DNA of 52,712 nucleotides from a virus, in the IMG/VR virus record IMGVR_UViG_3300021520_000236, positions 1 to 52,712 of that record; one strand, written 5' to 3'. The position numbers and the translations under genes are program-made. Shown piece after piece: positions 1 to 52,712 of this stretch. The notes below the pieces were generated by a model that was not told the DNA's origin, searched no databases, and was given only the letters and a program-made list of their open reading frames with translations. Each line of letters starts with the position of its first letter. Position 1 is the first letter of the stretch.

Positions 1-1014
1 ACCCCGGAAGACGAGAAAATCCGGGCGACGGTGCGCGAGATGAGCGCGAAGACGGAACGTCTCAAAACCGAGATTTCCAAGGCGATCATCGGGCAAAAGG
101 AGATCGTGTCCGAGCTGCTGACCGCGATTATTTCCAACGGGCATGTTCTGATGATCGGCATGCCGGGGCTGGCCAAAACGATGATGATTCGCACCGTTGC
201 CGAGGTGCTGGACCTGCAGTTCCGCCGCATCCAGTTTACCCCGGATCTCATGCCATCGGACATCACCGGAACCGATATCCTTGAGGTGGACGAGTCGAGC
301 GGGCACAAGGAATACAGGTTCATCAAAGGCCCGATTTTTACAAACATCCTGCTCGCCGACGAAATCAACCGCACTCCGCCAAAGACTCAGGCCGCTCTGC
401 TCGAGGCCATGCAGGAACACCGCGTGACAGCCGCAGGGGAGACGTATCCGCTCGACCTGCCGTTTTTTGTACTCGCGACCCAGAATCCACTCGAGCAGGA
501 AGGGACATATCCTTTGCCGGAAGCGCAGCTCGACCGGTTCATGTTCAGCATCCATGTCGATTACCCCAGCGAAGCCGACGAGGAAACGATCGCCAGGGTG
601 ACCACGCGGCCGCAAAACGTGACATTCGAAAAAATCCTCCGCGCGGATGAAATCCTGGAACTCCAGCGCGTTGTGCGCGATCTCCCGATCTCCGATCACG
701 TTATCAAATACGCCACCCGGCTCGCGCGTTCGACCCGTCCGTCCGACCCCCGCGCACCGGACTTCATTAAGAAATGGATCCACTGCGGTGCCGGTCCCCG
801 CGCGACCCAGTACCTCGTCATCGCAGCAAAAGCCCGCGCCGTCGTGGACGGGCGGCTCCTGGTAACATCGGATGACGTGCGCGCTGCCGCGAGCCCCGTC
901 CTCCGCCACCGGATGTTCACGAATTTCACGGCTGATTCCGAAGGCATGGATACGGACAAGATCGTGAAGAAACTTCTCGATGCCGTGCCGGAGCCCGACG
1001 AGCGGGATTACTGA
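1..1014 (+). CDS. MoxR-family AAA+ ATPase (5' end outside window)
   Basis: The frame is open to the left edge, so the true start is probably upstream; a GTG at 31 is the first start codon inside. Counting from that GTG, Walker A GMPGLAKT is at about residues 43-50, Walker B LLADE at 107-111 followed by the MoxR signature INRTPPKTQAALLEAMQE, and the sensor-type ATQNP at 149-153. MoxR ATPases are chaperone-like AAA+ proteins, usually encoded beside DUF58 and von Willebrand A-domain genes. This is the only clear host protein gene in the window. Its partners would lie downstream but are displaced by the prophage that starts at the following tRNA, or they lie upstream. Family assignment is firm; cellular role is not. 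Confidence 0.93.
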   Translation, partial: TPEDEKIRATVREMSAKTERLKTEISKAIIGQKEIVSELLTAIISNGHVLMIGMPGLAKTMMIRTVAEVLDLQFRRIQFTPDLMPSDITGTDILEVDESSGHKEYRFIKGPIFTNILLADEINRTPPKTQAALLEAMQEHRVTAAGETYPLDLPFFVLATQNPLEQEGTYPLPEAQLDRFMFSIHVDYPSEADEETIARVTTRPQNVTFEKILRADEILELQRVVRDLPISDHVIKYATRLARSTRPSDPRAPDFIKKWIHCGAGPRATQYLVIAAKARAVVDGRLLVTSDDVRAAASPVLRHRMFTNFTADSEGMDTDKIVKKLLDAVPEPDERDY

Positions 1015-1095
1015 ACAGCCTTGAAATCCGTTTCCGGAATTTCCGCTTGCCCCTGCGTCCCGGCTGCTGTTAAATCCCAGATCCTCAAACGAGAT

Positions 1096-1167
1096 TCCTG
1101 AGTAGCTCAGTGGTAGAGCGGTCGGCTGTTAACCGATTGGTCGTAGGTTCGAGTCCTACCTCAGGAG
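1096..1167 (+). tRNA. tRNA-Asn (GTT)
   Basis: A full cloverleaf can be drawn: acceptor TCCTGAG (1096-1102) with CTCAGGA (1160-1166) and discriminator G; anticodon stem GTCGG/CCGAT around loop CTGTTAA with anticodon GTT at 1128-1130; T arm GTAGG-TTCGAGT-CCTAC. CCA is not encoded. The integrase gene starts about 180 bases beyond its 3' end, so this is the probable attachment gene, left intact by the insertion. Confidence 0.95.
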
Positions 1168-1317
1168 CGGTTTTTTAAAACGTTGATTTTCAGAGTAAAC
1201 CTCCAGCAAACCAAGTCACACAAATGACTTCCGCGCATACTGTATGCACGGATATACAGGAACGAAAAGGAATAAGCATTGCCAAAAGGCCGACTTTTTG
1301 GCACTTTTTGGCACTGG
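1168..1317. other. Probable left attachment region with integrase-arm-like repeats
   Basis: Non-coding DNA between the tRNA-Asn 3' end and integrase. It holds an inverted repeat AAGTCA/TGACTT (1213-1230), a 13-base palindrome GCATACTGTATGC (1235-1247), and a tandem direct repeat ACTTTTTGGC twice at 1293-1312. Such repeats beside an integrase commonly serve as core or arm-type recombinase sites; that role is inferred. I found no second copy of the tRNA-Asn 3' end elsewhere in the window, so the right attachment site is not identified. Confidence 0.45.
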
Positions 1318-1344
1318 ATGATTGGCCGACCGACAACAAAAAAG

Positions 1345-2343
1345 ATGTCCGTGCGATACGACGAAGCACGGCAGGCGTGGCGCGTTGATGTCCCGCCGGC
1401 ACTCGGCAACGGGAAAAGAATCAGGAGATTTTTCCCCGATGAGACGGCGGCGGAAGTCTGGGTTGCCCAGCGGACAATCGAACGTGCGACCGGAGAGCCG
1501 GCGAAGGTGGCCGAGAATCCGACCGGCCAAGAATCGACCGTTCGGGCAATCGTCGCGCTTTATCTGGCCGCGAAGAAATCCGCCGTTGGGCCGGGACAGC
1601 ACAAGCTCGCCCGCATCCACCTGGGGAAGCTGGTCGCACGTTTCGGCTCCTACCCTGTCAACGGGGTCCGCGCTCTCGACTGCCGGGATTGGCTGGATGC
1701 AATGGATTGCGCACAGCGCACCCGCCACGGGGTTTTTGCGCTCTGCCGTTCGTTCTGGCGCTGGGCGGTCAGATACGACTACGCGGACCGCTCTCCGTTC
1801 GACAAGATGGAGTTCGTTGCCAAGGGCGAGGCTCCCAAGGCGATCCTGGCGCCGGGGCAGATGCGGTCGCTACTCAAGACGAACGAGCCGCACTACATGC
1901 GTGCCTGGATCGTCCTCGGGGGCTTCTGCGGGCTTCGGACTGAAGAGATGTTTCGCATGGATTGGGGCGCCGTAAATGTCCGCACGAAGGAGATACACGT
2001 TGCCCCCGGCGTCATCAAGCGCACGCGTGGAGTGCGCGAGCGGTATGTCGCAATTCCCGCAAATGCCCTGCGGATGCTCAAAAAGCTGCCAAGGGAAGGC
2101 CGTGTTATCCCGGTGAGCAAGACAACATTCCTCGTTCATGCGGCTCGGCTGGCGGGCATCCTGGGTGAAAAGCACTGGCCGAGGAACTGCCTGCGGCACT
2201 CAGCGGCATCTTATCATCTCGCCGCTGGGGAGGATGCCGGGAAGACGGCCCACTTTCTCGGGCATACTTCCAGCCAGACTGTTTTCTCCAACTACGCTCG
2301 GGCCGTCACCAAGCAGGCGGCGCGGGAGTGGTGGGGGATTTAG
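1345..2343 (+). CDS. int: Tyrosine recombinase (prophage integrase 1)
   Basis: A phage integrase of about 332 residues. The C-terminal catalytic domain shows the conserved arginine in CGLRTEEM, the box NCLRHSAASYHLA, and the histidine-to-tyrosine segment LGHTSSQTVFSNYARA. The N-terminus reads like an arm-binding domain (MSVRYDEARQAWRVDVPP). The frame also allows ATG at 1318 or TTG at 1279; 1345 was chosen because the protein then begins like its relatives. It is transcribed away from tRNA-Asn into the element and presumably catalyses integration and excision there. No integron-integrase-specific insertion is visible. Confidence 0.93.
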   Translation: MSVRYDEARQAWRVDVPPALGNGKRIRRFFPDETAAEVWVAQRTIERATGEPAKVAENPTGQESTVRAIVALYLAAKKSAVGPGQHKLARIHLGKLVARFGSYPVNGVRALDCRDWLDAMDCAQRTRHGVFALCRSFWRWAVRYDYADRSPFDKMEFVAKGEAPKAILAPGQMRSLLKTNEPHYMRAWIVLGGFCGLRTEEMFRMDWGAVNVRTKEIHVAPGVIKRTRGVRERYVAIPANALRMLKKLPREGRVIPVSKTTFLVHAARLAGILGEKHWPRNCLRHSAASYHLAAGEDAGKTAHFLGHTSSQTVFSNYARAVTKQAAREWWGI

Positions 2344-2786
2344 GCGAGCGCCGTGCAACAATCGAGCGGCATCCACTCGTTCGCATCGCGGTCGAAGTAA
2401 TGATCCTGCAAATTCAGCTTCCCACTTTGCAGCATCATTTTGACGGTTGCCGCGGGCATTTCCCCCAAGTCAACCCCGCCGGATGCGATGCGAAGATTTT
2501 TTGAAATCTCGCGCGGTGGAAGAGGGGCCATCGCAATCATGTTGAGATTTTCCATTGCTCGAAGTTGCGCTTGCTGAAGCTGCATTTGACGAGCGGCTTG
2601 AAATTTCTTCGATTTCTCTTCCTCTTCTTTTTTGAGATTCGTCATCGCCAAAATGATCAAGACTCCCAACGGGCCAAGAAGGAAAGCAAGCCACTCCCCC
2701 ATGCTGCCTCTTCCCTTCGCGTGGGATATGATCCGTCCAATAACGATCATGCAAAACCAAAAAAGAATTGCGCAGAATATTTCCAC
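2340..2786 (-). CDS. Membrane protein with GYF_2-like C-terminus
   Basis: A 148-residue protein starting at GTG, with an upstream AAGGGAAC that can serve as ribosome binding site. Two hydrophobic segments (about residues 2-20 and 31-48) are followed by a highly charged stretch (KKEEEEKSKKF) and a C-terminal segment resembling a GYF_2/DUF4339 domain (KLNLQDHYFDRDANEWMPLD). It is convergent with integrase (the 3' ends overlap by four bases) and divergent from the RHH regulator operon, so it is probably a lysogenically expressed accessory gene. Function unknown. Confidence 0.7.
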   Translation of the reverse strand: MEIFCAILFWFCMIVIGRIISHAKGRGSMGEWLAFLLGPLGVLIILAMTNLKKEEEEKSKKFQAARQMQLQQAQLRAMENLNMIAMAPLPPREISKNLRIASGGVDLGEMPAATVKMMLQSGKLNLQDHYFDRDANEWMPLDCCTALA

Positions 2787-2846
2787 GCGGAAACGTTCCC
2801 TTTCTTACAAAGAAAAGTCACGCAGAAAAATAATTGAAAATAATTG

Positions 2847-2875
2847 TTGACGGTGTTAACACCTTGTGACATATT
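2847..2875 (+). promoter_or_regulatory. Left early promoter with palindromic operator
   Basis: A -35 box TTGACG (2847-2852), a 17-base spacer and a -10 box CATATT (2870-2875). The 12-base perfect palindrome GGTGTTAACACC (2852-2863) lies inside the spacer and recurs twice downstream inside the second regulator gene. The predicted transcription start (about 2881-2883) falls on the ATG at 2882, suggesting a leaderless message. Repression by the RHH proteins encoded just downstream is inferred. Confidence 0.75.
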
Positions 2876-2881
2876 CGCGAC

Positions 2882-3094
2882 ATGCCACGGAAGAGAGCAG
2901 ACGGAAAAGTGCAGATCAACTCATGGGTTGATGGAGAACTTGCCGATGAAATCCGGGCAATTCAAAACCAACTCGGCATGTCGCATCAAAGCGACGCCGT
3001 TAAACATCTACTCGAAATCTCAATAAAGAAATATGGCAACTGCAACAATTCACCTATCAGCAAAAATCGAACCCGAGTTAAAAAAACAAATTGA
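2882..3094 (+). CDS. RHH (CopG/Arc-like) regulator 1, left module
   Basis: A 70-residue protein. The N-terminal beta strand (KVQINSWVDG) and two helices (ELADEIRAIQNQLG, SQSDAVKHLLEI-like) give the ribbon-helix-helix pattern. It is the first gene after the early promoter and overlaps regulator 2 by 62 bases in another frame. The likely role is autorepression or immunity control through the GGTGTTAACACC operators. The right module has the same two-regulator layout (47353-47707), but the operators differ. No toxin gene accompanies it, so an antitoxin role is less likely. Confidence 0.75.
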   Translation: MPRKRADGKVQINSWVDGELADEIRAIQNQLGMSHQSDAVKHLLEISIKKYGNCNNSPISKNRTRVKKTN

Positions 3095-3224
3095 GACACT
3101 CGCACGTCTTGAAGACCGCTCCGTTTCTCACATGATCCGCCGTTTACTCCGTGAAGGTGTTAACACCTTCAAAACGGGTGTTAACACCAAATTGAATACC
3201 GCAAAGAAAGGATCGCGGAAATGA
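3033..3224 (+). CDS. RHH regulator 2, left module, with operators in its coding sequence
   Basis: A 63-residue protein with strand (ATIHLSAKIEPE) and helices (LKKQIETLARLED, SVSHMIRRLLREG), a clear ribbon-helix-helix fold. Its C-terminal tail contains VNTFKTGVNT because the two palindromic operators at 3156-3188 lie within the gene. The stop overlaps the ATG of the Rha gene (ATGA). Likely a dimeric DNA-binding repressor that binds its own gene and promoter. Confidence 0.78.
   Translation: MATATIHLSAKIEPELKKQIETLARLEDRSVSHMIRRLLREGVNTFKTGVNTKLNTAKKGSRK
3153..3188. promoter_or_regulatory. Two tandem palindromic operators inside regulator 2
   Basis: An 18-base perfect palindrome GAAGGTGTTAACACCTTC (3153-3170) and a second GGTGTTAACACC (3177-3188). 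Their centres are 21 bases apart, two helical turns, as expected for cooperative binding by dimers on one face of DNA. With the copy at 2852-2863 this makes three operators spanning the regulator pair. Binding by the RHH proteins is inferred. Confidence 0.75.
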
Positions 3225-3790
3225 ACTCCCTCACGATCCGCGAAGACATGACCGTTGATTCCGTCACGGTGGCAGAGCAGTGCGGGATCGAGCACCGGGC
3301 CGCGTTGCAGTTGCTCAAAACTCACGGTCCCAAACTGCAATCCAAGTTTGGCCCAATCGCATTTGAAATGCGGAAGGGTTCCCCGCTCGCCCACGGTGGA
3401 TTTGCGAAATCAACCCGCATTGCCCACCTGACAGAAGATCAGGCAACCGCGTTCATCACGCTATTCCAGAACACGGAAAAGGTCGTTGATTTCAAGTTTG
3501 CGCTGGTCGCCGCGTTCTCCGATGCCAAGCGCCGGTTGCGGAACTCGCCGATGACCGACGAGCAGATCAGCAACTGGGCTGTCAGCAAGTTTTTGAAAAA
3601 TGCCCGCCCAGCTTGCGAATATGGCGCGAGGACCAAAGACGGACGGGTGCGGGACAAGTTCCGCAAGCCGACCTATACGGCAACAGGGAACAAAACGAGT
3701 GCCGCTTTGGAAGTCGCCTCGGCGCTCATGCTTCTCGACCAGTATCTGCCGGGGTTTCAACTCCTGCCTCAACTCGGGGACGGCCAATGA
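3221..3790 (+). CDS. Rha-family phage regulatory protein
   Basis: A 189-residue protein with a Rha-like N-terminal part: VTVAEQCGIEHRAALQLL, LQSKFGPIAFEMRKG and LTEDQATAFITLFQNTEKVV, the last being the family's hallmark block. Rha proteins are phage regulatory factors, often found next to repressor genes. The position directly after the two RHH genes, with ATGA overlap, suggests an antirepressor or lysogeny modulator. The equivalent slot in the right module holds a BRO-domain protein instead. Confidence 0.8.
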   Translation: MNSLTIREDMTVDSVTVAEQCGIEHRAALQLLKTHGPKLQSKFGPIAFEMRKGSPLAHGGFAKSTRIAHLTEDQATAFITLFQNTEKVVDFKFALVAAFSDAKRRLRNSPMTDEQISNWAVSKFLKNARPACEYGARTKDGRVRDKFRKPTYTATGNKTSAALEVASALMLLDQYLPGFQLLPQLGDGQ

Positions 3791-4023
3791 GACTATCCGC
3801 CCGCAGCTACGCGAAGCAGATCGGCGTCCACCCGGAGACGGTGCAGAGCTGGTGCCGCAACTCGATGCTCCCGGACAAGGACCGCAACAAGGCGCTCCCT
3901 CCCGTCGTCGCCCGCCGGATCGGCTCCCGCTGGCAGATCGCCGTCGAGAAGACCGAACTCGCCATGAGCCTCATCTGCGGGAACCCGGCCGAGCGCGGGC
4001 TCGCCAAGCGCGGGGCGATCTAG
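3787..4023 (+). CDS. Small HTH DNA-binding protein
   Basis: A 78-residue protein beginning RLSARSYAKQIGVHPETVQ, a MerR/excisionase-type helix-turn-helix in which the second helix reads HPETVQSWCRN. The start overlaps the Rha stop (ATGA). It may be an excisionase or an early regulator; the sequence does not distinguish these. Confidence 0.65.
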   Translation: MRLSARSYAKQIGVHPETVQSWCRNSMLPDKDRNKALPPVVARRIGSRWQIAVEKTELAMSLICGNPAERGLAKRGAI

Positions 4024-4049
4024 GCCGCGCAAAACGTGAAACCTATTCT

Positions 4050-4199
4050 ATGAACAGACCTACCCGCCAGTCCGTGAGAACGACCGACGCCCCACCCGCG
4101 CCGGTTCCATTCCGAAGCACAAACCAAGCCCTGCATGACTTTTTCGTCAAGCGCGGCCTAGTCAACCCGCATCCGTGGAGGAAGGCCAAACAGAAATGA
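4050..4199 (+). CDS. Small hypothetical protein
   Basis: Forty-nine residues (NRPTRQSVRTTDAPPAPVPF at the start), with no recognised domain. It starts after ATTCT, without a Shine-Dalgarno sequence, and its stop overlaps the next ATG (ATGA), which supports translation as part of the operon. Confidence 0.55.
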   Translation: MNRPTRQSVRTTDAPPAPVPFRSTNQALHDFFVKRGLVNPHPWRKAKQK

Positions 4200-4360
4200 G
4201 CGCCGAAACTAAATGCGCGGCCTTGATCGCGCTTCAACTCGACTTGAGGAACTCCGCAAAGTTCCACCGGGAGCACAAGGAGCACCGTGATTTCTGGATG
4301 AAAATCATCCGGAGAGATGTTGCGGCAATCAAGGAACTCAAAGGAACTCCGTGCAAATGA
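4196..4360 (+). CDS. Small charged hypothetical protein
   Basis: Fifty-four residues, largely helical and charged (LQLDLRNSAKFHREHKEHRD). ATGA overlaps at both ends place it in the left early operon. No family recognised. Confidence 0.6.
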   Translation: MSAETKCAALIALQLDLRNSAKFHREHKEHRDFWMKIIRRDVAAIKELKGTPCK

Positions 4361-4578
4361 GCGCCTATAACCTACCGCGCTGCGTCGTTTTGCTCGCCGC
4401 AGTTTTCGGAACCCGCCGCGCCTACGAATGGGCGATGGAAGTCCTGCCGCTCGCAAGGGCCGCAGAGAACATGGACCGGGACGACACTCACGACGAGGCA
4501 TACCGGAAGGAAGCCAGGGACGCACGCCGCCGGTTCGATGACATGCGCGACGGTGGAATCTCAACCGAGGAAGACTAA
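4357..4578 (+). CDS. Conserved small membrane protein A (left copy)
   Basis: Seventy-three residues: an N-terminal hydrophobic segment (CVVLLAAVFGTRRAYEWA) and a charged helical tail ending RRFDDMRDGGISTEED. The right-module protein at 46058-46300 has the same layout and near-identical blocks (CVVLLAAVF, RRFNDMRDGGIS), so the two modules share a recent common source. Function unknown; probably an inner-membrane protein with a cytoplasmic tail. Confidence 0.75.
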   Translation: MSAYNLPRCVVLLAAVFGTRRAYEWAMEVLPLARAAENMDRDDTHDEAYRKEARDARRRFDDMRDGGISTEED

Positions 4579-4748
4579 TGGACGCCGACGACAAGAAATT
4601 CATCGGCCTATTGATCGCCGTTTGCCTCATCACGGTTTTCGTGTGCGGGCTGGCCGTCAACAAACTGGAACGGGAAAACGCGCGGCTGCATGCGGCTGTT
4701 GACGCTTCCACGGTCCCGCCGTCAACCAACTACGTCCGCACACGATGA
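4578..4748 (+). CDS. Conserved small membrane protein B (left copy)
   Basis: Fifty-six residues with one transmembrane segment (FIGLLIAVCLITVFVCGLAV), a short coiled-coil-like stretch (NKLERENARLHAAVD) and a tail VPPSTNYVRTR. The stop of the previous gene overlaps its start (TAATG), and its stop overlaps the next ATG. The right module encodes a counterpart (45730-45894) ending VPPSTLNVRTR. Not a classical spanin; role unknown. Confidence 0.7.
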   Translation: MDADDKKFIGLLIAVCLITVFVCGLAVNKLERENARLHAAVDASTVPPSTNYVRTR

Positions 4749-4954
4749 TCCCCATCTTCATTCTATCAGGCACTTTGTTTGCCGCCGGGATCGGCGCGGT
4801 GACATACGCACTCTGCAAGGACGCCTACCAGACCGGCTACCGCGAGGGACACCAGCGCGGGACGTTCGACGCCTGCAAGCAGCAGGTCGATACGGAGAAA
4901 TTCTTCCGAGACATCGACTCAGCCAGCAAGACACAATTTCCGCACAGAAACTAA
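4745..4954 (+). CDS. Conserved small membrane protein C (left copy)
   Basis: Sixty-nine residues: hydrophobic segment IFILSGTLFAAGIGAVTYAL, then DAYQTGYREGHQRGTFDACK and a tail TEKFFRDIDSASKTQFPH. The right-module copy (45527-45733) matches along its whole length. A, B and C keep the same order in both modules, which suggests they act together at the membrane, for example in exclusion or host takeover; that is inference. Confidence 0.75.
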   Translation: MIPIFILSGTLFAAGIGAVTYALCKDAYQTGYREGHQRGTFDACKQQVDTEKFFRDIDSASKTQFPHRN

Positions 4955-4967
4955 CAACCAATACCAA

Positions 4968-5885
4968 ATGAAAATAACACAAGGAAAAATCGCACGCGCA
5001 CAGCGCGTTGTCATCTACGGCGTCGAGAGCGTCGGAAAGACAACCCTGGCCGCTAACTCTCCACGGCCAATCTTCCTCGATGTGGAAGGCGGGACCAACC
5101 ATCTGGACGTTCCTCGCGCCGACATCGGATCGTGGCAGGAACTCACCGACGCCGTGGCCGAATGCCACCGGCTCGATTACTCAACCGTCGTCATCGACAG
5201 CATCGACTGGGCCGAGCGGCTCTGCATCGAGCAGTTCTTGAAGGACGCAAAAAAAGAGTCCATCGAATCCATTCCCTACGGCAAGGGATGGGTGCAGGTC
5301 GCCGAGCGCATGAGCCGGTTTCTCACCAGCCTGGACGGTCTCATCGAGGCCGGAAAGAACGTGATCCTGATCGGCCATTCTCAGGTTAAGCGCGTCGAGC
5401 CGCCCGACCTCATGTCCGCGTATGACCGCTACGAGCTGAAGCTCGCGAAACAGACCGCGCCGCTCGTCAAGGAGTGGGCGGATGAACTGTGGTTCGCGCA
5501 GTTCAAAACAAAGCTCATCGAGAGCGACAACGGAAAGACAAAGGCTACCGGCGGGAAGATCCGCGTGCTTCTCACGACTCATTCTGCGGCTTTCGACGCC
5601 AAGACAAGGAGCGGGTTGGAAGAGGAGCTTCCTATGGAGTGGGCCAGCGTCTCGCGCATATTCGCCGGGAAGCGCAGCAACCCGCTCCCCAAGTCGATAT
5701 TTGAGGAGCAGATCGGAGAGCACGAAGCCGATGTGAACGCATTCCTGACGGCACGGGAGGTCATCCGCTCCGGGCAGACATGGCGCGATGCGAAGCCCGA
5801 CTATCTCGCCCGCATCGGACAGCGCACTGAGCAGTTCCTTCGCACCGTTTCAGAGTGGCTCAGAAGCCGGCAGGAGGCCGCATGA
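4968..5885 (+). CDS. RecA/Sak4-like phage recombination ATPase (AAA_24 type)
   Basis: A 305-residue P-loop ATPase: Walker A GVESVGKTT at residues 18-26, an aspartate-rich strand PIFLDVEGG, and Walker B TVVIDSIDW around 73-81. This pattern is the phage nucleotide-binding family PF13479, related to Sak4 single-strand annealing recombinases. It is followed by a PD-(D/E)XK nuclease and an SSB-like protein, the usual phage recombination set. The right module carries its own copy at 43493-44386. Start ATG at 4968. Confidence 0.85.
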   Translation: MKITQGKIARAQRVVIYGVESVGKTTLAANSPRPIFLDVEGGTNHLDVPRADIGSWQELTDAVAECHRLDYSTVVIDSIDWAERLCIEQFLKDAKKESIESIPYGKGWVQVAERMSRFLTSLDGLIEAGKNVILIGHSQVKRVEPPDLMSAYDRYELKLAKQTAPLVKEWADELWFAQFKTKLIESDNGKTKATGGKIRVLLTTHSAAFDAKTRSGLEEELPMEWASVSRIFAGKRSNPLPKSIFEEQIGEHEADVNAFLTAREVIRSGQTWRDAKPDYLARIGQRTEQFLRTVSEWLRSRQEAA

Positions 5886-6892
5886 AGGAACTCCGCGCTT
5901 CCAGCCTTCCAAAGCTCGCCGAGTGCCCATTGTTTGATGGGACATCCGGCGAGGCATCGGCAGCGGCCTCGCGCGGGACAAAACTCGACGTTGCATACCG
6001 TGAACGGCTGCATGGACTCAGCACGACTCTCGACACGCTGGAAGAGTCGGAAAAGGCCGCAGTCATCTGGGCTGTCGCCGAGTCCGAGACTCTCGCCAAC
6101 GGAAACTTTGTCGAAACACGCGAGGAATACCTCGCAATGGCCGTGCCTGGACTCTCGACAGTCGGGACCGCTGACGCGCTGTGCATCGGCGGATCGTGGC
6201 TCGCGGATCTGAAGACAGGACAAGTCCGCAACTACCGGGAACAGATGGCTGCTTATGCGCTCGCGTGCATGAACGACCATTTCACCGAAAGCTGGACGGC
6301 CCACGTTCTTTATTGTGACGCGGGAGTAAGGCGGTCCTACGATTTCACATACACGGACGCTCAGGCCATCGTCGCCGCCACCATCGCGGAGGCTACCAGC
6401 AAGGATGCCGAGCCTAACCCGTGCGAGTATTGCGGCTGGTGCGCCCGCAAGGACACTTGCAAGGCAATCGTCCGCCAGAACACGGAGGCTATCGCCATCG
6501 CCACAAGCGATCACAGCCTGACCAAGATCCGCGATCACATCCTTTCGACGCCAGAGAATGTCTGCGAGTTTGCACGCCAGTGGAAACAGGCCGAAAAGGA
6601 CATCGCGGAACCTATCCTTGAAAGGCTCAAGGAACTGGCCGCGCTCGATCAGGCTCCCGGATGGCGCTTAGTCCAGGTCACTGGCCGCGAATACGCCGAG
6701 ACTCCCGCCATCGCCGCTGTCGCCAACGAAACCAAGATCAGCGCCGAAAGCCTGATTCTCGCGATGGGCGGGAAGATGAGCGGAAAACAATTTCGCGAGT
6801 GGACATCGAATCTCGGTGTCGTGCTTGACGAGACGGCCATCAAGCGCGGGGAGCCGACAACCCAACTCCGCCAAGAAAAGAAAAAGAAATAA
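5882..6892 (+). CDS. PD-(D/E)XK nuclease, Cas4/RecB-like (left copy)
   Basis: A 336-residue protein in normal domain order: N-terminal RASSLPKLAECP and AAASRGTKLD, then the catalytic core GTADALCIGG-WLADLKTGQ (D...DLK), QMAAYALAC, and a C-terminal cysteine cluster CEYCGWCARKDTC that with the N-terminal cysteine could hold an iron-sulphur cluster. Exonucleases of this type work with the adjacent recombination ATPase. ATGA overlap with the preceding gene. Compare the permuted right-module relative at 44390-45319. Confidence 0.83.
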   Translation: MKELRASSLPKLAECPLFDGTSGEASAAASRGTKLDVAYRERLHGLSTTLDTLEESEKAAVIWAVAESETLANGNFVETREEYLAMAVPGLSTVGTADALCIGGSWLADLKTGQVRNYREQMAAYALACMNDHFTESWTAHVLYCDAGVRRSYDFTYTDAQAIVAATIAEATSKDAEPNPCEYCGWCARKDTCKAIVRQNTEAIAIATSDHSLTKIRDHILSTPENVCEFARQWKQAEKDIAEPILERLKELAALDQAPGWRLVQVTGREYAETPAIAAVANETKISAESLILAMGGKMSGKQFREWTSNLGVVLDETAIKRGEPTTQLRQEKKKK

Positions 6893-6893
6893 T

Positions 6894-7376
6894 ATGCCAA
6901 GCTACAAACAATCAGAACCCAAAAGCGGAGCCTTCTTCGTCCCTCCCGGCACATACGCCGTCGAGATCGTCAAGGCTATCGAAAAGACCAGCCAGAACGG
7001 AAACCCGATGATCTCGCTCACCTGCGAAATCCAACTCGGGAACGGGAAGATCGGGCCAACCGTCTGGGACAATCTCGTCTTTACTCCCAAGGCGGCTTGG
7101 AAGATCGACCAGGTTCTCGCCAGCATCGGACGCGCTGTCGTCCCAGGAGAGGAGACGAACGTCGAGGCCGACCAGCTCGTCGGCGCAGAAGGGGTCGCAA
7201 TCATCGGAGAGGAACCGGGAGCAAAGAACCCGTCCGACAAGTTCAACTGCATCGAGCGCTGGATCTTCGGTGACGAGCGCAACGAGTGGCTGAGGACGAA
7301 CCGCGCCAAGGCCATGCAGGCCAAGGTGGCTTCGCCGGTCAAGGTGGACAAGGAAGATCAGGATATTCCGTTTTAG
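6894..7376 (+). CDS. SSB-like protein (DUF669-type)
   Basis: A 160-residue protein with beta-rich segments (GTYAVEIVKAIEKTSQNGNP, SLTCEIQLGNGKIGPTVWDN) typical of phage single-strand-DNA-binding proteins of the DUF669 kind. It ends DQDIPF, which mimics the acidic tip of bacterial SSB that recruits replication partners. It follows the recombination ATPase and nuclease, supporting a role in recombination or replication. Confidence 0.72.
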   Translation: MPSYKQSEPKSGAFFVPPGTYAVEIVKAIEKTSQNGNPMISLTCEIQLGNGKIGPTVWDNLVFTPKAAWKIDQVLASIGRAVVPGEETNVEADQLVGAEGVAIIGEEPGAKNPSDKFNCIERWIFGDERNEWLRTNRAKAMQAKVASPVKVDKEDQDIPF

Positions 7377-7427
7377 CTTCCACCCAAAACCGGGGGCCGC
7401 GCATCCGAAGAACGCGGAGAATTTTTT

Positions 7428-7592
7428 ATGAAGAAACAGAAGACGGTTATCAAAACATGCCAGGTTAATCCGCGCCACATATGGGCAGCAGACATTCCGT
7501 ATTTCCCATATTGCAACTGTTCCACGGAAGCTCGGATCTATCACGCAAACAAACAGCAGGATTCTAAAAAGAAAAATGAAACCAGAAACTAA
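7428..7592 (+). CDS. Small cysteine-containing hypothetical protein
   Basis: Fifty-four residues; GGAGA seven bases before the ATG is one of the few clear ribosome binding sites here. Cysteines in KTCQVNP and YCNCSTEA are spaced like a loose metal site, but too few are present to be sure. It overlaps the next gene by 17 bases. A short CCGCG/CGCGG hairpin (7397-7417) precedes it. Confidence 0.5.
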   Translation: MKKQKTVIKTCQVNPRHIWAADIPYFPYCNCSTEARIYHANKQQDSKKKNETRN

Positions 7593-8430
7593 ATCAGTAA
7601 AACTCGCCGACATCACAATGGACGGCGGAACACAAACCCGCGCCGCGCTAAACGAGGATGCTGTGTCTAGCTATTCGGAAGCGATGCAAGCCGCCGCTAA
7701 ATTCCCGCCCATCGTCCTGTTTTATGACGGATCAAACTATTGGCTCGCGGACGGGTTCCACCGTTGCCACGCAGCGAAGGCCGCAGGGTTCCTCGACATA
7801 CTGGCCACTGTGAACTTTGGAACGCGCAGAGAGGCCGTGAAGTTTGCTATCCAAGCCAACCATGTCGGCAGCGTTCTCCGCACAAACAAGGACAAGCGTA
7901 AGTGCGTGGAGATCGCGCTTAAAGAATACCCCGACCTCTCCGACCGTGCGCTGGCGGACTGGTGCGGGGTGTCTGACATGACGGTCTCAAGGGTGAGAAA
8001 AGATAGGTGCATAAATGTTGCACCTGAGACGCCCAAAGAACTCCAAGACCGGCTTGAGAGGCAAATGGACGCAAAGGAAATGCTTCCAGCTCATCCCGAA
8101 CACCCGGAGCACGAAGAATGGAAGAAATCCGAGGCATACCAAACAGAGCACGAATCCCGATGGAAAGAGCAGTCCGAAAAGCGGACCCGCACAGGCAAGG
8201 ACGGGAAGCAATACCCCGCTCCAGTCGTAGAACCAATCTCGCCGGAAGAACCGGCAAAGAAACGAGGCAGCTATGAAGGATGGGTAGAGTTTCGCGACAT
8301 CTGCGATCAGATCGCAGTCGAATGCGATTCTCTAAACTCCATCATTGTTGACCATGCACACAAAACCGCCGCAAGAGATTTAGCGGCGTCTACTGCAAAG
8401 AGGCTAATAAAAATCTCAAACAACCAATAA
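7576..8430 (+). CDS. ParB-like nuclease-domain protein with HTH
   Basis: A 284-residue protein. The N-terminal ParB/Sulfiredoxin-like domain shows KSVKLADITMDGGTQTRAAL, PPIVLFYDGSNYWLADGFHR and AAKAAG. A helix-turn-helix follows (LSDRALADWCGVSDMTVSRV). A charged linker and helical tail complete it. Phage proteins of this type are DNA binders, sometimes with nuclease activity, encoded near replication genes; partitioning is unlikely because no ParA is present. Confidence 0.8.
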   Translation: MKPETKSVKLADITMDGGTQTRAALNEDAVSSYSEAMQAAAKFPPIVLFYDGSNYWLADGFHRCHAAKAAGFLDILATVNFGTRREAVKFAIQANHVGSVLRTNKDKRKCVEIALKEYPDLSDRALADWCGVSDMTVSRVRKDRCINVAPETPKELQDRLERQMDAKEMLPAHPEHPEHEEWKKSEAYQTEHESRWKEQSEKRTRTGKDGKQYPAPVVEPISPEEPAKKRGSYEGWVEFRDICDQIAVECDSLNSIIVDHAHKTAARDLAASTAKRLIKISNNQ

Positions 8431-8437
8431 AAAATAT

Positions 8438-9304
8438 ATGTTCAAACTAACCAATCAAATCCAAGTCAGAAACGTCACGCCGGAAGAGGCTAGGGAACTT
8501 CTTGCAATCAACAACTTCCCTGGACAAAGGAGGCTTCACCCTCTCAAGGCAAGGCACTATGCAGACCTCATGCACTCTCGCAGAATGCGGCCTGTTGAGT
8601 TTTCGATTATGACGCTGCCCTGTGGGTCTAAATATCTCGCAAACGGCCAGCACTGTGCCCAGGCAATCATTCTGCATGGGAAGCCTTTCCCCGCTACAGT
8701 GTCCCACTGGAAGTGTGAAACGAATGAAGATGCCTGGCACCTGTTCGCGAGCTTTGATGTCCACGGCACCAGAACCGAGCAGCATATTATGTGTGCGGCG
8801 CGTGGGTTTTTCAACGAAGGGCTTCAAGAAATGCCGTTACGGACACTTCAGTGTTGCGGGTCTGCATTGCATATTCTTGGGGACGGGGATTCTCCGCGAT
8901 TCAGCGGACAGCCTACGCATAAAGAGAGAAAGCCCGAGCTTGTGATCGAGAACGAAGATGCCGTTATTTGGGTTCACCAGTTCTCTGATGAGCGGCACTT
9001 GATGAAAGTCCCTGTTGTTGCGGCTATGATCGCAACCTGGCGGGCTAATGCGGAAGAAGCGCAGTCTTTTTGGTGGGCGCTGAAAACCGGGGACAACATT
9101 CGTGGTTCTACGAGAACGCTCCGTGACCAGTTGCTGAAAAACGAAGTGGGCGGAAGCGCCACGGGAGGCGGGCCGGATAGAGCGAAAGCGATCTACTCCG
9201 TGTGCGTAGCATTCTGGAATACTTTCATGCGGGGAGAAGAACGCCGATCGGTGAAGCTTGCAACAATGAAGGAAGTCCCGGCTCCAGACAAATTCCGCAA
9301 ATGA
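8438..9304 (+). CDS. ParB-like domain protein, second type
   Basis: A 288-residue protein. VTPEEARELLAINNFPGQRR, HYADLMHSRRMRP and GSKYLANGQHCAQAIILHG match the ParB-like domain of phage proteins whose hallmark is an NGQHR-type motif. The C-terminal half has no recognised domain. It lies seven bases after the first ParB-like gene and may bind the nearby origin; function inferred only from context. Confidence 0.65.
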   Translation: MFKLTNQIQVRNVTPEEARELLAINNFPGQRRLHPLKARHYADLMHSRRMRPVEFSIMTLPCGSKYLANGQHCAQAIILHGKPFPATVSHWKCETNEDAWHLFASFDVHGTRTEQHIMCAARGFFNEGLQEMPLRTLQCCGSALHILGDGDSPRFSGQPTHKERKPELVIENEDAVIWVHQFSDERHLMKVPVVAAMIATWRANAEEAQSFWWALKTGDNIRGSTRTLRDQLLKNEVGGSATGGGPDRAKAIYSVCVAFWNTFMRGEERRSVKLATMKEVPAPDKFRK

Positions 9305-9582
9305 AAACCCACTCCGAGCTTATAGCCTACCAAGCAACCCTTGACCCTATCCGTGATTATTTCCTGATTATGGAGAGGCCGGTGGGGAGCTTCACCTGGA
9401 CATTTGCAAAGATTGCCACGGATGAGAAGTCCGCAAATCAAAAGGCAATCGACATCGCGATGACAGGAACCTGCACACGCATCATCCGGGGGCAACTCCC
9501 CCGGATGCCGGATGAGACGTTCAATTACGCCACCCTCGCGGATGGCGACACACAATTCAATATCACGCCTAGCGATCCATGA
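9301..9582 (+). CDS. Hypothetical protein
   Basis: Ninety-three residues, no recognised domain (contains RPVGSFTWTFAKIATDEKSA). Starts and stops overlap its neighbours by ATGA, placing it firmly in the replication operon. Confidence 0.6.
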   Translation: MKTHSELIAYQATLDPIRDYFLIMERPVGSFTWTFAKIATDEKSANQKAIDIAMTGTCTRIIRGQLPRMPDETFNYATLADGDTQFNITPSDP

Positions 9583-9977
9583 TCCTCTCCCCCGACTTCT
9601 TCCACCACTGGAAAACAGTGACGTTGCAGGCCGAGCACGGGACGGAAGGCGTGCTGGCGCTAATCCGGCTATGGGCGCACTGCTACGAGCGCCGCGCTGA
9701 GACGTTCAGGGCCACGCCAGACATCCTAAAAGCGATAACCGGGCTCAACGGCAAGGTTGACGCCTTCGAGGGCACCTTGACGGCTTTGCGGCTCATTGAG
9801 AGAGACGGAGAAAATATCACCATGCGCGGCTGGAAGGATGTCCACAAAAAGCTGTTTTCTTCGTCTCAAAACGGACGGTTTGGAGGCCGCCCAAAACAGA
9901 GCGAAAAACAGGCCGAAAAAGAGCGTCAGGAAAAGCCGAAAAAGGACAAGAATCCGGCCAAGAATTTCAGACTCTGA
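9579..9977 (+). CDS. Putative replication initiator (DnaD/RepO-like N-terminus)
   Basis: A 132-residue protein beginning ILSPDFFHHWKTVTLQAEHG, then VLALIRLWAHCYE and a basic end with GRFGGRPKQ, the layout of phage replisome-organiser N-terminal domains that carry a GRxGGRP linker. It is immediately followed by the iterons at 9989-10030, which fits a protein that binds the origin and loads the helicase encoded next. Family assignment is tentative. Confidence 0.55.
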   Translation: MILSPDFFHHWKTVTLQAEHGTEGVLALIRLWAHCYERRAETFRATPDILKAITGLNGKVDAFEGTLTALRLIERDGENITMRGWKDVHKKLFSSSQNGRFGGRPKQSEKQAEKERQEKPKKDKNPAKNFRL

Positions 9978-9988
9978 ACAGAGTAAAA

Positions 9989-10097
9989 TAACCTAACCAT
10001 AACCTAATGTATAACCTAAATGTAACCTACACTCTTGAGATAGAAGGAAGGATACTTCCTTCGGAAGTAGCGCTTTCGCGCTGCGCCAAGAGGCGCA
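9989..10097. other. Putative replication origin: four iterons and three hairpins
   Basis: TAACCTAA occurs at 9989, 10000 and 10012, and TAACCTAC at 10023, spacings of 11, 12 and 11 bases. Downstream come three hairpins: GAAGGAAG-GATA-CTTCCTTC (10043-10062), AGCGC-TTTC-GCGCT (10069-10082) and TGCGCC-AAGA-GGCGCA (10082-10097). The block fills the only sizeable gap in the replication operon, between the putative initiator and the helicase. Helically phased repeats plus stem-loops are typical of initiator-dependent origins; function is inferred. Confidence 0.65.
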
Positions 10098-10128
10098 TCG
10101 CAAGCGCCGACCACTCCAAAAACCACCG

Positions 10129-11406
10129 ATGAAAACCGAAAACAATTTCACCCGCCAGGACAACCGGCAGGAATCACCAAAACCACTTCCGAGAAACGAG
10201 GCGGCAGAAATGGCGTCAATTTCGATTCTCTGTCAGGATTGGCGACTACTCAATTCCACATGGACGGAAGACCTGTTCCTGAACCCGGCCCACCAGCTCA
10301 TCCTCCGAACCATCCGCGCCTGCAAAAACCAAGGAAAGCCGAATGGCGATCTGTTCGCGCTTCAGGCCATGCTGGAAGACAACGGCAAGCTCGCAGATGC
10401 CGGTGGACCGTCCTACCTGACGGAAGTCTTCATCGCCTACCCGACTCCCAGCTCAGGCATCCTTTCGGACTTCCGGCAGGACTTGGCGAAGGCGAGAGCC
10501 TACCGAAAGGCGCTGGCCGTCACTTCCGGTAACGAGCGCGACATCGCCACAGGACGCGCCGACCTCGCTGCCATCGCTTCAGAACTCCTCGCCGCTTCTG
10601 GTGACGACGCTCCGGTTGCAACGTTCAAGGATCAGCTTTCCGATTTCGTCACAAAGCTGGAATCCAAAGAAGCTCCTGAACGCTTCGGCTTCGGCGTCTA
10701 TGGCCTGGACGAACTCGTCTTGAAAGGAGGCATCGAGCGCAAGACGCTGGCAGTCGTTGCCGCCGAGACTTCTGGCGGAAAGTCGATTCTGCTACTGCAG
10801 CTTGCATTGGAATCCGCCATCGAAGGCAAGTCCGTCGCGATCTACTCGCTCGAAATGTCCGCAGATCAGGTCATCAACCGCATGGCTTCCTGCGCCGGTA
10901 AGTGCCAGATCCTACGGCCCGACGAAATCAAGACTACCGCAGAGAACGTCGCGATCCGTAACGCGATCACCAAGCTCGCCGGATTAAAACTCCACATCCG
11001 CGACAACATCAGCAGCATCGAGGACATCGAGGCCGACATTTCCGACTTGAAGGCGACAACCGGCGTCGATCTTGTCGTTGTCGATTACATCCAGCTCGCC
11101 AGTTCGACGGCCAAGGGAAAGAACGACAACCGGGAGCAGCAGGTGAGCGAGGTTTGCCGTAGGCTCAAACTCCTTTCGCTGTCGCACAATGTCGCCGTTG
11201 CTACCGCTTCGCAACTCAACGACGATGGCCTTCTCCGCGAGTCCCGCGCAATCGGGATGCACGCGGATTACGTCCTGCTGATTCTCCACGATGCCGGGAA
11301 GACTTCGATTGTCACCAAGAAGAACCGCAACGGTGAGCGCGACAAAAGCACTTCCGCTCGCATGATTGGAAGCCAGTTTCGCTTTGAATGGGAGCCAATG
11401 CCATGA
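10129..11406 (+). CDS. DnaB-like replicative helicase
   Basis: A 425-residue helicase. The N-terminal domain (ASISILCQDWRLLNSTWTED, AHQLILRTIRACKNQGKPNG) resembles DnaB-N. The RecA-type core has Walker A AAETSGGKS at residues 211-219, SLEMSADQVINR, Walker B DLVVVDYIQLA (about 314-324), and arginine-finger-region text TKKNRNGERD near the C-terminus. It would unwind the fork downstream of the neighbouring origin. The right module has a different helicase (39321-40841). Confidence 0.9.
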   Translation: MKTENNFTRQDNRQESPKPLPRNEAAEMASISILCQDWRLLNSTWTEDLFLNPAHQLILRTIRACKNQGKPNGDLFALQAMLEDNGKLADAGGPSYLTEVFIAYPTPSSGILSDFRQDLAKARAYRKALAVTSGNERDIATGRADLAAIASELLAASGDDAPVATFKDQLSDFVTKLESKEAPERFGFGVYGLDELVLKGGIERKTLAVVAAETSGGKSILLLQLALESAIEGKSVAIYSLEMSADQVINRMASCAGKCQILRPDEIKTTAENVAIRNAITKLAGLKLHIRDNISSIEDIEADISDLKATTGVDLVVVDYIQLASSTAKGKNDNREQQVSEVCRRLKLLSLSHNVAVATASQLNDDGLLRESRAIGMHADYVLLILHDAGKTSIVTKKNRNGERDKSTSARMIGSQFRFEWEPMP

Positions 11407-11885
11407 CTTACATCGGCATCGACAATGGTGTCAGCGGCGCTCTGGCCGCCATCTCCCCACACTCCCAGATCGTCTCTGTCCTCCCCATGCCGACACTCAA
11501 GTCCAGAAAAGGAAACGAGATCGACATCCTTTCCGTCTGGCAGTGGCTGGAGGGATTAGGCCGGCACAAGCTCACGGTCACGATCGAGGAGCCGGGAGGC
11601 AGCAAGAGCGCCAAGGCCGCCACCTCGATGGCGGGATCGTTCCACGCACTGCGCTCCTTGTGCGTGCTCAAGGGGCTCAGGTGGCACCGCATCACCCCCC
11701 AGGCATGGCAGAAGGAACTGCTCCCCGGATGCAAGGCGGGGGATAGCAAACCGAGGGCGCTGGCCGCCGCACGCCAGCTCTGGCCGAGTGAATCCTTCCT
11801 CGCCTCAGATCGCTGCCGTGTCGCCCATGACGGGATCGTGGATGCGGCGCTGATCGGGGAATGGTCCCGCCGGAATAATTTATGA
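11403..11885 (+). CDS. RuvC-like Holliday junction resolvase (left copy)
   Basis: A 160-residue RNase H-fold nuclease: YIGIDNGVSGALA (first aspartate), TIEEPGG (glutamate) and HDGIVDAALI (C-terminal aspartates). Phage RuvC-like enzymes resolve branched DNA before packaging. The start at 11403 overlaps the helicase stop. The counterpart in the right module is 41355-41816. Confidence 0.83.
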   Translation: MTYIGIDNGVSGALAAISPHSQIVSVLPMPTLKSRKGNEIDILSVWQWLEGLGRHKLTVTIEEPGGSKSAKAATSMAGSFHALRSLCVLKGLRWHRITPQAWQKELLPGCKAGDSKPRALAAARQLWPSESFLASDRCRVAHDGIVDAALIGEWSRRNNL

Positions 11886-11986
11886 GGAAGAGCGCACGGT
11901 GATCGAAGTTGAGGGAATTTAGACGATTCGCAAAAAATAGCTTGCAATTCAAACTTTCGTCCAGCACTCCGCAACCGCCGACCAAT

Positions 11987-12382
11987 ATGTTCACCCAGCT
12001 CGAAGAAGATTCAGAGATCGCATCATTCAGAGATGATCCCATTGATACCATCGAACCGTTCGCGATAACTCCAAATCCAATCAGGGACGCAAAGATACAA
12101 GTCATCGTATTCATGCAGGGCGTTCTGCAATACCTGAAGGACGCCAAGACAGACACAGAGCGCGGGCTAAGGCTCGACATAGCGTGCATCGCATTACGTC
12201 ACGTCACTGTGGATGGACTCGGGTTCAATGATCTTCCCAAGATGCACAAGGTTGATCGCCAGATTGCCAATCATCACGTCAAGGCATTCCAGCGAAACAA
12301 CCACATGGACATTCTCGATGGGCAGAAGAAAACCGAAGCACGCGCCACTTATCACAAAACCAGAAAGTCACAACTCCAATGA
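11987..12382 (+). CDS. Hypothetical protein
   Basis: A 131-residue protein, mostly helical (IQVIVFMQGVLQYLKDAKTD, LDIACIALRHVTVDGLGF), with no recognised family. The start ATG at 11987 was preferred to an upstream in-frame ATG at 11909 because the extension lies in sequence without coding character. Its stop overlaps the next gene. Confidence 0.55.
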   Translation: MFTQLEEDSEIASFRDDPIDTIEPFAITPNPIRDAKIQVIVFMQGVLQYLKDAKTDTERGLRLDIACIALRHVTVDGLGFNDLPKMHKVDRQIANHHVKAFQRNNHMDILDGQKKTEARATYHKTRKSQLQ

Positions 12383-12912
12383 ACGAACTCACAACATCAC
12401 TCGTAACAAAGATCAACACTGCCCACAGCGCAGCAATGCAGTGTGGCGAATCTCTCAAATCAAACCTGGTTGAAGGCGCAAACAAGATGCGCGAGACAGG
12501 GATCTATCTCCTCGAACTCAAGGAGGCAACGCCTCATGGGTCGTGGCTCGGCATGTTCGCCAGCAATTCAAATTCAAATCCCGTTTTGAATTTCACCGAC
12601 CAGACGGCGAGGAATTACATGTCATTCGCCAAGGCAAACCCGGAACCAATCGAGGACATTGCCGGCGGCATCGGTTCACTCAAGGCGCTGATGGTGGAAT
12701 GCGGAGCATTGCCGAAGCCAGAGCGCATCGAGCAGAACGCAAAGGAGGAGAAGCAGCAGTGGCTATCACTCCTTCTCAGGGCAACCGGTAGCCTGACCGC
12801 AGCCATCGAACACAACCCGCTCAAAGAGTGGGACGAGATGCGCCGGGTCACGTTCATTGAGAAGGCAAAGCCCATCGTGCAGCTTTTCATACAGGCAGGG
12901 GGGAAGGTTTGA
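12379..12912 (+). CDS. DUF3102-like phage protein
   Basis: A 177-residue helical protein with GANKMRETGIYLLELKEATP, GSWLGMFASN and FTDQTARNYMSFAKANPEP, resembling the DUF3102 family found in phages and plasmids (WLxwL...QTAxxYMxxA pattern). Function unknown. ATGA overlap with the preceding gene. Confidence 0.6.
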   Translation: MNELTTSLVTKINTAHSAAMQCGESLKSNLVEGANKMRETGIYLLELKEATPHGSWLGMFASNSNSNPVLNFTDQTARNYMSFAKANPEPIEDIAGGIGSLKALMVECGALPKPERIEQNAKEEKQQWLSLLLRATGSLTAAIEHNPLKEWDEMRRVTFIEKAKPIVQLFIQAGGKV

Positions 12913-12913
12913 A

Positions 12914-13831
12914 ATGCCGACCGGACGATACATCAGTAAGCCGTCAGAATTGGAAGTCCTGCACGGGGATGAGATTGTACGGATGTATTGCGACGAATTG
13001 ATTGGTTCAGCACTGATCGCAAAGCGCCTCCCTGTGTCGAAGAAATTTTGCGAAGCCTTACTGAAACGCAGAGGATTGTATAAAACGGCAAATATCCCGA
13101 GACGTGGAGGCGGCAGGATTGCTGAAGTTCTACCTTGTGGATACACAAAAACGGAACTGCGAGAAATGGAAGCGGACTTCAATCGCGAATGGAGCGGCGT
13201 GGTCGACAATTACTGGACGGGGATAAACGCGGCCAGATTTGGTCTTGATAAATCGTTATCTGACGGAATGGCGCGCTACTGGATAAATCACGAGCAATCA
13301 AAGGCGAGAAGCCGGGCAAGCGCCCGCAGAACGTGGGAGAAAGTAAAGTCGGACCCTGAGCGCAAAGAAAGGAAATTAGAGCAAAACAGGCAATGGTATC
13401 GAAACAACCCGGTTCGCCGTAAAGAGCTAGCCAAATTATGGAGAGCAACACTCTCTCCTGAAAGGAAAAGAGAATATGCAAGGAGAGGACGAAAACAGCC
13501 AACAAGCAAGGTCCGCCATAATTTGCGAGCGAGAATCCGCAAAATTGTCAGACTAGAATCTCATTCGTTCAATTCACTCATTGGATGCACGGGAAAACAG
13601 CTAAAGCAATACATCGAAGCACAATTCAAGAGGGGCATGACGTGGGAAAACTACGGATCTTTTTGGCATATAGATCACATCCAGCCATTGGCCTCATTCA
13701 ACCTCGCTGACAGAAATCACCTCATACTTGCCTGTAATTGGATGAATCTGCGCCCGCTACCAGCCAAGGACAACATGGAGAAGTCAGACTCGATCACTCA
13801 ACCTCAATTACATCTCGCATTGTGTATATAA
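12914..13831 (+). CDS. HNH endonuclease
   Basis: A 305-residue protein. The C-terminal third reads LIGCTGKQLKQYIEAQF, YGSFWHIDHIQPLASF and WMNLRPLPAKDNMEKSD, the HNH variant common in phage and free-standing homing-type nucleases. The basic middle part has repeated RRTWEK/RKELAKLW helices; the N-terminus contains a possible HTH. It is more A+T-rich than its neighbours and sits between the replication operon and the terminase region, as mobile HNH genes often do. Confidence 0.8.
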   Translation: MPTGRYISKPSELEVLHGDEIVRMYCDELIGSALIAKRLPVSKKFCEALLKRRGLYKTANIPRRGGGRIAEVLPCGYTKTELREMEADFNREWSGVVDNYWTGINAARFGLDKSLSDGMARYWINHEQSKARSRASARRTWEKVKSDPERKERKLEQNRQWYRNNPVRRKELAKLWRATLSPERKREYARRGRKQPTSKVRHNLRARIRKIVRLESHSFNSLIGCTGKQLKQYIEAQFKRGMTWENYGSFWHIDHIQPLASFNLADRNHLILACNWMNLRPLPAKDNMEKSDSITQPQLHLALCI

Positions 13832-13945
13832 AACAACACTACACCGTCATGGGGACTCTCTTTTTACCCCTATTAGCCAGCAAGTGCCCGCGAAGACGAT
13901 GAGGTTTTGTATAAAAAGCTGCAAAATCCGAAATCACCCACCAAG

Positions 13946-14581
13946 ATGAGCAAAAAGAAACAAAGTCAAACGACATTGGCCGAGTCATTATCCAGACTCA
14001 GCCGCCCGCGCGACTTTGCTTTTGAAGTTGCACCGCGACACATCGTGCGAAAAGTTTACGACGCGCTGAACGCGCGGAAGCGGGCCGCTCGCCGGATGCT
14101 GATCAAAGCAGAAAATGCCAGAACGCTTTGCCTCGCAATTTCCGACCTTGAACCCGGCAGCCAACTCCACGCGGTGACGCCAGGAAACTTCGTTTTCTGC
14201 GAACTCCTGATCCAACTTTGCACGGCCATCAAACCGAAGAAGCTCACGCTCGCGACCTTGAGCCTGAGCGTCGGGAACGTGGACGCGCTCAAACTCGCGA
14301 TTGACGATGGACGAATCCGCCAACTGGATTTTCTCATCTCCGACTATTTCGCGAACGTGAACAAGCCGATCATGGGCGCGATGGAACAAGCCGCAATCGG
14401 GCGAAAATGGAAAATCGCGAAAGCGCGAAACCACGCGAAAGTTGCGCTATTCGATTGCGGACTCGTGATCGAAACGAGCGCGAACCTGCGGAGCAGCGAC
14501 AACATCGAGCAAATCACCGCCGTCCATGATGTTGAACTTTACGACTTCCACCGGGAATGGATCGCCAAACTGATCCCATGA
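13946..14581 (+). CDS. Phospholipase D-like domain protein
   Basis: A 211-residue protein with a single HKD-type motif near the C-terminus (NHAKVALFDCGLVIETSANL, then RSSDNIEQ), as in PLD-superfamily nucleases, which dimerise to form the active site. The first half is basic. It is placed directly before the small terminase gene with ATGA overlap. Nuclease activity, perhaps in genome processing, is an inference; the family match is moderately firm. Confidence 0.65.
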   Translation: MSKKKQSQTTLAESLSRLSRPRDFAFEVAPRHIVRKVYDALNARKRAARRMLIKAENARTLCLAISDLEPGSQLHAVTPGNFVFCELLIQLCTAIKPKKLTLATLSLSVGNVDALKLAIDDGRIRQLDFLISDYFANVNKPIMGAMEQAAIGRKWKIAKARNHAKVALFDCGLVIETSANLRSSDNIEQITAVHDVELYDFHREWIAKLIP

Positions 14582-15192
14582 AAACCCGCGTCCGCATCAC
14601 CCCGAAGCAGGCCGAGGAGATCCACGCGGCAACGATCAAAAACATTGTGGACAAAGTGGCAGCCGGAGGAGTCCCGACCAAACGGGAAAGCGACATGCTC
14701 AAAGCCGCCACGAAAGAGGCCCCCGAAAGAGTCAAAGGCGGGCTCATGGCAGCATCCATCTCGGCTGCCGCGGCAATGATGGATTGCTCTCCGGTGGACT
14801 TGAAGCGGGCAAAGAAAAACGGAGCCCCAGGCTTTCGGTCCAACGGGAGCGTGTGCATCTCGGAACTTCGGCCTTGGTTGGACGAAAACCGGGACGCACT
14901 TGGAGGTGATGAGAAGTCCTCTCTCGAATGCCGCCGCCTCCTAGCCCAGTGCGAAAAGCTGGAATTCCAGAACGAGGTGGAACGGGGAACCTACACGCAC
15001 AACGACCTCCTACGAGAACAGGGAATGCGGATCGGAGCGGCAACCAGATCCGAACTCCTGCGATTCAAGGCCGATGTTCCGACATGGGAAGGACTGCCGG
15101 CCGCCGAAATGGAAAGACGGGTATCAACCTTGAACGATTCGATATGCAAATCCCTCAATGACGCCCTCTCGAAAATCTACGCCAAGCCATGA
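14578..15192 (+). CDS. Terminase small subunit (Nu1-like)
   Basis: A 204-residue protein. A Nu1-type winged HTH segment, MDCSPVDLKRAKKNGAPGF followed by SVCISELRPWLDENRDAL, is in the middle, and a helical C-terminal part follows. It precedes the GpA-type large terminase with ATGA overlap, the lambda gene order. It would recognise the packaging site, possibly nearby, and recruit the motor. Confidence 0.75.
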   Translation: MKTRVRITPKQAEEIHAATIKNIVDKVAAGGVPTKRESDMLKAATKEAPERVKGGLMAASISAAAAMMDCSPVDLKRAKKNGAPGFRSNGSVCISELRPWLDENRDALGGDEKSSLECRRLLAQCEKLEFQNEVERGTYTHNDLLREQGMRIGAATRSELLRFKADVPTWEGLPAAEMERRVSTLNDSICKSLNDALSKIYAKP

Positions 15193-17033
15193 GCGCGGAG
15201 GCACTGATTGATTCTTACGCGGCTGCATGGGAACCGGAAGACCGCCGCCCAGCCTGCGAGTGGGGAGCGGAATTCGTGAGACCTCCACAGTCGGCAAGGT
15301 CAAGCCAGTTTGACGTTTCGGCAACTCCTTGGCTACGCGATCCGATAAACTTGATTCCAGACAACCGATTCAAGGAGATTGTTTTGATCATGCCGACCGG
15401 AGCGGGAAAAACGACCGTGTTTGATGTTTCAATTGCCCGCGCGATTGATACCGACCCCGGCGGAATACTTCTCACTTTACAAAACGACGTTGAAGCCGAC
15501 GCCTATTGGGAGGAACGGCTGATCCCGATCATTGACGGAATCGACAAGTTGCGCCGGATGATTCGCGGGCTCCCGCGAAATAAGCGCAAGCGCGGGTTTA
15601 TCGCCTTTCCCCACATGACCCTCTATTGCAGCTCGGCCAAATGGAAGGCGCTTCAAAGAAAATCTGTCCGATATGTTTTCCTCGATGAAGCCTGGATGAT
15701 GCCTCACGGTTTCATCGGCGAAGCCCGCGCCCGCACCCATGACTGCTGGAACCAGCGCGTTGTCATCGTCTCGCAAGGTGGAACGCGCTTCGTCGAACGC
15801 AACGGGGAAATCGTCCTATCCGAACTCGAAGAGGCATGGTCGCGGACAGACCGGCGCGAGTTCTCGATGGTGTGCCCCGAGTGCGGGCACGTTGAAGCAT
15901 GGAAGCACGCAAACCTCTGCTGGGAGAATGCCGAGACACCCGACGGCGAGATTGACGAAAAGGCCATCGTGGAAAGCGCCCGCTACAAATGCCCCGGCCC
16001 ATGCGCGACCGAGTTCCCAGACAAGCCAGAAGTGCGGCGACAGTTGGCGCAAAGCTCGATCTATGTGCCGACCAACGACCGTGCCCTTCCGAAGCACGCC
16101 GGGTTCCACGTCCACGGATATGCGCTTTACTACGTCCCATGGGGCGAGCGTGCATTGCGGTGGAAGCGCGCGAATGTTGCCAAGCGGCTTGGTGATTTGG
16201 AGAAACTGAAAATCCTCATCCAAAAAGATTTTGCAGAGTTCTGGGAGGAAACCGAGCACAGATTCAGCGGGTTCAAGTCAGACGCGCCGCCATCTGATTT
16301 CGTGATTGTCGAGAACAACGACCGCTTTCCCGGACTTCCCGCCGGATTTCCTTGGGAAGACGAATACCAGCGTTTCCTCGTGGCTGACTACCAGGAACTC
16401 GACGGCAAGTATTTCGTCGCGGTGGCCGCGGCATTCAGCAAGAGCGGGATTCCGAAAATCCTCTGGGCTGGCCGGCTGAACTCAGCCGACGACCTCCGCG
16501 CGAAACAGATCGAACTCGGGATCAGCGGCCGGCGCGTCGGGATAGACTGTGCCGACAACACGCCCGACGTGAACGCGATTTGCAGCAAATTCGATTGGCT
16601 GGAACTCTTGGGGAGCGACCGGAAGGATTGGCCGCACACGAAAGGGAGGCAGGTTTTTTACCAGCCGTGGAGCAGGCCGGAACGGATCGGCGGCGTGCGC
16701 GACGCCTGCTGGCGGGCATCATGGAGCAACGACTACTTCCACGACCTTCACGCCCAGAAGCTCATGGGTGGGCCGCTGGCCTACAAAGTGCCGGGAGACA
16801 TCGAGGACATGGCCGCTTACGTTGACCCAGCGACCCAGAAGCCGACCGGATTCTGGCCACAGATGAGGGCAAATCAAAAAGTGATGCGCGAGAACAAGGA
16901 TACCGGCAGAAAGGTTTCCAAATGGATTCGCATCGGAAAACGACCGGACCACTACCGCGACGCGCTCTGCATGCTCAACGTCATGGCCGGAATCGGCGGA
17001 TGTCTGGGACACACGTTTGAGAGGGAGAAATGA
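15189..17033 (+). CDS. Terminase large subunit, GpA family
   Basis: A 614-residue packaging motor and nuclease, close to lambda gpA (641). TPWLRDPINL precedes Walker A MPTGAGKTT (residues 68-76) and Walker B YVFLDEAW (162-169). A zinc-like cluster CPECGHVEAW with CPGP-C follows. The nuclease region includes VADYQE and GIDCADNTPDVNA, and the C-terminus ends in HYRDALCMLNVM. It packages DNA into proheads built from the downstream genes. Confidence 0.93.
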   Translation: MSAEALIDSYAAAWEPEDRRPACEWGAEFVRPPQSARSSQFDVSATPWLRDPINLIPDNRFKEIVLIMPTGAGKTTVFDVSIARAIDTDPGGILLTLQNDVEADAYWEERLIPIIDGIDKLRRMIRGLPRNKRKRGFIAFPHMTLYCSSAKWKALQRKSVRYVFLDEAWMMPHGFIGEARARTHDCWNQRVVIVSQGGTRFVERNGEIVLSELEEAWSRTDRREFSMVCPECGHVEAWKHANLCWENAETPDGEIDEKAIVESARYKCPGPCATEFPDKPEVRRQLAQSSIYVPTNDRALPKHAGFHVHGYALYYVPWGERALRWKRANVAKRLGDLEKLKILIQKDFAEFWEETEHRFSGFKSDAPPSDFVIVENNDRFPGLPAGFPWEDEYQRFLVADYQELDGKYFVAVAAAFSKSGIPKILWAGRLNSADDLRAKQIELGISGRRVGIDCADNTPDVNAICSKFDWLELLGSDRKDWPHTKGRQVFYQPWSRPERIGGVRDACWRASWSNDYFHDLHAQKLMGGPLAYKVPGDIEDMAAYVDPATQKPTGFWPQMRANQKVMRENKDTGRKVSKWIRIGKRPDHYRDALCMLNVMAGIGGCLGHTFEREK

Positions 17034-17284
17034 ATATGACAGCTTCTGAAAGAATGAAACAATGGAGACGACAGAATCCAGAAAAAAACCTGATGTCTCG
17101 TCGTCGGCGAAACGCAAGGCTAAGGGGTGTTTCAGTGGATGAGATAGTCCCGAAAGGCCAAGTTAAGTGCGTCGAATGCGGGAACGTGATTTATCAGGAA
17201 AAACTTTTAACTGATGGAGGATGGAGGATAAATTTAACATCCTGTATGTGCCCGGAATGCGCTGCTGAAAGAGACACTTTTTGA
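17030..17284 (+). CDS. Small zinc-ribbon protein
   Basis: Eighty-four residues: an arginine-rich N-terminal helix (MKQWRRQNPEKN, SRRRRNARLRG) and two cysteine pairs, CVECG and CMCPECA, forming a probable zinc ribbon. It overlaps the terminase stop. HNH-like relatives with this N-terminus exist, but the catalytic histidines are missing. It is more A+T-rich than the flanking genes. Function unknown. Confidence 0.6.
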   Translation: MNMTASERMKQWRRQNPEKNLMSRRRRNARLRGVSVDEIVPKGQVKCVECGNVIYQEKLLTDGGWRINLTSCMCPECAAERDTF

Positions 17285-17331
17285 CACCACCGCCAAACCA
17301 AGGGTAAGCCGTGAGAGCCGAGCGAGTAAGC

Positions 17332-17387
17332 CCTCCCGCCTGATTTTGCCGGGAGGCGTTCATACCGGGCAGCCGCCCCGCTGCCCG
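17332..17387 (+). other. Two hairpins before the phage tRNA
   Basis: CCTCCCG/CGGGAGG (17332-17356, loop 11) and CGGGCAGC/GCTGCCCG (17366-17387, loop 6) lie in the gap after the zinc-ribbon gene. Neither is followed by a T run, so they look more like RNA structure or processing sites than intrinsic terminators. A further GGCAA/TTGCC repeat (17405-17419) overlaps the 5' end of the tRNA. Confidence 0.5.
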
Positions 17388-17415
17388 CGCGATCCACGGA
17401 ACGGGGCAAAAAAAT

Positions 17416-17493
17416 TGCCAGGGTGGAGAAGTTGGTTATCTCGCCAGCCCCATAAGCTGGAGATCGCAGGTTCAAATCCTGCCCCTGCAACCA
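17416..17493 (+). tRNA. tRNA-Met (CAT), CCA encoded, irregular acceptor stem
   Basis: Anticodon arm CCAGC-CCCATAA-GCTGG with anticodon CAT at 17451-17453, D arm GAGA...TCTC, T arm GCAGG-TTCAAAT-CCTGC and an encoded ACCA end. The 3' acceptor strand CCCTGCA needs TGCAGGG, but the 5' strand reads TGCCAGGG, an extra C that must bulge. The anticodon stem lacks the GGG/CCC of an initiator; it could be elongator Met or lysidine-modified Ile2. It lies between TerL and gpW, inside the late operon. It may be a functional phage tRNA or a decaying attachment remnant. Confidence 0.7.
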
Positions 17494-17508
17494 ATCGCCC
17501 AGCGCCAA

Positions 17509-17528
17509 TTTTTTGACACCATGTCAAA
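17509..17528. promoter_or_regulatory. Palindromic copy of the recurring TTTGACACC motif
   Basis: TTTTGACA-CCA-TGTCAAAA is a perfect 8-base inverted repeat (about 17511-17529) just before the gpW start. The left half is the motif TTTGACACC that recurs at 17278, 19376, 19883, 23589 and (as TTTGACACA) 30001, mostly 12-40 bases upstream of late-gene starts. TTGACA resembles a -35 box, but no consistent -10 follows, so the role is open. Confidence 0.5.
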
Positions 17529-17531
17529 AGC

Positions 17532-17783
17532 GTGGCTCTTCCATCCGGTTTATTTGAATTTTTCACGCTCGCGCAGGTTCAGGCGATCCATGCCAAAGCC
17601 GCCGCGATGCTTGCCGAGGGGAAGACCGTAATGAGCTGGTCCGGGGAAGGCAAAGGCGGCGGGAAACAGTTCACAATGCCGGTTGATCAGGTTCTTGCAG
17701 AGTGCAACTACCGACTACGGCAACTCACCGGCAATCCTATTGTCCGCAGGGTTAAAGCAGACTTCAGCAAAGGAGTAAGATGA
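17532..17783 (+). CDS. Head-tail joining protein, gpW-like
   Basis: Eighty-three residues from GTG. TLAQVQAIHAKAAAMLAEGK, SWSGEGKGGGKQFTMPVDQ and LAECNYRLRQLTG follow the gpW pattern of helix, beta hairpin and helix (68 residues in lambda). It lies between terminase and portal, exactly where lambda W lies. GTG at 17532 is the only start after an in-frame stop at 17514. It would plug the portal after packaging. Confidence 0.75.
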   Translation: MALPSGLFEFFTLAQVQAIHAKAAAMLAEGKTVMSWSGEGKGGGKQFTMPVDQVLAECNYRLRQLTGNPIVRRVKADFSKGVR

Positions 17784-19375
17784 AAGCAGCAACCCCTGAC
17801 ATTTCCCGAAACTGGATAGGATCAAAGGTTGATTCCATCTTCGAGACATTCGCGCCCGGCGTATACCTCAGCCGCATGAAAGCCAGGGCTGCAGCAACTA
17901 AGTTCCGCTTGAGGGCAGCTCAACCGTCCGCCGACAGGGAAATAGCCCGGCGCGGTCCACATCCGAACTCCGCCCTCACCATGCGGGATGCAGTTACGCT
18001 GATGTTCGAGGCTCGCGACCTTTCCGAAAATGTCGGATTCGTAAAAGGTCACCTCCGAAAAGTTCAGCTTTACGGAGCCGGAACTCTCTCCTACGAGCCA
18101 GAGACCGGAGATGCGGGAATGGACTCAGAAATTCATGGCTTCATGGAGAATTTCAACGCGACCGCCCATGTTGGCGGGGAGCACACACTCACACGGCTAA
18201 TCCAGTTGGCGCTTGTCGGAATGACCCGCGACCGTGACAGCCTGCTGGTATTCTGCAGAGATGACGATAATTCTTTGAAGCTACAGCTCGTTGAAGCCGA
18301 CCAAATTGGCGAGTTGTTCAGCTTCGTTAATCGCGAGAATTACATCCAAGGAATCTACATGGATGGACCTCGCAGGGCTGGATACCACATCTATGACAGG
18401 ATCGGAGACTTGCAGTATGCGAACGGGCAAATTATCCCGTCGCACGACGGGGTTTTCTTTTACGACCCGCTCCGCGCATCGGTGCGCGGAATCACGGCAT
18501 ACGAGACCTCGATCCAAAACATCCGCGATAAATTCGAGATCCTTGGATACGAAAAAATCATCGTCAAAGACATCTCCACCCGTGGCGTAATCACCTACAC
18601 GCAGACCGGGCGGGCTGATGAGTTCGACTATGACGACACGCAGACCGGGGCCGACGGGAATGTTTCCTTCATTCAGCACAAGGAAAGCGGAGTGCAGGAA
18701 TACCGTGGGGTAGGGGAGCGGTTCGAGGTTGTGCAACACAACCGTCCGAGCCCGACCTTTCAGGGCTTCATTAAGACGCTTGACCTAGAAGATTGCCAGG
18801 GCTTAAACCTGCCTTATGGGTTCCTTGTTGACCCGAGCGACGTTGGCGGGGCCTCCGTCCGTTTGATTGCCCACGTCGCCAATCGTGAGTTTGAGCGCAT
18901 CCGCAATGACATCCTCACTCCGAACCTGAACCGAATCCGCACGATTGCGCTCGCAGACGCCATGGAACGCAGGCTGATTTCACGACATAAGAATTTCAGG
19001 AACGGATTCTGGATGTTCCCGCCGCCGCCGACCGCCGACATCCAGAGGGAAAGCGACATTTCAATCAGGGAAGTCCGCTCCGGGCTTTCCACCCGCACGG
19101 GCGAATGGGCAATGCAGGGCGGCAGCTTCCGAAAGAAAGTGAAGATCCTCGCCGCCGAAGCCATCGCCCGCCGGGTTGCAGCGGCAGAAGCCACCAAGGA
19201 ACTCGCCCGCCTCGGATACCCGGAGCAGGTTGTGTTGCCGGATGAGATTTACGCCAACAGCGACAACCCGAGCCAAGACCCGGCAAATGCGGACACGACG
19301 GCCAAGCTCCCGACCGCCAGCGATGCTTTGGTCCCGTCATCTTCTGCATCCGTGGCTAAGCCCGTCGCGCCCTAG
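17780..19375 (+). CDS. Portal protein, lambda gpB family
   Basis: A 531-residue protein, matching lambda gpB in length (533). Recognisable blocks include LTMRDAVTLMFEARDLSENV, GMTRDRDSLLVFCRDDD, QLVEADQIGE, GYHIYDR and the C-terminal NPYGF-like LNLPYGFLVDPSDVGGAS. It forms the dodecameric portal at the capsid vertex used for DNA entry and tail joining. ATGA overlap with gpW. Confidence 0.9.
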   Translation: MKAATPDISRNWIGSKVDSIFETFAPGVYLSRMKARAAATKFRLRAAQPSADREIARRGPHPNSALTMRDAVTLMFEARDLSENVGFVKGHLRKVQLYGAGTLSYEPETGDAGMDSEIHGFMENFNATAHVGGEHTLTRLIQLALVGMTRDRDSLLVFCRDDDNSLKLQLVEADQIGELFSFVNRENYIQGIYMDGPRRAGYHIYDRIGDLQYANGQIIPSHDGVFFYDPLRASVRGITAYETSIQNIRDKFEILGYEKIIVKDISTRGVITYTQTGRADEFDYDDTQTGADGNVSFIQHKESGVQEYRGVGERFEVVQHNRPSPTFQGFIKTLDLEDCQGLNLPYGFLVDPSDVGGASVRLIAHVANREFERIRNDILTPNLNRIRTIALADAMERRLISRHKNFRNGFWMFPPPPTADIQRESDISIREVRSGLSTRTGEWAMQGGSFRKKVKILAAEAIARRVAAAEATKELARLGYPEQVVLPDEIYANSDNPSQDPANADTTAKLPTASDALVPSSSASVAKPVAP

Positions 19376-19399
19376 TTTTTTTGACACCCCCGCTTTCTC

Positions 19400-20416
19400 G
19401 TGAAGAAAGCGCGTCTGACATATTTTCAAGTTCTCCCCACCGGGACCGTTGACCACGACGCCGGAACGATCAAGGGCGTCTCCGTGCTTTCCATCGGCCC
19501 GGCCCTCGGCCACGGCATCACGATTGACGAGGAAGGGTTGAAACAATGTCTTGCCGCTTGCGAGCGTCGGGGAAACGTGAAGCTGATTGACCGCCACGAT
19601 GCAGAGTTCGACGGAATCGTGGGCTCACTCTCCAACTTCCGAATCGAAGGCGACCAGGTAAGGGCGGATGCCGCGCTCCTCGACACTCACCCGATGCGTG
19701 CCCGCGTGCTGGAGATCGCAACCAAGCTCGCCAGCGAATTTGGGCTCTCGATCGAATGCGACGGCAACCACGCCGACAACCCGGACGGCAAGGGAAAACT
19801 TTTCCGCTGCACCGACGTTGACGCCGTGGCCCTCGTCCCCCGGCCGGCCGCAAATAAATCGGGATTATTTTCCGCCCGCAAATTTGACACCAAGCCAAAA
19901 ACAGCAACCCGCACCAAAATGAGCAAACTCAAAACCGCCCTCGCAAACTTCGTCAAAGCCCTCAACTTGGAGGAAGGCGACCAGCTCGACAACGTGCTCG
20001 ACGCGATTGTTGAAGCCGTCCAAGAACAGCAGCCCTCGGTCGAGGACCGGCTGAAGAAGCTCGAAGAGGCGACCGCTCCGAAAGCCGAGCCGACCGAAGA
20101 GGAGAAGGCGAAACTCGAATCGGACGAAAAAGCGGCCGCTGACGAAAAGGCGAAAGCGGACGAGGACAAGATGACCGCCCTCGCCGAGAAAATCGCCGAC
20201 AGCAAGATTACCAAGTTCACCGCCGAGATCGGCATCAGGCGTGCACCCGGCAGCGGGGCGGGATTCGTCGCTACGAACGATTCCAAGACCTCCTTCGAGA
20301 CGGCAATCAAAACCCAACTCGAGGCCGGCGCGAAAGACCGCCCGACGGCAATCGCCCGCCTCGCGAAAGACAAACCGGAAATCTACAACGACGCCCGCGC
20401 AAAAGGCCTTTTCTAA
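19400..20416 (+). CDS. Prohead protease with fused scaffold
   Basis: A 338-residue protein from GTG. The N-terminal part resembles phage prohead proteases, with a possible catalytic histidine in IDRHDAEFDG and serine in EFGLSIECDG. An alanine/lysine/glutamate-rich coiled-coil region (about 205-265) follows, typical of scaffold. The architecture parallels lambda C with Nu3 nested inside. It precedes decoration and capsid genes. TTTTTTTGACACC lies 12 bases before the start. Confidence 0.75.
   Translation: MKKARLTYFQVLPTGTVDHDAGTIKGVSVLSIGPALGHGITIDEEGLKQCLAACERRGNVKLIDRHDAEFDGIVGSLSNFRIEGDQVRADAALLDTHPMRARVLEIATKLASEFGLSIECDGNHADNPDGKGKLFRCTDVDAVALVPRPAANKSGLFSARKFDTKPKTATRTKMSKLKTALANFVKALNLEEGDQLDNVLDAIVEAVQEQQPSVEDRLKKLEEATAPKAEPTEEEKAKLESDEKAAADEKAKADEDKMTALAEKIADSKITKFTAEIGIRRAPGSGAGFVATNDSKTSFETAIKTQLEAGAKDRPTAIARLAKDKPEIYNDARAKGLF
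19921..20416 (+). CDS. Nested scaffold protein (internal start, same frame)
   Basis: An in-frame ATG at 19921 (SKLKTALANFVKALNLEEGD) would give a 164-residue scaffold made of the C-terminal half of the protease polypeptide. Support: the upstream TTTGACACC motif (19883) otherwise seen before gene starts, the start of a low-complexity scaffold-like region here, and the lambda C/Nu3 precedent. No Shine-Dalgarno is visible, but neighbours lack one too. Confidence 0.55.
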
Positions 20417-20437
20417 CCCTCTAACCACCTAAATAAA

Positions 20438-20812
20438 ATGGCACTCCAAGCAACCTACATCGGGATCGAGCCCCGCACAATCACCGCGACCAACGTCGCG
20501 CAATCCCGTGGAACTCGCGTGACTCGCGACTCCAGCGGAACAACTGCCGTCGCCGCAGCTTCTAGCCGTGGCGATTATGTCACACTGCAAGACATCGCGG
20601 CCAGCAGCACGGGAACCGCAGCCAGCATGAGCGGTGGCGGAAAAATCCCTGCACTTGCAAGTGAAGCAACAACCGTAGGCGATTTGGCCTATTCCGCAGC
20701 TTCCGGCAAATTCTCAAAAACCTCCACCAATGCGGTTCTCGTTGGCCGCTGGACTCTCGCCGCTTCCGGCGACGGCGTCCTTGGTGAAGTCGAACTCTTC
20801 TCTGTCGCCTAA
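20438..20812 (+). CDS. Capsid decoration protein (gpD-like position)
   Basis: A 124-residue protein of small residues, with YIGIEPRTITATNVAQSRGT and a C-terminal LVGRWTLAASGDGVLGEVEL, a pattern shared by phage head-stabilisation proteins of the gpD/DUF2190 kind. It lies between scaffold and major capsid, as in lambda. It probably trimerises on the expanded capsid. Confidence 0.75.
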   Translation: MALQATYIGIEPRTITATNVAQSRGTRVTRDSSGTTAVAAASSRGDYVTLQDIAASSTGTAASMSGGGKIPALASEATTVGDLAYSAASGKFSKTSTNAVLVGRWTLAASGDGVLGEVELFSVA

Positions 20813-20831
20813 CCCTCAAACATAACACACC

Positions 20832-21896
20832 ATGCCCGTATTTAGCACAACCTCGGCCCTGCCCCGGCAGGAACTCGCGCTCGCAATCCTTGAAGGGGAG
20901 GGAGCAGTTGAAAACCTTATCGGCGAACAGATTCTTCCTCCGTTCCCGATCAATAAGCGCACCGCGCACTTGGTCAAGGCGACTCTCGCCAACAGCCAGG
21001 CTCTCCGCGTTATTGACGACGCCAAATTCATCCACGCCCCCGGCACGAAGTTCGAGCGCATGGTTGCAACTTTTGGCGATGACACTCTGACCGTGGACCT
21101 CCGCGGGCAGGAGATCGTTGTCCCGAACGAAACCAGCCTCGACTACGCGCAGTTCCTCGACATCGAGGCGTTTTACGCCGGCCGTTTCGGGCAGACCTCG
21201 GCTCTCACCAAAGAGAAGCTGATCGCGGCCCAGATCTTCAACACGTCGAACTTCGGCGCTGGAACGAACTCTGGAGTTGCCTACACCGTCGCAAACCGCG
21301 ACGTGCAAGGCGCCTCGGGCATGAACCCGATTCAAGACATCATCGCCGCCACCCGGCGCGTCAAAGCCAAGGGCGAGCGCCCAGACACGGTTGTGATGAG
21401 CGGCCCCGGCGCGGAACGCGTCTACACCTGCCAGAACACGCTCCAGTTTGTTCGCGGCATGTATGGACCGATCGCGGAAGTCACCCCCGACCTGTTCGCC
21501 AAGGCGCTTGCGCCTTTCGGCATCAAGCAGGTTCTCGTCGGAGACGCCTACTACAACAACGCGGCGGATCAGGCCACGGCTTCACTCTCGCAGGTTTGGA
21601 GCAACACCTATATATGGGTGGGCAAGTCGGGCAAAGCCTCGACCGGCGCAGAGACATCGACCGGGATCGCAGTTCCTCAACTGGCCGGCGTCGGCGCGAA
21701 CATCTTCTGGGAAGATTACGAACAGGGCGGCGTCATCAAGGCGACCGACCTCTCGCTCAAATTCGCGGGCGGCAATTATGTCGAATCCTACCCCGACCTG
21801 TCGATTGATTCGATGGTTCTCCGAGTCAAGATGAGCAATCGGCCTTACCTGGGCAACACACGCGGCGGCGACCTGATCGCTACCCAATACGTCTAA
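20832..21896 (+). CDS. Major capsid protein (gpE family)
   Basis: A 354-residue protein, similar to lambda gpE (341). RTAHLVKATLANSQALRVID, RGQEIVVPNETSLDYAQFLD, TRRVKAKGERPDTVVMSGPG and the C-terminal VESYPDLSIDSMVLRVKM fit the HK97-fold family. It is the most abundant structural protein expected from this element. No Shine-Dalgarno is visible before the ATG. Confidence 0.9.
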   Translation: MPVFSTTSALPRQELALAILEGEGAVENLIGEQILPPFPINKRTAHLVKATLANSQALRVIDDAKFIHAPGTKFERMVATFGDDTLTVDLRGQEIVVPNETSLDYAQFLDIEAFYAGRFGQTSALTKEKLIAAQIFNTSNFGAGTNSGVAYTVANRDVQGASGMNPIQDIIAATRRVKAKGERPDTVVMSGPGAERVYTCQNTLQFVRGMYGPIAEVTPDLFAKALAPFGIKQVLVGDAYYNNAADQATASLSQVWSNTYIWVGKSGKASTGAETSTGIAVPQLAGVGANIFWEDYEQGGVIKATDLSLKFAGGNYVESYPDLSIDSMVLRVKMSNRPYLGNTRGGDLIATQYV

Positions 21897-21913
21897 TCCG
21901 AACAGGACATTCT

Positions 21914-22186
21914 ATGGCAAAGCAAGACTCAAAAGATACAGTCAAAACCACCGGGACCGGACTCCCGGTGGTTGAGGCAAAAGAATCCACGCTGAAGGAA
22001 TCATTCAACGCCCCGACCGACGACAAGTATACCAAGGGGTTTTTCAAGTGCAAAGAGGACGGCGAACTCTACGCGCTGGCAATCCACGAGGCAGACGATT
22101 ACTTCCGCACTCACTCGCTGAAAAATTCAATCCACTTCCGGCAGCACACCGAAGCGGAGTTCCGGCTCCTCTTTGACCGGGCCTAA
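21914..22186 (+). CDS. Small late protein after capsid
   Basis: Ninety residues with a disordered, charged N-terminus (QDSKDTVKTTGTG) and EDGELYALAIHEADDYFRTH. It lies where lambda has FI (packaging accessory), but similarity is positional only. An efficient terminator follows, ending the head operon. Starts after ATTCT. Confidence 0.6.
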   Translation: MAKQDSKDTVKTTGTGLPVVEAKESTLKESFNAPTDDKYTKGFFKCKEDGELYALAIHEADDYFRTHSLKNSIHFRQHTEAEFRLLFDRA

Positions 22187-22196
22187 TTTCCCGAAT

Positions 22197-22230
22197 GGGC
22201 CGCATGAGTAAAATCATGCGGCCCCTTTTT
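22197..22230 (+). terminator. Intrinsic terminator after head genes
   Basis: GGGCCGCATGA (22197-22207) pairs perfectly with TCATGCGGCCC (22214-22224), followed by five T residues. The glycosyltransferase gene begins six bases after it. This is the clearest intrinsic terminator in the left prophage and separates head from tail genes. Confidence 0.93.
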
Positions 22231-22235
22231 ATTCT

Positions 22236-22868
22236 ATGAAAAAACTATTCTTACCGTTCATTGATAACGGCATGGGGATCTCAAGAACCTCATGGGCACT
22301 AAGCGCATTCTCTCTGGCGCTCTCCCCTGTGCTGGACGGCTACGAGATACAGGCAGACAGCATTTCATACCCATATCCCTGCGGGGCAATGAATATCGCC
22401 ACGCAGGTATTTTTGGAATCAGGAGCCGACGAGATGATCGTCATCGACACAGACATCATCTTCCATCCAACGCACGTTCAAAAGCTCCTCTCGCACGATG
22501 TGCCGCTTGTTTTCGGCCTATACCCGAAGAAATGCCCCGGCTTGATATTTCCGGTTGTCAGCCTGACAGAAGCCCACCCGTTCACCAAAGATGGGCCGGA
22601 TCTTGTGGAAGTCGCCCGCGTCGCACGCGGATTCATGCGCGTCCATCGGTCAGTATTTGAGCAACTAAAGCCGCACGTCGAAAAGATCACATGCGCGGAG
22701 ACCGGGCGCGACCAATGGGTTTTCTGGAAAACCCTCCCCGGTGGCAACAGTGAGGACTTTGCCTTTTGCGACCTATGCCGCGCCCACGGCATCAAGATCA
22801 TGGTCGATCAGAAGATTACAGCTCAGCACGAGGGCAGTGTGCGCTACCCGATCGAAGGGACCTACTGA
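22236..22868 (+). CDS. Glycosyltransferase-like protein in the late region
   Basis: A 210-residue protein with a GT-A-like layout: an opening strand MKKLFLPFIDNG, then DEMIVIDTDIIFHPTH with the DxD at residues 71-73, ARVARGFMRVHRSVFEQL and a final EDFAFCDLCRAHGIKIMVDQ. It lies alone between a strong terminator and the connector genes. It may glycosylate virion proteins or modify the host surface; neither is shown by the sequence. Family confidence is moderate. Confidence 0.7.
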   Translation: MKKLFLPFIDNGMGISRTSWALSAFSLALSPVLDGYEIQADSISYPYPCGAMNIATQVFLESGADEMIVIDTDIIFHPTHVQKLLSHDVPLVFGLYPKKCPGLIFPVVSLTEAHPFTKDGPDLVEVARVARGFMRVHRSVFEQLKPHVEKITCAETGRDQWVFWKTLPGGNSEDFAFCDLCRAHGIKIMVDQKITAQHEGSVRYPIEGTY

Positions 22869-22870
22869 TT

Positions 22871-23185
22871 ATGGCATGGGCTGACGATGTTGCTGACGGG
22901 TTGAAAGAAGCGATGGTAGACGCGGGCGTCATCATCACATGGCGCGGCAAGAAAATCCGCGCGATGCAAGGCAGCGGGATATCGCTCGAAATGCTCTCCA
23001 ACGGAGGCGTCGTTGACGGAGAAAATCCGTCGTTCACCGTGCTGAAAAGCGACATGCCAGCCGGCCGCACGTTCAAGCAGGGAGACAAGATCGAACTGGC
23101 CGGGAAAACCTTCGTCGTCAAATCCATTTCGTTCGACGTGGCAGACCCCGACATCCGGCTCGCAACCCAAGGAGAAGGCCAATGA
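22871..23185 (+). CDS. Head-tail connector (gpFII-like position)
   Basis: A 104-residue protein ending in a beta-rich part: GRTFKQGDKIELAGKTFVVK and SFDVADPDIRLATQGEG, the pattern of the small phage head-completion/attachment proteins. Its length and position after capsid and before the tail-terminator candidate match lambda FII (117). Stop overlaps the next start. Confidence 0.65.
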   Translation: MAWADDVADGLKEAMVDAGVIITWRGKKIRAMQGSGISLEMLSNGGVVDGENPSFTVLKSDMPAGRTFKQGDKIELAGKTFVVKSISFDVADPDIRLATQGEGQ

Positions 23186-23583
23186 CCTCCGACCCCGCCA
23201 GCATGACACTTAAGGAACGGGCCGAGGCCCAGATCATTTCCGAACTCGTCTCCGACAAGTCGCTCCGTGCGCTGTTCCCGAAGAAGCAGAACGATGACAG
23301 CAAACAGAAGCTCCCCCGGCTGGCCGTCGTCGCCACCGTCGGCAAGGAAATCTCCCCAGGCGCCGGACTCTTCAACCTGACCGTGGCAATCGAGGTCTAT
23401 TTCAAATACCCCGCCGACAATGCGGAAGACCTTGACCAGATCGTGCAGAAAATCCGCTCCGCGCTCGCCTACGCGCAGGCACAGGGGAATTACGGCGTGA
23501 TCCTCGACGGCGAGCAGCCGACCCAGTTCGTTTCCGACACGATCCGCAAGCGCGTCGTGGCAGCCCGGTTGCTGGCTGGCTGA
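23182..23583 (+). CDS. Tail terminator-like protein (gpU-like position)
   Basis: A 133-residue protein: LAVVATVGKEISPGAGLFNL, VEVYFKYP-like VAIEVYFKYPADNAEDL and QIVQKIRSALAYAQ fit a small alpha/beta tail-completion protein. Gene order (connector, this, tail tube) supports the call. It would cap the tail tube and bind the connector. Confidence 0.6.
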   Translation: MTSDPASMTLKERAEAQIISELVSDKSLRALFPKKQNDDSKQKLPRLAVVATVGKEISPGAGLFNLTVAIEVYFKYPADNAEDLDQIVQKIRSALAYAQAQGNYGVILDGEQPTQFVSDTIRKRVVAARLLAG

Positions 23584-23611
23584 CGGAATTTGACACCCGG
23601 CCATATTTGTT

Positions 23612-23980
23612 ATGGCCGCCACCTCACCCATCCTCCTCGGGCTCACCGGAGCAACTTTCCTTATGACCGCAGAAACCGGCGGCATCATCCAATCGTTTTC
23701 CGCAAACCAAAACTCGAAATGGATCGACGTTTATGATGCTAGCGTCGGTTACACCGTCGGTCATGTCGCTCACGATTTCGTGAACGACTACAGCGTCGAA
23801 GTGATCTCCACCGGTAGCAATGGCATCTGTGCGGCTTCCCCCGGCGTCGCCCTCACCCTCGCCAACAACGTCAGCGGCAGCAATACGGCGCTGATTTACA
23901 CGATCTCCAAGAACATCGCCCACTCTCCCGAACAGCTCCGCAGGCAGAGCGTTACTGCCAAGCAGTGGCTGAACGCATGA
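23612..23980 (+). CDS. Probable major tail (tube) protein
   Basis: A 122-residue protein, small and beta-rich (TAETGGIIQSFSANQNSKW, GHVAHDFVNDYSVEVISTGS). It is shorter than lambda gpV, so it could be only the tube domain. The call rests on position between the tail terminator and the frameshifted chaperone. TTTGACACC is found 15 bases before its ATG. Confidence 0.5.
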   Translation: MAATSPILLGLTGATFLMTAETGGIIQSFSANQNSKWIDVYDASVGYTVGHVAHDFVNDYSVEVISTGSNGICAASPGVALTLANNVSGSNTALIYTISKNIAHSPEQLRRQSVTAKQWLNA

Positions 23981-24012
23981 TCCGAGAGATTTAACTCTAC
24001 CAACCGCATTCT

Positions 24013-24729
24013 ATGAGCCTCCAAACGGGCGACGCCCGATTCAGCACGAACAACACCAACCTCGCCGCATGTCTTGGCGGGTTGAGGATCGCAGTCAAGA
24101 CCGAGCAGCCGGTGACGATTGTCAGAGACGAGAACGGCCCCGGCAAGGTTGTGACGTTCTGGTTTGAGCGTGACGGGGAAGAAGAGTTCTGCGGGGCATT
24201 TCACAACTCGCTCGAAATCGACAAATGCTGGCGCAACCGCGGGCAATTCGATCGGGAGTTCCCGAATCACCCGCTCGTGGCAATGCGGGAAGTGCTCGAC
24301 AGACGGGATTGGCTCACGAAAGCCTGGCACGGGCGGATCATGCCGGCAAGCTCGCTCGACAAGCCGGGGTTCAAGACAGACGACCTGTTCTTTGCATCGG
24401 TTCTCATGGCGGAAAAATACCCACTACTGCGGCTCGAAAAACCGAACTACTTGTTCCGGAAAATCCGGAAGACCGACCTCGACCGGATTAAGCAGGAGTT
24501 CGACAACTTCAACGAGCCCGACTTCCAAGAGCGGACCGTTGCAGTCCGTCGCCGGGTGCTGGAAGTCCGCAAGCTCCTCGTGCAACTCGCCCGTCACCCC
24601 GACATTGAGGCCTCGCTCAAGTTCACCGACGGCATGGTCGATCCGGAGTGCGGGAAGATGGCATTTATCTCCGAAAAGGCGACCGACCGGCAGATCAGTG
24701 AGACCATCGACGTTCTCCACACAATATGA
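24013..24729 (+). CDS. Hypothetical tail-region protein
   Basis: A 238-residue protein with no recognised family (FWFERDGEEEFCGAFHNSLE; RRRVLEVRKLLVQLARHPDI). It starts after ATTCT and overlaps the chaperone gene by ATGA, so it is part of the tail operon. It may be a virion or assembly protein. Confidence 0.6.
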   Translation: MSLQTGDARFSTNNTNLAACLGGLRIAVKTEQPVTIVRDENGPGKVVTFWFERDGEEEFCGAFHNSLEIDKCWRNRGQFDREFPNHPLVAMREVLDRRDWLTKAWHGRIMPASSLDKPGFKTDDLFFASVLMAEKYPLLRLEKPNYLFRKIRKTDLDRIKQEFDNFNEPDFQERTVAVRRRVLEVRKLLVQLARHPDIEASLKFTDGMVDPECGKMAFISEKATDRQISETIDVLHTI

Positions 24730-25271
24730 GCACCGCATCCTACGCAAACACGCCCGACTTCAACCCGGAAGACGAGGCCAGCATCAAAAACGCACTGACC
24801 GGCGAGTTCACCAGACCCGCCGCCGTCTTCCAAGGCCGCCCGCTGTGGCCGTTCACCCCCGGAAGCAAGGCGCTTTATCACATGTCGCTCTCTGACGCCG
24901 ACACGAGGCTGTATCGCGTGCTCGCTTTCATCCTGATCCACATCCGGGGAGAGCAAGAGCTTAGGAACGCCACGGGTGAGGTCGTCGCCAAGGCGATGGC
25001 GACCTCGATGGAATCCGACCTGGCCGCCCGTGTCGTTCCGCTCGTCTGGCACGATCTGAACCTTTTCCGGGTCAAAGCGCTCGCGCTCTGCGATTCGATG
25101 ACCCCCGAGGACATCGAGGCAGCGTTCGAGATCGTCAATCGCGAGCTCAAACTCGAGGCAGCGAGCGAAGTTGTGGCGACCCCGCCCGACTACGGCGCGC
25201 CTCAAAAAAAAAGCACACCGACACCCCGCCCGAAATCGGGTGGCAAGCGTTCTCGGCCGCGAAAGAAATGA
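24726..25271 (+). CDS. Tail assembly chaperone, short form (gpG-like)
   Basis: A 181-residue protein located just before the tape-measure region. It is helical (YRVLAFILIHIRGEQELRNA; SDLAARVVPLVWHDLNLFRV) with a basic tail PRPKSGGKRSRPRKK. A run of nine A residues (25204-25212) close to the 3' end permits -1 slippage into a frame that stays open for 217 more bases. This is the organisation of lambda G/GT. Confidence 0.75.
   Translation: MSTASYANTPDFNPEDEASIKNALTGEFTRPAAVFQGRPLWPFTPGSKALYHMSLSDADTRLYRVLAFILIHIRGEQELRNATGEVVAKAMATSMESDLAARVVPLVWHDLNLFRVKALALCDSMTPEDIEAAFEIVNRELKLEAASEVVATPPDYGAPQKKSTPTPRPKSGGKRSRPRKK
25204..25212 (+). promoter_or_regulatory. Probable -1 ribosomal frameshift site
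   Basis: A run C-AAAAAAAAA-G read as CAA AAA AAA AGC in the chaperone frame. Slipping back one base enters a frame reading KKKHTDTPPEIGWQAFSAAK that is open to 25429. Slippery A runs at this position of tail operons give the conserved G/GT ratio. Confidence 0.7.
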
Positions 25272-25429
25272 ACATGAGCGTCCATGACTACCTCTGGGAA
25301 ACCCGCGTGACCGTGGCAAACATGCTCCACCATGCGCGGCTGGTCTCCGAGGGGTGGACATGCCGCCGATTAGTGAGGGCAGAGGCCAGAAAACGCCGGA
25401 TCCTCGACCGCATCCGAAACAGAAAATGA
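25268..25429 (+). CDS. Tail chaperone T domain (reached by frameshift; internal ATG possible)
   Basis: The minus-one frame gives, from the slippery site, about 72 residues ending DYLWETRVTVANMLHHARLV and RRILDRIRNRK. An ATG at 25268 overlaps the short form's stop, so separate translation is also possible. In lambda the frameshifted GT extension contacts the tail tube and tape measure. Its stop overlaps the start of the next gene (ATGA). Confidence 0.65.
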   Translation: MNMSVHDYLWETRVTVANMLHHARLVSEGWTCRRLVRAEARKRRILDRIRNRK

Positions 25430-26127
25430 CGATCTCCTCCACATCATCGATCCGCAACCTCTCCGACGTGATCCGCGGGCTCTCAGAAGCCAGCGGATCC
25501 ACCGTCCAGAATGTTGTTGATTTCGAGATGGGCAAAGTGCTGGAGAAATGCGTCGCGCTAACCCCGGCGGCCAGCATCGCCAAGATTGCGGACAATTACG
25601 CCACCAGACAGTGGACAACCGGATACCCCGGCAGTTTCGTGATCGATCGCCGCATGAAAAAATACCGGATCGCTGGGTCCGGCAGATACGGGAAGCAGAA
25701 AAAAGACCACAGAAACAGGTATCCGGATTGGCTGTGGTCCGAACTGCAAGGAGCCCAGCGGCAGTCTGAGGAAAAAGCGATCCTGCTTCGAGGGCTCTCT
25801 AAGCAGTCATGGCTGCGTCTCGCAGAGATGCTTGGATACACGATCAAGGCCACGAAATACGTCCAGAAGATACCGAACAACTTCAACCAGAACTTTAACG
25901 TCACGCGCTCGGGAGGGAAAAGCGGGGAATACTTCGTCGGAATCTTGAACGCCCAGCCTACGATCAACCGGATTGGCGGAAAGCGAATCGTAAAGAAAGC
26001 CGTGGCCGGCCGCGTTGGATATTTCAAGCGCAACATGGAAAACGGAGTCCTAGCGGATGCCGCCAAGCTCGCTAAGGCATACCCCGGTCTCCACGTCATG
26101 CAGGGAGGGCAAATGGAGTTGATATGA
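25426..26127 (+). CDS. Hypothetical tail protein
   Basis: A 233-residue basic protein (YRIAGSGRYGKQKKDHRNRY; LRLAEMLGYTIKATKYVQKI), no family recognised. It lies between the tail chaperone and the tape measure, with overlaps on both sides. It may belong to the tail tip or assembly machinery. An in-frame ATG at 25354 exists, but it lies inside the T-domain frame. Confidence 0.6.
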   Translation: MTISSTSSIRNLSDVIRGLSEASGSTVQNVVDFEMGKVLEKCVALTPAASIAKIADNYATRQWTTGYPGSFVIDRRMKKYRIAGSGRYGKQKKDHRNRYPDWLWSELQGAQRQSEEKAILLRGLSKQSWLRLAEMLGYTIKATKYVQKIPNNFNQNFNVTRSGGKSGEYFVGILNAQPTINRIGGKRIVKKAVAGRVGYFKRNMENGVLADAAKLAKAYPGLHVMQGGQMELI

Positions 26128-27773
26128 GTGACGCAATCGAACTATCGATCGGCGGGACAAACAAAGGCTTCGTCGCCGTCCTCAACGACACGGAAAAGCG
26201 CGCGAAGGAATCGACCGCAAAGACAAATGTTGCGCTCGACCAAATAGGCGCACAGGGAGTCAAGGGAAGGCAGAAGATCGGGACTGACCTTAACGGGATC
26301 GCCGCCGACTTTGCCAAATGCACGTCACTGTCGGGAGCCCTTGAAATGGGCCTTGGCCGGCTTGGATCCTCGTTCAAGATTGGCGGGATCGTCACGCTTG
26401 CCAGCGCATTCGTGAAAGCCATCTATGACGCGACCCAGAACTCGCGGGACCTTAATTTTGAGATCGAGAAACTCGGCCGGCGGAACAATTACAACGTCGG
26501 CGGGTTTTCGATGGGCGAACTGGAAGGCAACCTCTCCGACACAAAAGGCGCACGCGAGAAAAACTGGGGCTCGATGATGAGCCAGGACAACAAGCCGAAC
26601 TGGATAAAAGCAGCGGGCAGCTTTTGGCAGGACGAGCTCGCGAATGCCGGCGAATTTTGGTCTGGCCACGGCGGAAAGTCATTGGGGCAGGTTGCAGGTG
26701 TTCGGGGCGAAAGGGACGAGGAATTGCGGAAAATCCAACTGGCCGACCTTTCCCGGATCGCGGAAAAGGAACGGCAGATATTCGATATCCAAACCCTCCG
26801 CATCAAAGGGGCGCATGAGCTCGCCGACGTGAAGGCAATGGAGGCGGTCTATTTGGAGCGGATCCGGAGCGCCCACGAAAAAGCCAAGGAGGCCGGATCG
26901 ACCGACACCTCCCTGCAATCCCAGCTCCAACAGGAGATGGCCATGGTCAAGGCGGGGATGTTCAAAGAAGCCATGACCCGCGGCGACATCCGCGCCCGCG
27001 CAGAGATCGGAGCCGACCTCTCCGTCCGCAATGCCCGAATGGAAGCTGGCCCCAACAGCCGGATGTCCATCGGTCTGTCCCGCATGGGAGACCAGGCGCA
27101 GCTCGCCCGGCTCGACTACGAAAACGCCAAAGCCAAGGCACGCCGGTTCCCTGATGACCCGGACGCGGCCAGCGCCGTCATCGTCGCACAGAAGGCGATG
27201 GAACAACTCGGGGAGCAGGTGAAGATTTTTACGCGCGGCCTAGTAAGCGACGGAAACCAAATCAAGAGCCTGAATACCATCGCTACCGGCAATCGTCGCG
27301 AGGAACGCAACGCGAAAGAGGCAATCGCCCAAGCCGACAAGATGGAACGCGTCGGGCTCCCCACAGTCACAACCGGAACCCATGCACGCAAGATCCTCAG
27401 CGGGGCAGATCGCGACATGGACGGAAATATCAAAGGAGACGTGGATCCTCTCACAACCTCTCGCCTAGCAGGTGGGGCAGCGAACGCAGTCCGTGCCACA
27501 GGGTATGCTTCAATGTATGGTCAACACGGTATTCCGGCGGGTGGCTCGCATCTGCCATCGGGGCCGGGTGGATACAAGGCCGAGGGCATTGGTGCAATGC
27601 TCGCCAAGTCCGAAATGCAGCACAAGCACGGGGTTATTGGTCTCGCTTCAGACAAGGCGGCTCGGCAGGAGGCGATTGAGAAAAGCAAAGTTGAATCTGT
27701 GAAAGCCGGGACCGCATCGCCGGGGCAGGCACTTGCCAGCATCGCGCAGATCCTCACCGCTTGGAACAATTAA
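26124..27773 (+). CDS. Tail tape-measure protein (short)
   Basis: A 549-residue protein, largely helical, with an early hydrophobic helix region (FKIGGIVTLASAFVKAIYDA) and long charged heptad-rich stretches (LSRIAEKERQIFDIQTLRIK, LADVKAMEAVYLERIRSAHE). This fits a tape-measure protein, and the position just after the chaperone is diagnostic. At roughly 1.5 Å per residue it implies a tail of about 80 nm. Confidence 0.75.
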   Translation: MSDAIELSIGGTNKGFVAVLNDTEKRAKESTAKTNVALDQIGAQGVKGRQKIGTDLNGIAADFAKCTSLSGALEMGLGRLGSSFKIGGIVTLASAFVKAIYDATQNSRDLNFEIEKLGRRNNYNVGGFSMGELEGNLSDTKGAREKNWGSMMSQDNKPNWIKAAGSFWQDELANAGEFWSGHGGKSLGQVAGVRGERDEELRKIQLADLSRIAEKERQIFDIQTLRIKGAHELADVKAMEAVYLERIRSAHEKAKEAGSTDTSLQSQLQQEMAMVKAGMFKEAMTRGDIRARAEIGADLSVRNARMEAGPNSRMSIGLSRMGDQAQLARLDYENAKAKARRFPDDPDAASAVIVAQKAMEQLGEQVKIFTRGLVSDGNQIKSLNTIATGNRREERNAKEAIAQADKMERVGLPTVTTGTHARKILSGADRDMDGNIKGDVDPLTTSRLAGGAANAVRATGYASMYGQHGIPAGGSHLPSGPGGYKAEGIGAMLAKSEMQHKHGVIGLASDKAARQEAIEKSKVESVKAGTASPGQALASIAQILTAWNN

Positions 27774-28454
27774 ATGAGCGCGAAAAAAAATTCGGACGCA
27801 CACAAAAACGCGAAAACTCCCGCATTCCTCGGAGATTCACAGCTGTGTATCCCGCTCCCCGGATCGACAATGCAGAAGAATTACTACGGGATCGACGTTC
27901 TCAACCGACAGTTTTCCTGCCCGAGATCAGAGGTAGGAAATTCAATTCCACCCAAAGCGTCTTCCGACTTCTTTTATCCGAACCTTTGCGCGACCGGAAA
28001 CTACAGCGTGAACGAAGGTGAGGGGCTGATGACAACGATCAGCGTCGAATACAAAGGATTGCTGAACAACTTCATCCCCGATCCGCTCATCACTTACGGC
28101 ATGGGGACCGGCCAGACCTCTGCGACCAATGGGGACACCGGAGACGCCGAAACTCAGCGGACGTGGGAGATCGTCTTTTATTCCCCGACCGCGACCTACC
28201 GCTATATCACGAACGGGAAGCCGATCGGACCAAAGTTTTCCACATACGCAGGCGGGGCTGTCGCAAGCCCGACAATCCAGACCCAATCCATTACCGACGG
28301 CACCGGGCGCCGCAGGATCAGCGCCCCCACCATCGCACTGCAAGTCATCGGCCAGCTCGCAGGCTTCAATGCCTCGCCCGTCGCCGGGACTCCCTACTAC
28401 GAATGCGACGAGACCTGGAGAGGGGTTTACATCCTCGTCCCATCTGGCGCATGA
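27774..28454 (+). CDS. Hypothetical tail protein
   Basis: A 226-residue beta-rich protein (GNYSVNEGEGLMTTISVEYK; RTWEIVFYSPTATYRYITNG), with no recognised family. It follows the tape measure directly and is probably a distal tail component. Confidence 0.6.
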   Translation: MSAKKNSDAHKNAKTPAFLGDSQLCIPLPGSTMQKNYYGIDVLNRQFSCPRSEVGNSIPPKASSDFFYPNLCATGNYSVNEGEGLMTTISVEYKGLLNNFIPDPLITYGMGTGQTSATNGDTGDAETQRTWEIVFYSPTATYRYITNGKPIGPKFSTYAGGAVASPTIQTQSITDGTGRRRISAPTIALQVIGQLAGFNASPVAGTPYYECDETWRGVYILVPSGA

Positions 28455-29170
28455 CCTTCGATACCTCCAAAATCAAAGGCCCCAAATGGCTCAAGCAGGC
28501 GTTTTCGGACGTTGACGCGAAGATCGAAGCCAACAAGCCGATCAGCGGGATCGGCACGCAGGTTTTCGACTCGGCCGGCGGTCGGCCAATCAATTCGGTT
28601 GGCAGGGGAGTGGGAGCATCCGCGGGAGGATATTTCCCGTTCCAGGTGATCGCCGCCGGCCAAAACCTCGGCATCTCCCCGGCCAGCTCGCTGTTCAAAA
28701 ATCTCAAAGGCGAGACCATCCCCATCACCGGACTCCTCGCGGACGAGACCAATATGTCCGACCCCGGCTGGTTCGCATGTCCAGCCATCGGCAAAAAAAT
28801 CTGGCTGCAGATCGGCACCTGTGCCAGCAGCGGGGCCGCTCCCCGCCCGCTCGCGCTCACCGCTGCCACTACCCAGATCCGCTCCGGCGCGGTCGGCTCA
28901 ACTCTCTGGGATGAATACCCCGACCCGATTTCCATCAACAGCGATGATCCAACAAAGCCATTTCAAGAATTTTACAACCTCCTCATCGCCGAAATCACCG
29001 ATCCAGAAGTTGATCCGCGCCCATCATCCCTCGTCGTCACCGTCGGAGAGGAAAGGCGACAGATCACGCAATGCTGGTGCCGCGATATACTTGCGGTCAC
29101 TTGGCTGGTCAATGGGGCACTCTGCTTTGTCCCGGTTGATCCATCCCCGGACTATAAGCCGACAGCATGA
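28451..29170 (+). CDS. Hypothetical tail protein
   Basis: A 239-residue protein rich in glycine and proline (GGRPINSVGRGVGASAGGYF; CQ/CWCRDILAVTWLVNGALC near the end). ATGA overlaps at both ends tie it to the tail operon. Likely baseplate or tip; no family recognised. Confidence 0.58.
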   Translation: MTFDTSKIKGPKWLKQAFSDVDAKIEANKPISGIGTQVFDSAGGRPINSVGRGVGASAGGYFPFQVIAAGQNLGISPASSLFKNLKGETIPITGLLADETNMSDPGWFACPAIGKKIWLQIGTCASSGAAPRPLALTAATTQIRSGAVGSTLWDEYPDPISINSDDPTKPFQEFYNLLIAEITDPEVDPRPSSLVVTVGEERRQITQCWCRDILAVTWLVNGALCFVPVDPSPDYKPTA

Positions 29171-29991
29171 GCGATTACCTGTGCGTGCCATTTCCAGAAT
29201 TTAGGGCGTTCCCTTTTGCGATCCCTAAGAAAACGGAAACGGATTATGGCATCCCCATTTCGCTAGCAACGGCCATAAAGTTTTTTTGGCGGGTGAAGAC
29301 ATGGGAAATTGTAAGGCCGTCATGGATGCCCGAGTATTGGGTAGGAGACATATCGGGACCGCACATCCCCGATGCCGTGCCGGAACAAAGGGAGAGTTAT
29401 TCCGCAGGGACACTAACAGCCGATTATGTGCCCGATCCAGAAAACCCCGAATCATATTTATACACCGCCACGGCACAGCAGTTATCCGGCGAAAGATTCC
29501 TTATGACACAAGGGGCGGCAAGGTTCATATTCCCTTGGTCGGGGCCGGTAGGATACCTATACGCATCATCGGTTGGCATTACAGATTTGAACATCGGTTT
29601 TGATATGCAACTCAAAAGGGATGAAACGGGGAACCTGTTCATTTCCATAATCGGACTGGATTCGGTAATCCCCATACTCACATACGGTTTTCAAAACATA
29701 CCCGGTTCGGAATTTTCAACCCCCGACATTTCGGTGGATGAGACAACCGGAATAATCACGTTAGGCGTTGCATATTTGAGCGGCGGAAGAATCCCTTCCC
29801 CTTGGGAAAACGGACACTACGTTGATCCGGTAGGCCCATTCCTAGAGACATCAATAGCCAGAAGCCCCGATATGTTTGATTTCCTTTTACCGCTAACGCT
29901 TTCCCCTAAAGAGTTCTGGCCCTACAAGAACAGCGCGGGGGATTCCGTATGGGACACCGGAACCGGAAATCTGATTACTCCGGTGTCTTGA
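29167..29991 (+). CDS. Hypothetical tail protein with atypical composition
   Basis: A 274-residue protein, aromatic and beta-rich (FFWRVKTWEIVRPSWMPEYW; GYLYASSVGITDLNIGFDMQ). Its DNA is visibly more A+T-rich, with codons such as ATA and TTA that neighbours avoid, which suggests later acquisition. Probably a virion tip or receptor-interaction protein by position. Confidence 0.55.
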   Translation: MSDYLCVPFPEFRAFPFAIPKKTETDYGIPISLATAIKFFWRVKTWEIVRPSWMPEYWVGDISGPHIPDAVPEQRESYSAGTLTADYVPDPENPESYLYTATAQQLSGERFLMTQGAARFIFPWSGPVGYLYASSVGITDLNIGFDMQLKRDETGNLFISIIGLDSVIPILTYGFQNIPGSEFSTPDISVDETTGIITLGVAYLSGGRIPSPWENGHYVDPVGPFLETSIARSPDMFDFLLPLTLSPKEFWPYKNSAGDSVWDTGTGNLITPVS

Positions 29992-30022
29992 CCCTCCTTA
30001 TTTTTGACACAACCCCACATTT

Positions 30023-32524
30023 ATGAGCCTCTCCGCAGTCCGATTGATCGCTAATATCGCCAGCCCGGACAAAACCGGGCTTCTTGATTCGTTTTTCTCC
30101 CAGCGCCCAGCATCACAGGGGCTTTATTTCCGGGGGGACAAGAACCGCGTCGAATTTTACCCCGTTTCCCCCGCCGATGGCAGCGCGACCATGTTCTGGC
30201 TGCCCGAGGTAATCGACCCGTCCCATCTCTCGCTCGGGATCGGAGATGCCGACAAGCCGGCAGAAAGCGGAACATTTTCCCTCGCGTATAGCGGCAGTTC
30301 TACCGCGCTGACCGGTCTCAGCTATGCGGTGGACGCCGCAACCCTACAGTCGGCACTCAATGCCAATACGGCCATCGCCGCGCTGCCCGACACCGTTGCA
30401 GTGTCATTGCTGGCAACCGGCGTTTACCAGGTCGCATTTCAAGCAGTCGGGGCACGGTCGCTCCTGACCGGAGACCCGACCGGGCTACTCCCCGAGTGCA
30501 ACGTGTTTGTTTCCAGACTGCAAACCGGAAGCGCGACCACGAAAGAGATCCAGATCATCCAGATCGTTCAGCGCCCATACGTTTACGTTTCCTCATGGTC
30601 CGCGACTTCCGGCCCATCAGCCGCCGTCACGACAATCCAGACCGGAACAGTCAGCGTGGCCGCGATGTTCGAGGTCGAGATTTCCCCGCTCCCGTATGCC
30701 GGATCATTCACCGTGGCGGGGTCTTCCCCGTTGGCCTACAACGGGACGCAGGACGATTGGCAGACCGCACTTGGAACCGGATGGAATGTCGTCAAGACAG
30801 GAGAGGCGCAATTTACGCTTTCTCGCACTACTGTTGGCGTTTACGCGATCACATCTGCCGACATCAATGTTTCTGGATTGAGCGTGTTTTCCGGACTTTA
30901 CGGGACACTCGCATTCAATGCGGCAACCCTTTTCAAACGGTTCATGTCCGAGCCGACCGGAGAGTTTTCTACCACGCTCGAAGTGACATACGATGACGGA
31001 ACCGTCCGATCTGTCCTATTGCACGTCCCGGTCACGCTCACGAAAGAAATCCTTTCCGCCGGATCTCTTTCCCCGTCGAACTGGAACGGTGGATTTTACA
31101 CGAAAACCGAAAGCGACGCGCGTTTCGCCCCGATCTCGGCAACGGACATCAAACTAACAGTCCCCAACCAATCCGCCCTCCTCGCCCTTACCCTAGCCGA
31201 CGTGCAAAACGGCGACTTCGTTTTGCAGAGCGACACGAACGTGCTCTACGAAGTGACCGACCAATCCGCGCTCGGGACAGCCGGGGCGTTTACCGCTCTT
31301 GCCACAGTCACATGGGATCAGGTGACGGGGAAGCCGACGAGCTTCGCTCCTGTTGCCCACAAGTCAACCCACGCCACAGGCGGCAGCGATGCGCTGGCAC
31401 CCAGTGACATCGGGGCGGTTCCAACATCGCGCACCATCAACGGCGTTGACCTCTCCGCCAACCGCACGCTCAACGACATCGGCGCGGCATCTGTCCGGCT
31501 CATCAAAACCACGAATTTTACCGCCGACATCAACGGGCGATACACTGTGGCCGGAACGGCGACAGTGACCGACCCCAGCGGCACCACCAGCGGCCAGATA
31601 TACAGCGTCGTGATCGGCAGCGGGACCGCTACCATCGGCGGCGTGGCCTACGCCCCGAGCCGCGTGGAGGTGATACGGTATTACAATGGCAGCGCGTGGA
31701 CGACTCTCAGCCCGACGTTTTCCGATAACTTAACGCTCAATGGCACCGGCAATCTTGCGCCAAATCAAACGTCGGCGAGCGCATCGTCTTTAATGACTCG
31801 GAGTCTATGCGACACTCGCTACCAGTCAACCGCTCCGCTTTTCCGAAAATTTAATGCCGATATTATTTATCCAATCGGGCTATACGCGGTCACCGGAGGC
31901 ATTCTGACAAACGGGGGAAATACAATTTTCAATTCTGGGATGAGGCAAATTCAAGCAACCTCGACAGCAAATTCCACAGCACTATTAATATTTCCAGGAA
32001 TAATCACCAACACATCAGGGAACACTGATTTTTCTTATGGGTGGACGGGATTCAGCGTAATAATGAGCCTGCCGTACCGCGAGGGATGTACGACTCGCGT
32101 TGGCATTGGAGGAGTTCTGACAGCCGATACCGTCATGCCGGTTGGCTCGATGAACTGTCGCGGAATGGCCATCGAATTTCAGATGAGTTCCTCCGTGCTG
32201 CAATGGCGGATGATTACGGAAAACGACAGCGGAACCGAGAATATAACGTCGTGGGCTGGAATCGGCGCACTCGCATTATTTTACGAAATTGCAGTTTTTG
32301 TGAATAACGCAACTGCTTACGCGCTTGTCCGTCCCATTACTGCCGATGTGTCAACTGTCCCGACCTGGACGGTAAATGCGTCGCTTTCAGGTTGCACGGC
32401 CGGAATTGTGGCTGGGATGGTTGGGTGCATGGTTGGCGTTGTAAATAACGGCGGAGCGGCTGGAAGCTGCTCCGCGCAAATTCACGCACTCACGTTCTTT
32501 CACACTCAAAACGATCCTCGATGA
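30023..32524 (+). CDS. Tail fibre protein
   Basis: An 833-residue protein, the largest in the window, composed mainly of Ser/Thr/Gly/Ala. It contains the YTKTESDARF segment and the repeat DIGAVPTSRTINGVDLSANR-TLNDIGA that are typical of phage fibre shafts, and ends in a beta-rich, less conserved C-terminal domain (after about 600) likely to bind the receptor. TTTTTGACACA lies 12 bases before the start. Confidence 0.83.
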   Translation: MSLSAVRLIANIASPDKTGLLDSFFSQRPASQGLYFRGDKNRVEFYPVSPADGSATMFWLPEVIDPSHLSLGIGDADKPAESGTFSLAYSGSSTALTGLSYAVDAATLQSALNANTAIAALPDTVAVSLLATGVYQVAFQAVGARSLLTGDPTGLLPECNVFVSRLQTGSATTKEIQIIQIVQRPYVYVSSWSATSGPSAAVTTIQTGTVSVAAMFEVEISPLPYAGSFTVAGSSPLAYNGTQDDWQTALGTGWNVVKTGEAQFTLSRTTVGVYAITSADINVSGLSVFSGLYGTLAFNAATLFKRFMSEPTGEFSTTLEVTYDDGTVRSVLLHVPVTLTKEILSAGSLSPSNWNGGFYTKTESDARFAPISATDIKLTVPNQSALLALTLADVQNGDFVLQSDTNVLYEVTDQSALGTAGAFTALATVTWDQVTGKPTSFAPVAHKSTHATGGSDALAPSDIGAVPTSRTINGVDLSANRTLNDIGAASVRLIKTTNFTADINGRYTVAGTATVTDPSGTTSGQIYSVVIGSGTATIGGVAYAPSRVEVIRYYNGSAWTTLSPTFSDNLTLNGTGNLAPNQTSASASSLMTRSLCDTRYQSTAPLFRKFNADIIYPIGLYAVTGGILTNGGNTIFNSGMRQIQATSTANSTALLIFPGIITNTSGNTDFSYGWTGFSVIMSLPYREGCTTRVGIGGVLTADTVMPVGSMNCRGMAIEFQMSSSVLQWRMITENDSGTENITSWAGIGALALFYEIAVFVNNATAYALVRPITADVSTVPTWTVNASLSGCTAGIVAGMVGCMVGVVNNGGAAGSCSAQIHALTFFHTQNDPR

Positions 32525-32922
32525 AAACCCTACGCCTCGTCATTTTTACCCCGTCCCAAAACGTCGCGGCCCGTTACTGGGAGGAGGACGGATTCCGCCG
32601 CAACGACCAGCTCCAAATCTCAGCGCTAGCGCCCGACCAGCAGGCGGTCGTGGCAGGCGCGATGGGCTGGGCAGAATCGAAACTTCCAGAAGGCTTCACG
32701 GTTCTCGAAAGCGTCGAACTCCGCCGCGAGGCCGACGTGCCGACAGCATGGAGCACGCCCGCCACGCCGGACGAACAGCCGCAGCCGACCGCCTTTGGTC
32801 CGTCGTTCGTTGCTTCAATCACCGGCCACGGCCCACTCGGCCAGCAATCGGTCGAGATCCACAGCGACCAGAGTCCTGTGTTCTTGGCTCTGGAAGCGCT
32901 TTGGGAGCAGTTTTCAACTTAA
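32521..32922 (+). CDS. Small protein after the fibre (possible fibre chaperone)
   Basis: A 133-residue protein (VIFTPSQNVAARYWEEDGFR; EGFTVLESVELRREADVPTA), no recognised domain. ATGA overlap with the fibre gene is the usual position for a fibre-assembly chaperone; that role is inferred from position only. Confidence 0.5.
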   Translation: MKTLRLVIFTPSQNVAARYWEEDGFRRNDQLQISALAPDQQAVVAGAMGWAESKLPEGFTVLESVELRREADVPTAWSTPATPDEQPQPTAFGPSFVASITGHGPLGQQSVEIHSDQSPVFLALEALWEQFST

Positions 32923-32954
32923 CCTCAGAGCCGCAAGGCTAGAAGACCAAACTG

Positions 32955-33521
32955 ATGCCAGATGAGCAACGACCAGACCGTTACGACGATGCCCATGAGT
33001 GGAGGAGAGCCACTGACCAGCAGATTACATCCCTGCGTGGAGCGGTGTCCAGTTTGGAGACGGGACAGGCAAAGGTTCAGTCTGGTTTAGACTACCTCAC
33101 CAATACCGTAAATAATGCGGTGACTGTGTTCCAGCAGACGGCGAAGCCAAAGGAAACTCAGTGGGGAGTGCTGATCTCCCTCCTTGCACTCATAACCATC
33201 ATCGCTGGCGGATTTACGAAGCTCACGACCGATCCGATAACGTTCACCCAAGAATCAAACGTCAGGAGGATTCAGGCTTTGGAGGATACGGATGCGGTAT
33301 TCGCCAAGTTCGCTGGTGCTTCCGAAGCATGGCGGGAGGGCGCACGGCGGGAACTGGATCGCCTTTGGGAACACGCGCAGCAAGCGGAAACGGATCACGT
33401 TTCAATGGTAGATCCCACGGCATACGCTCGCGGGAGACAGGACGCTTATGAAGGCCGTCTGAACAGGCTCTCTCAGCGACTCGAAAAACTCGGTGAACGA
33501 ACTTACGCCGCAAAGCCATGA
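32955..33521 (+). CDS. Membrane protein with coiled coils, lysis region
   Basis: A 188-residue protein: an N-terminal helical part (ITSLRGAVSSLETGQAKVQS), one transmembrane segment WGVLISLLALITIIAGGFTK at about 70-90, then a long charged helical region. The layout recalls holin-associated or XhlA-like proteins. It is the first gene of the lysis region. Confidence 0.55.
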   Translation: MPDEQRPDRYDDAHEWRRATDQQITSLRGAVSSLETGQAKVQSGLDYLTNTVNNAVTVFQQTAKPKETQWGVLISLLALITIIAGGFTKLTTDPITFTQESNVRRIQALEDTDAVFAKFAGASEAWREGARRELDRLWEHAQQAETDHVSMVDPTAYARGRQDAYEGRLNRLSQRLEKLGERTYAAKP

Positions 33522-33610
33522 GCAATTTCGACCGTTTCCTTGTCGGTATTTCCGCAGCAGCATCTTTTGTTGCGGCACTTGCTGGACTGATGCTTCTACT
33601 AAAGCCATGA
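33518..33610 (+). CDS. Tiny membrane protein (holin/antiholin candidate)
   Basis: Thirty residues consisting almost entirely of one transmembrane helix (FLVGISAAASFVAALAGLML). ATGA overlaps on both sides make translation plausible despite the size. Lysis-region position suggests a holin-type role. Confidence 0.5.
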   Translation: MSNFDRFLVGISAAASFVAALAGLMLLLKP

Positions 33611-33690
33611 AATGCCCGAACCTGATTATTGCCCTCATCTGCCTACTTTCTTTTGCGGTCGGCGCGACATCTCAAACCCTCTTTGCCTGA
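33607..33690 (+). CDS. Tiny signal-like peptide
   Basis: Twenty-seven residues, KCPNLIIALICLLSFAVGAT, a signal-peptide-like hydrophobic segment. It overlaps the previous stop and abuts the next start. It could be a small lysis membrane peptide or a translation-coupling leader. Confidence 0.4.
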   Translation: MKCPNLIIALICLLSFAVGATSQTLFA

Positions 33691-33948
33691 ATGAATCCCG
33701 CCGACCTACTCTGCCAAGACCGCCAAGCGGAGGGCAACTGTCCGATGCAGAGAGTATTCCTGCGGCACGGAATCCATCCGACATCTATCCGTCGGGGAAT
33801 GACATACCAGGCTAGGCTCGCACTGGCGTTTCTGGCCGGGTTGATCGCCCTCGCAGTTGCTTGTTTCGCCATGTTCCTGATCACATCTGCTATCCAGAAC
33901 CCGCAGTATCCAGACATCATCGCAACTCAGCCACAAATCCAAAAATGA
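33691..33948 (+). CDS. Single-pass membrane protein (possible inner-membrane spanin)
   Basis: Eighty-five residues with a central transmembrane segment (ARLALAFLAGLIALAVACFA). It precedes and overlaps a lipoprotein gene, the arrangement of spanin pairs, but the periplasmic part is very short for an i-spanin. Confidence 0.45.
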   Translation: MNPADLLCQDRQAEGNCPMQRVFLRHGIHPTSIRRGMTYQARLALAFLAGLIALAVACFAMFLITSAIQNPQYPDIIATQPQIQK

Positions 33949-34439
33949 AAACCCGCAATCTACTCCTTGCCGTTTGTCTTTGCTTCTCACTTTCGGCCTG
34001 TCAGACCCCTTTCGGAAAATCCGTCTCCGCGTGGTGGGCAAAACCGGCGACACAGCAGGGGGTCGCCTGCGCGGAGGAGGCGGCAACCCAGTTCGCCGTC
34101 AACGCCGCCCTGGCCGCTCTCCAGCAGTGGGCGGGCGGAGGAAAGTTGAACTACCAGCAGATCGCGCTCCAAGGCGGTATCTCCACCCTCTACATGCAGG
34201 CCAGCAACATCCGCCAGCTTCAAGGGACCAGCTTAGTTCTCGATCCGGTTGCCACGGCGCAACTACTACAGCAAGGAGGAACGCCAGAAGAAATCAGCCG
34301 CAAGCTCGCCACTGAACTCGTCGCCAACGCCAACGCCCTCATTCTTCAAACCGGGATCACCCCGAGTCAGGCCGCCGAGATCAATGCAGCGGCATTGGAT
34401 AAATCCGCCGTCGTCGTCAAAACCATCACCACGCCATGA
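33945..34439 (+). CDS. Lipoprotein, lysis region
   Basis: A 164-residue protein with a lipoprotein signal (LLLAVCLCFSLSAC; lipobox LSAC) and a helical alanine/glutamine-rich mature part. It would be anchored in the outer membrane. It may be an o-spanin partner of the preceding protein or another envelope factor. It supports a Gram-negative host. Confidence 0.65.
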   Translation: MKTRNLLLAVCLCFSLSACQTPFGKSVSAWWAKPATQQGVACAEEAATQFAVNAALAALQQWAGGGKLNYQQIALQGGISTLYMQASNIRQLQGTSLVLDPVATAQLLQQGGTPEEISRKLATELVANANALILQTGITPSQAAEINAAALDKSAVVVKTITTP

Positions 34440-34756
34440 ACGCAATCAAAGCATTTTTCGTCAGCAAGCTCGGCAGCATCCTCACACCGATCATCGCGGG
34501 CGTTGTCGCCGTGGCAGTCACAAAGATCGCGGCACTCGATCCGAACCTCGCCAGCGCAATCGACCAGAACGCCGTGACGGGATGGATCGTCCTCGCCGTG
34601 ATCTCCGTCATCAACTACCTCACGAACAAGCAGAGTGCGGACGGCATCAAATCCATCCAAGCACTCGTCAACACCAAGCAGGACGGCGTTGCCGGACCCG
34701 TGACCTATACGGAGGTCAGGAAGGCCATTGCCGTGGCTCCTGTGACCCTTCCGTGA
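34436..34756 (+). CDS. Holin-like protein with two membrane segments
   Basis: A 106-residue protein with transmembrane segments ILTPIIAGVVAVAVTKIA and GWIVLAVISVINYLT, and a polar tail. Position between the lipoprotein and the RlpA-like gene makes a holin role likely; no holin family was firmly recognised. Confidence 0.55.
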   Translation: MNAIKAFFVSKLGSILTPIIAGVVAVAVTKIAALDPNLASAIDQNAVTGWIVLAVISVINYLTNKQSADGIKSIQALVNTKQDGVAGPVTYTEVRKAIAVAPVTLP

Positions 34757-34926
34757 ACGATAGGGAGATCATGGAAGCAGCGATCCGTCACATGGGCGAC
34801 AAGCCGGTTCCCGCCCAAGACGACCGGCCATTTTTGGTTCGCCTGTTCGCCAGCCTCCGCGCAAAGCTCATCGGGCCAGCCAACAAGCCAACCGGCATCG
34901 AGATAACGGGAGGGACCGACTTTTGA
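34753..34926 (+). CDS. Small hypothetical protein
   Basis: Fifty-seven residues from GTG at the preceding stop (GTGA); ATG at 34771 is an alternative. LVRLFASLRAKLIGP may be an amphipathic helix. No family recognised. Confidence 0.5.
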   Translation: MNDREIMEAAIRHMGDKPVPAQDDRPFLVRLFASLRAKLIGPANKPTGIEITGGTDF

Positions 34927-35309
34927 AACACATCGTCATGGCTTCTTCGTTTGCGGACCCCGCCGATGTCGCCGCGTTCCGCCGCTGCAAGGCCAAGGGC
35001 ATGTCGGACATCGAGGCGTTCCGATTCGGCGACAATGCCATAGGCCGATGGGGAGACTCGACGGCAGAGGGATCTGGTCCGTCGTGCGCTCTGCCGCCAG
35101 AGGATTGGAAACCGCTTGGCGACAAGGCCCATCTTGCCAAGGTGCGGGTTTTTTCAAACGGGAAAGAGGTTGTCTGTCTTCTTAAGGACACAATGCCTGC
35201 ACGCGCCCACATCACGAATAAATGCGGGATAGACCTGAATCCTGATGCGTGCGAGGCGCTCGGGCTGCATCCGCCTGTATTGACGGCGGCTACTTGGGAG
35301 TGGGTTTAA
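34923..35309 (+). CDS. RlpA-like double-psi beta-barrel protein
   Basis: A 128-residue protein; TTG at 34923 overlaps the previous stop, ATG at 34938 is the alternative. ASSFADPADVAAFRRCKAKG, GRWGDSTAEGSGPSCALP and CLLKDTMPARAHITNKCGID-LNPDACEALGL resemble the end of RlpA-type barrels (D-x-GP...IDLSxxAaxxLG). Probably acts on the cell wall, and no other lysin candidate is visible. It is the last rightward gene of the left prophage and is convergent with the right module. Confidence 0.6.
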   Translation: MKHIVMASSFADPADVAAFRRCKAKGMSDIEAFRFGDNAIGRWGDSTAEGSGPSCALPPEDWKPLGDKAHLAKVRVFSNGKEVVCLLKDTMPARAHITNKCGIDLNPDACEALGLHPPVLTAATWEWV

Positions 35310-35741
35310 TCCCAGCATCCTCCTGCGCCATGTCGCAAGCAGCCGCAAGGAACATGATCGCCGCTTTGTGCTGGCCGTCCTTGTTGGCGATGGTCGCGCA
35401 GGAAATGGCCGATGACAGAATTTCTTGTCCGGTGACCTTGGCGCGACCTTTGATGATCTCCTCAACCTGCTTGCGTTCTTCCGGCCAGCGAGTGCCGTAA
35501 AGGTCGCGCATGGTAGGTGTCCCTGACCGCCGACGTTCTGCATATAAGAATTGTGTTCCTCGCGTGGTTTCCCAAAATGTTGTTCCGCGCATTTTCGGCA
35601 GTAAAATTCTCCGCAATAGAGGCACCGATACGCGAATCGAAGCCCTATCGTCTTGCCGCAATGACACGTTACATGTGCTCCCATGATTCCTGCTTGTAGG
35701 AACTGCGCTGCTACCCTTTCCCGTTTTGATGAAGTCGGCAT
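35154..35741 (-). CDS. Zinc-ribbon protein, C-terminus probably run-on
   Basis: Starts at 35741; CHCGKTIGLRFAYRCLYCGE-FYCRKCAEQH is a clear treble of cysteine pairs binding zinc. After YMQNVGGQGH, encoded by the half attC-like site at 35514-35542, the frame runs a further 110 residues of arginine/serine-rich text antisense to the lysis gene. Other cassette genes stop within their site, so the natural stop was probably lost by deletion or frameshift near 35.51 kb. Only the first 75 residues are likely ancestral. Confidence 0.5.
   Translation of the reverse strand: MPTSSKRERVAAQFLQAGIMGAHVTCHCGKTIGLRFAYRCLYCGEFYCRKCAEQHFGKPREEHNSYMQNVGGQGHLPCATFTALAGRKNASRLRRSSKVAPRSPDKKFCHRPFPARPSPTRTASTKRRSCSLRLLATWRRRMLGLNPLPSSRRQYRRMQPERLARIRIQVYPAFIRDVGACRHCVLKKTDNLFPV
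35290..35511 (-). CDS. Hypothetical protein at the end of the cassette array
   Basis: Seventy-three residues (RDLYGTRWPEERKQVEEIIK; AAIMFLAAACDMAQEDAG). It starts a few bases after the surviving half of an attC-like site, and its stop overlaps the convergent lysis gene by 20 bases. The coding frame differs from the zinc-finger gene that reads through the same DNA, so only one of the two is likely real here; this one has better coding character. Confidence 0.55.
   Translation of the reverse strand: MRDLYGTRWPEERKQVEEIIKGRAKVTGQEILSSAISCATIANKDGQHKAAIMFLAAACDMAQEDAGIKPTPK
35514..35542. repeat. Half attC-like site F
   Basis: CCCTGACCGCC (35521-35531) followed by GTTCTGCA (35535-35542) matches the GTT-side half of the five complete sites (CTGAC core, then spacer and GTT box). 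No complementary AAC half is found within 150 bases to the left. The site appears truncated at the junction with the left prophage. Confidence 0.6.
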
Positions 35742-35852
35742 TTATCGTGTGGGCTTGAGAAGCAGGACCACGAGCGTCCAGAAGATCAGGAAGAGGCTCC
35801 AGTCTATCGCGTGCAGGAGCTTCAAGGCTTCGGTGATTTGTTCCGGCGTCAT
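35742..35852 (-). CDS. Small membrane protein
   Basis: Thirty-six residues: TPEQITEALKLLHAIDWS then a transmembrane segment (LFLIFWTLVVLLL) and KPTR. The stop overlaps the zinc-ribbon start (TAAATG), which supports translation. Function unknown. Confidence 0.55.
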   Translation of the reverse strand: MTPEQITEALKLLHAIDWSLFLIFWTLVVLLLKPTR

Positions 35853-35853
35853 A

Positions 35854-36072
35854 CTACGAAGAGAATTGCAGGATTCCGTCGATCAGCAGGAACGGTTGCG
35901 CCCACCATTGATCTTGGTTTCGATCCAAGAACGTGTGGCCGTCGGCCTTCATCTGCTTGTGGGTTTCGTTGAGGTAGTCCGGCCTATAGGTGGCGCTGGT
36001 CGCGCATCCCGAAATGCAGAACAAGGCGAGGCAGCTAATCGCCGCCAGCCCGGTGTTGAATTTACGTTTCAT
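35854..36072 (-). CDS. Small lipoprotein (cassette gene)
   Basis: Seventy-two residues with a lipoprotein signal (AAISCLALFCISGC) and a mature part YRPDYLNETHKQMKADGHTF. Unusually for this region it has a good ribosome binding site (AAAGGGAAC) and a 90-base leader after attC-like site B. Envelope-located; function unknown. Confidence 0.65.
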   Translation of the reverse strand: MKRKFNTGLAAISCLALFCISGCATSATYRPDYLNETHKQMKADGHTFLDRNQDQWWAQPFLLIDGILQFSS

Positions 36073-36161
36073 TTTACGAGTTCCCTTTCACTGTTTTTGG
36101 TTGTGCCGCGTCGGGCGGCGATTGCTGCTCTTAATTATTTTTGCATGAGCGAAAAATATCT

Positions 36162-36252
36162 TGAGAACAAGGCCGTTCAGAGAACGGCGGGGCGACACAA
36201 CTTTCGATTTCACGCCTCATCCTCCCGCCGTCCCTGACGGCCAGCGTTCGCA
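36162..36252. repeat. attC-like site B
   Basis: Left box TGAGAAC (36162-36168), right box GTTCGCA (36246-36252). Between them GGCCGT-T-CAG...GGCGGG pairs with CCCGCCGTCCCTGACGGCC, with an unpaired T at the 16th base (36177). Length 91. The gene at 36210-36470 ends inside this site. Confidence 0.8.
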
Positions 36253-36470
36253 GAATATATGCGCCCCCTACGGACTCCTCGCGGGTAGATCAGCACGATT
36301 TTTGTCGGCATGAACTCCGCGTTTAAGGGCAGCCATTTCCGGCTTTTGATTTTGTGGGCACCGTAAACGTGCCAGTGATTCGGTCCCATTTGCAGAGGCT
36401 CGCCCCAGAAAATTCCGGCATCCTTCCAGCGGCGCATTGTTTCCGGCCCGTTGGCTCTGATGATCCGCAT
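36210..36470 (-). CDS. Cassette gene, hypothetical
   Basis: Eighty-six residues (MRRWKDAGIFWGEPLQMGPN; KSRKWLPLNAEFMPTKIVLI), ending SANAGRQGRREDEA. The ATG at 36470 lies 13 bases after attC-like site A, and the stop lies in site B, the normal cassette arrangement. A longer frame from 36545 would begin inside site A and is less likely. No family recognised. Confidence 0.65.
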   Translation of the reverse strand: MRIIRANGPETMRRWKDAGIFWGEPLQMGPNHWHVYGAHKIKSRKWLPLNAEFMPTKIVLIYPRGVRRGRIYSANAGRQGRREDEA

Positions 36471-36483
36471 TCTTGAAATATCG

Positions 36484-36604
36484 TGCGAACAATCCGGTGC
36501 AGGAAATCGCTGGCCGGTGGGTGTTGAGATGGAGCGAGTCGTCATATCAGTGTGTTTTCGGTTCCGCCGTGCCAGCCAGCGATTTCTGACCGGCAGCGTT
36601 CGCA
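36484..36604. repeat. attC-like site A
   Basis: Left box TGCGAAC (36484-36490), right box GTTCGCA (36598-36604), perfectly complementary. CCGGT-G-CAG-G-AAATCGCTGGC pairs over 19 bases with GCCAGCGATTTCTGACCGG, leaving two extrahelical G residues, the first at base 16 (36499). Length 121 with a long variable loop. Confidence 0.88.
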
Positions 36605-36858
36605 GGAATATCCTCCGGTTCGTAGGTCGCAGCGAAGATGTCTGGCTTGCACGGATAAAACTCTCCCTTCACTCCCTTGATGATCCAGTCGCCAATAGAT
36701 GCTGTCATTACGCCTTCAAGAGTTGGAATAAACACGCCTTGCGTGTCGCTGAATGCGATGTGTTCAAGCCCCATGAATGCAAGAATTTCTGATCTGCTAT
36801 CGGTGGTTCCGTTGTATTGGATTGCTTCGATGACTACTGGTTTTTTGCGGTATCTCAT
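36547..36858 (-). CDS. Conserved phage hypothetical protein (cassette gene)
   Basis: A 103-residue protein beginning RYRKKPVVIEAIQYNG with TLEGVMTASIGDWIIKGVKG and EFYPCKPDIFAATYE, a widespread small phage protein family of unknown function. It begins about 27 bases after attC-like site E and ends in site A with the tail PANAAGQKSLAG. This shows that ordinary phage genes are carried as cassettes. Confidence 0.82.
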   Translation of the reverse strand: MRYRKKPVVIEAIQYNGTTDSRSEILAFMGLEHIAFSDTQGVFIPTLEGVMTASIGDWIIKGVKGEFYPCKPDIFAATYEPEDIPANAAGQKSLAGTAEPKTH

Positions 36859-36884
36859 ATTATTGGTTGCGGGTTAAAAATCAC

Positions 36885-36937
36885 TGCGAACAAGTCAGTG
36901 GGCCGAATCCTTCGGATCGGCCACTTTTGCGTTAGCC
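36885..36937. repeat. attC-like site E
   Basis: Left box TGCGAAC (36885-36891), right box GTTAGCC (36931-36937), central hairpin AGTGGGCCGA...TCGGCCACT with one unpaired G. The shortest site, 53 bases. The gene at 36895-37257 stops within it. Confidence 0.75.
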
Positions 36938-37257
36938 AAAATATCGCGGAGCCTGTATATGACCGCCGCCGTGGGTTCCGCATCCTTCCAGAGCGGCGTT
37001 TCCCATCGGTCAACCACGGCTTGCGCGGCCATCTCCACTTCCTCCAGACGCTCGGCATGTTGCCAAAGATTTTCCCTGAGTTTATTGTTTTCCGCGATCA
37101 GTTCCCGAACCCGATGGACTACCGAGTGACCGGGGGCAATCGGCGTTCCGATAGCCTCCGCAATTTGCTGGAGATGTTCCGCGAAGCGTGTCCGCATTTC
37201 ACGCGCGGCAGAATACGCGGATTGTAGGTCTTTGTGGTCCGGATATTGAGAGTTCAT
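36895..37257 (-). CDS. Coiled-coil hypothetical protein (cassette gene)
   Basis: A 120-residue helical protein (SAYSAAREMRTRFAEHLQQI; ELIAENNKLRENLWQHAERL), ending RDILANAKVADPKDSAH where it runs into attC-like site E. It overlaps the preceding gene by ATGA, so two genes share one cassette. No family recognised. Confidence 0.65.
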   Translation of the reverse strand: MNSQYPDHKDLQSAYSAAREMRTRFAEHLQQIAEAIGTPIAPGHSVVHRVRELIAENNKLRENLWQHAERLEEVEMAAQAVVDRWETPLWKDAEPTAAVIYRLRDILANAKVADPKDSAH

Positions 37258-37664
37258 TCCTTTTCCTCCAAGAGCAGATGCAGGATATACTGTTCCTCCC
37301 CCATGATCTTTTGGCAGAGTTTGTCGCAGTCGAGTTGGCGCGAGTGCCTGAGATCAGATCCAGCCTTCGCTTGCTCCTTGAGTTTTGCGGCGAGCGCATA
37401 CGCCTCATTCAGATTCTTGAGGTTGGCGACATGGGTTCTGATTCGCTGGTCCATCAAGGCCAGCTTGCCCTTGTAGATCGGCGGGAGTTTCGAGATCAGG
37501 CCGGTGATTGACAGGTATTGATCCCATGCGTCGTCTCCGGTCCTCCATTGCATTTCGCAGGATGCCGTTGAGCGGAATCCTTTCGGGGTCCGCTTCATCT
37601 TTTGCACGGTGATTATCAGTTTGTCCCGCATGTCGGCGGGGTTTTCGTCGGGTGTCAGTTTCAT
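37254..37664 (-). CDS. Hypothetical protein (cassette gene)
   Basis: A 136-residue protein (KLIITVQKMKRTPKGFRSTA; HVANLKNLNEAYALAAKLKE). The ATG at 37664 lies 8 bases after the box of attC-like site C. A P22-like accessory function cannot be assigned; no family recognised. First gene of a two-gene cassette. Confidence 0.65.
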   Translation of the reverse strand: MKLTPDENPADMRDKLIITVQKMKRTPKGFRSTASCEMQWRTGDDAWDQYLSITGLISKLPPIYKGKLALMDQRIRTHVANLKNLNEAYALAAKLKEQAKAGSDLRHSRQLDCDKLCQKIMGEEQYILHLLLEEKE

Positions 37665-37671
37665 AAAAATT

Positions 37672-37737
37672 GGCTAACAATGTGGTGCAGGAGAATGGCT
37701 CCGCTTCGCTACGCCATCCCTGACCACTGCGTTAGCC
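37672..37737. repeat. attC-like site C
   Basis: Left box GGCTAAC (37672-37678), right box GTTAGCC (37731-37737). GTGGT-G-CAGG(AGA)ATGGC pairs with GCCATCCCTGACCAC; an extra G stands at base 16 (37687). CTCCGCTTCGCTACG forms the tip. At 66 bases, with TAACAA at the start and GCGTTAG at the end, it closely resembles classical resistance-cassette attC sites. Confidence 0.9.
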
Positions 37738-38015
37738 TTATCGTGGTGACTCACCAGTATTGCGTGCTCCTTGTCGGCGTTGGTCACAATCTCTCGTAGT
37801 CTGTCGTTTCCCCACCTTAACTCCGGCCCGAGGGTGGCAAGTGTTCCGTCCACACCGCTGATGTAGTATTGCACATCCCCACCATACAGCCCGTAGTGGA
37901 TTCTTTCTTGCAAATCCACAGGTAGAGCGGCTAACAGCCCATCCACCGAATCCTCACCCGTGCGGGCTTGGGGTGGTGGCTGCGTTTCAGTTTCGTTCGA
38001 TGTCGTAGTTTGCAT
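37674..38015 (-). CDS. Hypothetical protein (cassette gene)
   Basis: A 113-residue protein (VDGLLAALPVDLQERIHYGL; LRWGNDRLREIVTNADKEHA), ending ANAVVRDGVAKRSHSPAP inside attC-like site C. Its start lies two bases from the stop of 38017-38730, so it is the second gene of that cassette. No family recognised. Confidence 0.65.
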   Translation of the reverse strand: MQTTTSNETETQPPPQARTGEDSVDGLLAALPVDLQERIHYGLYGGDVQYYISGVDGTLATLGPELRWGNDRLREIVTNADKEHAILVSHHDKANAVVRDGVAKRSHSPAPHC

Positions 38016-38016
38016 A

Positions 38017-38730
38017 TTAGTCTTTCTTTGGGTGAGGATCGGTGATGGTGATGTTCGGCCTACGGCAGCGGATGCCTTTGGTGACAGTAGGCCATGGCAA
38101 GTAGCAAAGCTCTTTTAGAAGCCGGAAGTTCTGGCATACATCCCGCCATTTTCCATCCCAGCGGACCTGATCGCCTTCCTGCAACTTTGTGCCGGGTTCA
38201 AGCTCGTTGGGATCGCGTTCAGAGTCGAAGTGTTTGCCGCATCCGCCTTTGTCTTTTTGGCAGTAGTGCCCGAAGTAGTGAGTTCCATCGAAGTCGATGT
38301 CTCTGGTCCATGTATAGACGTGTTCCTTGCTGTGGCATTGCGGGCACGATATGGCCGAACATGCGATGGAGCGAACCACAGGCCGCTCGGGAGTTTCATT
38401 TGGATTCATAGGTTTTTCTTTCTGCGGCCCGTGGCCGCTCATCTGGTCGTTCGACAAAATACCGCGCACTTCCGAGAGCGGAATGTCGCTGCCTTTCCCA
38501 GATGAGATATGCACCGGAAACGCCCGATTTGAGAAGTCCATGAGACATCCCTTTGAGCAGATGTCCCAATCCTTTTGCCGGTTTAGTTCCACGAGTTGCG
38601 TTGAGCCTCCATGTTCCTTCAGCGAATACCAGCCGGAGAACGGATGCCCTCCGATCCAGCCGGAGCCTTCGTCGGTGACTTCCTTCCCGCAGACATCGCA
38701 TTTCAGAATTGTTGATTTTCGAGTTGCCAT
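38017..38730 (-). CDS. Multi-cysteine zinc-binding protein (cassette gene)
   Basis: A 237-residue protein with two metal-binding parts: N-terminal LKCDVCGKEV and DICSKGCLMDF, C-terminal SCPQCHSKEH, HYCQKDKGGCGKHF. The ATG at 38730 lies 7 bases after the box of attC-like site D. The halves resemble separate phage zinc-finger proteins and may be a fusion. Function unknown. Confidence 0.68.
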   Translation of the reverse strand: MATRKSTILKCDVCGKEVTDEGSGWIGGHPFSGWYSLKEHGGSTQLVELNRQKDWDICSKGCLMDFSNRAFPVHISSGKGSDIPLSEVRGILSNDQMSGHGPQKEKPMNPNETPERPVVRSIACSAISCPQCHSKEHVYTWTRDIDFDGTHYFGHYCQKDKGGCGKHFDSERDPNELEPGTKLQEGDQVRWDGKWRDVCQNFRLLKELCYLPWPTVTKGIRCRRPNITITDPHPKKD

Positions 38731-38736
38731 AAAAAT

Positions 38737-38838
38737 GTCGAACCAAGTCGTCCAGCGAACCCCTACCCGCCAGACGGTTGTTTTTGATTTTCGGGATTCT
38801 CGCCAGCGGGCAGGGGCCGCTGACGACCGACGTTCGAC
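38737..38838. repeat. attC-like site D
   Basis: Left box GTCGAAC (38737-38743), right box GTTCGAC (38832-38838), perfectly complementary. GTCGT-C-CAGCG...CCCCTACCCGC pairs with GCGGGCAGGGGCCGCTGACGAC; the extra C is at base 16 (38752). Length 102. The gene at 38763-39260 ends inside it. Confidence 0.87.
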
Positions 38839-39260
38839 AAAATATGGGATGCGATTTCGTTGACCTCACCGCAGGAAAGGCAGTCCTCGTGGCATCCTGC
38901 GTAGGATTCCGTTTTGATCTTTTCCATCGCGGCGCGAAACTGGCCGTTTCGTTTCCAGTGCCGGTCGCGTTGTGCGAGAGTTGCGATCAGGTCCGCTTCG
39001 AGCTTGTCCCCGGCATTGATGAGCCTCGCGTTCTCGGCGGCGAGGTTGTCGCGCTCTTTCCTGTCCTCATCGCGAATAATTTCCCCATCGCGCCACATGT
39101 TCAACTCGGTTTCGATGGAGGCGTTCTCGGATTCAACCTTGTAGTATTTCGCAACGATGTCTGCGGCGGCGAGCAATGCGGGGACCTTCCCTGCCAGCGT
39201 TCCTTTTTTGAGCGTGGCGGCTAGCTCGCGCAGGGTGGTTTCGGTTTGGTTGGTGGTCAT
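38763..39260 (-). CDS. Coiled-coil hypothetical protein, first gene of the array
   Basis: A 165-residue protein with a central coiled coil (ERDNLAAENARLINAGDKLE) and ESYAGCHEDCLSCGEVNEIA. Its C-terminal HILSNVGRQRPLPAGENPEN is encoded by attC-like site D. Its start is not preceded by an attC-like site, so it is either fixed to the helicase operon or follows an unrecognised insertion site. Confidence 0.65.
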   Translation of the reverse strand: MTTNQTETTLRELAATLKKGTLAGKVPALLAAADIVAKYYKVESENASIETELNMWRDGEIIRDEDRKERDNLAAENARLINAGDKLEADLIATLAQRDRHWKRNGQFRAAMEKIKTESYAGCHEDCLSCGEVNEIASHILSNVGRQRPLPAGENPENQKQPSGG

Positions 39261-39320
39261 ACGTTCAAAAAGTCCCGCCGCGCTGGCCGTGAGGGGTTGT
39301 GATATTCAATGTCATAAATG

Positions 39321-40841
39321 CTATAATAACTTTGCTGGTTCCGGTTTCGTGTAGATCGGGTTGTATCTGTTGAGCCTTCCCCGGATTATCACCCTGTCTC
39401 TTTCGGCCTTTGCGAGAGCATCGTAGGCGACGGACTTCCCGCATCCGGTGAGGTCTTTGATCTTGTAAAGGAGTTCTGTTCTCGTGATCTGATCCTCGAA
39501 AAGATCGGCAACGTCTTGGCTTGAAAGTGCGGCCTTTTTATTCCCTGGCGCTTTCTTTTCGAGCCCTACGGACTGCCGGAACTCCTCCGGGTCGAAGTCG
39601 GGGTTAATCCGGTAGATCCCAACTTCCTCATCAAGCATCACGCCCATCTCCGGGAACTGTGCGCCGTTGTTGTTCTTCCCGCATGCCATTACCATCAGGC
39701 GCGGGTTGTCCGGGTCTTGAGGTGCCAGGTTCACCTGTGCACGGGTCCATGCGTAGAGAGCTTTTGAGTTGCGCCCGAAAGATGATTTGTCCCATCCTAC
39801 GGCCTTTGCGGCTCCGAGTTTTCCGGTAGCCGAGTGATGCACGACGACAGGGACACGCTGCGGGTTCCCCTTCTTGACCGCCCGAGAGAGAGCTGTAACA
39901 ACCTGCTTCATGTCACGGTCGTTGTTCAGTTCCAGACTGGTGAAGGTATTGAGCGGATCGAAACAAACGAAGTGCGGGTCGTGGTCGGCAATCGCTTGCT
40001 CGATATGCCGGATCTCGTCAGTCTCCAAGTCGAGGAAGGTATCTTCGTCCTTCTCTACCGTGTGGATGACAAAGCAGTCGTCGATAAGAAGCGTATCCTC
40101 TTTTTGAAATCCCAACCCTCTCACCATCTTGGTGATGTCAGTTTTTAGGCGGCGGTTTGAGTTCTCCGTTTGGAATACGAGCCACTTCTTCCCGCGAGCG
40201 TGTGTTTCAATCCCGAGGAACGGGCGCCCGGTTATCATGCAAAAAGCTAGCTGCATGAGGAGTCTGCTTTTCCCGATCCCTCCGGGGCCGAGGATCGTTA
40301 CCGGCTGGCTGGCGGCGATGATCCTATCCCCGAAATAATTGTCGGACTCGTCGAAGTCCATATTCACGAGTTCTGTAATCGTGCGGATGGACAGGCGGGA
40401 CTTCTTGCTTTTTACCGTGTGGTTGAGCTGCTTGAAGTTCAGCGCGATCTCTGTCGGGTCTTCGCCCTTCTTCACCGCTACTTGGATTTGCTGTGAGACG
40501 GTCGAGTTGTGCGCGTTGACCTTGTGCTTCCAGAGGGTTTCGCAATATCCCTCGAAGACTGCCGGGACCGAAGACTGCCCCTCGTTTATCAGGGCATCCG
40601 CGATGGCCTGGTTCACCTCCGGGGAGCCGCCAGCAAAGAAGCTCGCGATGGAAAGGTAATCGAATGTCTCCCCGTTCTCGTGCCGCCTTGCAAGTTCTGC
40701 GAATACCTGCCGGTAATGGTCCGCGACGAACGATTCGGTAGTGACCTCGTATTTGTCAACGATTCCCCAGCGGTCTTTCCCTGACAGGAGCCCGGCGAGG
40801 ATGCCGAGTTCGGCGGCTTGTGTCGGCCAGTTGTTCTTCAT
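39321..40841 (-). CDS. Hexameric helicase, RepA/DnaB-like (AAA_25), right module
   Basis: A 506-residue protein: DnaB-N-like start (ELGILAGLLSGKDRW, DHYRQVFAELARRHENGETF), RecA-like core with Walker A GPGGIGKS at residues 185-192, PHFVCFDPLNTFTS as Walker B, VPVVVHHSATGK, and a C-terminal winged-helix segment (TRTELLYKIKDLTGCGKSVA). It replaces the DnaB-type helicase of the left module. It is the main replication gene of the right module. Confidence 0.87.
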   Translation of the reverse strand: MKNNWPTQAAELGILAGLLSGKDRWGIVDKYEVTTESFVADHYRQVFAELARRHENGETFDYLSIASFFAGGSPEVNQAIADALINEGQSSVPAVFEGYCETLWKHKVNAHNSTVSQQIQVAVKKGEDPTEIALNFKQLNHTVKSKKSRLSIRTITELVNMDFDESDNYFGDRIIAASQPVTILGPGGIGKSRLLMQLAFCMITGRPFLGIETHARGKKWLVFQTENSNRRLKTDITKMVRGLGFQKEDTLLIDDCFVIHTVEKDEDTFLDLETDEIRHIEQAIADHDPHFVCFDPLNTFTSLELNNDRDMKQVVTALSRAVKKGNPQRVPVVVHHSATGKLGAAKAVGWDKSSFGRNSKALYAWTRAQVNLAPQDPDNPRLMVMACGKNNNGAQFPEMGVMLDEEVGIYRINPDFDPEEFRQSVGLEKKAPGNKKAALSSQDVADLFEDQITRTELLYKIKDLTGCGKSVAYDALAKAERDRVIIRGRLNRYNPIYTKPEPAKLL

Positions 40842-41032
40842 TTCTTGGCCTTCGGGATGACGTGACGGTCAACGTAGTTTTGCAGGTGCTCTTTCGCTCT
40901 CTCCGCGTCAACGCGACCCTCTTCCGTGTCCGGGTAGTCGAAGCACTTGATTGGAAGAGGCGCGGACCTTTCCAGCCTGTGACCGGCTGGCCCGTGCTCT
41001 GTCCATAGTTGTAGGCGTAGGGAGATTGTCAC
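40838..41032 (-). CDS. Small hypothetical protein, possibly a broken gene's 3' part
   Basis: Sixty-four residues from GTG (TISLRLQLWTEHGPAGHRLE; AKEHLQNYVDRHVIPKAKK). Upstream the same frame still reads coding-like text (KSTVPRVREIAAEPFRRV) but lacks a start. The adjacent short frame at 41046-41111 offers a start and N-terminus, so a single-base frameshift may have split one gene of about 90 residues. Confidence 0.5.
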   Translation of the reverse strand: MTISLRLQLWTEHGPAGHRLERSAPLPIKCFDYPDTEEGRVDAERAKEHLQNYVDRHVIPKAKK

Positions 41033-41045
41033 GCGGCGAAAAGGT

Positions 41046-41111
41046 TCAGCTGCGATTTCGCGGACACGAGGAACCGTTGACTTTGGTTTTGATGAAATCG
41101 TCGTAGTTCAT
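41046..41111 (-). pseudogene. Short frame that may be the displaced N-terminus of 40838-41032
   Basis: ATG overlaps the preceding stop (ATGA), giving NYDDFIKTK and a stop after 21 codons. Moving one base within the AAAACCAAAG stretch would join it to the frame KSTVPRVREIAAEPF of the next gene. Either a frameshift mutation or a tiny leader peptide. Confidence 0.4.
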
Positions 41112-41344
41112 TTATCGGCCTTGCGTTTCCGGCAACGATCAATCGCCTGCCGGATTGCTTTTCTTTCTTCCGGGTCAAACGCGGCGATCTTCACGTCCGG
41201 GAAGTTTTGAAATTCGGGGAATGTTTCGATTATTACGGTGATGCAGCCTCCCGGCTTTCCGAGGTGGTCTAGCATCGGTTGGATGCGCCTTGTCCATTCA
41301 ACCTGGTTGAATAGCGGCGGGCATATTTGGAATGTCAGGCCCAT
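41108..41344 (-). CDS. Small hypothetical protein
   Basis: Seventy-eight residues (GLTFQICPPLFNQVEWTRRI; FDPEERKAIRQAIDRCRKRK). No family recognised. It lies in the replication operon between the RuvC-like and helicase genes. Confidence 0.6.
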   Translation of the reverse strand: MGLTFQICPPLFNQVEWTRRIQPMLDHLGKPGGCITVIIETFPEFQNFPDVKIAAFDPEERKAIRQAIDRCRKRKADK

Positions 41345-41354
41345 CGGGAGTCAG

Positions 41355-41816
41355 TCAGGCGTTGCAGAACTTGTCACGCGCATAGGCGGCAACGGCGAGA
41401 GCGGCCCAAACGTGCGACTTGATACCGTAAGTCGGTCCCGGTTCTTTCTTCGTTCCTTGCGGTCCAAGGCGGTCAATAAGTGCCTGCCGTATATTGGCGT
41501 CTTTCGCCCGCATGCTGCCGCAGAGATGAATCTTGATGTCCTTTCGGAAGATCAGTTCAAACCCTGAGTCAAGCGACCTCGCTTCCATGAACCGGCCAAT
41601 CCAAAGGCATGTTTCAAAAGTCTCGCGTCCTACCGGCATTCCATATGAGGCGATCATCTCGCAAGCGACGAGTGCCGGCCACGGTTTGAACAGTCTGCCA
41701 GATAGCCAGTCGCGCACGGTCTGGTTTTCCTCAAATCCGTGCGATGCAATTCCGTCATTGTCAAGAATGACGAACGCGCTATGCGTCGTGCCTGGGTCAA
41801 TAGCCAAGATAGTCAT
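41355..41816 (-). CDS. RuvC-like Holliday junction resolvase (right copy)
   Basis: A 153-residue RNase H-fold nuclease: TILAIDPGTTHSAFVILD holds the first aspartate, ALVACEMIASYG the glutamate, and KSHVWAALAVAAYA the final region. The expected acidic residue at the end is not obvious, so activity is uncertain. It parallels 11403-11885 in the left module but is clearly divergent. Confidence 0.78.
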   Translation of the reverse strand: MTILAIDPGTTHSAFVILDNDGIASHGFEENQTVRDWLSGRLFKPWPALVACEMIASYGMPVGRETFETCLWIGRFMEARSLDSGFELIFRKDIKIHLCGSMRAKDANIRQALIDRLGPQGTKKEPGPTYGIKSHVWAALAVAAYARDKFCNA

Positions 41817-41992
41817 ACAAAGTTCAAGTCGTGCTTACGGGCGATCCAGTCAGACGCCAGAATAAATCCTTCCCTTACCCGGCATTCGCTGCGGGGAAGC
41901 CAAGCGGTAACTCTCCGGTGCGCTTGGGCTTGGAATATCAGGACAGCTTTCGCGGTCTTGCGGATTATCTGGCATCTGACTTTCACGCTCAT
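41813..41992 (-). CDS. Small basic hypothetical protein
   Basis: Fifty-nine residues (SVKVRCQIIRKTAKAVLIFQ; ECRVREGFILASDWIARKHD). The start shares one base with the HTH gene's stop, and the stop overlaps the RuvC-like start. No family recognised; it is a single-domain beta/alpha protein by pattern. Confidence 0.6.
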   Translation of the reverse strand: MSVKVRCQIIRKTAKAVLIFQAQAHRRVTAWLPRSECRVREGFILASDWIARKHDLNFV

Positions 41993-42204
41993 CAGAGTTG
42001 TTCCACTGAATTTGTGGAAAGGAATGTCTCGATGTGGCGAGGGAGAATAAGAACCTTTCCACCTATCTTGCAAAATCCAATCCTTCTGGCCGCAAGATGC
42101 GCGTCAATAGTCCTAAGCCCCATGTTGAGCATGGATGCAGCCTGTTGGCGGGTGTAAGTTGTTATTCTCGATACTTGTTCGATTTGTGTGTTTTGTTTTT
42201 TCAT
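41992..42204 (-). CDS. Excisionase-like helix-turn-helix protein (HTH_17)
   Basis: Seventy residues. RITTYTRQQAASMLNMGLRT-IDAHLAARRIGFCKIGGKVL and ILPRHIETFL is the classical HTH_17/excisionase pattern. In mid-operon it may be an excisionase (for an integrase now elsewhere) or a regulator. Confidence 0.75.
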   Translation of the reverse strand: MKKQNTQIEQVSRITTYTRQQAASMLNMGLRTIDAHLAARRIGFCKIGGKVLILPRHIETFLSTNSVEQL

Positions 42205-42473
42205 CAGAGTTTCATTTCGGTTTGCTGCGGGTCGCGGACCATGAACTCGGTTTCGTCGGTGTGCTTCACCGCGTATCCGATCTTAATTTTGACCGCTCTG
42301 CTTTGCCCGGAGTGGTCGAGAGAGATTCCGAGGGACACGTTTCCGGATTGTCCCTCAGTCTCTCCGATCATCTTTTGGATGCCGGTCCAGTTGGCTTCCA
42401 GAATGTCGGAAAGCATGGCTTGGACTTCGGCGAGCTCCTTTTCAGAAAAGGTCTGTTCGGTTGGTTTGCTCAT
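42204..42473 (-). CDS. Conserved phage hypothetical protein
   Basis: Eighty-nine residues: a helical N-terminus (FSEKELAEVQAMLSDILEAN) and beta-strand C-terminus (VSLGISLDHSGQSRAVKIKI). No named family assigned. Overlaps the HTH gene by one base. Confidence 0.6.
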   Translation of the reverse strand: MSKPTEQTFSEKELAEVQAMLSDILEANWTGIQKMIGETEGQSGNVSLGISLDHSGQSRAVKIKIGYAVKHTDETEFMVRDPQQTEMKL

Positions 42474-42476
42474 TTT

Positions 42477-42911
42477 TTAGATTCCTACTTTTTGTTTGTG
42501 TGCGATTTCACGGTGATGCTTGAAGCACATCCAGCGAACCGCCAATGGTTTTGAATAGTCGAGGTGGTGAGCCTGTGAGTTGGCTTCTCCGCAAACTTCA
42601 CAAGGCATCCGGGTAATCCGTCCGTCTCTGATTGCGTTTGATACAGCCGATAGCGCCTTGCATTTCTGCGGGTTTTGAATCCGGCGCTTTTTGTTGTATT
42701 CGCGCAGTTGCGCTTTTCTGTGTTCTGACTGAAACCTTGCCTTTTCGTATGCTACTACCTTCGCTCGCCCTTCTTGAGACAAGTATCTGGCCGTCACGTC
42801 CAACTTTGTGCATTCCTTGCACTTGTTTAAGTGGCCGTCTGCCATCTGCGGATGGGGATAGAACTCAGAGAGTTCTTTTTCCCCACCGCATTTGAAGCAT
42901 TTCTTCGACAT
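42477..42911 (-). CDS. HNH-like endonuclease with zinc ribbon
   Basis: A 144-residue protein. CFKCGGEKELSEFYPHPQMA and CKECTKLDVTARYL form the N-terminal zinc part; CEVCGEANSQAHHLDYSKPL and WMCFKHHREIAHKQ form the HNH-like end. This two-part architecture is frequent in phage genomes. It may be a mobile nuclease inserted between SSB and downstream genes or may process phage DNA. Confidence 0.78.
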   Translation of the reverse strand: MSKKCFKCGGEKELSEFYPHPQMADGHLNKCKECTKLDVTARYLSQEGRAKVVAYEKARFQSEHRKAQLREYNKKRRIQNPQKCKALSAVSNAIRDGRITRMPCEVCGEANSQAHHLDYSKPLAVRWMCFKHHREIAHKQKVGI

Positions 42912-42946
42912 TACAGGTTGCGTTTTTAACGAGGTATTCGCGCCTC

Positions 42947-43489
42947 TCAGTTAAAAGGTATGTCGTCTTGTCCTTCGGGGGCCGCGTTCGCCGGACCGTC
43001 AGCCTTCGCCGCTGGTGCCGCCGTGCCGCCGTTGACCGTCTTGGCGATAGCCTTGGCCTTGCGCCCCATCTTTGAGATGAGAGAGGCAACTTTAGCCCCG
43101 TCCATCTCCTTGCCGCAGCCGCCCGCGTTGTTCAGCCATTTGGCTTTGATGCGCGTCTCGCCGTTGTAGGTTTCGGACTCGGCCACGATCTCGCATTCCG
43201 AACCGGCAAAAGAGAACGTGCCGTTGTGCAGCGCGTCCATGTCGCCGTTCCATTGCGGGAACGTCTTGCAGAGGTTTTCGATGGTCCGGTCAAAGGCGGC
43301 GTCCGAAAGCCATCCTGTATAGACGATCTCCTTGCCTTGCTGGTCCCCGGCCTCTGTGACTTTGCACGGGATGCGGATGAATGGCGTTTGCTTCTCGCCA
43401 GCCTCGCCAAACCACCCGTTGCCGGGTTGCTTGACGACGCAAAGGTAGCTGCCGGCCTTGTTGACGTATTTGTTGTTTTCTTCGCTCAT
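42947..43489 (-). CDS. SSB-like protein, right module
   Basis: A 180-residue protein: beta-rich TPFIRIPCKVTEAGDQQGKE and FAGSECEIVAESETYNGETR, an alanine-rich linker, and the tip GQDDIPFN like the SSB acidic tail. It follows the recombination ATPase as in the left module, but the two SSB-like proteins are only distantly similar. Likely coats single strands for recombination and replication. Confidence 0.7.
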   Translation of the reverse strand: MSEENNKYVNKAGSYLCVVKQPGNGWFGEAGEKQTPFIRIPCKVTEAGDQQGKEIVYTGWLSDAAFDRTIENLCKTFPQWNGDMDALHNGTFSFAGSECEIVAESETYNGETRIKAKWLNNAGGCGKEMDGAKVASLISKMGRKAKAIAKTVNGGTAAPAAKADGPANAAPEGQDDIPFN

Positions 43490-43492
43490 GTT

Positions 43493-44386
43493 TTATTTGG
43501 TTTTTGGTTGGAGTGATTGGAGTTTCGCGATCCCGCCTTTCACGCGGTCGGGCGGGAGCGAAGTGACATCCACCTTTGCCCACTTCTCGCGATCGGCTGC
43601 GGGCATGTCGGCGGTTTTTAGGAGGGCGAGGTATTGCTCGCGGAGTTTGTCTGGCCGGTTGGCTTGAACTGCGGCGTCGAAGTCTTCCCACGAGAGCGGG
43701 AGAGTTTCTGGGAGTCCCAAGCGGTTCTTGGCGTCCCATCCTGGGCTCCATTGCGTGTGGATGATCCGGTCGCCTCCGATCACCTTTTCGCGCTGTTCGC
43801 CCTTCTCCTTTGTCTTGAAAACCTCATAGACCGCAAACAAGCACGCATCCGGCCACTCGCGGAGAATCCCGGTGAATCCGCGATGTCCCTTGCTTTCATA
43901 ACGATCCCAAGTCGTTCCGTCCGGGGAGTTGAAAGGCTTGATATGGACGTGCGAGAGGAGAACGATTCCCATTTTCTGCTGCTGGCGCAGGTGGTCGAGT
44001 TTGGAAAGAAGCAACACAAGCTCTTGCTCCGCGACTTTGTAGCCCTTCCCGTAGCCATAATCCTCGATGCTAGCCTTGCTGTCGCGGGTGCAGACAAACG
44101 AATGGATTGACCGTTCCAGCCAGTCCATCGTGTCAATCACAAGCGTCTTGTATTCCGAACCGTTAGCTGCCAGTTCGTCAACGATAGCCGTGACATCCGC
44201 AAACGTCTCAGGTGTGACGCGGGCAACGTGATCCAATCCGGTCAAGCCGTCCTCTTGGCTAATGAAGAGAGGGAATGGGGCGGATGCTCCAAACGTGCTT
44301 TTCCCGATTCCTTCCGGACCTGCGAGTGACACGCGGGGAGGCAGGCTCTCTCCACCGCGTTTGATCTTACTGAGGATTGTGCTCAT
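43493..44386 (-). CDS. RecA/Sak4-like recombination ATPase, right module
   Basis: A 297-residue P-loop ATPase: Walker A GPEGIGKST (about residues 23-31), the strand FPLFISQEDGLTGLDHV, Walker B KTLVIDTMDWLE, and GYGKGYKVAEQELVLLLSKL. Same family (PF13479) as 4968-5885. Encoded between the permuted nuclease and the SSB-like protein, so the three-gene recombination set is kept, with the nuclease moved ahead of the ATPase. Confidence 0.85.
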   Translation of the reverse strand: MSTILSKIKRGGESLPPRVSLAGPEGIGKSTFGASAPFPLFISQEDGLTGLDHVARVTPETFADVTAIVDELAANGSEYKTLVIDTMDWLERSIHSFVCTRDSKASIEDYGYGKGYKVAEQELVLLLSKLDHLRQQQKMGIVLLSHVHIKPFNSPDGTTWDRYESKGHRGFTGILREWPDACLFAVYEVFKTKEKGEQREKVIGGDRIIHTQWSPGWDAKNRLGLPETLPLSWEDFDAAVQANRPDKLREQYLALLKTADMPAADREKWAKVDVTSLPPDRVKGGIAKLQSLQPKTK

Positions 44387-44389
44387 AGA

Positions 44390-45319
44390 TTATTTTGTGA
44401 TGAATGTTTTCAAGTAGGCTTCGCATCCGGCGTGGAATGACGATCCAAGCCGCAATGCTTCCGATGTCTCCGCGATCTTCTCTGTCGGGGTTTCGTATCG
44501 AAGTTGGTGATACCTTGCGCACTTACGCAGGGCCGAAAGTCGGGAGTTGGTGAGAAAGTCCTTCCCCTGTTCGGTGATAAGCAGCTCCGCGTGTTTGGTG
44601 ACTTTCTCTCCGTAACGGATGCCGTCCACGGTCGCGCGGCCAGCGCAGAGGTCGAAGTATTCGCATTGCCCGTAGGCCGTGCATGCGGACGGGTTGCGCG
44701 GCCAGAGGTTATGCTGGCGGGAGTAAAGGATCTGCTTGGAAAGCTCCCAGGCGTCCTTGCAGTAATCAACCAGGTCGGAGTCTGAGCGGGGGATTTCCTT
44801 CTGGACAAAGAAGGCGGCGGGATTCTCGCGGATGTTTTCCAAGCAACGGTCAAAGAACTCCTGCGGAGTCTCCGGGTTCGGTTTGTCTTTCCGAAGCGGT
44901 TTGATTCCCGGCTTCTTGGCGACATCATAGACCACGCTGCGGACATCCTGACCGCCTTGCATCACGGCAAGAACATATTTGCTGATCTGTCCATCCATCG
45001 CGAGACGCGCCCAATAATCGCTTTCGGGCTCGACTGACTCGCTGGTTGTCTTGTGTTCCAAGACTTTGATTGCACCGGATGTCTTGTGCTTTAGAACGCC
45101 GTCGATCTTCCCGGCTTCAACGAATGTCTTGGACGGGCTTTCGGTTTCCGGGTTGAGGAGCGGGAATGTAAATTCAAGCTCCACGCTGATAACCTCGTGC
45201 TCCGCGAGCACCGGCCCGATGTTTTCCACCCATCCGACAAACATGGCGTGCGCCTTGGCGGTCGAGTGGTCGTATTCTGCTTTTTGGAAAGTTTCCTCTC
45301 CTGGGTATGGTCTTGTCAT
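44390..45319 (-). CDS. Circularly permuted PD-(D/E)XK nuclease, Cas4/RecB-like
   Basis: A 309-residue protein. The catalytic core is at residues 70-92 (GKIDGVLKHKTSGAIKVLEH, D73, E88, K90) and QISKYVLAV follows. A cysteine triple CTAYGQCEYFDLC is at 213-225. The segment LTNSRLSALRKCARYHQLRY with ALRLGSSFHAGCEAYL, which in this family is N-terminal and supplies the fourth cluster cysteine and a core histidine, here lies at 256-303, the extreme C-terminus. The chain thus starts in mid-domain (TRPYPGEETFQKAEYD), consistent with circular permutation. ATG 45319 chosen over an upstream frame overlapping the zinc-ribbon gene. Confidence 0.8.
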   Translation of the reverse strand: MTRPYPGEETFQKAEYDHSTAKAHAMFVGWVENIGPVLAEHEVISVELEFTFPLLNPETESPSKTFVEAGKIDGVLKHKTSGAIKVLEHKTTSESVEPESDYWARLAMDGQISKYVLAVMQGGQDVRSVVYDVAKKPGIKPLRKDKPNPETPQEFFDRCLENIRENPAAFFVQKEIPRSDSDLVDYCKDAWELSKQILYSRQHNLWPRNPSACTAYGQCEYFDLCAGRATVDGIRYGEKVTKHAELLITEQGKDFLTNSRLSALRKCARYHQLRYETPTEKIAETSEALRLGSSFHAGCEAYLKTFITK

Positions 45320-45323
45320 AAAG

Positions 45324-45530
45324 TTAGAGCTGTCCCCGGCGTTGTAGCCGAAGGATAAATTCGGAAGATTCGATGGCGTCTTGCAATTTGGCCTTGGCGG
45401 TCGCGTATTGGTTCCCGCAACCGATAAGTGCTCCCTGTGTCTTGGAAGGGAGAGATCCCCAGCAAGGTTCGCAGAACTGCTTGGTTTCCTTCTTGGCCCC
45501 TCCACACGAGCATTTCCCAGTCGTGTTCAT
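45324..45530 (-). CDS. Small zinc-ribbon protein
   Basis: Sixty-eight residues: CSCGGAKKETKQFCEPCWGSLP holds four to five cysteines in a CxC...CxxC pattern, followed by a helical tail (YATAKAKLQDAIESSEFILR). Overlaps its neighbour by ATGA. A known kind of small phage protein of unknown function. Confidence 0.7.
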   Translation of the reverse strand: MNTTGKCSCGGAKKETKQFCEPCWGSLPSKTQGALIGCGNQYATAKAKLQDAIESSEFILRLQRRGQL

Positions 45531-45733
45531 TTGTGGGGAAAGCTGGTTTTGCTGGCGGATTCGATGTCGCGGAAAAACTTCTCCGTCTCGACTTGCTGGC
45601 GGCAGGCGTCGTATGTCCCGCGCTTGACCCCGTGCCGGTAGCCTTCGTTGTAGGCGTCTTTAACGAGCGCGTTGACTACTGCCGTGATCCCGACGATGGA
45701 AAGCAGGCCGGATAGGATGAAAATGGCAATCAT
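45527..45733 (-). CDS. Conserved small membrane protein C (right copy)
   Basis: Sixty-eight residues: IAIFILSGLLSIVGITAVVN, DAYNEGYRHGVKRGTYDACR and TEKFFRDIESASKTSFPHK. It aligns end to end, without gaps, with 4745-4954. The strongest single sign that left and right early modules are relatives. Confidence 0.78.
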   Translation of the reverse strand: MIAIFILSGLLSIVGITAVVNALVKDAYNEGYRHGVKRGTYDACRQQVETEKFFRDIESASKTSFPHK

Positions 45734-45894
45734 CGTGTGCGGACGTTGAGCGTGGACGGCGGGACTTCGCTGGCGATTGTCGCGGCGTGGAGTCGGTCCT
45801 GTTCGCGGGATAACTTTTGCTGGTATTGGCCGATCAGGAGAACGGTCCCGAGGGTAAGCCAAATCAAGAACAAGATGGCGTTGTGCTTGTTCAT
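45730..45894 (-). CDS. Conserved small membrane protein B (right copy)
   Basis: Fifty-four residues: transmembrane segment AILFLIWLTLGTVLLIGQY, helix QQKLSREQDRLHAATIASE, and tail VPPSTLNVRTR. Homologous to 4578-4748 and in the same position before protein C. Overlaps on both sides. Confidence 0.7.
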   Translation of the reverse strand: MNKHNAILFLIWLTLGTVLLIGQYQQKLSREQDRLHAATIASEVPPSTLNVRTR

Positions 45895-46061
45895 TTGCAG
45901 AACATCTCCTGGTAGTGGGCGAAAAGGTCGGCCCAGGTGACTTCGATCCGCCTGCGGTTGTCGGGATCACCGAGTCTCCACGCGAGGGCGAGGGTCTGGA
46001 CGAACGATCCGCCATGCTCCTCCATCGCGCGGACGGCCTTGATTTTTTCCTCGATTTTCAT
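45891..46061 (-). CDS. Small hypothetical protein
   Basis: Fifty-six residues (KIEEKIKAVRAMEEHGGSFV; RRIEVTWADLFAHYQEMFCK). It sits between membrane proteins A and B, where the left module has no gene, so it is an insertion or a loss relative to that module. ATGA overlaps at both ends. Confidence 0.6.
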   Translation of the reverse strand: MKIEEKIKAVRAMEEHGGSFVQTLALAWRLGDPDNRRRIEVTWADLFAHYQEMFCK

Positions 46062-46300
46062 TCTTCCTCCCCGCTGATTCCACCGTCTCGCATGTCGTTA
46101 AACCGGCGCTTGGCGTTTGTGGCTTCTTCGCGGTATTCCTGATCGTGTGTGTCGTCGCGTTCTTTGTCGCGTTCGCTGATAAGGTTCTCGGCGTTGCGGG
46201 CGATGGGGAGTGTGACTTGCGCCCAATCGTAGGCTTTGCGTGTCATAAAGACCGCCGCGAGGAGAACGACGCAGTTCGGTAGGAGGTAGTTGTTTTTCAC
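46058..46300 (-). CDS. Conserved small membrane protein A (right copy)
   Basis: Eighty residues: KNNYLLPNCVVLLAAVFMTR, AYDWAQVTLPIARNAENL, and tail RRFNDMRDGGISGEEE. Homologous to 4357-4578, with a six-residue insertion (SERDKE) before the shared DDTHD. Confidence 0.77.
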   Translation of the reverse strand: MKNNYLLPNCVVLLAAVFMTRKAYDWAQVTLPIARNAENLISERDKERDDTHDQEYREEATNAKRRFNDMRDGGISGEEE

Positions 46301-46536
46301 TTCCCGGCCTCCATTGCTTTGGCCCGCGCCCGTTTCAGCCGGCGAGACATGACACTCGTGAACGTGTTGGCGTCCGGGTGGACGTTCTGGCCTTTCTCAA
46401 TTAGAAAGGCGTGGATCGCCCGGAACTTGTAGCCTTTCGCCCGCATAACTTCGACGGCGCCAAGAATGGTATCGGTAGGGTATCGGCCAGCCGGGGGTAG
46501 AGCGTTTGCCGCCTCGATGAGTTCGGCGGCGCTCAT
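46297..46536 (-). CDS. Small hypothetical protein, possible DNA binder
   Basis: Seventy-nine residues; EVMRAKGYKFRAIHAFLIEK followed by FTSVMSRRLKRARAKA could be a helix-turn-helix with a basic end. It occupies the slot of the left HTH gene (3787-4023) without visible similarity. Confidence 0.55.
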   Translation of the reverse strand: MSAAELIEAANALPPAGRYPTDTILGAVEVMRAKGYKFRAIHAFLIEKGQNVHPDANTFTSVMSRRLKRARAKAMEAGK

Positions 46537-47189
46537 TGTTTCAAACGGGCGTGCCCGTATTTGGTTTGAACGTGGCCGGATTTCTTGGCTTCGCTCAGGT
46601 GGTAGTAGAATGTCGTCTTGCTCACATTCAACATCCCGGAAAGCTCAACGGTGTTCTGCCATTCCGTTGTGAGGATTTCCAAGACGTTGAAACCTGATTT
46701 TGCCGTTTTGGTAGCCTTGCGGGTTGGCGCTTTGTTCTTCCAGACGAGAGAACGTGCCGTTGTTGCCGCCGCATCCGCGCCGATGTCCATTGACCGGAGC
46801 CAAGCGAAGATGTCCGCGAAGTCGCGGGCAACCGGGTATCGGTCGAAGTCGAGGGAGGATTGGAGGTAGAAGCCGTTCTGCCGGATCGCCGGGAGGACTT
46901 CCGATGTCACCCACAGCCGGAAGGCGACCGCCTGCGGCTTCCGGGATTTGAAGATCAGCGCGTAGAGGCCGGATTCGCTGATGAGGTTGTAGGATTGTGC
47001 GCCATTTCCGGCCCGACCCTCAGGATTACTGAGGGTCATCTTTTCGAAATCTTCAAGAGAGCGGATAGCCTCAGTGGTGTTCCCGATTTCCAGCACCCGG
47101 CAGACATCCGCCGCAACGAACCAGGGCGAGTTCTCCCGGTCAACAACCCGGACGGGGTTTTCTTTGAAGTCGAATACTTGGAGGCTCAT
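46533..47189 (-). CDS. BRO-N domain antirepressor-like protein
   Basis: A 218-residue protein. Bro-N domain over the first 110 residues (PWFVAADVCRVLEIGNTTEA, RSLEDFEKMTL, LISESGLYALIFKSRKPQAV, FRLWVTSEVLPAIRQNGFY). The C-terminus is a winged-helix-like segment (TVELSGMLNVSKTTFYYHLS). Such proteins act as phage antirepressors. It occupies the position of Rha in the left module. The start at 47189 overlaps the stop of the third RHH gene. Confidence 0.88.
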   Translation of the reverse strand: MSLQVFDFKENPVRVVDRENSPWFVAADVCRVLEIGNTTEAIRSLEDFEKMTLSNPEGRAGNGAQSYNLISESGLYALIFKSRKPQAVAFRLWVTSEVLPAIRQNGFYLQSSLDFDRYPVARDFADIFAWLRSMDIGADAAATTARSLVWKNKAPTRKATKTAKSGFNVLEILTTEWQNTVELSGMLNVSKTTFYYHLSEAKKSGHVQTKYGHARLKQ

Positions 47190-47356
47190 TTCCATGCCCC
47201 TTTCTCCGCGAGAAACTCTTCGAGCACCTGAGTTACCACGGATGACCGTGTGCGGCGTTTCTGTTGCGCGAATTTTTCGAGGGCCATCAAAAGATCTGGT
47301 TTAAGGGATATTCCCGCGCTCTTGGCTCTCATCTCTTTTGGAAGTGGACGGCTCAT
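47186..47356 (-). CDS. RHH regulator 3, right module
   Basis: Fifty-six residues: AKSAGISLKPDLLMALEKFA then KRRTRSSVVTQVLEEFL, a short ribbon-helix-helix protein. The stop overlaps the BRO gene start, and the start overlaps the stop of RHH 2. The left module has no third regulator. Confidence 0.75.
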   Translation of the reverse strand: MSRPLPKEMRAKSAGISLKPDLLMALEKFAQQKRRTRSSVVTQVLEEFLAEKGAWK

Positions 47357-47541
47357 TTTGAGGATGTCTGAGGTTCACTTAACCCTTGAAGTAAAAAAAT
47401 AACGTGCTGGTTGACAGAACGGCAGCTTGCGCGAGCTTCCCGGACCAACTTCGTTTTGATGTCACGGGGTATCATCAAGGATAGTGGCAAGGCGCTTGCC
47501 CGTTTCGGCTGCTTTTTTTGTGGCGGCGAGGATTGCTTCAT
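47353..47541 (-). CDS. RHH regulator 2, right module, with operator at its 3' end
   Basis: Sixty-two residues: basic N-terminus, strand ASALPLSLMIPRD, helices IKTKLVREARASC and SVNQHVIFLLQGL. Its last residues (GLSEPQTSSK) are encoded by an operator copy (47372-47384), exactly as the left regulator 2 carries operators near its 3' end. It overlaps RHH 1 by 80 bases. Confidence 0.72.
   Translation of the reverse strand: MKQSSPPQKKQPKRASALPLSLMIPRDIKTKLVREARASCRSVNQHVIFLLQGLSEPQTSSK
47372..47384. promoter_or_regulatory. Right-module operator copy 2
   Basis: GGTTCACTTAACC, identical over AGGTTCACTTAACCC to the copy in the promoter at 47731-47743, in the same orientation. Outer arms GGTT/AACC are symmetric. 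Lies inside RHH gene 2. Binding by the adjacent RHH proteins is inferred. Confidence 0.68.
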
Positions 47542-47707
47542 AGTCTTTTACTGAGATTGGAATGTTTGCGGTTTTTGCTGCGAGAATTTCAATCACCAGT
47601 TCAGACAATGAAATTCCCTGAGACTTCGCCATACGAACAAGGCGAACCTTGATCGTGCGGGGGAGAGAGAGGGAGAATGGCTCCTTGTCTGGTGAATGCT
47701 GGTTCAT
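47462..47707 (-). CDS. RHH regulator 1, right module
   Basis: An 81-residue protein: PFSLSLPRTIKVRLVRMAKS then GISLSELVIEILA, a ribbon-helix-helix domain with a helical tail (AILAATKKAAETGKRLATIL). ATG at 47707 preferred to an upstream in-frame GTG, which lies in the operator. It is the first gene after the right early promoter; the predicted leader is about six bases. Confidence 0.75.
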   Translation of the reverse strand: MNQHSPDKEPFSLSLPRTIKVRLVRMAKSQGISLSELVIEILAAKTANIPISVKDYEAILAATKKAAETGKRLATILDDTP

Positions 47708-47720
47708 TGAAACAAGTGCA

Positions 47721-47749
47721 ATATAAACAAGGTTCACTTAACCCGTCAA
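47721..47749 (-). promoter_or_regulatory. Right early promoter with operator
   Basis: On the minus strand, -35 TTGACG (47749-47744), 17-base spacer, -10 TTATAT (47726-47721). The operator GGTTAAGTGAACC fills the spacer (47731-47743). The preceding AATAATTGTTGACGG is shared with the left promoter (2841-2853), so the promoters are homologous but the operators differ. Confidence 0.75.
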
Positions 47750-47794
47750 CAATTATTTTGAATTATTTTTCATGCCCCAGAATCCCTGTGTTTA

Positions 47795-48388
47795 TCAGGG
47801 TTTGACGGGATCAAGCGGTGATGCTTCGACAAGATCACCCTTGAAAAACTGGCCACGGATATCTTCGGCCACAATGCTTGATAACGGAAGAGTTGATCCG
47901 CTATCCTCGTCTCCGGGAGAACCGGGATCGTATTCAGCCTTCATCTCAACATGCAGAGGAGATGCCGACGACAGAGAGAAGAAAAGCAGGGATTTTACCT
48001 TTGGAAATTCCTTGTTCGTTTCAATGATGCTCGCCGCTTGCTCTTTGGAGCACCTCAATTCTACCCAGTAGCCAGCGTCAGCACTGAAAAACGCAAAAAT
48101 CCCCTTTGGCGTCCGATATATGCCAAAATCATCGGACGAGACCCAATAAAGTTGTTTTGGCGCATCTGCAATCCTGTCCTGTATCTCAATCGTGAATCCA
48201 TCCCGCTTGTATATGTCGTCAAAAGCCCCAGACCGAAAATCAATCGCATCGGGATGCTTGCCCTTTGCTGCGGCACGCGTTTTGTCCGCTTCAGTTTGCT
48301 TTTTTGGAACTACTTTTGCGGATCTCTCGCACGATGTAGCAGCAAGCGCGATTGCCGCTGAGATGATGATTCCAATGTATTTTCTCAT
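47795..48388 (-). CDS. Lipoprotein, probable lysogenic accessory gene
   Basis: A 197-residue protein with lipoprotein signal (IIISAAIALAATSC; lipobox AATSC) and a mature part with GIYRTPKGIFAFFSADAGYW and SLLFFSLSSASPLHVEMKAE. ATG 48388 overlaps the previous gene's stop. It lies outside the regulated early operon but on the same strand, typical of superinfection-exclusion or conversion genes; function unknown. Confidence 0.65.
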   Translation of the reverse strand: MRKYIGIIISAAIALAATSCERSAKVVPKKQTEADKTRAAAKGKHPDAIDFRSGAFDDIYKRDGFTIEIQDRIADAPKQLYWVSSDDFGIYRTPKGIFAFFSADAGYWVELRCSKEQAASIIETNKEFPKVKSLLFFSLSSASPLHVEMKAEYDPGSPGDEDSGSTLPLSSIVAEDIRGQFFKGDLVEASPLDPVKP

Positions 48389-48726
48389 GGCTTCGCATCT
48401 TTCCAGAACATCACCGCCGCAATTACCAGGCTCGCCACGGCGATCTTGTCGAGAGTCTGCCACATATCACGCTTGAAATGGAATTCGATTACCGGATTAA
48501 ACAGAATCGCCTGAGCCCCGAAGATCACGGTCCACGCTACCCGGCCAATCAGGTTTGCTGTGAAAGCAGAATAGAGGAAACCGGCACAGCATATCCACCG
48601 CAGAGAAGTATAGAACCCATGAGGATTGCGCTCGGTGACAGCGCTGGCGAGCATGAGGAACATCAGAGCCGCGAAAATATAGAATCCCCACACAAAGCCT
48701 CTGATAGTCGATTGTTCGGAATCCAT
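48385..48726 (-). CDS. DUF6804-like membrane protein
   Basis: A 113-residue protein with about four transmembrane segments (FVWGFYIFAALMFLMLASAV, GFYTSLRWICCAGFLYSAF, WTVIFGAQAILFNPVIEF, IAVASLVIAAVMFW). The GFYTxLRW and FGAxAxLFNP blocks suggest the DUF6804 family of small membrane proteins. Forms a pair with the lipoprotein. Confidence 0.65.
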   Translation of the reverse strand: MDSEQSTIRGFVWGFYIFAALMFLMLASAVTERNPHGFYTSLRWICCAGFLYSAFTANLIGRVAWTVIFGAQAILFNPVIEFHFKRDMWQTLDKIAVASLVIAAVMFWKDAKP

Positions 48727-48798
48727 TTTGATTCACAATACTGATAACACCCTTACCAATGATCCAGCAAAATGTGCAATGTTCGCTCAAATCTCGCG

Positions 48799-48900
48799 CC
48801 CGGAAATCTCGCAGATTTCCGGGAAATTTTCCGGGGTTAATCAATTAATGGATAGATGTTTATGAGAATCTTCCGGGAACGAACTTGGTCCCGGAAATCT
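48799..48900. repeat. Inverted and direct repeats, CCCGGAAATCT family
   Basis: A perfect hairpin CCCGGAAATCT-CGC-AGATTTCCGGG (48799-48823), then AGAATCTTCCGGG (48865-48877) and another CCCGGAAATCT (48890-48900). These lie in the 300-base non-coding stretch 48727-49029 at the right end of the prophage. They could be recombinase arm sites, an attachment region or operators for 48385-48726. AACTC/GAGTT (48914-48936) is a further weak repeat. Confidence 0.55.
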
Positions 48901-48956
48901 GTCCGGAACATTTACAACTCATTCACTATCAACGAGTTAGGGAATAACGCATAAAC

Positions 48957-49001
48957 AAAGAATGCAGCGCCGCTGCTCCGCGCGGACGCTGCATTCTTTT
49001 T
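48957..49001. terminator. Bidirectional intrinsic terminator
   Basis: AAAGAATGCAGCG (48957-48969) pairs with CGCTGCATTCTTT (48987-48999) over 13 bases, followed by further T residues. It serves the leftward gene 49030-49227 and any rightward transcript. It may mark the prophage-chromosome border. Confidence 0.85.
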
Positions 49002-49029
49002 GTGCGGCATTTTTTTAATAAGTCAAGAT

Positions 49030-49227
49030 TTATTTTTTGGCCAGCGCCCTCGCCACGCGCTTCTTGAGCGCCTGGGCGGCGAGCCAAGCCGGATCACTGG
49101 CCTGGAGAGCATACCAGTCCGCCTTGCGCTTCGCCTCGGCCTGCCGGAACTCCTCGTCGGTCCAGTATCTCCCCATATACCAGACGGTGTGGTTTTTCCG
49201 GTAATCCGCTTTCTTCCTGAACGGCAT
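49030..49227 (-). CDS. Small basic hypothetical protein
   Basis: Sixty-five residues (FRKKADYRKNHTVWYMGRYW; AQALKKRVARALAKK). The ATG at 49227 gives the compact form; an upstream in-frame start adds six residues. It stops just before the terminator. Could be the last phage gene or the first host gene; undecided. Confidence 0.5.
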   Translation of the reverse strand: MPFRKKADYRKNHTVWYMGRYWTDEEFRQAEAKRKADWYALQASDPAWLAAQALKKRVARALAKK

Positions 49228-49346
49228 GGATGCAGTCAACCACACTTCCTAAAAGGAATCAAGTTGAATCAAAAACGGGAAATGCCGTAAATATCCGCCG
49301 TAACTCATCCGGCATAGATTCACAATCTCTTGATTATGAAGGGGAG

Positions 49347-49419
<73 letters not shown>

Positions 49420-49651
49420 ATTTGCCGGATTCCCTCTGTAGATTGATCCGGTTTCGGTGTCAACGAGATTTTTCACCGAGGCGATTTGACCCTCTATGGC
49501 TCTGTATAGAATTTGAGGTTGCCACCCCTCCGTGCCACCCCAATTCGCAAGAAACACGGTGGGGGGGGCCGATTTCCAGATTTCCGAAGAAAAATGGAAA
49601 AAAGATGGGGGCGAGGGGGTTGACATTTTCGGGTTTCCAATCAGTAGGGGC

Positions 49652-50764
49652 ATGAAAAGAAAATCATGCACACAGTTGACCGGACTCTCCCGAAAGAAAA
49701 CCGGAATTTACCAATACCGTCCACAAGTCAACGGGAAGAGGACGGCATTCTCTCTCAGGACAAAAGATTTCGAAGAGGCGATACACAGGGCACTTCTGAT
49801 TAAGGATACGACTCCTGTGCAGACCAAGGATAGTCTCCTTTCGCTTGTTGAGGAGTTCGTCCGGTTCAAAGAAAACAAAGGCAAGTTCAGTCGGTTCAGC
49901 GTTTCCGACAAATACGGTATGCTCAAAAGATTCGCCACCTTTTGTGGTGACAACATTCCGGTTGGGAGCATGAATCCGAAAAAAATCGGTGAGTTTTTTG
50001 CCGATTGCGAGAATCGCTCTTTGGCGCAATCTACCTTGTCAGGCTACAAAACCAACATTCAGAGCTTTTTTTCGTGGTGCAACGAGGAAAAACGACTGCA
50101 TGTTCATCATTTTATATCAGCGTTAAAAGAGTTCGAATTTGTGTCAGAGGCGAGGACTGATTACATCCCACAGTCGGAAATCAATCGCCTCTTAAATGAA
50201 TGTGACGACGAGGTTGTAAAATACGTGCTGATCTGTGGTGCCTTTCTTGGAATGCGAAAAAACGAGATCATTGAGTCAAGGCGGGAGTGGTTCGATTTTG
50301 ATCGTCAAATCTGTCGTGTTCAGAATTGCAATGCGAAAAAGGCGCAAGCTGAAAGCCTTGATCTGTTTCGCGTGAAAAACAAAAAAGAGAGGGATGTTCC
50401 GATCATTCCCGAATTGCAGGAATGGTTGGCGAGGTTTGTTGAAGGGAAAGAATATTGTCTGGCAAGTGGAAAAAGGCGCGGGAAATCAAAGTATCGCTTC
50501 AACTACGAGAAGAGGTTCAAGACTTTTCTAAAAAAGAAAGGGATGCTACATGTTTCAAGCCACACACTGAGGCATTCATTTGCTACAAATCTAGCAATAG
50601 GGAATGTTCGGATTGAAAAAATAGCTTCAATGCTAGGGGATTCGATCAAAACAACAGAAAAACATTACGCGAGGTTTATCCCAGACCAATCATCAGTAGG
50701 AATTCTATCGTTGGGACTTGTGACTCAGGAATCTCCTATTGAATCAGATAGTTGGAGCATCTAG
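49652..50764 (+). CDS. int: Tyrosine recombinase (integrase 2)
   Basis: A 370-residue recombinase: arm-binding N-terminus (SRKKTGIYQYRPQVNGKRTA), SAM-like core-binding domain (FADCENRSLAQSTLSGYKTN), catalytic R in FLGMRKNEI, SSHTLRHSFATNLA and LGDSIKTTEKHYARF. ATG 49652 follows AGGGG; the frame is open 120 bases further upstream. DNA is clearly more A+T-rich than the prophage, so it belongs to another element extending to the right. No integron-integrase-specific insert is seen. Confidence 0.92.
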   Translation: MKRKSCTQLTGLSRKKTGIYQYRPQVNGKRTAFSLRTKDFEEAIHRALLIKDTTPVQTKDSLLSLVEEFVRFKENKGKFSRFSVSDKYGMLKRFATFCGDNIPVGSMNPKKIGEFFADCENRSLAQSTLSGYKTNIQSFFSWCNEEKRLHVHHFISALKEFEFVSEARTDYIPQSEINRLLNECDDEVVKYVLICGAFLGMRKNEIIESRREWFDFDRQICRVQNCNAKKAQAESLDLFRVKNKKERDVPIIPELQEWLARFVEGKEYCLASGKRRGKSKYRFNYEKRFKTFLKKKGMLHVSSHTLRHSFATNLAIGNVRIEKIASMLGDSIKTTEKHYARFIPDQSSVGILSLGLVTQESPIESDSWSI

Positions 50765-51015
50765 GAGACTCCGATAGCAATAGGCTCTTCAGACTCTATA
50801 TGAATACCCGATTTGAAATACAGGAGAACTTTATCAATATCTTCACGCCAATACAATGTCATCTTATGACGTTTTTCAAATGGCTTGAGGTGATATTCGA
50901 CCTCAAGAATCTGGAGTATTCTTTCACCACCAACGTAGGCAATAGTATCTCGTCTATTCAATATTTTCGCTATTGGCGAATGTTCCCAAGGTGCAACATA
51001 AGTCCTATTTTTCAT
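50761..51015 (-). CDS. Excisionase-like DNA-binding protein
   Basis: Eighty-four residues (SPIAKILNRRDTIAYVGGER; YWREDIDKVLLYFKSG), resembling the HTH pattern in which a final Y-RREDID segment forms the wing. It overlaps the integrase gene's 3' end on the opposite strand. Preferred over a longer rightward frame (50752-51258) that has no coding features. Confidence 0.55.
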   Translation of the reverse strand: MKNRTYVAPWEHSPIAKILNRRDTIAYVGGERILQILEVEYHLKPFEKRHKMTLYWREDIDKVLLYFKSGIHIESEEPIAIGVS

Positions 51016-51331
51016 AAGAATATTTATTGCGTGTCTTTAGAATGCAAGGGTTTGGTCAGACATTTGTCCTATAAAAGTGCCGAAATGTTCTTGAAAAATC
51101 AGAATCCAGTTAAAAATAGATTCATTTTTAATCTGGCAGCACCTCGAATAAGCCGTCTTGGCCATTATTACACTAAGTCCAACCCAGCACGATTTGAAAT
51201 TACGCGCTCGAATATAAATATCTACAAACACCAATCAGAACACCGTGATATATCCTGAACTTACGAGTGGTGAATCGAATGTCGTTGCGCTCTTGGAAAA
51301 CAAACGCCTGACCTATGGTATGTCCTGAATA
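51016..51331. other. A+T-rich spacer without a clear gene
   Basis: A 316-base gap between the excisionase-like and HUH genes. Short frames exist on both strands, but none has a start context or coding character. No iterons or strong hairpins were seen. It could contain the rolling-circle origin for the next gene, but nothing in it shows a nick site. Confidence 0.4.
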
Positions 51332-52000
51332 ATGAAAACCGAATACGTGACAGACCTTCAAAAACTTCTCCAAGCCTCAGAATCTTGGGAACCCTCTGAC
51401 CCTTCGCCTCAAGCGAAACTTTCAGAATACCCCCACCCCTCTGAAAACCCATATACCATTGTTGATTCCCAAGGTTTCCACAAAGGCAGGAAGGTTGATC
51501 CATTCTTCCATACGATCAAAGACATCCCATTCCGAATATTTCTGACGTTCCATTATCGCACCCCCCACTTTTTCAAAGCAACGCAAGACGCTATATCGGC
51601 GAGAAGATGGGTGATAAAAGACCTGCTTTACCGGACGAAAAAGGAACTGAACCTGAGAGTGAAGGACGTTCAGTATTTCGGGGCCGCTGAACGTGGAGAT
51701 TCAACTCGGATACATACACACACCTTGATCTACCTGAAAGACCATATTCGGCACATGGAACAGGCGATTCTGAACAAGCTCATTAAACTCATGCCCCGTG
51801 ACATCGTGGACACTCCCAAACCTCTCTATGGCATGACTCCTCCAAATGCAGAACTGGTTCGTGATTCCGAAGCTGTCTGCTCGTATATCACAAAACTCAG
51901 CGACCACCCGCTGCATGAGGAACACCATTCTGACCATTTCGATAAATTCGTGAATGCCTTGCGGAAATACCAGAAACGGATGACTGGCGCGAAGGACTGA
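51332..52000 (+). CDS. HUH-type replication protein (rolling-circle Rep-like)
   Basis: A 222-residue protein with the three Rep motifs in order: FRIFLTFHYRTP (motif 1, about 67-78), STRIHTHTLIYL with H128 and H130 (HUH metal site), and AVCSYITKL with Y185 and K188 as nicking tyrosine. These enzymes start rolling-circle replication of plasmids and single-stranded DNA phages. With integrase 2 and the excisionase-like gene it suggests an integrated plasmid or filamentous-phage-like element. Low G+C. Confidence 0.72.
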   Translation: MKTEYVTDLQKLLQASESWEPSDPSPQAKLSEYPHPSENPYTIVDSQGFHKGRKVDPFFHTIKDIPFRIFLTFHYRTPHFFKATQDAISARRWVIKDLLYRTKKELNLRVKDVQYFGAAERGDSTRIHTHTLIYLKDHIRHMEQAILNKLIKLMPRDIVDTPKPLYGMTPPNAELVRDSEAVCSYITKLSDHPLHEEHHSDHFDKFVNALRKYQKRMTGAKD

Positions 52001-52052
52001 ACTGCTTATGGCATTTCATTGAGAATCGAGCTGCCCGTGATAAGTATTTCAA

Positions 52053-52712
52053 ATGAATCCGACCCTTTCCAAGAAACCAAGAATAGCACTCAAACGACTT
52101 GCTGATTTTCAACGCATGGTCCTTGGTCACTGGGAGCTAGAGGACACGGTTTGCCTTCGTCCCAAAGACATTCCTGAAATTGGTTTATCGTGGGCCGGAT
52201 ACATTTTCCGCTGCACATGGGAAAACGGCATGATCTCGGTTTGTGCCATTTGTCCACGTTCCGAACACATGGTTGTTTACGTGTTCGCGGATAGGGACTC
52301 CTTTGAGTTTCACATTCCGGCGCGAACTGAAAATTCCGAAGAAGAACGACAGCCTTGCGAATCCTACTCCATCCTTCTCGGAAATATTGCAGTGCGATTG
52401 AGCCAGCTTGGTTTGGTTGCTTCGCTGAATTCGGCAAAACATATCGACCCGCATCTCGAATATCCGCTGAATTTCCGGTGGTCTGAGATCCTGCTGCGAT
52501 CCATGTGCAAGGACGGAGAGACAGAACTACTCTACGCCATCGACAAAACCGGAAAAAAAGCAGTCGTGTATGTCAATTCCGAGAATGGAACGAGGCTTGA
52601 TCCGAGGTTTGTGGAAAATGCCTATCAGGTGGATTCAGAGAATTTGAGGATGAGGCACCGGAACGAAAATCTGGAATCCCTCGTTTGTGACGAATTTTTG
52701 GATTCTCCCTGA
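52053..52712 (+). CDS. Hypothetical protein of the right element
   Basis: A 219-residue protein (LSWAGYIFRCTWENGMISVC; SSILLGNIAVRLSQLG-like ESYSILLGNIAVRLSQLGLV), no recognised family. Its stop codon is the last three bases of the window. No HUH or membrane signal. It probably belongs to the same element as the HUH Rep. Confidence 0.6.
   Translation: MNPTLSKKPRIALKRLADFQRMVLGHWELEDTVCLRPKDIPEIGLSWAGYIFRCTWENGMISVCAICPRSEHMVVYVFADRDSFEFHIPARTENSEEERQPCESYSILLGNIAVRLSQLGLVASLNSAKHIDPHLEYPLNFRWSEILLRSMCKDGETELLYAIDKTGKKAVVYVNSENGTRLDPRFVENAYQVDSENLRMRHRNENLESLVCDEFLDSP

Follow-up and report, generated by a model that had tools for sequence, protein, structure and literature searches.

Probable integron-type gene cassettes, opposed in direction to their attC sites, at the end of an early operon in a tailed prophage

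The window, i.e. the whole stretch of DNA analysed here, is the IMG/VR record IMGVR_UViG_3300021520_000236, 52,712 bases in length. Family matches reveal a terminase, a portal and a capsid, and the element is therefore a tailed prophage. Terminase, portal, protease, capsid and tail genes are on the plus strand; helicase and exonuclease genes are on the minus strand. An array of attC-type sites occupies the junction between the minus-strand early operon and the end of the plus-strand late module. Two tyrosine recombinases are encoded, at positions 1279–2343 and 49532–50764. The host phylum is probably Verrucomicrobiota, as related terminases are found in 15 of 289 Verrucomicrobiota genomes and the best cultured match of the phage is Verrucomicrobia phage P8625. 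No relatives of the helicase or of one cassette protein were found in viral or bacterial contigs.

Two covariance models were used to delimit the sites. Model R1 was built from 25 bacterial sites; its seed pattern, derived from sites B and D of the window, was scanned against 257 Gb of bacterial and archaeal genomes, plus viral contigs. The bacterial matches to this pattern include many attC-like hairpins. R1 is partly circular because its seed pattern is that of sites B and D. Model R2 removes the circularity: its attC sites come from the vicinity of integron integrases in Verrucomicrobiota and were collected in a scan that left out the window. R1 and R2 are related models that together found all of the sites, and phage attC of other types may therefore behave differently. 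The features, with model scores where these apply, are as follows.

15189–17033, plus strand: terminase large subunit (family match)
35514–35542, plus strand: half site, right arm only (CTGACCGCCGACGTTCTGC), at the left end of the array
35854–36072, minus strand: small lipoprotein-like open reading frame, seen by eye; no family match; start inside the decayed site at 36016
36016–36144, plus strand: decayed attC-type site (R2 21.4 bits, E=1e-3)
36162–36252, plus strand: attC-type site A (R1 E about 5e-7, R2 E=1.1e-5)
36210–36470, minus strand: cassette gene without a known family; site A encodes its tail NAGRQGRREDEA
36484–36604, plus strand: attC-type site B (R1 E=1e-7, R2 E=1e-4)
36547–36858, minus strand: cassette gene, phrog_419; tail NAAGQKSLAGTAEPKTH encoded by site B
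36885–36937, plus strand: attC-type site C, short (R1 E=1.5e-4, R2 E=4e-3)
36895–37257, minus strand: cassette gene of no family, the second in a two-gene cassette; site C encodes its tail NAKVADPKDSAH
37254–37664, minus strand: cassette gene of no family, first of two in the same cassette
37672–37737, plus strand: attC-type site D (R1 E=2e-8, R2 E=1.4e-4)
37674–38015, minus strand: cassette gene of no family; tail NAVVRDGVAKRSHSPAPHC from site D
38017–38730, minus strand: fused open reading frame, two cassette frames joined in frame via the decayed sixth site
38354–38455, plus strand: decayed sixth attC-type site (R2 E=1.5e-4, R1 13 bits)
38737–38838, plus strand: attC-type site F (R2 E=1.4e-9, R1 E=1.5e-5)
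38763–39260, minus strand: gene upstream of the array; C-terminal tail NVGRQRPL... encoded by site F
39321–40841, minus strand: DnaB/AAA-type replicative helicase of the early operon, which has the array at its 3′ end

The preliminary description had reported five inverted repeats of attC type and one half site. All six are present on inspection, and R1 and R2 recover the five repeats (A, B, C, D and F) at the same coordinates, all on the plus strand and with significant scores. In the 52.7 kb, R1 matches other than these five have E values of at least 0.7. R2 gives E=1.4e-9 to 4e-3 for the five, finds two more, and has its next best match at E=0.2. The earlier count was correct for the five and the half, but two decayed sites (36016–36144 and 38354–38455) had been missed; in all, seven sites are found in 2.8 kb, plus the half site. 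An Rfam search of the window returned tRNAs only, and a narrower site pattern had no matches in viral contigs.

The sites have the architecture of attC, with an imperfect hairpin, outer and inner boxes, and unpaired bases in one arm. As first described, the left 7-base outer boxes end in AAC, the right ones begin with GTT, and a base lying 16 nt from the left end is unpaired. Site C is the exception in that its outer boxes, TGCGAAC/GTTAGCC, do not match each other and are chimeric: the left box pairs with the right box of site B, and the right box pairs with the left box of site D. This mismatch is attributed to cassette exchange. The half-site box GTTCTGC pairs without mismatch with GCAGAAC, the left box at 36016, where the left arm is clear and the right box is degenerate. 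Window boxes GTTCGCA, GTTAGCC and GTTCGAC depart from the R′ consensus GTTRRRY; the consensus is not strict, however, since sites adjacent to integron integrase (IntI) genes also show GTTCGGT and GTTCGCA. With at least two attC sites close together and no IntI above the cut-off in the record, the array is a CALIN, and the original account of a cluster without integron integrase in a prophage is supported. The intI gene and attI site that stand beside the array in a complete integron are absent from the window.

Gene calls in the array are open reading frames, a subset of which is backed by family matches. The genes are on the minus strand and the attC sites on the plus strand, so that the canonical same-direction arrangement is not seen. 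Stop codons fall inside all five intact sites, as had been noted; e.g. site A holds the stop of reading frame 36210–36545, site B that of 36547–36858, site D that of 37674–38015 and site F that of 38763–39260, all on the minus strand. Starts lie just past the left arms, 7 nt beyond site D (ATG 37664) and 6 nt beyond site F (ATG 38730). Close spacing applies also to the gene after site B, but as 13 nt (ATG 36470) and not the 90 nt first given. The cargo is phage-type, as had been proposed: phrog_419 is frequent in phages, and the homology covers residues 1–84 of the 103 in the 36547–36858 product.

In integron arrays, a cassette begins with a box that matches the left box of its terminal attC. 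The two match because both come from one circle, and boxes within one site need not match. In the window, four of six neighbouring cassette-end pairs are perfect, i.e. the R′/R″ complementarity of cassettes is present. A wider sample comprised 80 sites in 19 viral arrays from 18 records, taken from a merged viral list in which some sites are weak (<20 bits) and backed mainly by box matching. Perfect matches were found in 36/60 cassette-end pairs compared with 17/281 unrelated pairs (p=5e-20), and within single sites in 11/80; box matching carries no information on polarity.

Contigs L020 and L024, which belong to another phage, show a natural cassette loss. They share 3,962 bp at 100% identity, a stretch that runs through a site. 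L024 then lacks 1,075 bp of L020, resumes at L020 position 5037 and is identical for a further 105 bp, after which the contig ends. The join is exactly at G/TTCG, and the absent 1,075 bp correspond to two cassettes, one with a Dam methyltransferase. L024 keeps the hairpin of the first site, which places the crossover at the right arm. The affected gene ends ...EDGPN-AGGQRP vs ...EDGPN-NSLSGP in the L020/L024 pair, both in frame. Borders away from the GTT boxes in related contigs would have spoken against cassettes; the L020/L024 difference is at G/TT.

Contig L088 is from a relative of the window phage, with exonuclease and ATPase 76–89% identical. Its three sites flank other genes (RusA and two without known function), and homology with the window array is limited to the sites; one of them is 80% identical to 38354–38455. 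The lineage does not carry the array throughout, as farther relatives (L157–L160) share the early block and have no R1 sites. From the box matches, the L020/L024 loss and the different genes around the L088 sites, it is concluded that the sites bound true exchangeable cassettes, as the first account had suggested.

In normal attC polarity, crossover occurs at the G/TT of the right arm. In IntI-adjacent arrays, 10/10 genes start 2–16 nt past the right arm on the attC strand. These arrays form a cleaner control set, made because the first bacterial set was impure (L076 and L078 resemble phage DNA in bacterial assemblies). In viral records, most of them contigs that are fragments, 33 of 54 sites have the ATG of a long reading frame within 40 nt past the left arm on the opposite strand, and the polarity difference from the IntI-adjacent arrays has p=3e-4. 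Thus a viral gene begins past a left arm and is read into a right arm. About 20 further viral records, many of them from unrelated viruses, have the reversed arrangement. In one phage record of 57 kb the sites point in both absolute directions, almost always against the local genes; L111 is mixed. The polarity call is based on R1 and R2, on the L020/L024 pair and on the unpaired base of the hairpin. As the hairpin retained by L024 puts the crossover at the right arm, it is the genes that are reversed, and the sites have not been misread. The assignment of the gene-facing arm as R′ was considered and is ruled out by the models, the L020/L024 junction and the IntI-adjacent arrays.

Since attC opposes the genes, the terminal (3′) part of the upstream gene contains the G/TT crossover, which falls in an AAC codon (Asn). 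In viral arrays the crossover triplet is an AAC codon in 54/64 long reading frames (p=5e-17), and ten of the 64 are out of frame; open-frame lengths are noisy in GC-rich contigs. A stop is found within the site in 44 of the 54 in-frame cases. Family matches end near the crossover, phrog_419 at residue 84/103 and a Dam methyltransferase at residue 139, the exact start of the site-coded tail. Selection may be the cause of this frame lock.

These properties suggest a scheme of exchange based on attC hairpins that oppose the direction of the genes and on a crossover codon that reads AAC in the coding strand and keeps to one frame in nearly all cases. Read in gene direction, the mobile unit would consist of the attC hairpin, a start codon, the gene body and ...AA|C. 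Gain or loss of a unit would join the preceding gene in frame to a new attC, from which the gene would acquire its last ~10–25 residues and, in most cases, a stop codon; the start codon of the unit itself would often be at most 40 nt from the far arm. In-frame rejoining at each swap would leave the genes readable from one operon promoter, and neighbouring cassette genes would probably be translationally coupled. A dead site is predicted to fuse its neighbours, and this is what is seen at 38354–38455, which has no stop in the gene frame, with the consequence that the flanking reading frames are fused. Recombination would take place on the folded strand, here the coding strand, by a host IntI acting in trans.

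A host integron integrase is the most likely enzyme. IntI is found in 81/289 Verrucomicrobiota genomes, and in Cerasicoccus maritimus IntI and attC of the window type are on one contig. The L020/L024 loss at G/TT agrees with integron-integrase recombination. Within the probable host phylum and its phages, no R1 sites were found in the stretches examined of Verrucomicrobiota prophages with a related terminase, and no sites in cultured Verrucomicrobia phage P8625. BLAST of the sites against isolated phages gave chance-level matches only.

We consider it very probable that the window carries an integron-type cassette array at the 3′ end of its early operon and that this form recurs in many phages. 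One may ask whether the same cassette mechanism is instead driven by a tyrosine recombinase of the phage, given the two encoded at 1279–2343 and 49532–50764. This seems highly unlikely: these proteins score 24 and 31 bits against an IntI cut-off of 265, none of 25 viral records has an IntI above the cut-off, and IntI is known to use such sites. The array could also be a CALIN of the usual sort, one that the prophage picked up as part of a chromosomal integron of its host. The window sites do score with attC from Verrucomicrobiota integrons, phage CALINs have been published (PMC9892861), and the array of TJE1, a cultured phage whose attC sites are described in the same paper, has normal polarity on our check; reversal is thus not universal in phages. 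However, the cargo is phage-type, and polarity already disfavours capture, as all ten IntI-adjacent genes are on the attC strand whereas the window and about 20 viral records are reversed, with a fixed frame. We therefore regard this explanation as improbable.

A further view is that the repeats are RNA elements, attC-like hairpins that end genes and couple translation to the next gene and do not recombine. Stops within sites and starts just past them, the frame lock and the good folding of the coding strand would all be expected from such elements. Yet the box matches at cassette ends, the exact loss in L024 and the chimeric site C require recombination, and the chance that an RNA function alone explains the sites is very small. 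An additional RNA role alongside recombination is possible. The cassette interpretation can be carried a step further. It is fairly likely that these are widespread cassettes of the phages' own, separated by direction from the bacterial pool, in which attC precedes the gene, the crossover lies within the preceding gene at a fixed Asn codon, attC encodes interchangeable tails, and a host integrase shuffles accessory genes of the phage, e.g. anti-restriction methyltransferases, with frames intact.

The presence of cassette clusters in phages, thought new in the preliminary description, is not new: Qi et al. (2023; PMC9892861) reported 17 CALINs in phage genomes and found that IntI1 recombined phage attC sites, broadly of the type seen here, in an assay. 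Their phage CALINs resemble the window in having attC clusters without integrase and cargo that includes methyltransferases, but the paper reports no reversed polarity, fixed crossover frame or natural exact cassette loss. We found no report of reversed polarity or of a fixed frame in the open-access literature, the scope of the search (subscription papers were outside it). What looks new is the polarity of genes relative to attC. Verrucomicrobiota integrons such as that of Cerasicoccus maritimus (G027:C29) share with the window the form AAC-A(A/C)A...GTT, a bulged base in the left arm and recognition by the same models, but they have an integrase, and their genes begin on the attC strand just past the right arm. 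Orientation has also been examined in Vibrio cholerae, where attC bottom strands on the lagging-strand template lead to more excision (PMC11023631). This laboratory case is comparable in that orientation relative to replication raises excision, but there the whole array is inverted and the relation of genes to attC stays normal. By analogy, one might speculate that in phages a recombining strand that is also the coding strand is more exposed during replication.

If this interpretation is correct, phages would do more than carry host cassettes passively: integron recombination would serve them as a means of swapping genes that follows rules of its own. The reversed polarity would bear on the origin of cassettes and suggests why phage and host pools might stay apart, each being silent in the other's array. 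The system would also provide a mechanism by which phages could rapidly exchange their small accessory genes, several of them resembling counter-defence genes. Cargo elsewhere in the viral arrays includes methyltransferases, RusA and a Lar-like protein.

An exact difference of whole cassettes separates two phage contigs:

L020, IMGVR_UViG_3300001281_000112
L024, IMGVR_UViG_3300000786_000064

These are otherwise identical, and their sole difference is an exact 1,075-bp two-cassette segment, which includes a Dam methyltransferase. The array that holds this difference lies close to a terminase gene.

Relatives L157 and L158 have the exonuclease-ATPase-SSB-like block in common with the window phage (71% identity for the ATPase), and yet sites found by R1, a covariance model built from 25 bacterial attC-like sites, are absent from both. 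The array is thus variably present within the lineage of the window phage.

In the attC array of another contig, L113 (G010:C1, ~17452–19413), a 258-bp stretch is found in at least two copies at 100% identity, together with an additional 210-bp copy at 99.5%; this looks like cassette duplication. Contigs L076 and L078, which come from bacterial assemblies (Lentisphaerae and Pseudomonadota), also carry attC sites of reversed polarity; both are probably phage sequences that ended up in bacterial bins. Within site B, the loop (window 36514–36550) weakly matches a gene junction of about 90 mycobacteriophages (E 0.1–5), a similarity probably due to chance.

The window has two tyrosine recombinases, each adjoining a tRNA gene: at left in the stretch 1096–2343, beside tRNA-Asn, and at right in 49346–50764, beside tRNA-Gly. 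A tRNA-Met gene (17416–17493) is situated between the terminase and portal genes.

Follow-up and report, generated by a model that had tools for sequence, protein, structure and literature searches.

Can a nuclease of the RecB/Cas4 kind start in the middle of its own domain and still be a working enzyme? This question is raised by a gene at 44390-45319 (minus strand) of IMG/VR virus record IMGVR_UViG_3300021520_000236, of which the whole 52,712-nucleotide stretch, referred to here as the window, was analysed. PMC3466216 reports 5'-3' exonuclease activity for a Cas4-family protein whose cluster is held by four cysteines, a single one close to the N-terminus and the other three close to the C-terminus; AddB has the same arrangement, which acts as a 'staple'. 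A sequence-only reading of the window had claimed that the segment normally found at the N-terminus of this family occupies residues 256-303 of 309. DNA methyltransferases and the HD domain fused to Cas10 provide known cases of permutation, and a permuted RecB/Cas4 nuclease was found described nowhere in the literature searched, which covered few subscription journals. With the integration of sequence comparisons, predicted structures and gene neighbourhoods, the gene very probably codes for a Cas4/AddB-like nuclease that is circularly permuted by nature and would resect DNA for the annealing protein Sak4; we infer both the activity and the metal cluster of the nuclease.

The reading frame runs from an ATG at 45319 to a stop at 44390, giving 309 amino acids plus the stop, and was assigned to the PD-(D/E)XK (RecB/Cas4-like) nucleases through its matches to Pfam PDDEXK_1 (E 2.6e-13, residues 28-187 aligning from position 94 of the profile) and PHROG 1218. 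The stop of a small ORF just upstream (45324..45530, minus strand; PHROG 24410, E 1e-5) precedes the nuclease ATG by 4 bases, a position that speaks against an N-terminal extension. An extension from the upstream frame was also considered and discarded, as that frame overlaps another small ORF and the profile of the moved segment has no match there. Residues 1-225 (44645..45319; this and all following features on the minus strand), delimited by profile-profile alignment with hhalign, correspond to the standard middle and C-terminal part, now placed first, and comprise the third helix, the catalytic beta core, the QxxxY helix and the cysteine triple. Within this part lie the catalytic D73 and E88-H89-K90 (45050..45103), the QxxxY motif formed by Q111-Y115 (44975..44989), and C213, C219 and C225 (44645..44683), normally the C-terminal three of the four metal-cluster ligands. 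The old C-terminal HxEL (H243-L246) and a fusion linker (residues 247-255), recognized by comparison with standard-order relatives, follow at 44555..44593, and the moved segment (residues 256-306; hhalign and an alignment of 73 permuted rows) closes the protein at 44402..44554 with LTNS, C267 and GxxxHxxxE (G292, H296 and E300).

In the ORF translation, LTNSRLSALRKCARYHQLRY begins at residue 256 and GSSFHAGCEAYL finishes at residue 303, exactly where the sequence-only reading had placed them, and both the core (AGKID..., LEHK, QISKY) and the triple C213-C219-C225 precede this segment. The first fifth of a standard chain thus forms the last part of this protein (about residues 254-309). Profile searches and profile-profile alignment agree with this displacement of LTNS..C..GxxxHxxxE behind the catalytic core and cysteine triple. 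Residues 13-225 match PHROG 1218, annotated as exonuclease, only from its position 90 onwards (E 8.6e-22), and residues 250-307 match positions 84-139 of the 501 of PHROG 69 (E 2.1e-6); by these match positions, the N-terminal piece of the family is absent from the beginning of the chain and found at its end. Furthermore, a segment profile built from permuted C-termini and run against the standard-order relatives recovers their N-termini with domain E-values down to about 5e-14, and the likeness is therefore not attributable to chance.

When the profile of 38 permuted proteins was aligned with that of 18 standard-order proteins using hhalign, two matches were obtained, one pairing permuted positions 17-301 with standard 228-480 (E 5.3e-60) and the other pairing permuted 303-359 with standard 169-224 (E 4.7e-14). 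The matches abut in both profiles, in swapped order and with almost nothing left over. Most standard-order chains end at or shortly past a conserved H/N-x-EL; in the permuted proteins, HxEL leads into a linker of 9-16 residues, beyond which comes LTNS (37 of 38 rows, those in which the pattern was found), and the new N-terminus aligns just past the GxxxHxxxE helix of the standard chain. As judged from these alignments, the protein fits a circular permutant, with two homologous parts exchanged, the old ends fused and the new ends lying in a loop.

Conservation was assessed in an alignment of 73 permuted frames, numbered as in the window protein. D73, E/D at 88 and K90 were each found in 72 of 72 rows (one of the 73 being gapped), and Q111, Y115, C213, C219, C225, C267, G292 and H296 in 73/73, whereas position 300 varies, having E in 56 rows, D in 10 and another residue in 7 of the 73. 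According to these columns, the catalytic residues are kept in both parts, and the claim that all active-site parts and the four cysteines are present extends to every permuted row having the position; a strict D..ExK text pattern, too narrow compared with the alignment columns, recovers only 56/73. In 6 of 8 pairs with defined dS, the dN/dS of the moved segment was 0.06-0.30, with several dS values above 1 or undefined, indicating that this segment is under purifying selection. The motifs of the four-cysteine RecB family are all found, namely D...(E/D)xK, GxxxH, QxxxY and four cysteines, but their order is not, as the lone cysteine and motif I come after the triple. On this motif evidence, the protein is homologous to the four-cysteine RecB family as a permuted variant and not as an ordinary member.

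The distribution of this order was examined starting from 23 relatives obtained in a scan of viral contigs, with more added by profile scans, and the six frames of every fetched locus were scanned with shared-part and segment profiles built from both kinds of protein. Among 168 distinct frames with the shared part, the segment lies after it in 73 and before it in 93, and the 2 frames without a segment correspond to a locus cut by the contig end (L072) and to a broken reading frame (L160); some frames are near-identical, and at under 93% identity the first set amounts to 39 permuted and 5 standard-order proteins. Two of the three checks suggested in the sequence-only reading concern this distribution. 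Other proteins with the permuted order, including two isolated phages, account for the 73 frames, and the tandem-duplicated intermediate, with the segment at both ends, occurred in 0/168 distinct frames from all fetched loci. Segment matches (E under 1e-3) without a core match were limited, among the fetched loci, to L118, which has the standard order with its core below threshold, and L160, in which the segment is in the preceding frame. In the latter, a standard-order relative (L160:2674-3987), segment and core occupy two consecutive frames split by a stop, corresponding either to a broken gene or to a sequencing error.

The isolates are two Tunturiibacter phages with circular complete-genome records. 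The permuted order is also present on one contig of a Chthoniobacterales MAG, the only one confirmed of 73 candidate stretches in a genome collection; in the phylum of this MAG (G001), 9 of 387 genomes matched and only G001 was permuted. A plasmid search for the permuted nuclease gave no match, and the only matches in a profile search of the PDB by sequence were two antibody sequences (E 0.5 and 0.7), which we regard as accidental. The permuted nuclease is thus a widespread virus family residing within a Sak4 recombination operon, a point that the sequence-only reading had missed. Its preservation as an intact gene, rearranged in the same way in many different viruses, suggests a genuine, functional rearrangement rather than a broken gene. 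As a separate observation, one 94 kb viral contig (IMGVR_UViG_3300020229_000001) carries two different permuted nucleases (L031 and L035) about 63 kb apart.

An AlphaFold2 model of the window nuclease, computed as a monomer with 38 permuted sequences, had a mean pLDDT of 93.5 and a pTM of 0.87. Ten-residue blocks over 251-309 averaged 96, 95, 96, 81, 95 and 90, by which the moved segment is not predicted to be loose, and helices were predicted within it at 258-266, 268-276 and 287-304. The earlier suggestion that a folded permuted enzyme is plausible therefore gains a confident model that includes the segment; its docking into the old N-terminal site is the part that we infer, from pLDDT, pTM and motif conservation. 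Comparison with solved structures was carried out with a sequence-order aligner. Model residues of about 1-230 matched AdnA, ACE1, MGME1, RecE and AddB with VIA Z of about 7-10, with the terminal segment outside these alignments, consistent with a predicted RecB-like fold over that range.

Compared with solved RecB-family chains, the permuted model begins mid-domain: it matched AdnA 7sjr_A with Z 9.6, ACE1 9iab_A with 1..229 on 75..267 (Z 8.1), and MGME1 5zyu_A with 21..201 on 199..336 (Z 7.8). The model of a standard-order control, L021, was weaker (pLDDT 75.4, pTM 0.72, 14 sequences) and yet covered the solved chains from their start, with 1..292 on 123..336 of MGME1 5zyu_A (Z 12.0), 1..303 on 1..266 of ACE1 9iab_B (Z 11.9), and AdnA 9np6_A with Z 12.7. 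That a weaker model outscores a stronger one is expected if the window protein is permuted. In a viral structure library, A0A6J5NSY1 matched the permuted model over 341 columns with TM 0.79, and from this structural match it is likely another permuted member.

The immediate neighbours of the permuted nuclease are Sak4 and SSB; CRISPR Cas4 proper takes part in spacer acquisition together with Cas1-Cas2, and its gene usually sits beside cas1/cas2. In the window, the next gene downstream (43493..44386, minus strand) encodes a Sak4-like single-stranded DNA annealing ATPase (PHROG 124, E 4e-35; Pfam AAA_24, E 3e-39), and it is followed at 42947..43489, on the same strand, by a probable single-strand binding protein with a weak match to PHROG 378 (E 0.053). 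In the first set, every permuted locus (37/37) has Sak4 downstream and in the same orientation; in the full set, Sak4 is downstream in 70 of 73 frames, and in the other 3 the sequence stops less than 1 kb further on. The SSB candidate of the window has a homologue downstream in 23 of the 37. In 7 of 10 standard-order loci examined, Sak4 also lies within about 210 bases after the nuclease. Nuclease and Sak4 are thus adjacent in one orientation, as in a recombination pair. To our knowledge, nuclease activity is known for no member of the permuted family. According to PMC5928155, the Sak4 of phage HK620 anneals single strands in an ATP-dependent manner and is stimulated by the SSB of the same phage, and it is from this work and the Cas4/AddB paper that resection feeding Sak4 annealing is proposed.

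In the arrangement that we favour, the old C-terminus, with the cysteine triple and HxEL, would be joined through the short linker to the old N-terminal segment carrying LTNS-Cys-GxxxHxxxE, and the new chain ends would lie in the loop that connects the GxxxHxxxE helix to the helix after it. The chain is predicted to fold as one compact domain. With the moved segment in its old N-terminal place, Cys267 would complete a four-cysteine metal cluster with Cys213, Cys219 and Cys225, and His296 would join Asp73, Glu88 and Lys90 in the active site. Because the first and last parts are held by the cluster 'staple' in standard members, the old ends are close and their fusion would cost little. Such a protein would act as a DNA-end exonuclease, supplying the neighbouring Sak4 annealase and SSB with single strands during phage recombination.

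Alternative readings were weighed against this one. The C-terminal segment could be the start of a truncated second nuclease copy behind an N-truncated first copy, a product of decay; tandem copies are the expected mechanical path to permutants, and standard relatives with matching ends do exist. Against decay, the order and motifs are kept in 73 distinct frames, dN/dS of the segment is well below 1, none of the 168 frames has two segments, and the stop shortly past the segment is also conserved, and with order, stop and motifs conserved in 73/73 rows this reading was rejected as highly improbable. An assembly or binning artefact, by which two gene pieces were joined in the wrong order, might be suspected in a record without end repeats and with two replication modules; nevertheless, the same order occurs in many independent contigs, in the Chthoniobacterales MAG and in the two isolated phages deposited as complete genomes, which contradict an artefact and leave its probability practically negligible.

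More room is left for a different activity or a different packing, both unlikely. RecB-family proteins have varied roles, and the permuted nuclease could be mainly a structure-specific or defence-related endonuclease instead of the resecting exonuclease of a Sak4 pair. This is improbable in view of the exonuclease annotation of PHROG 1218 and of the tight, near-universal linkage to Sak4, both in permuted loci and in their closest standard-order sisters. Somewhat less probable still is packing of the segment in trans, with one chain of a domain-swapped dimer completing the active site of its neighbour, which the 9-16-residue linker could permit and to which a model of the monomer only is blind. 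The monomer model is nonetheless confident as a whole, and in standard enzymes one metal cluster brings the old ends close (PMC3466216), so packing in cis needs no swap.

The permutation likely originated through tandem duplication, after which the copies were fused in frame and lost sequence at the two outer ends. The standard order is taken as ancestral, since the wider RecB group has it. Trees of a first set were built with one row per near-identical group and without the incomplete L064 and L084 (56 rows), and L117 and L118, with long branches, were further dropped for a 54-row tree. These recovered two well-supported permuted clades, one with the window and the other with the Tunturi phages. 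The 56-row shared-part tree gave one order change (support 57/0) and the 54-row combined tree gave two. In a larger set, from which one row of <170 residues was dropped and in which rows over 72% identical were merged (166 to 111), two changes were obtained from the shared part and one (support 65) from the combined tree. A single permuted clade is not rejected (AU p 0.292). That the chain is broken and joined at the same positions in the two clades speaks for a single event, though only as an argument. A bolder reading, which we regard as doubtful, holds that this is the first described natural RecB/Cas4 permutation, selected because new ends beside the GxxxHxxxE helix alter holding or gating by Sak4/SSB, and that it arose repeatedly at one and the same loop, given that the trees do not join the two permuted clades firmly.

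The closest known counterparts are the standard-order phage nucleases beside Sak4 (L018, L021, L022, L087, L090, L095 and L097), homologous over their full length when the parts are compared separately. They share the same cysteines and the same operon position before Sak4, but have the segment at the N-terminus and chains ending at or near N/H-x-EL. The 'exonuclease' proteins of Tunturiibacter phages Tunturi_1 and Tunturi_2 (XJP11549.1 and XOB77130.1), so annotated and nothing more, are about 33% identical to the window protein and have the same permuted order and four cysteines, with Sak4 and SSB annotated downstream as in the window; a term search of the main text of the Tunturi phage paper (PMC11924767) gave no hit for the exonuclease or Sak4, and its passage mentioning permutation is about statistics. 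The Cas4, AddB and DUF3799 four-cysteine nucleases share D..ExK, QxxxY, GxxxH and the four cysteines with the permuted nuclease, and the permuted model has structural matches to AddAB, Cas4 SSO0001 and 3l0a. In Cas4 and AddB, as described in PMC3466216, one cysteine is N-terminal and three are C-terminal, whereas here the lone cysteine follows the triple. Lambda exonuclease, RecE and MGME1 have a PD-(D/E)XK exonuclease fold like that of the permuted nuclease, but in standard order, and the standard-order sister model, unlike the permuted one, covers their chains from near the N-terminus. Lambda exonuclease, too, acts together with a partner annealase (PMC7496540).

The conservation of these residues across diverse viruses in a natural permutant suggests that the cluster and active site are indispensable but the order of the chain is not, and makes the protein a convenient system for testing how such a cluster assembles when its ligands are synthesized in a different order. 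Searches and annotation that depend on order can split such proteins or overlook them, and the permuted nuclease with its Sak4 constitutes a new pair to try in recombineering. Some permuted members carry C-terminal tails, namely ...QPSLF in L016 (ends 6035), ...QPELTLK in L017 (ends 1358) and ...DPALGLF in L024 (ends 6086), which we take to resemble sliding-clamp binding motifs.

The window has a second nuclease of this kind at 5882-6892, and its standard order, previously proposed, was borne out by eye, with one cysteine and a GT-x-x-D stretch followed by D...DLK and then a cysteine cluster, and with support from Pfam DUF2800/PDDEXK_1. In this protein, Asp (GTKLD) seems to occupy the place of the motif-I His, and DLK that of ExK. 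Among the ORFs scanned, duplicated modules occupy 1279-2343, 4968-13831 and 37600-50764, with two each of integrases, Sak4-nuclease-SSB sets, DnaB-like helicase genes and endonuclease VII-like genes; terminase, portal and major head protein are single. The window probably comprises two neighbouring integrated elements, the right one being a remnant or satellite-like. To the right of the second integrase, GC falls from about 0.56 to 0.44 at 50001-52500, perhaps marking a host flank or another element.
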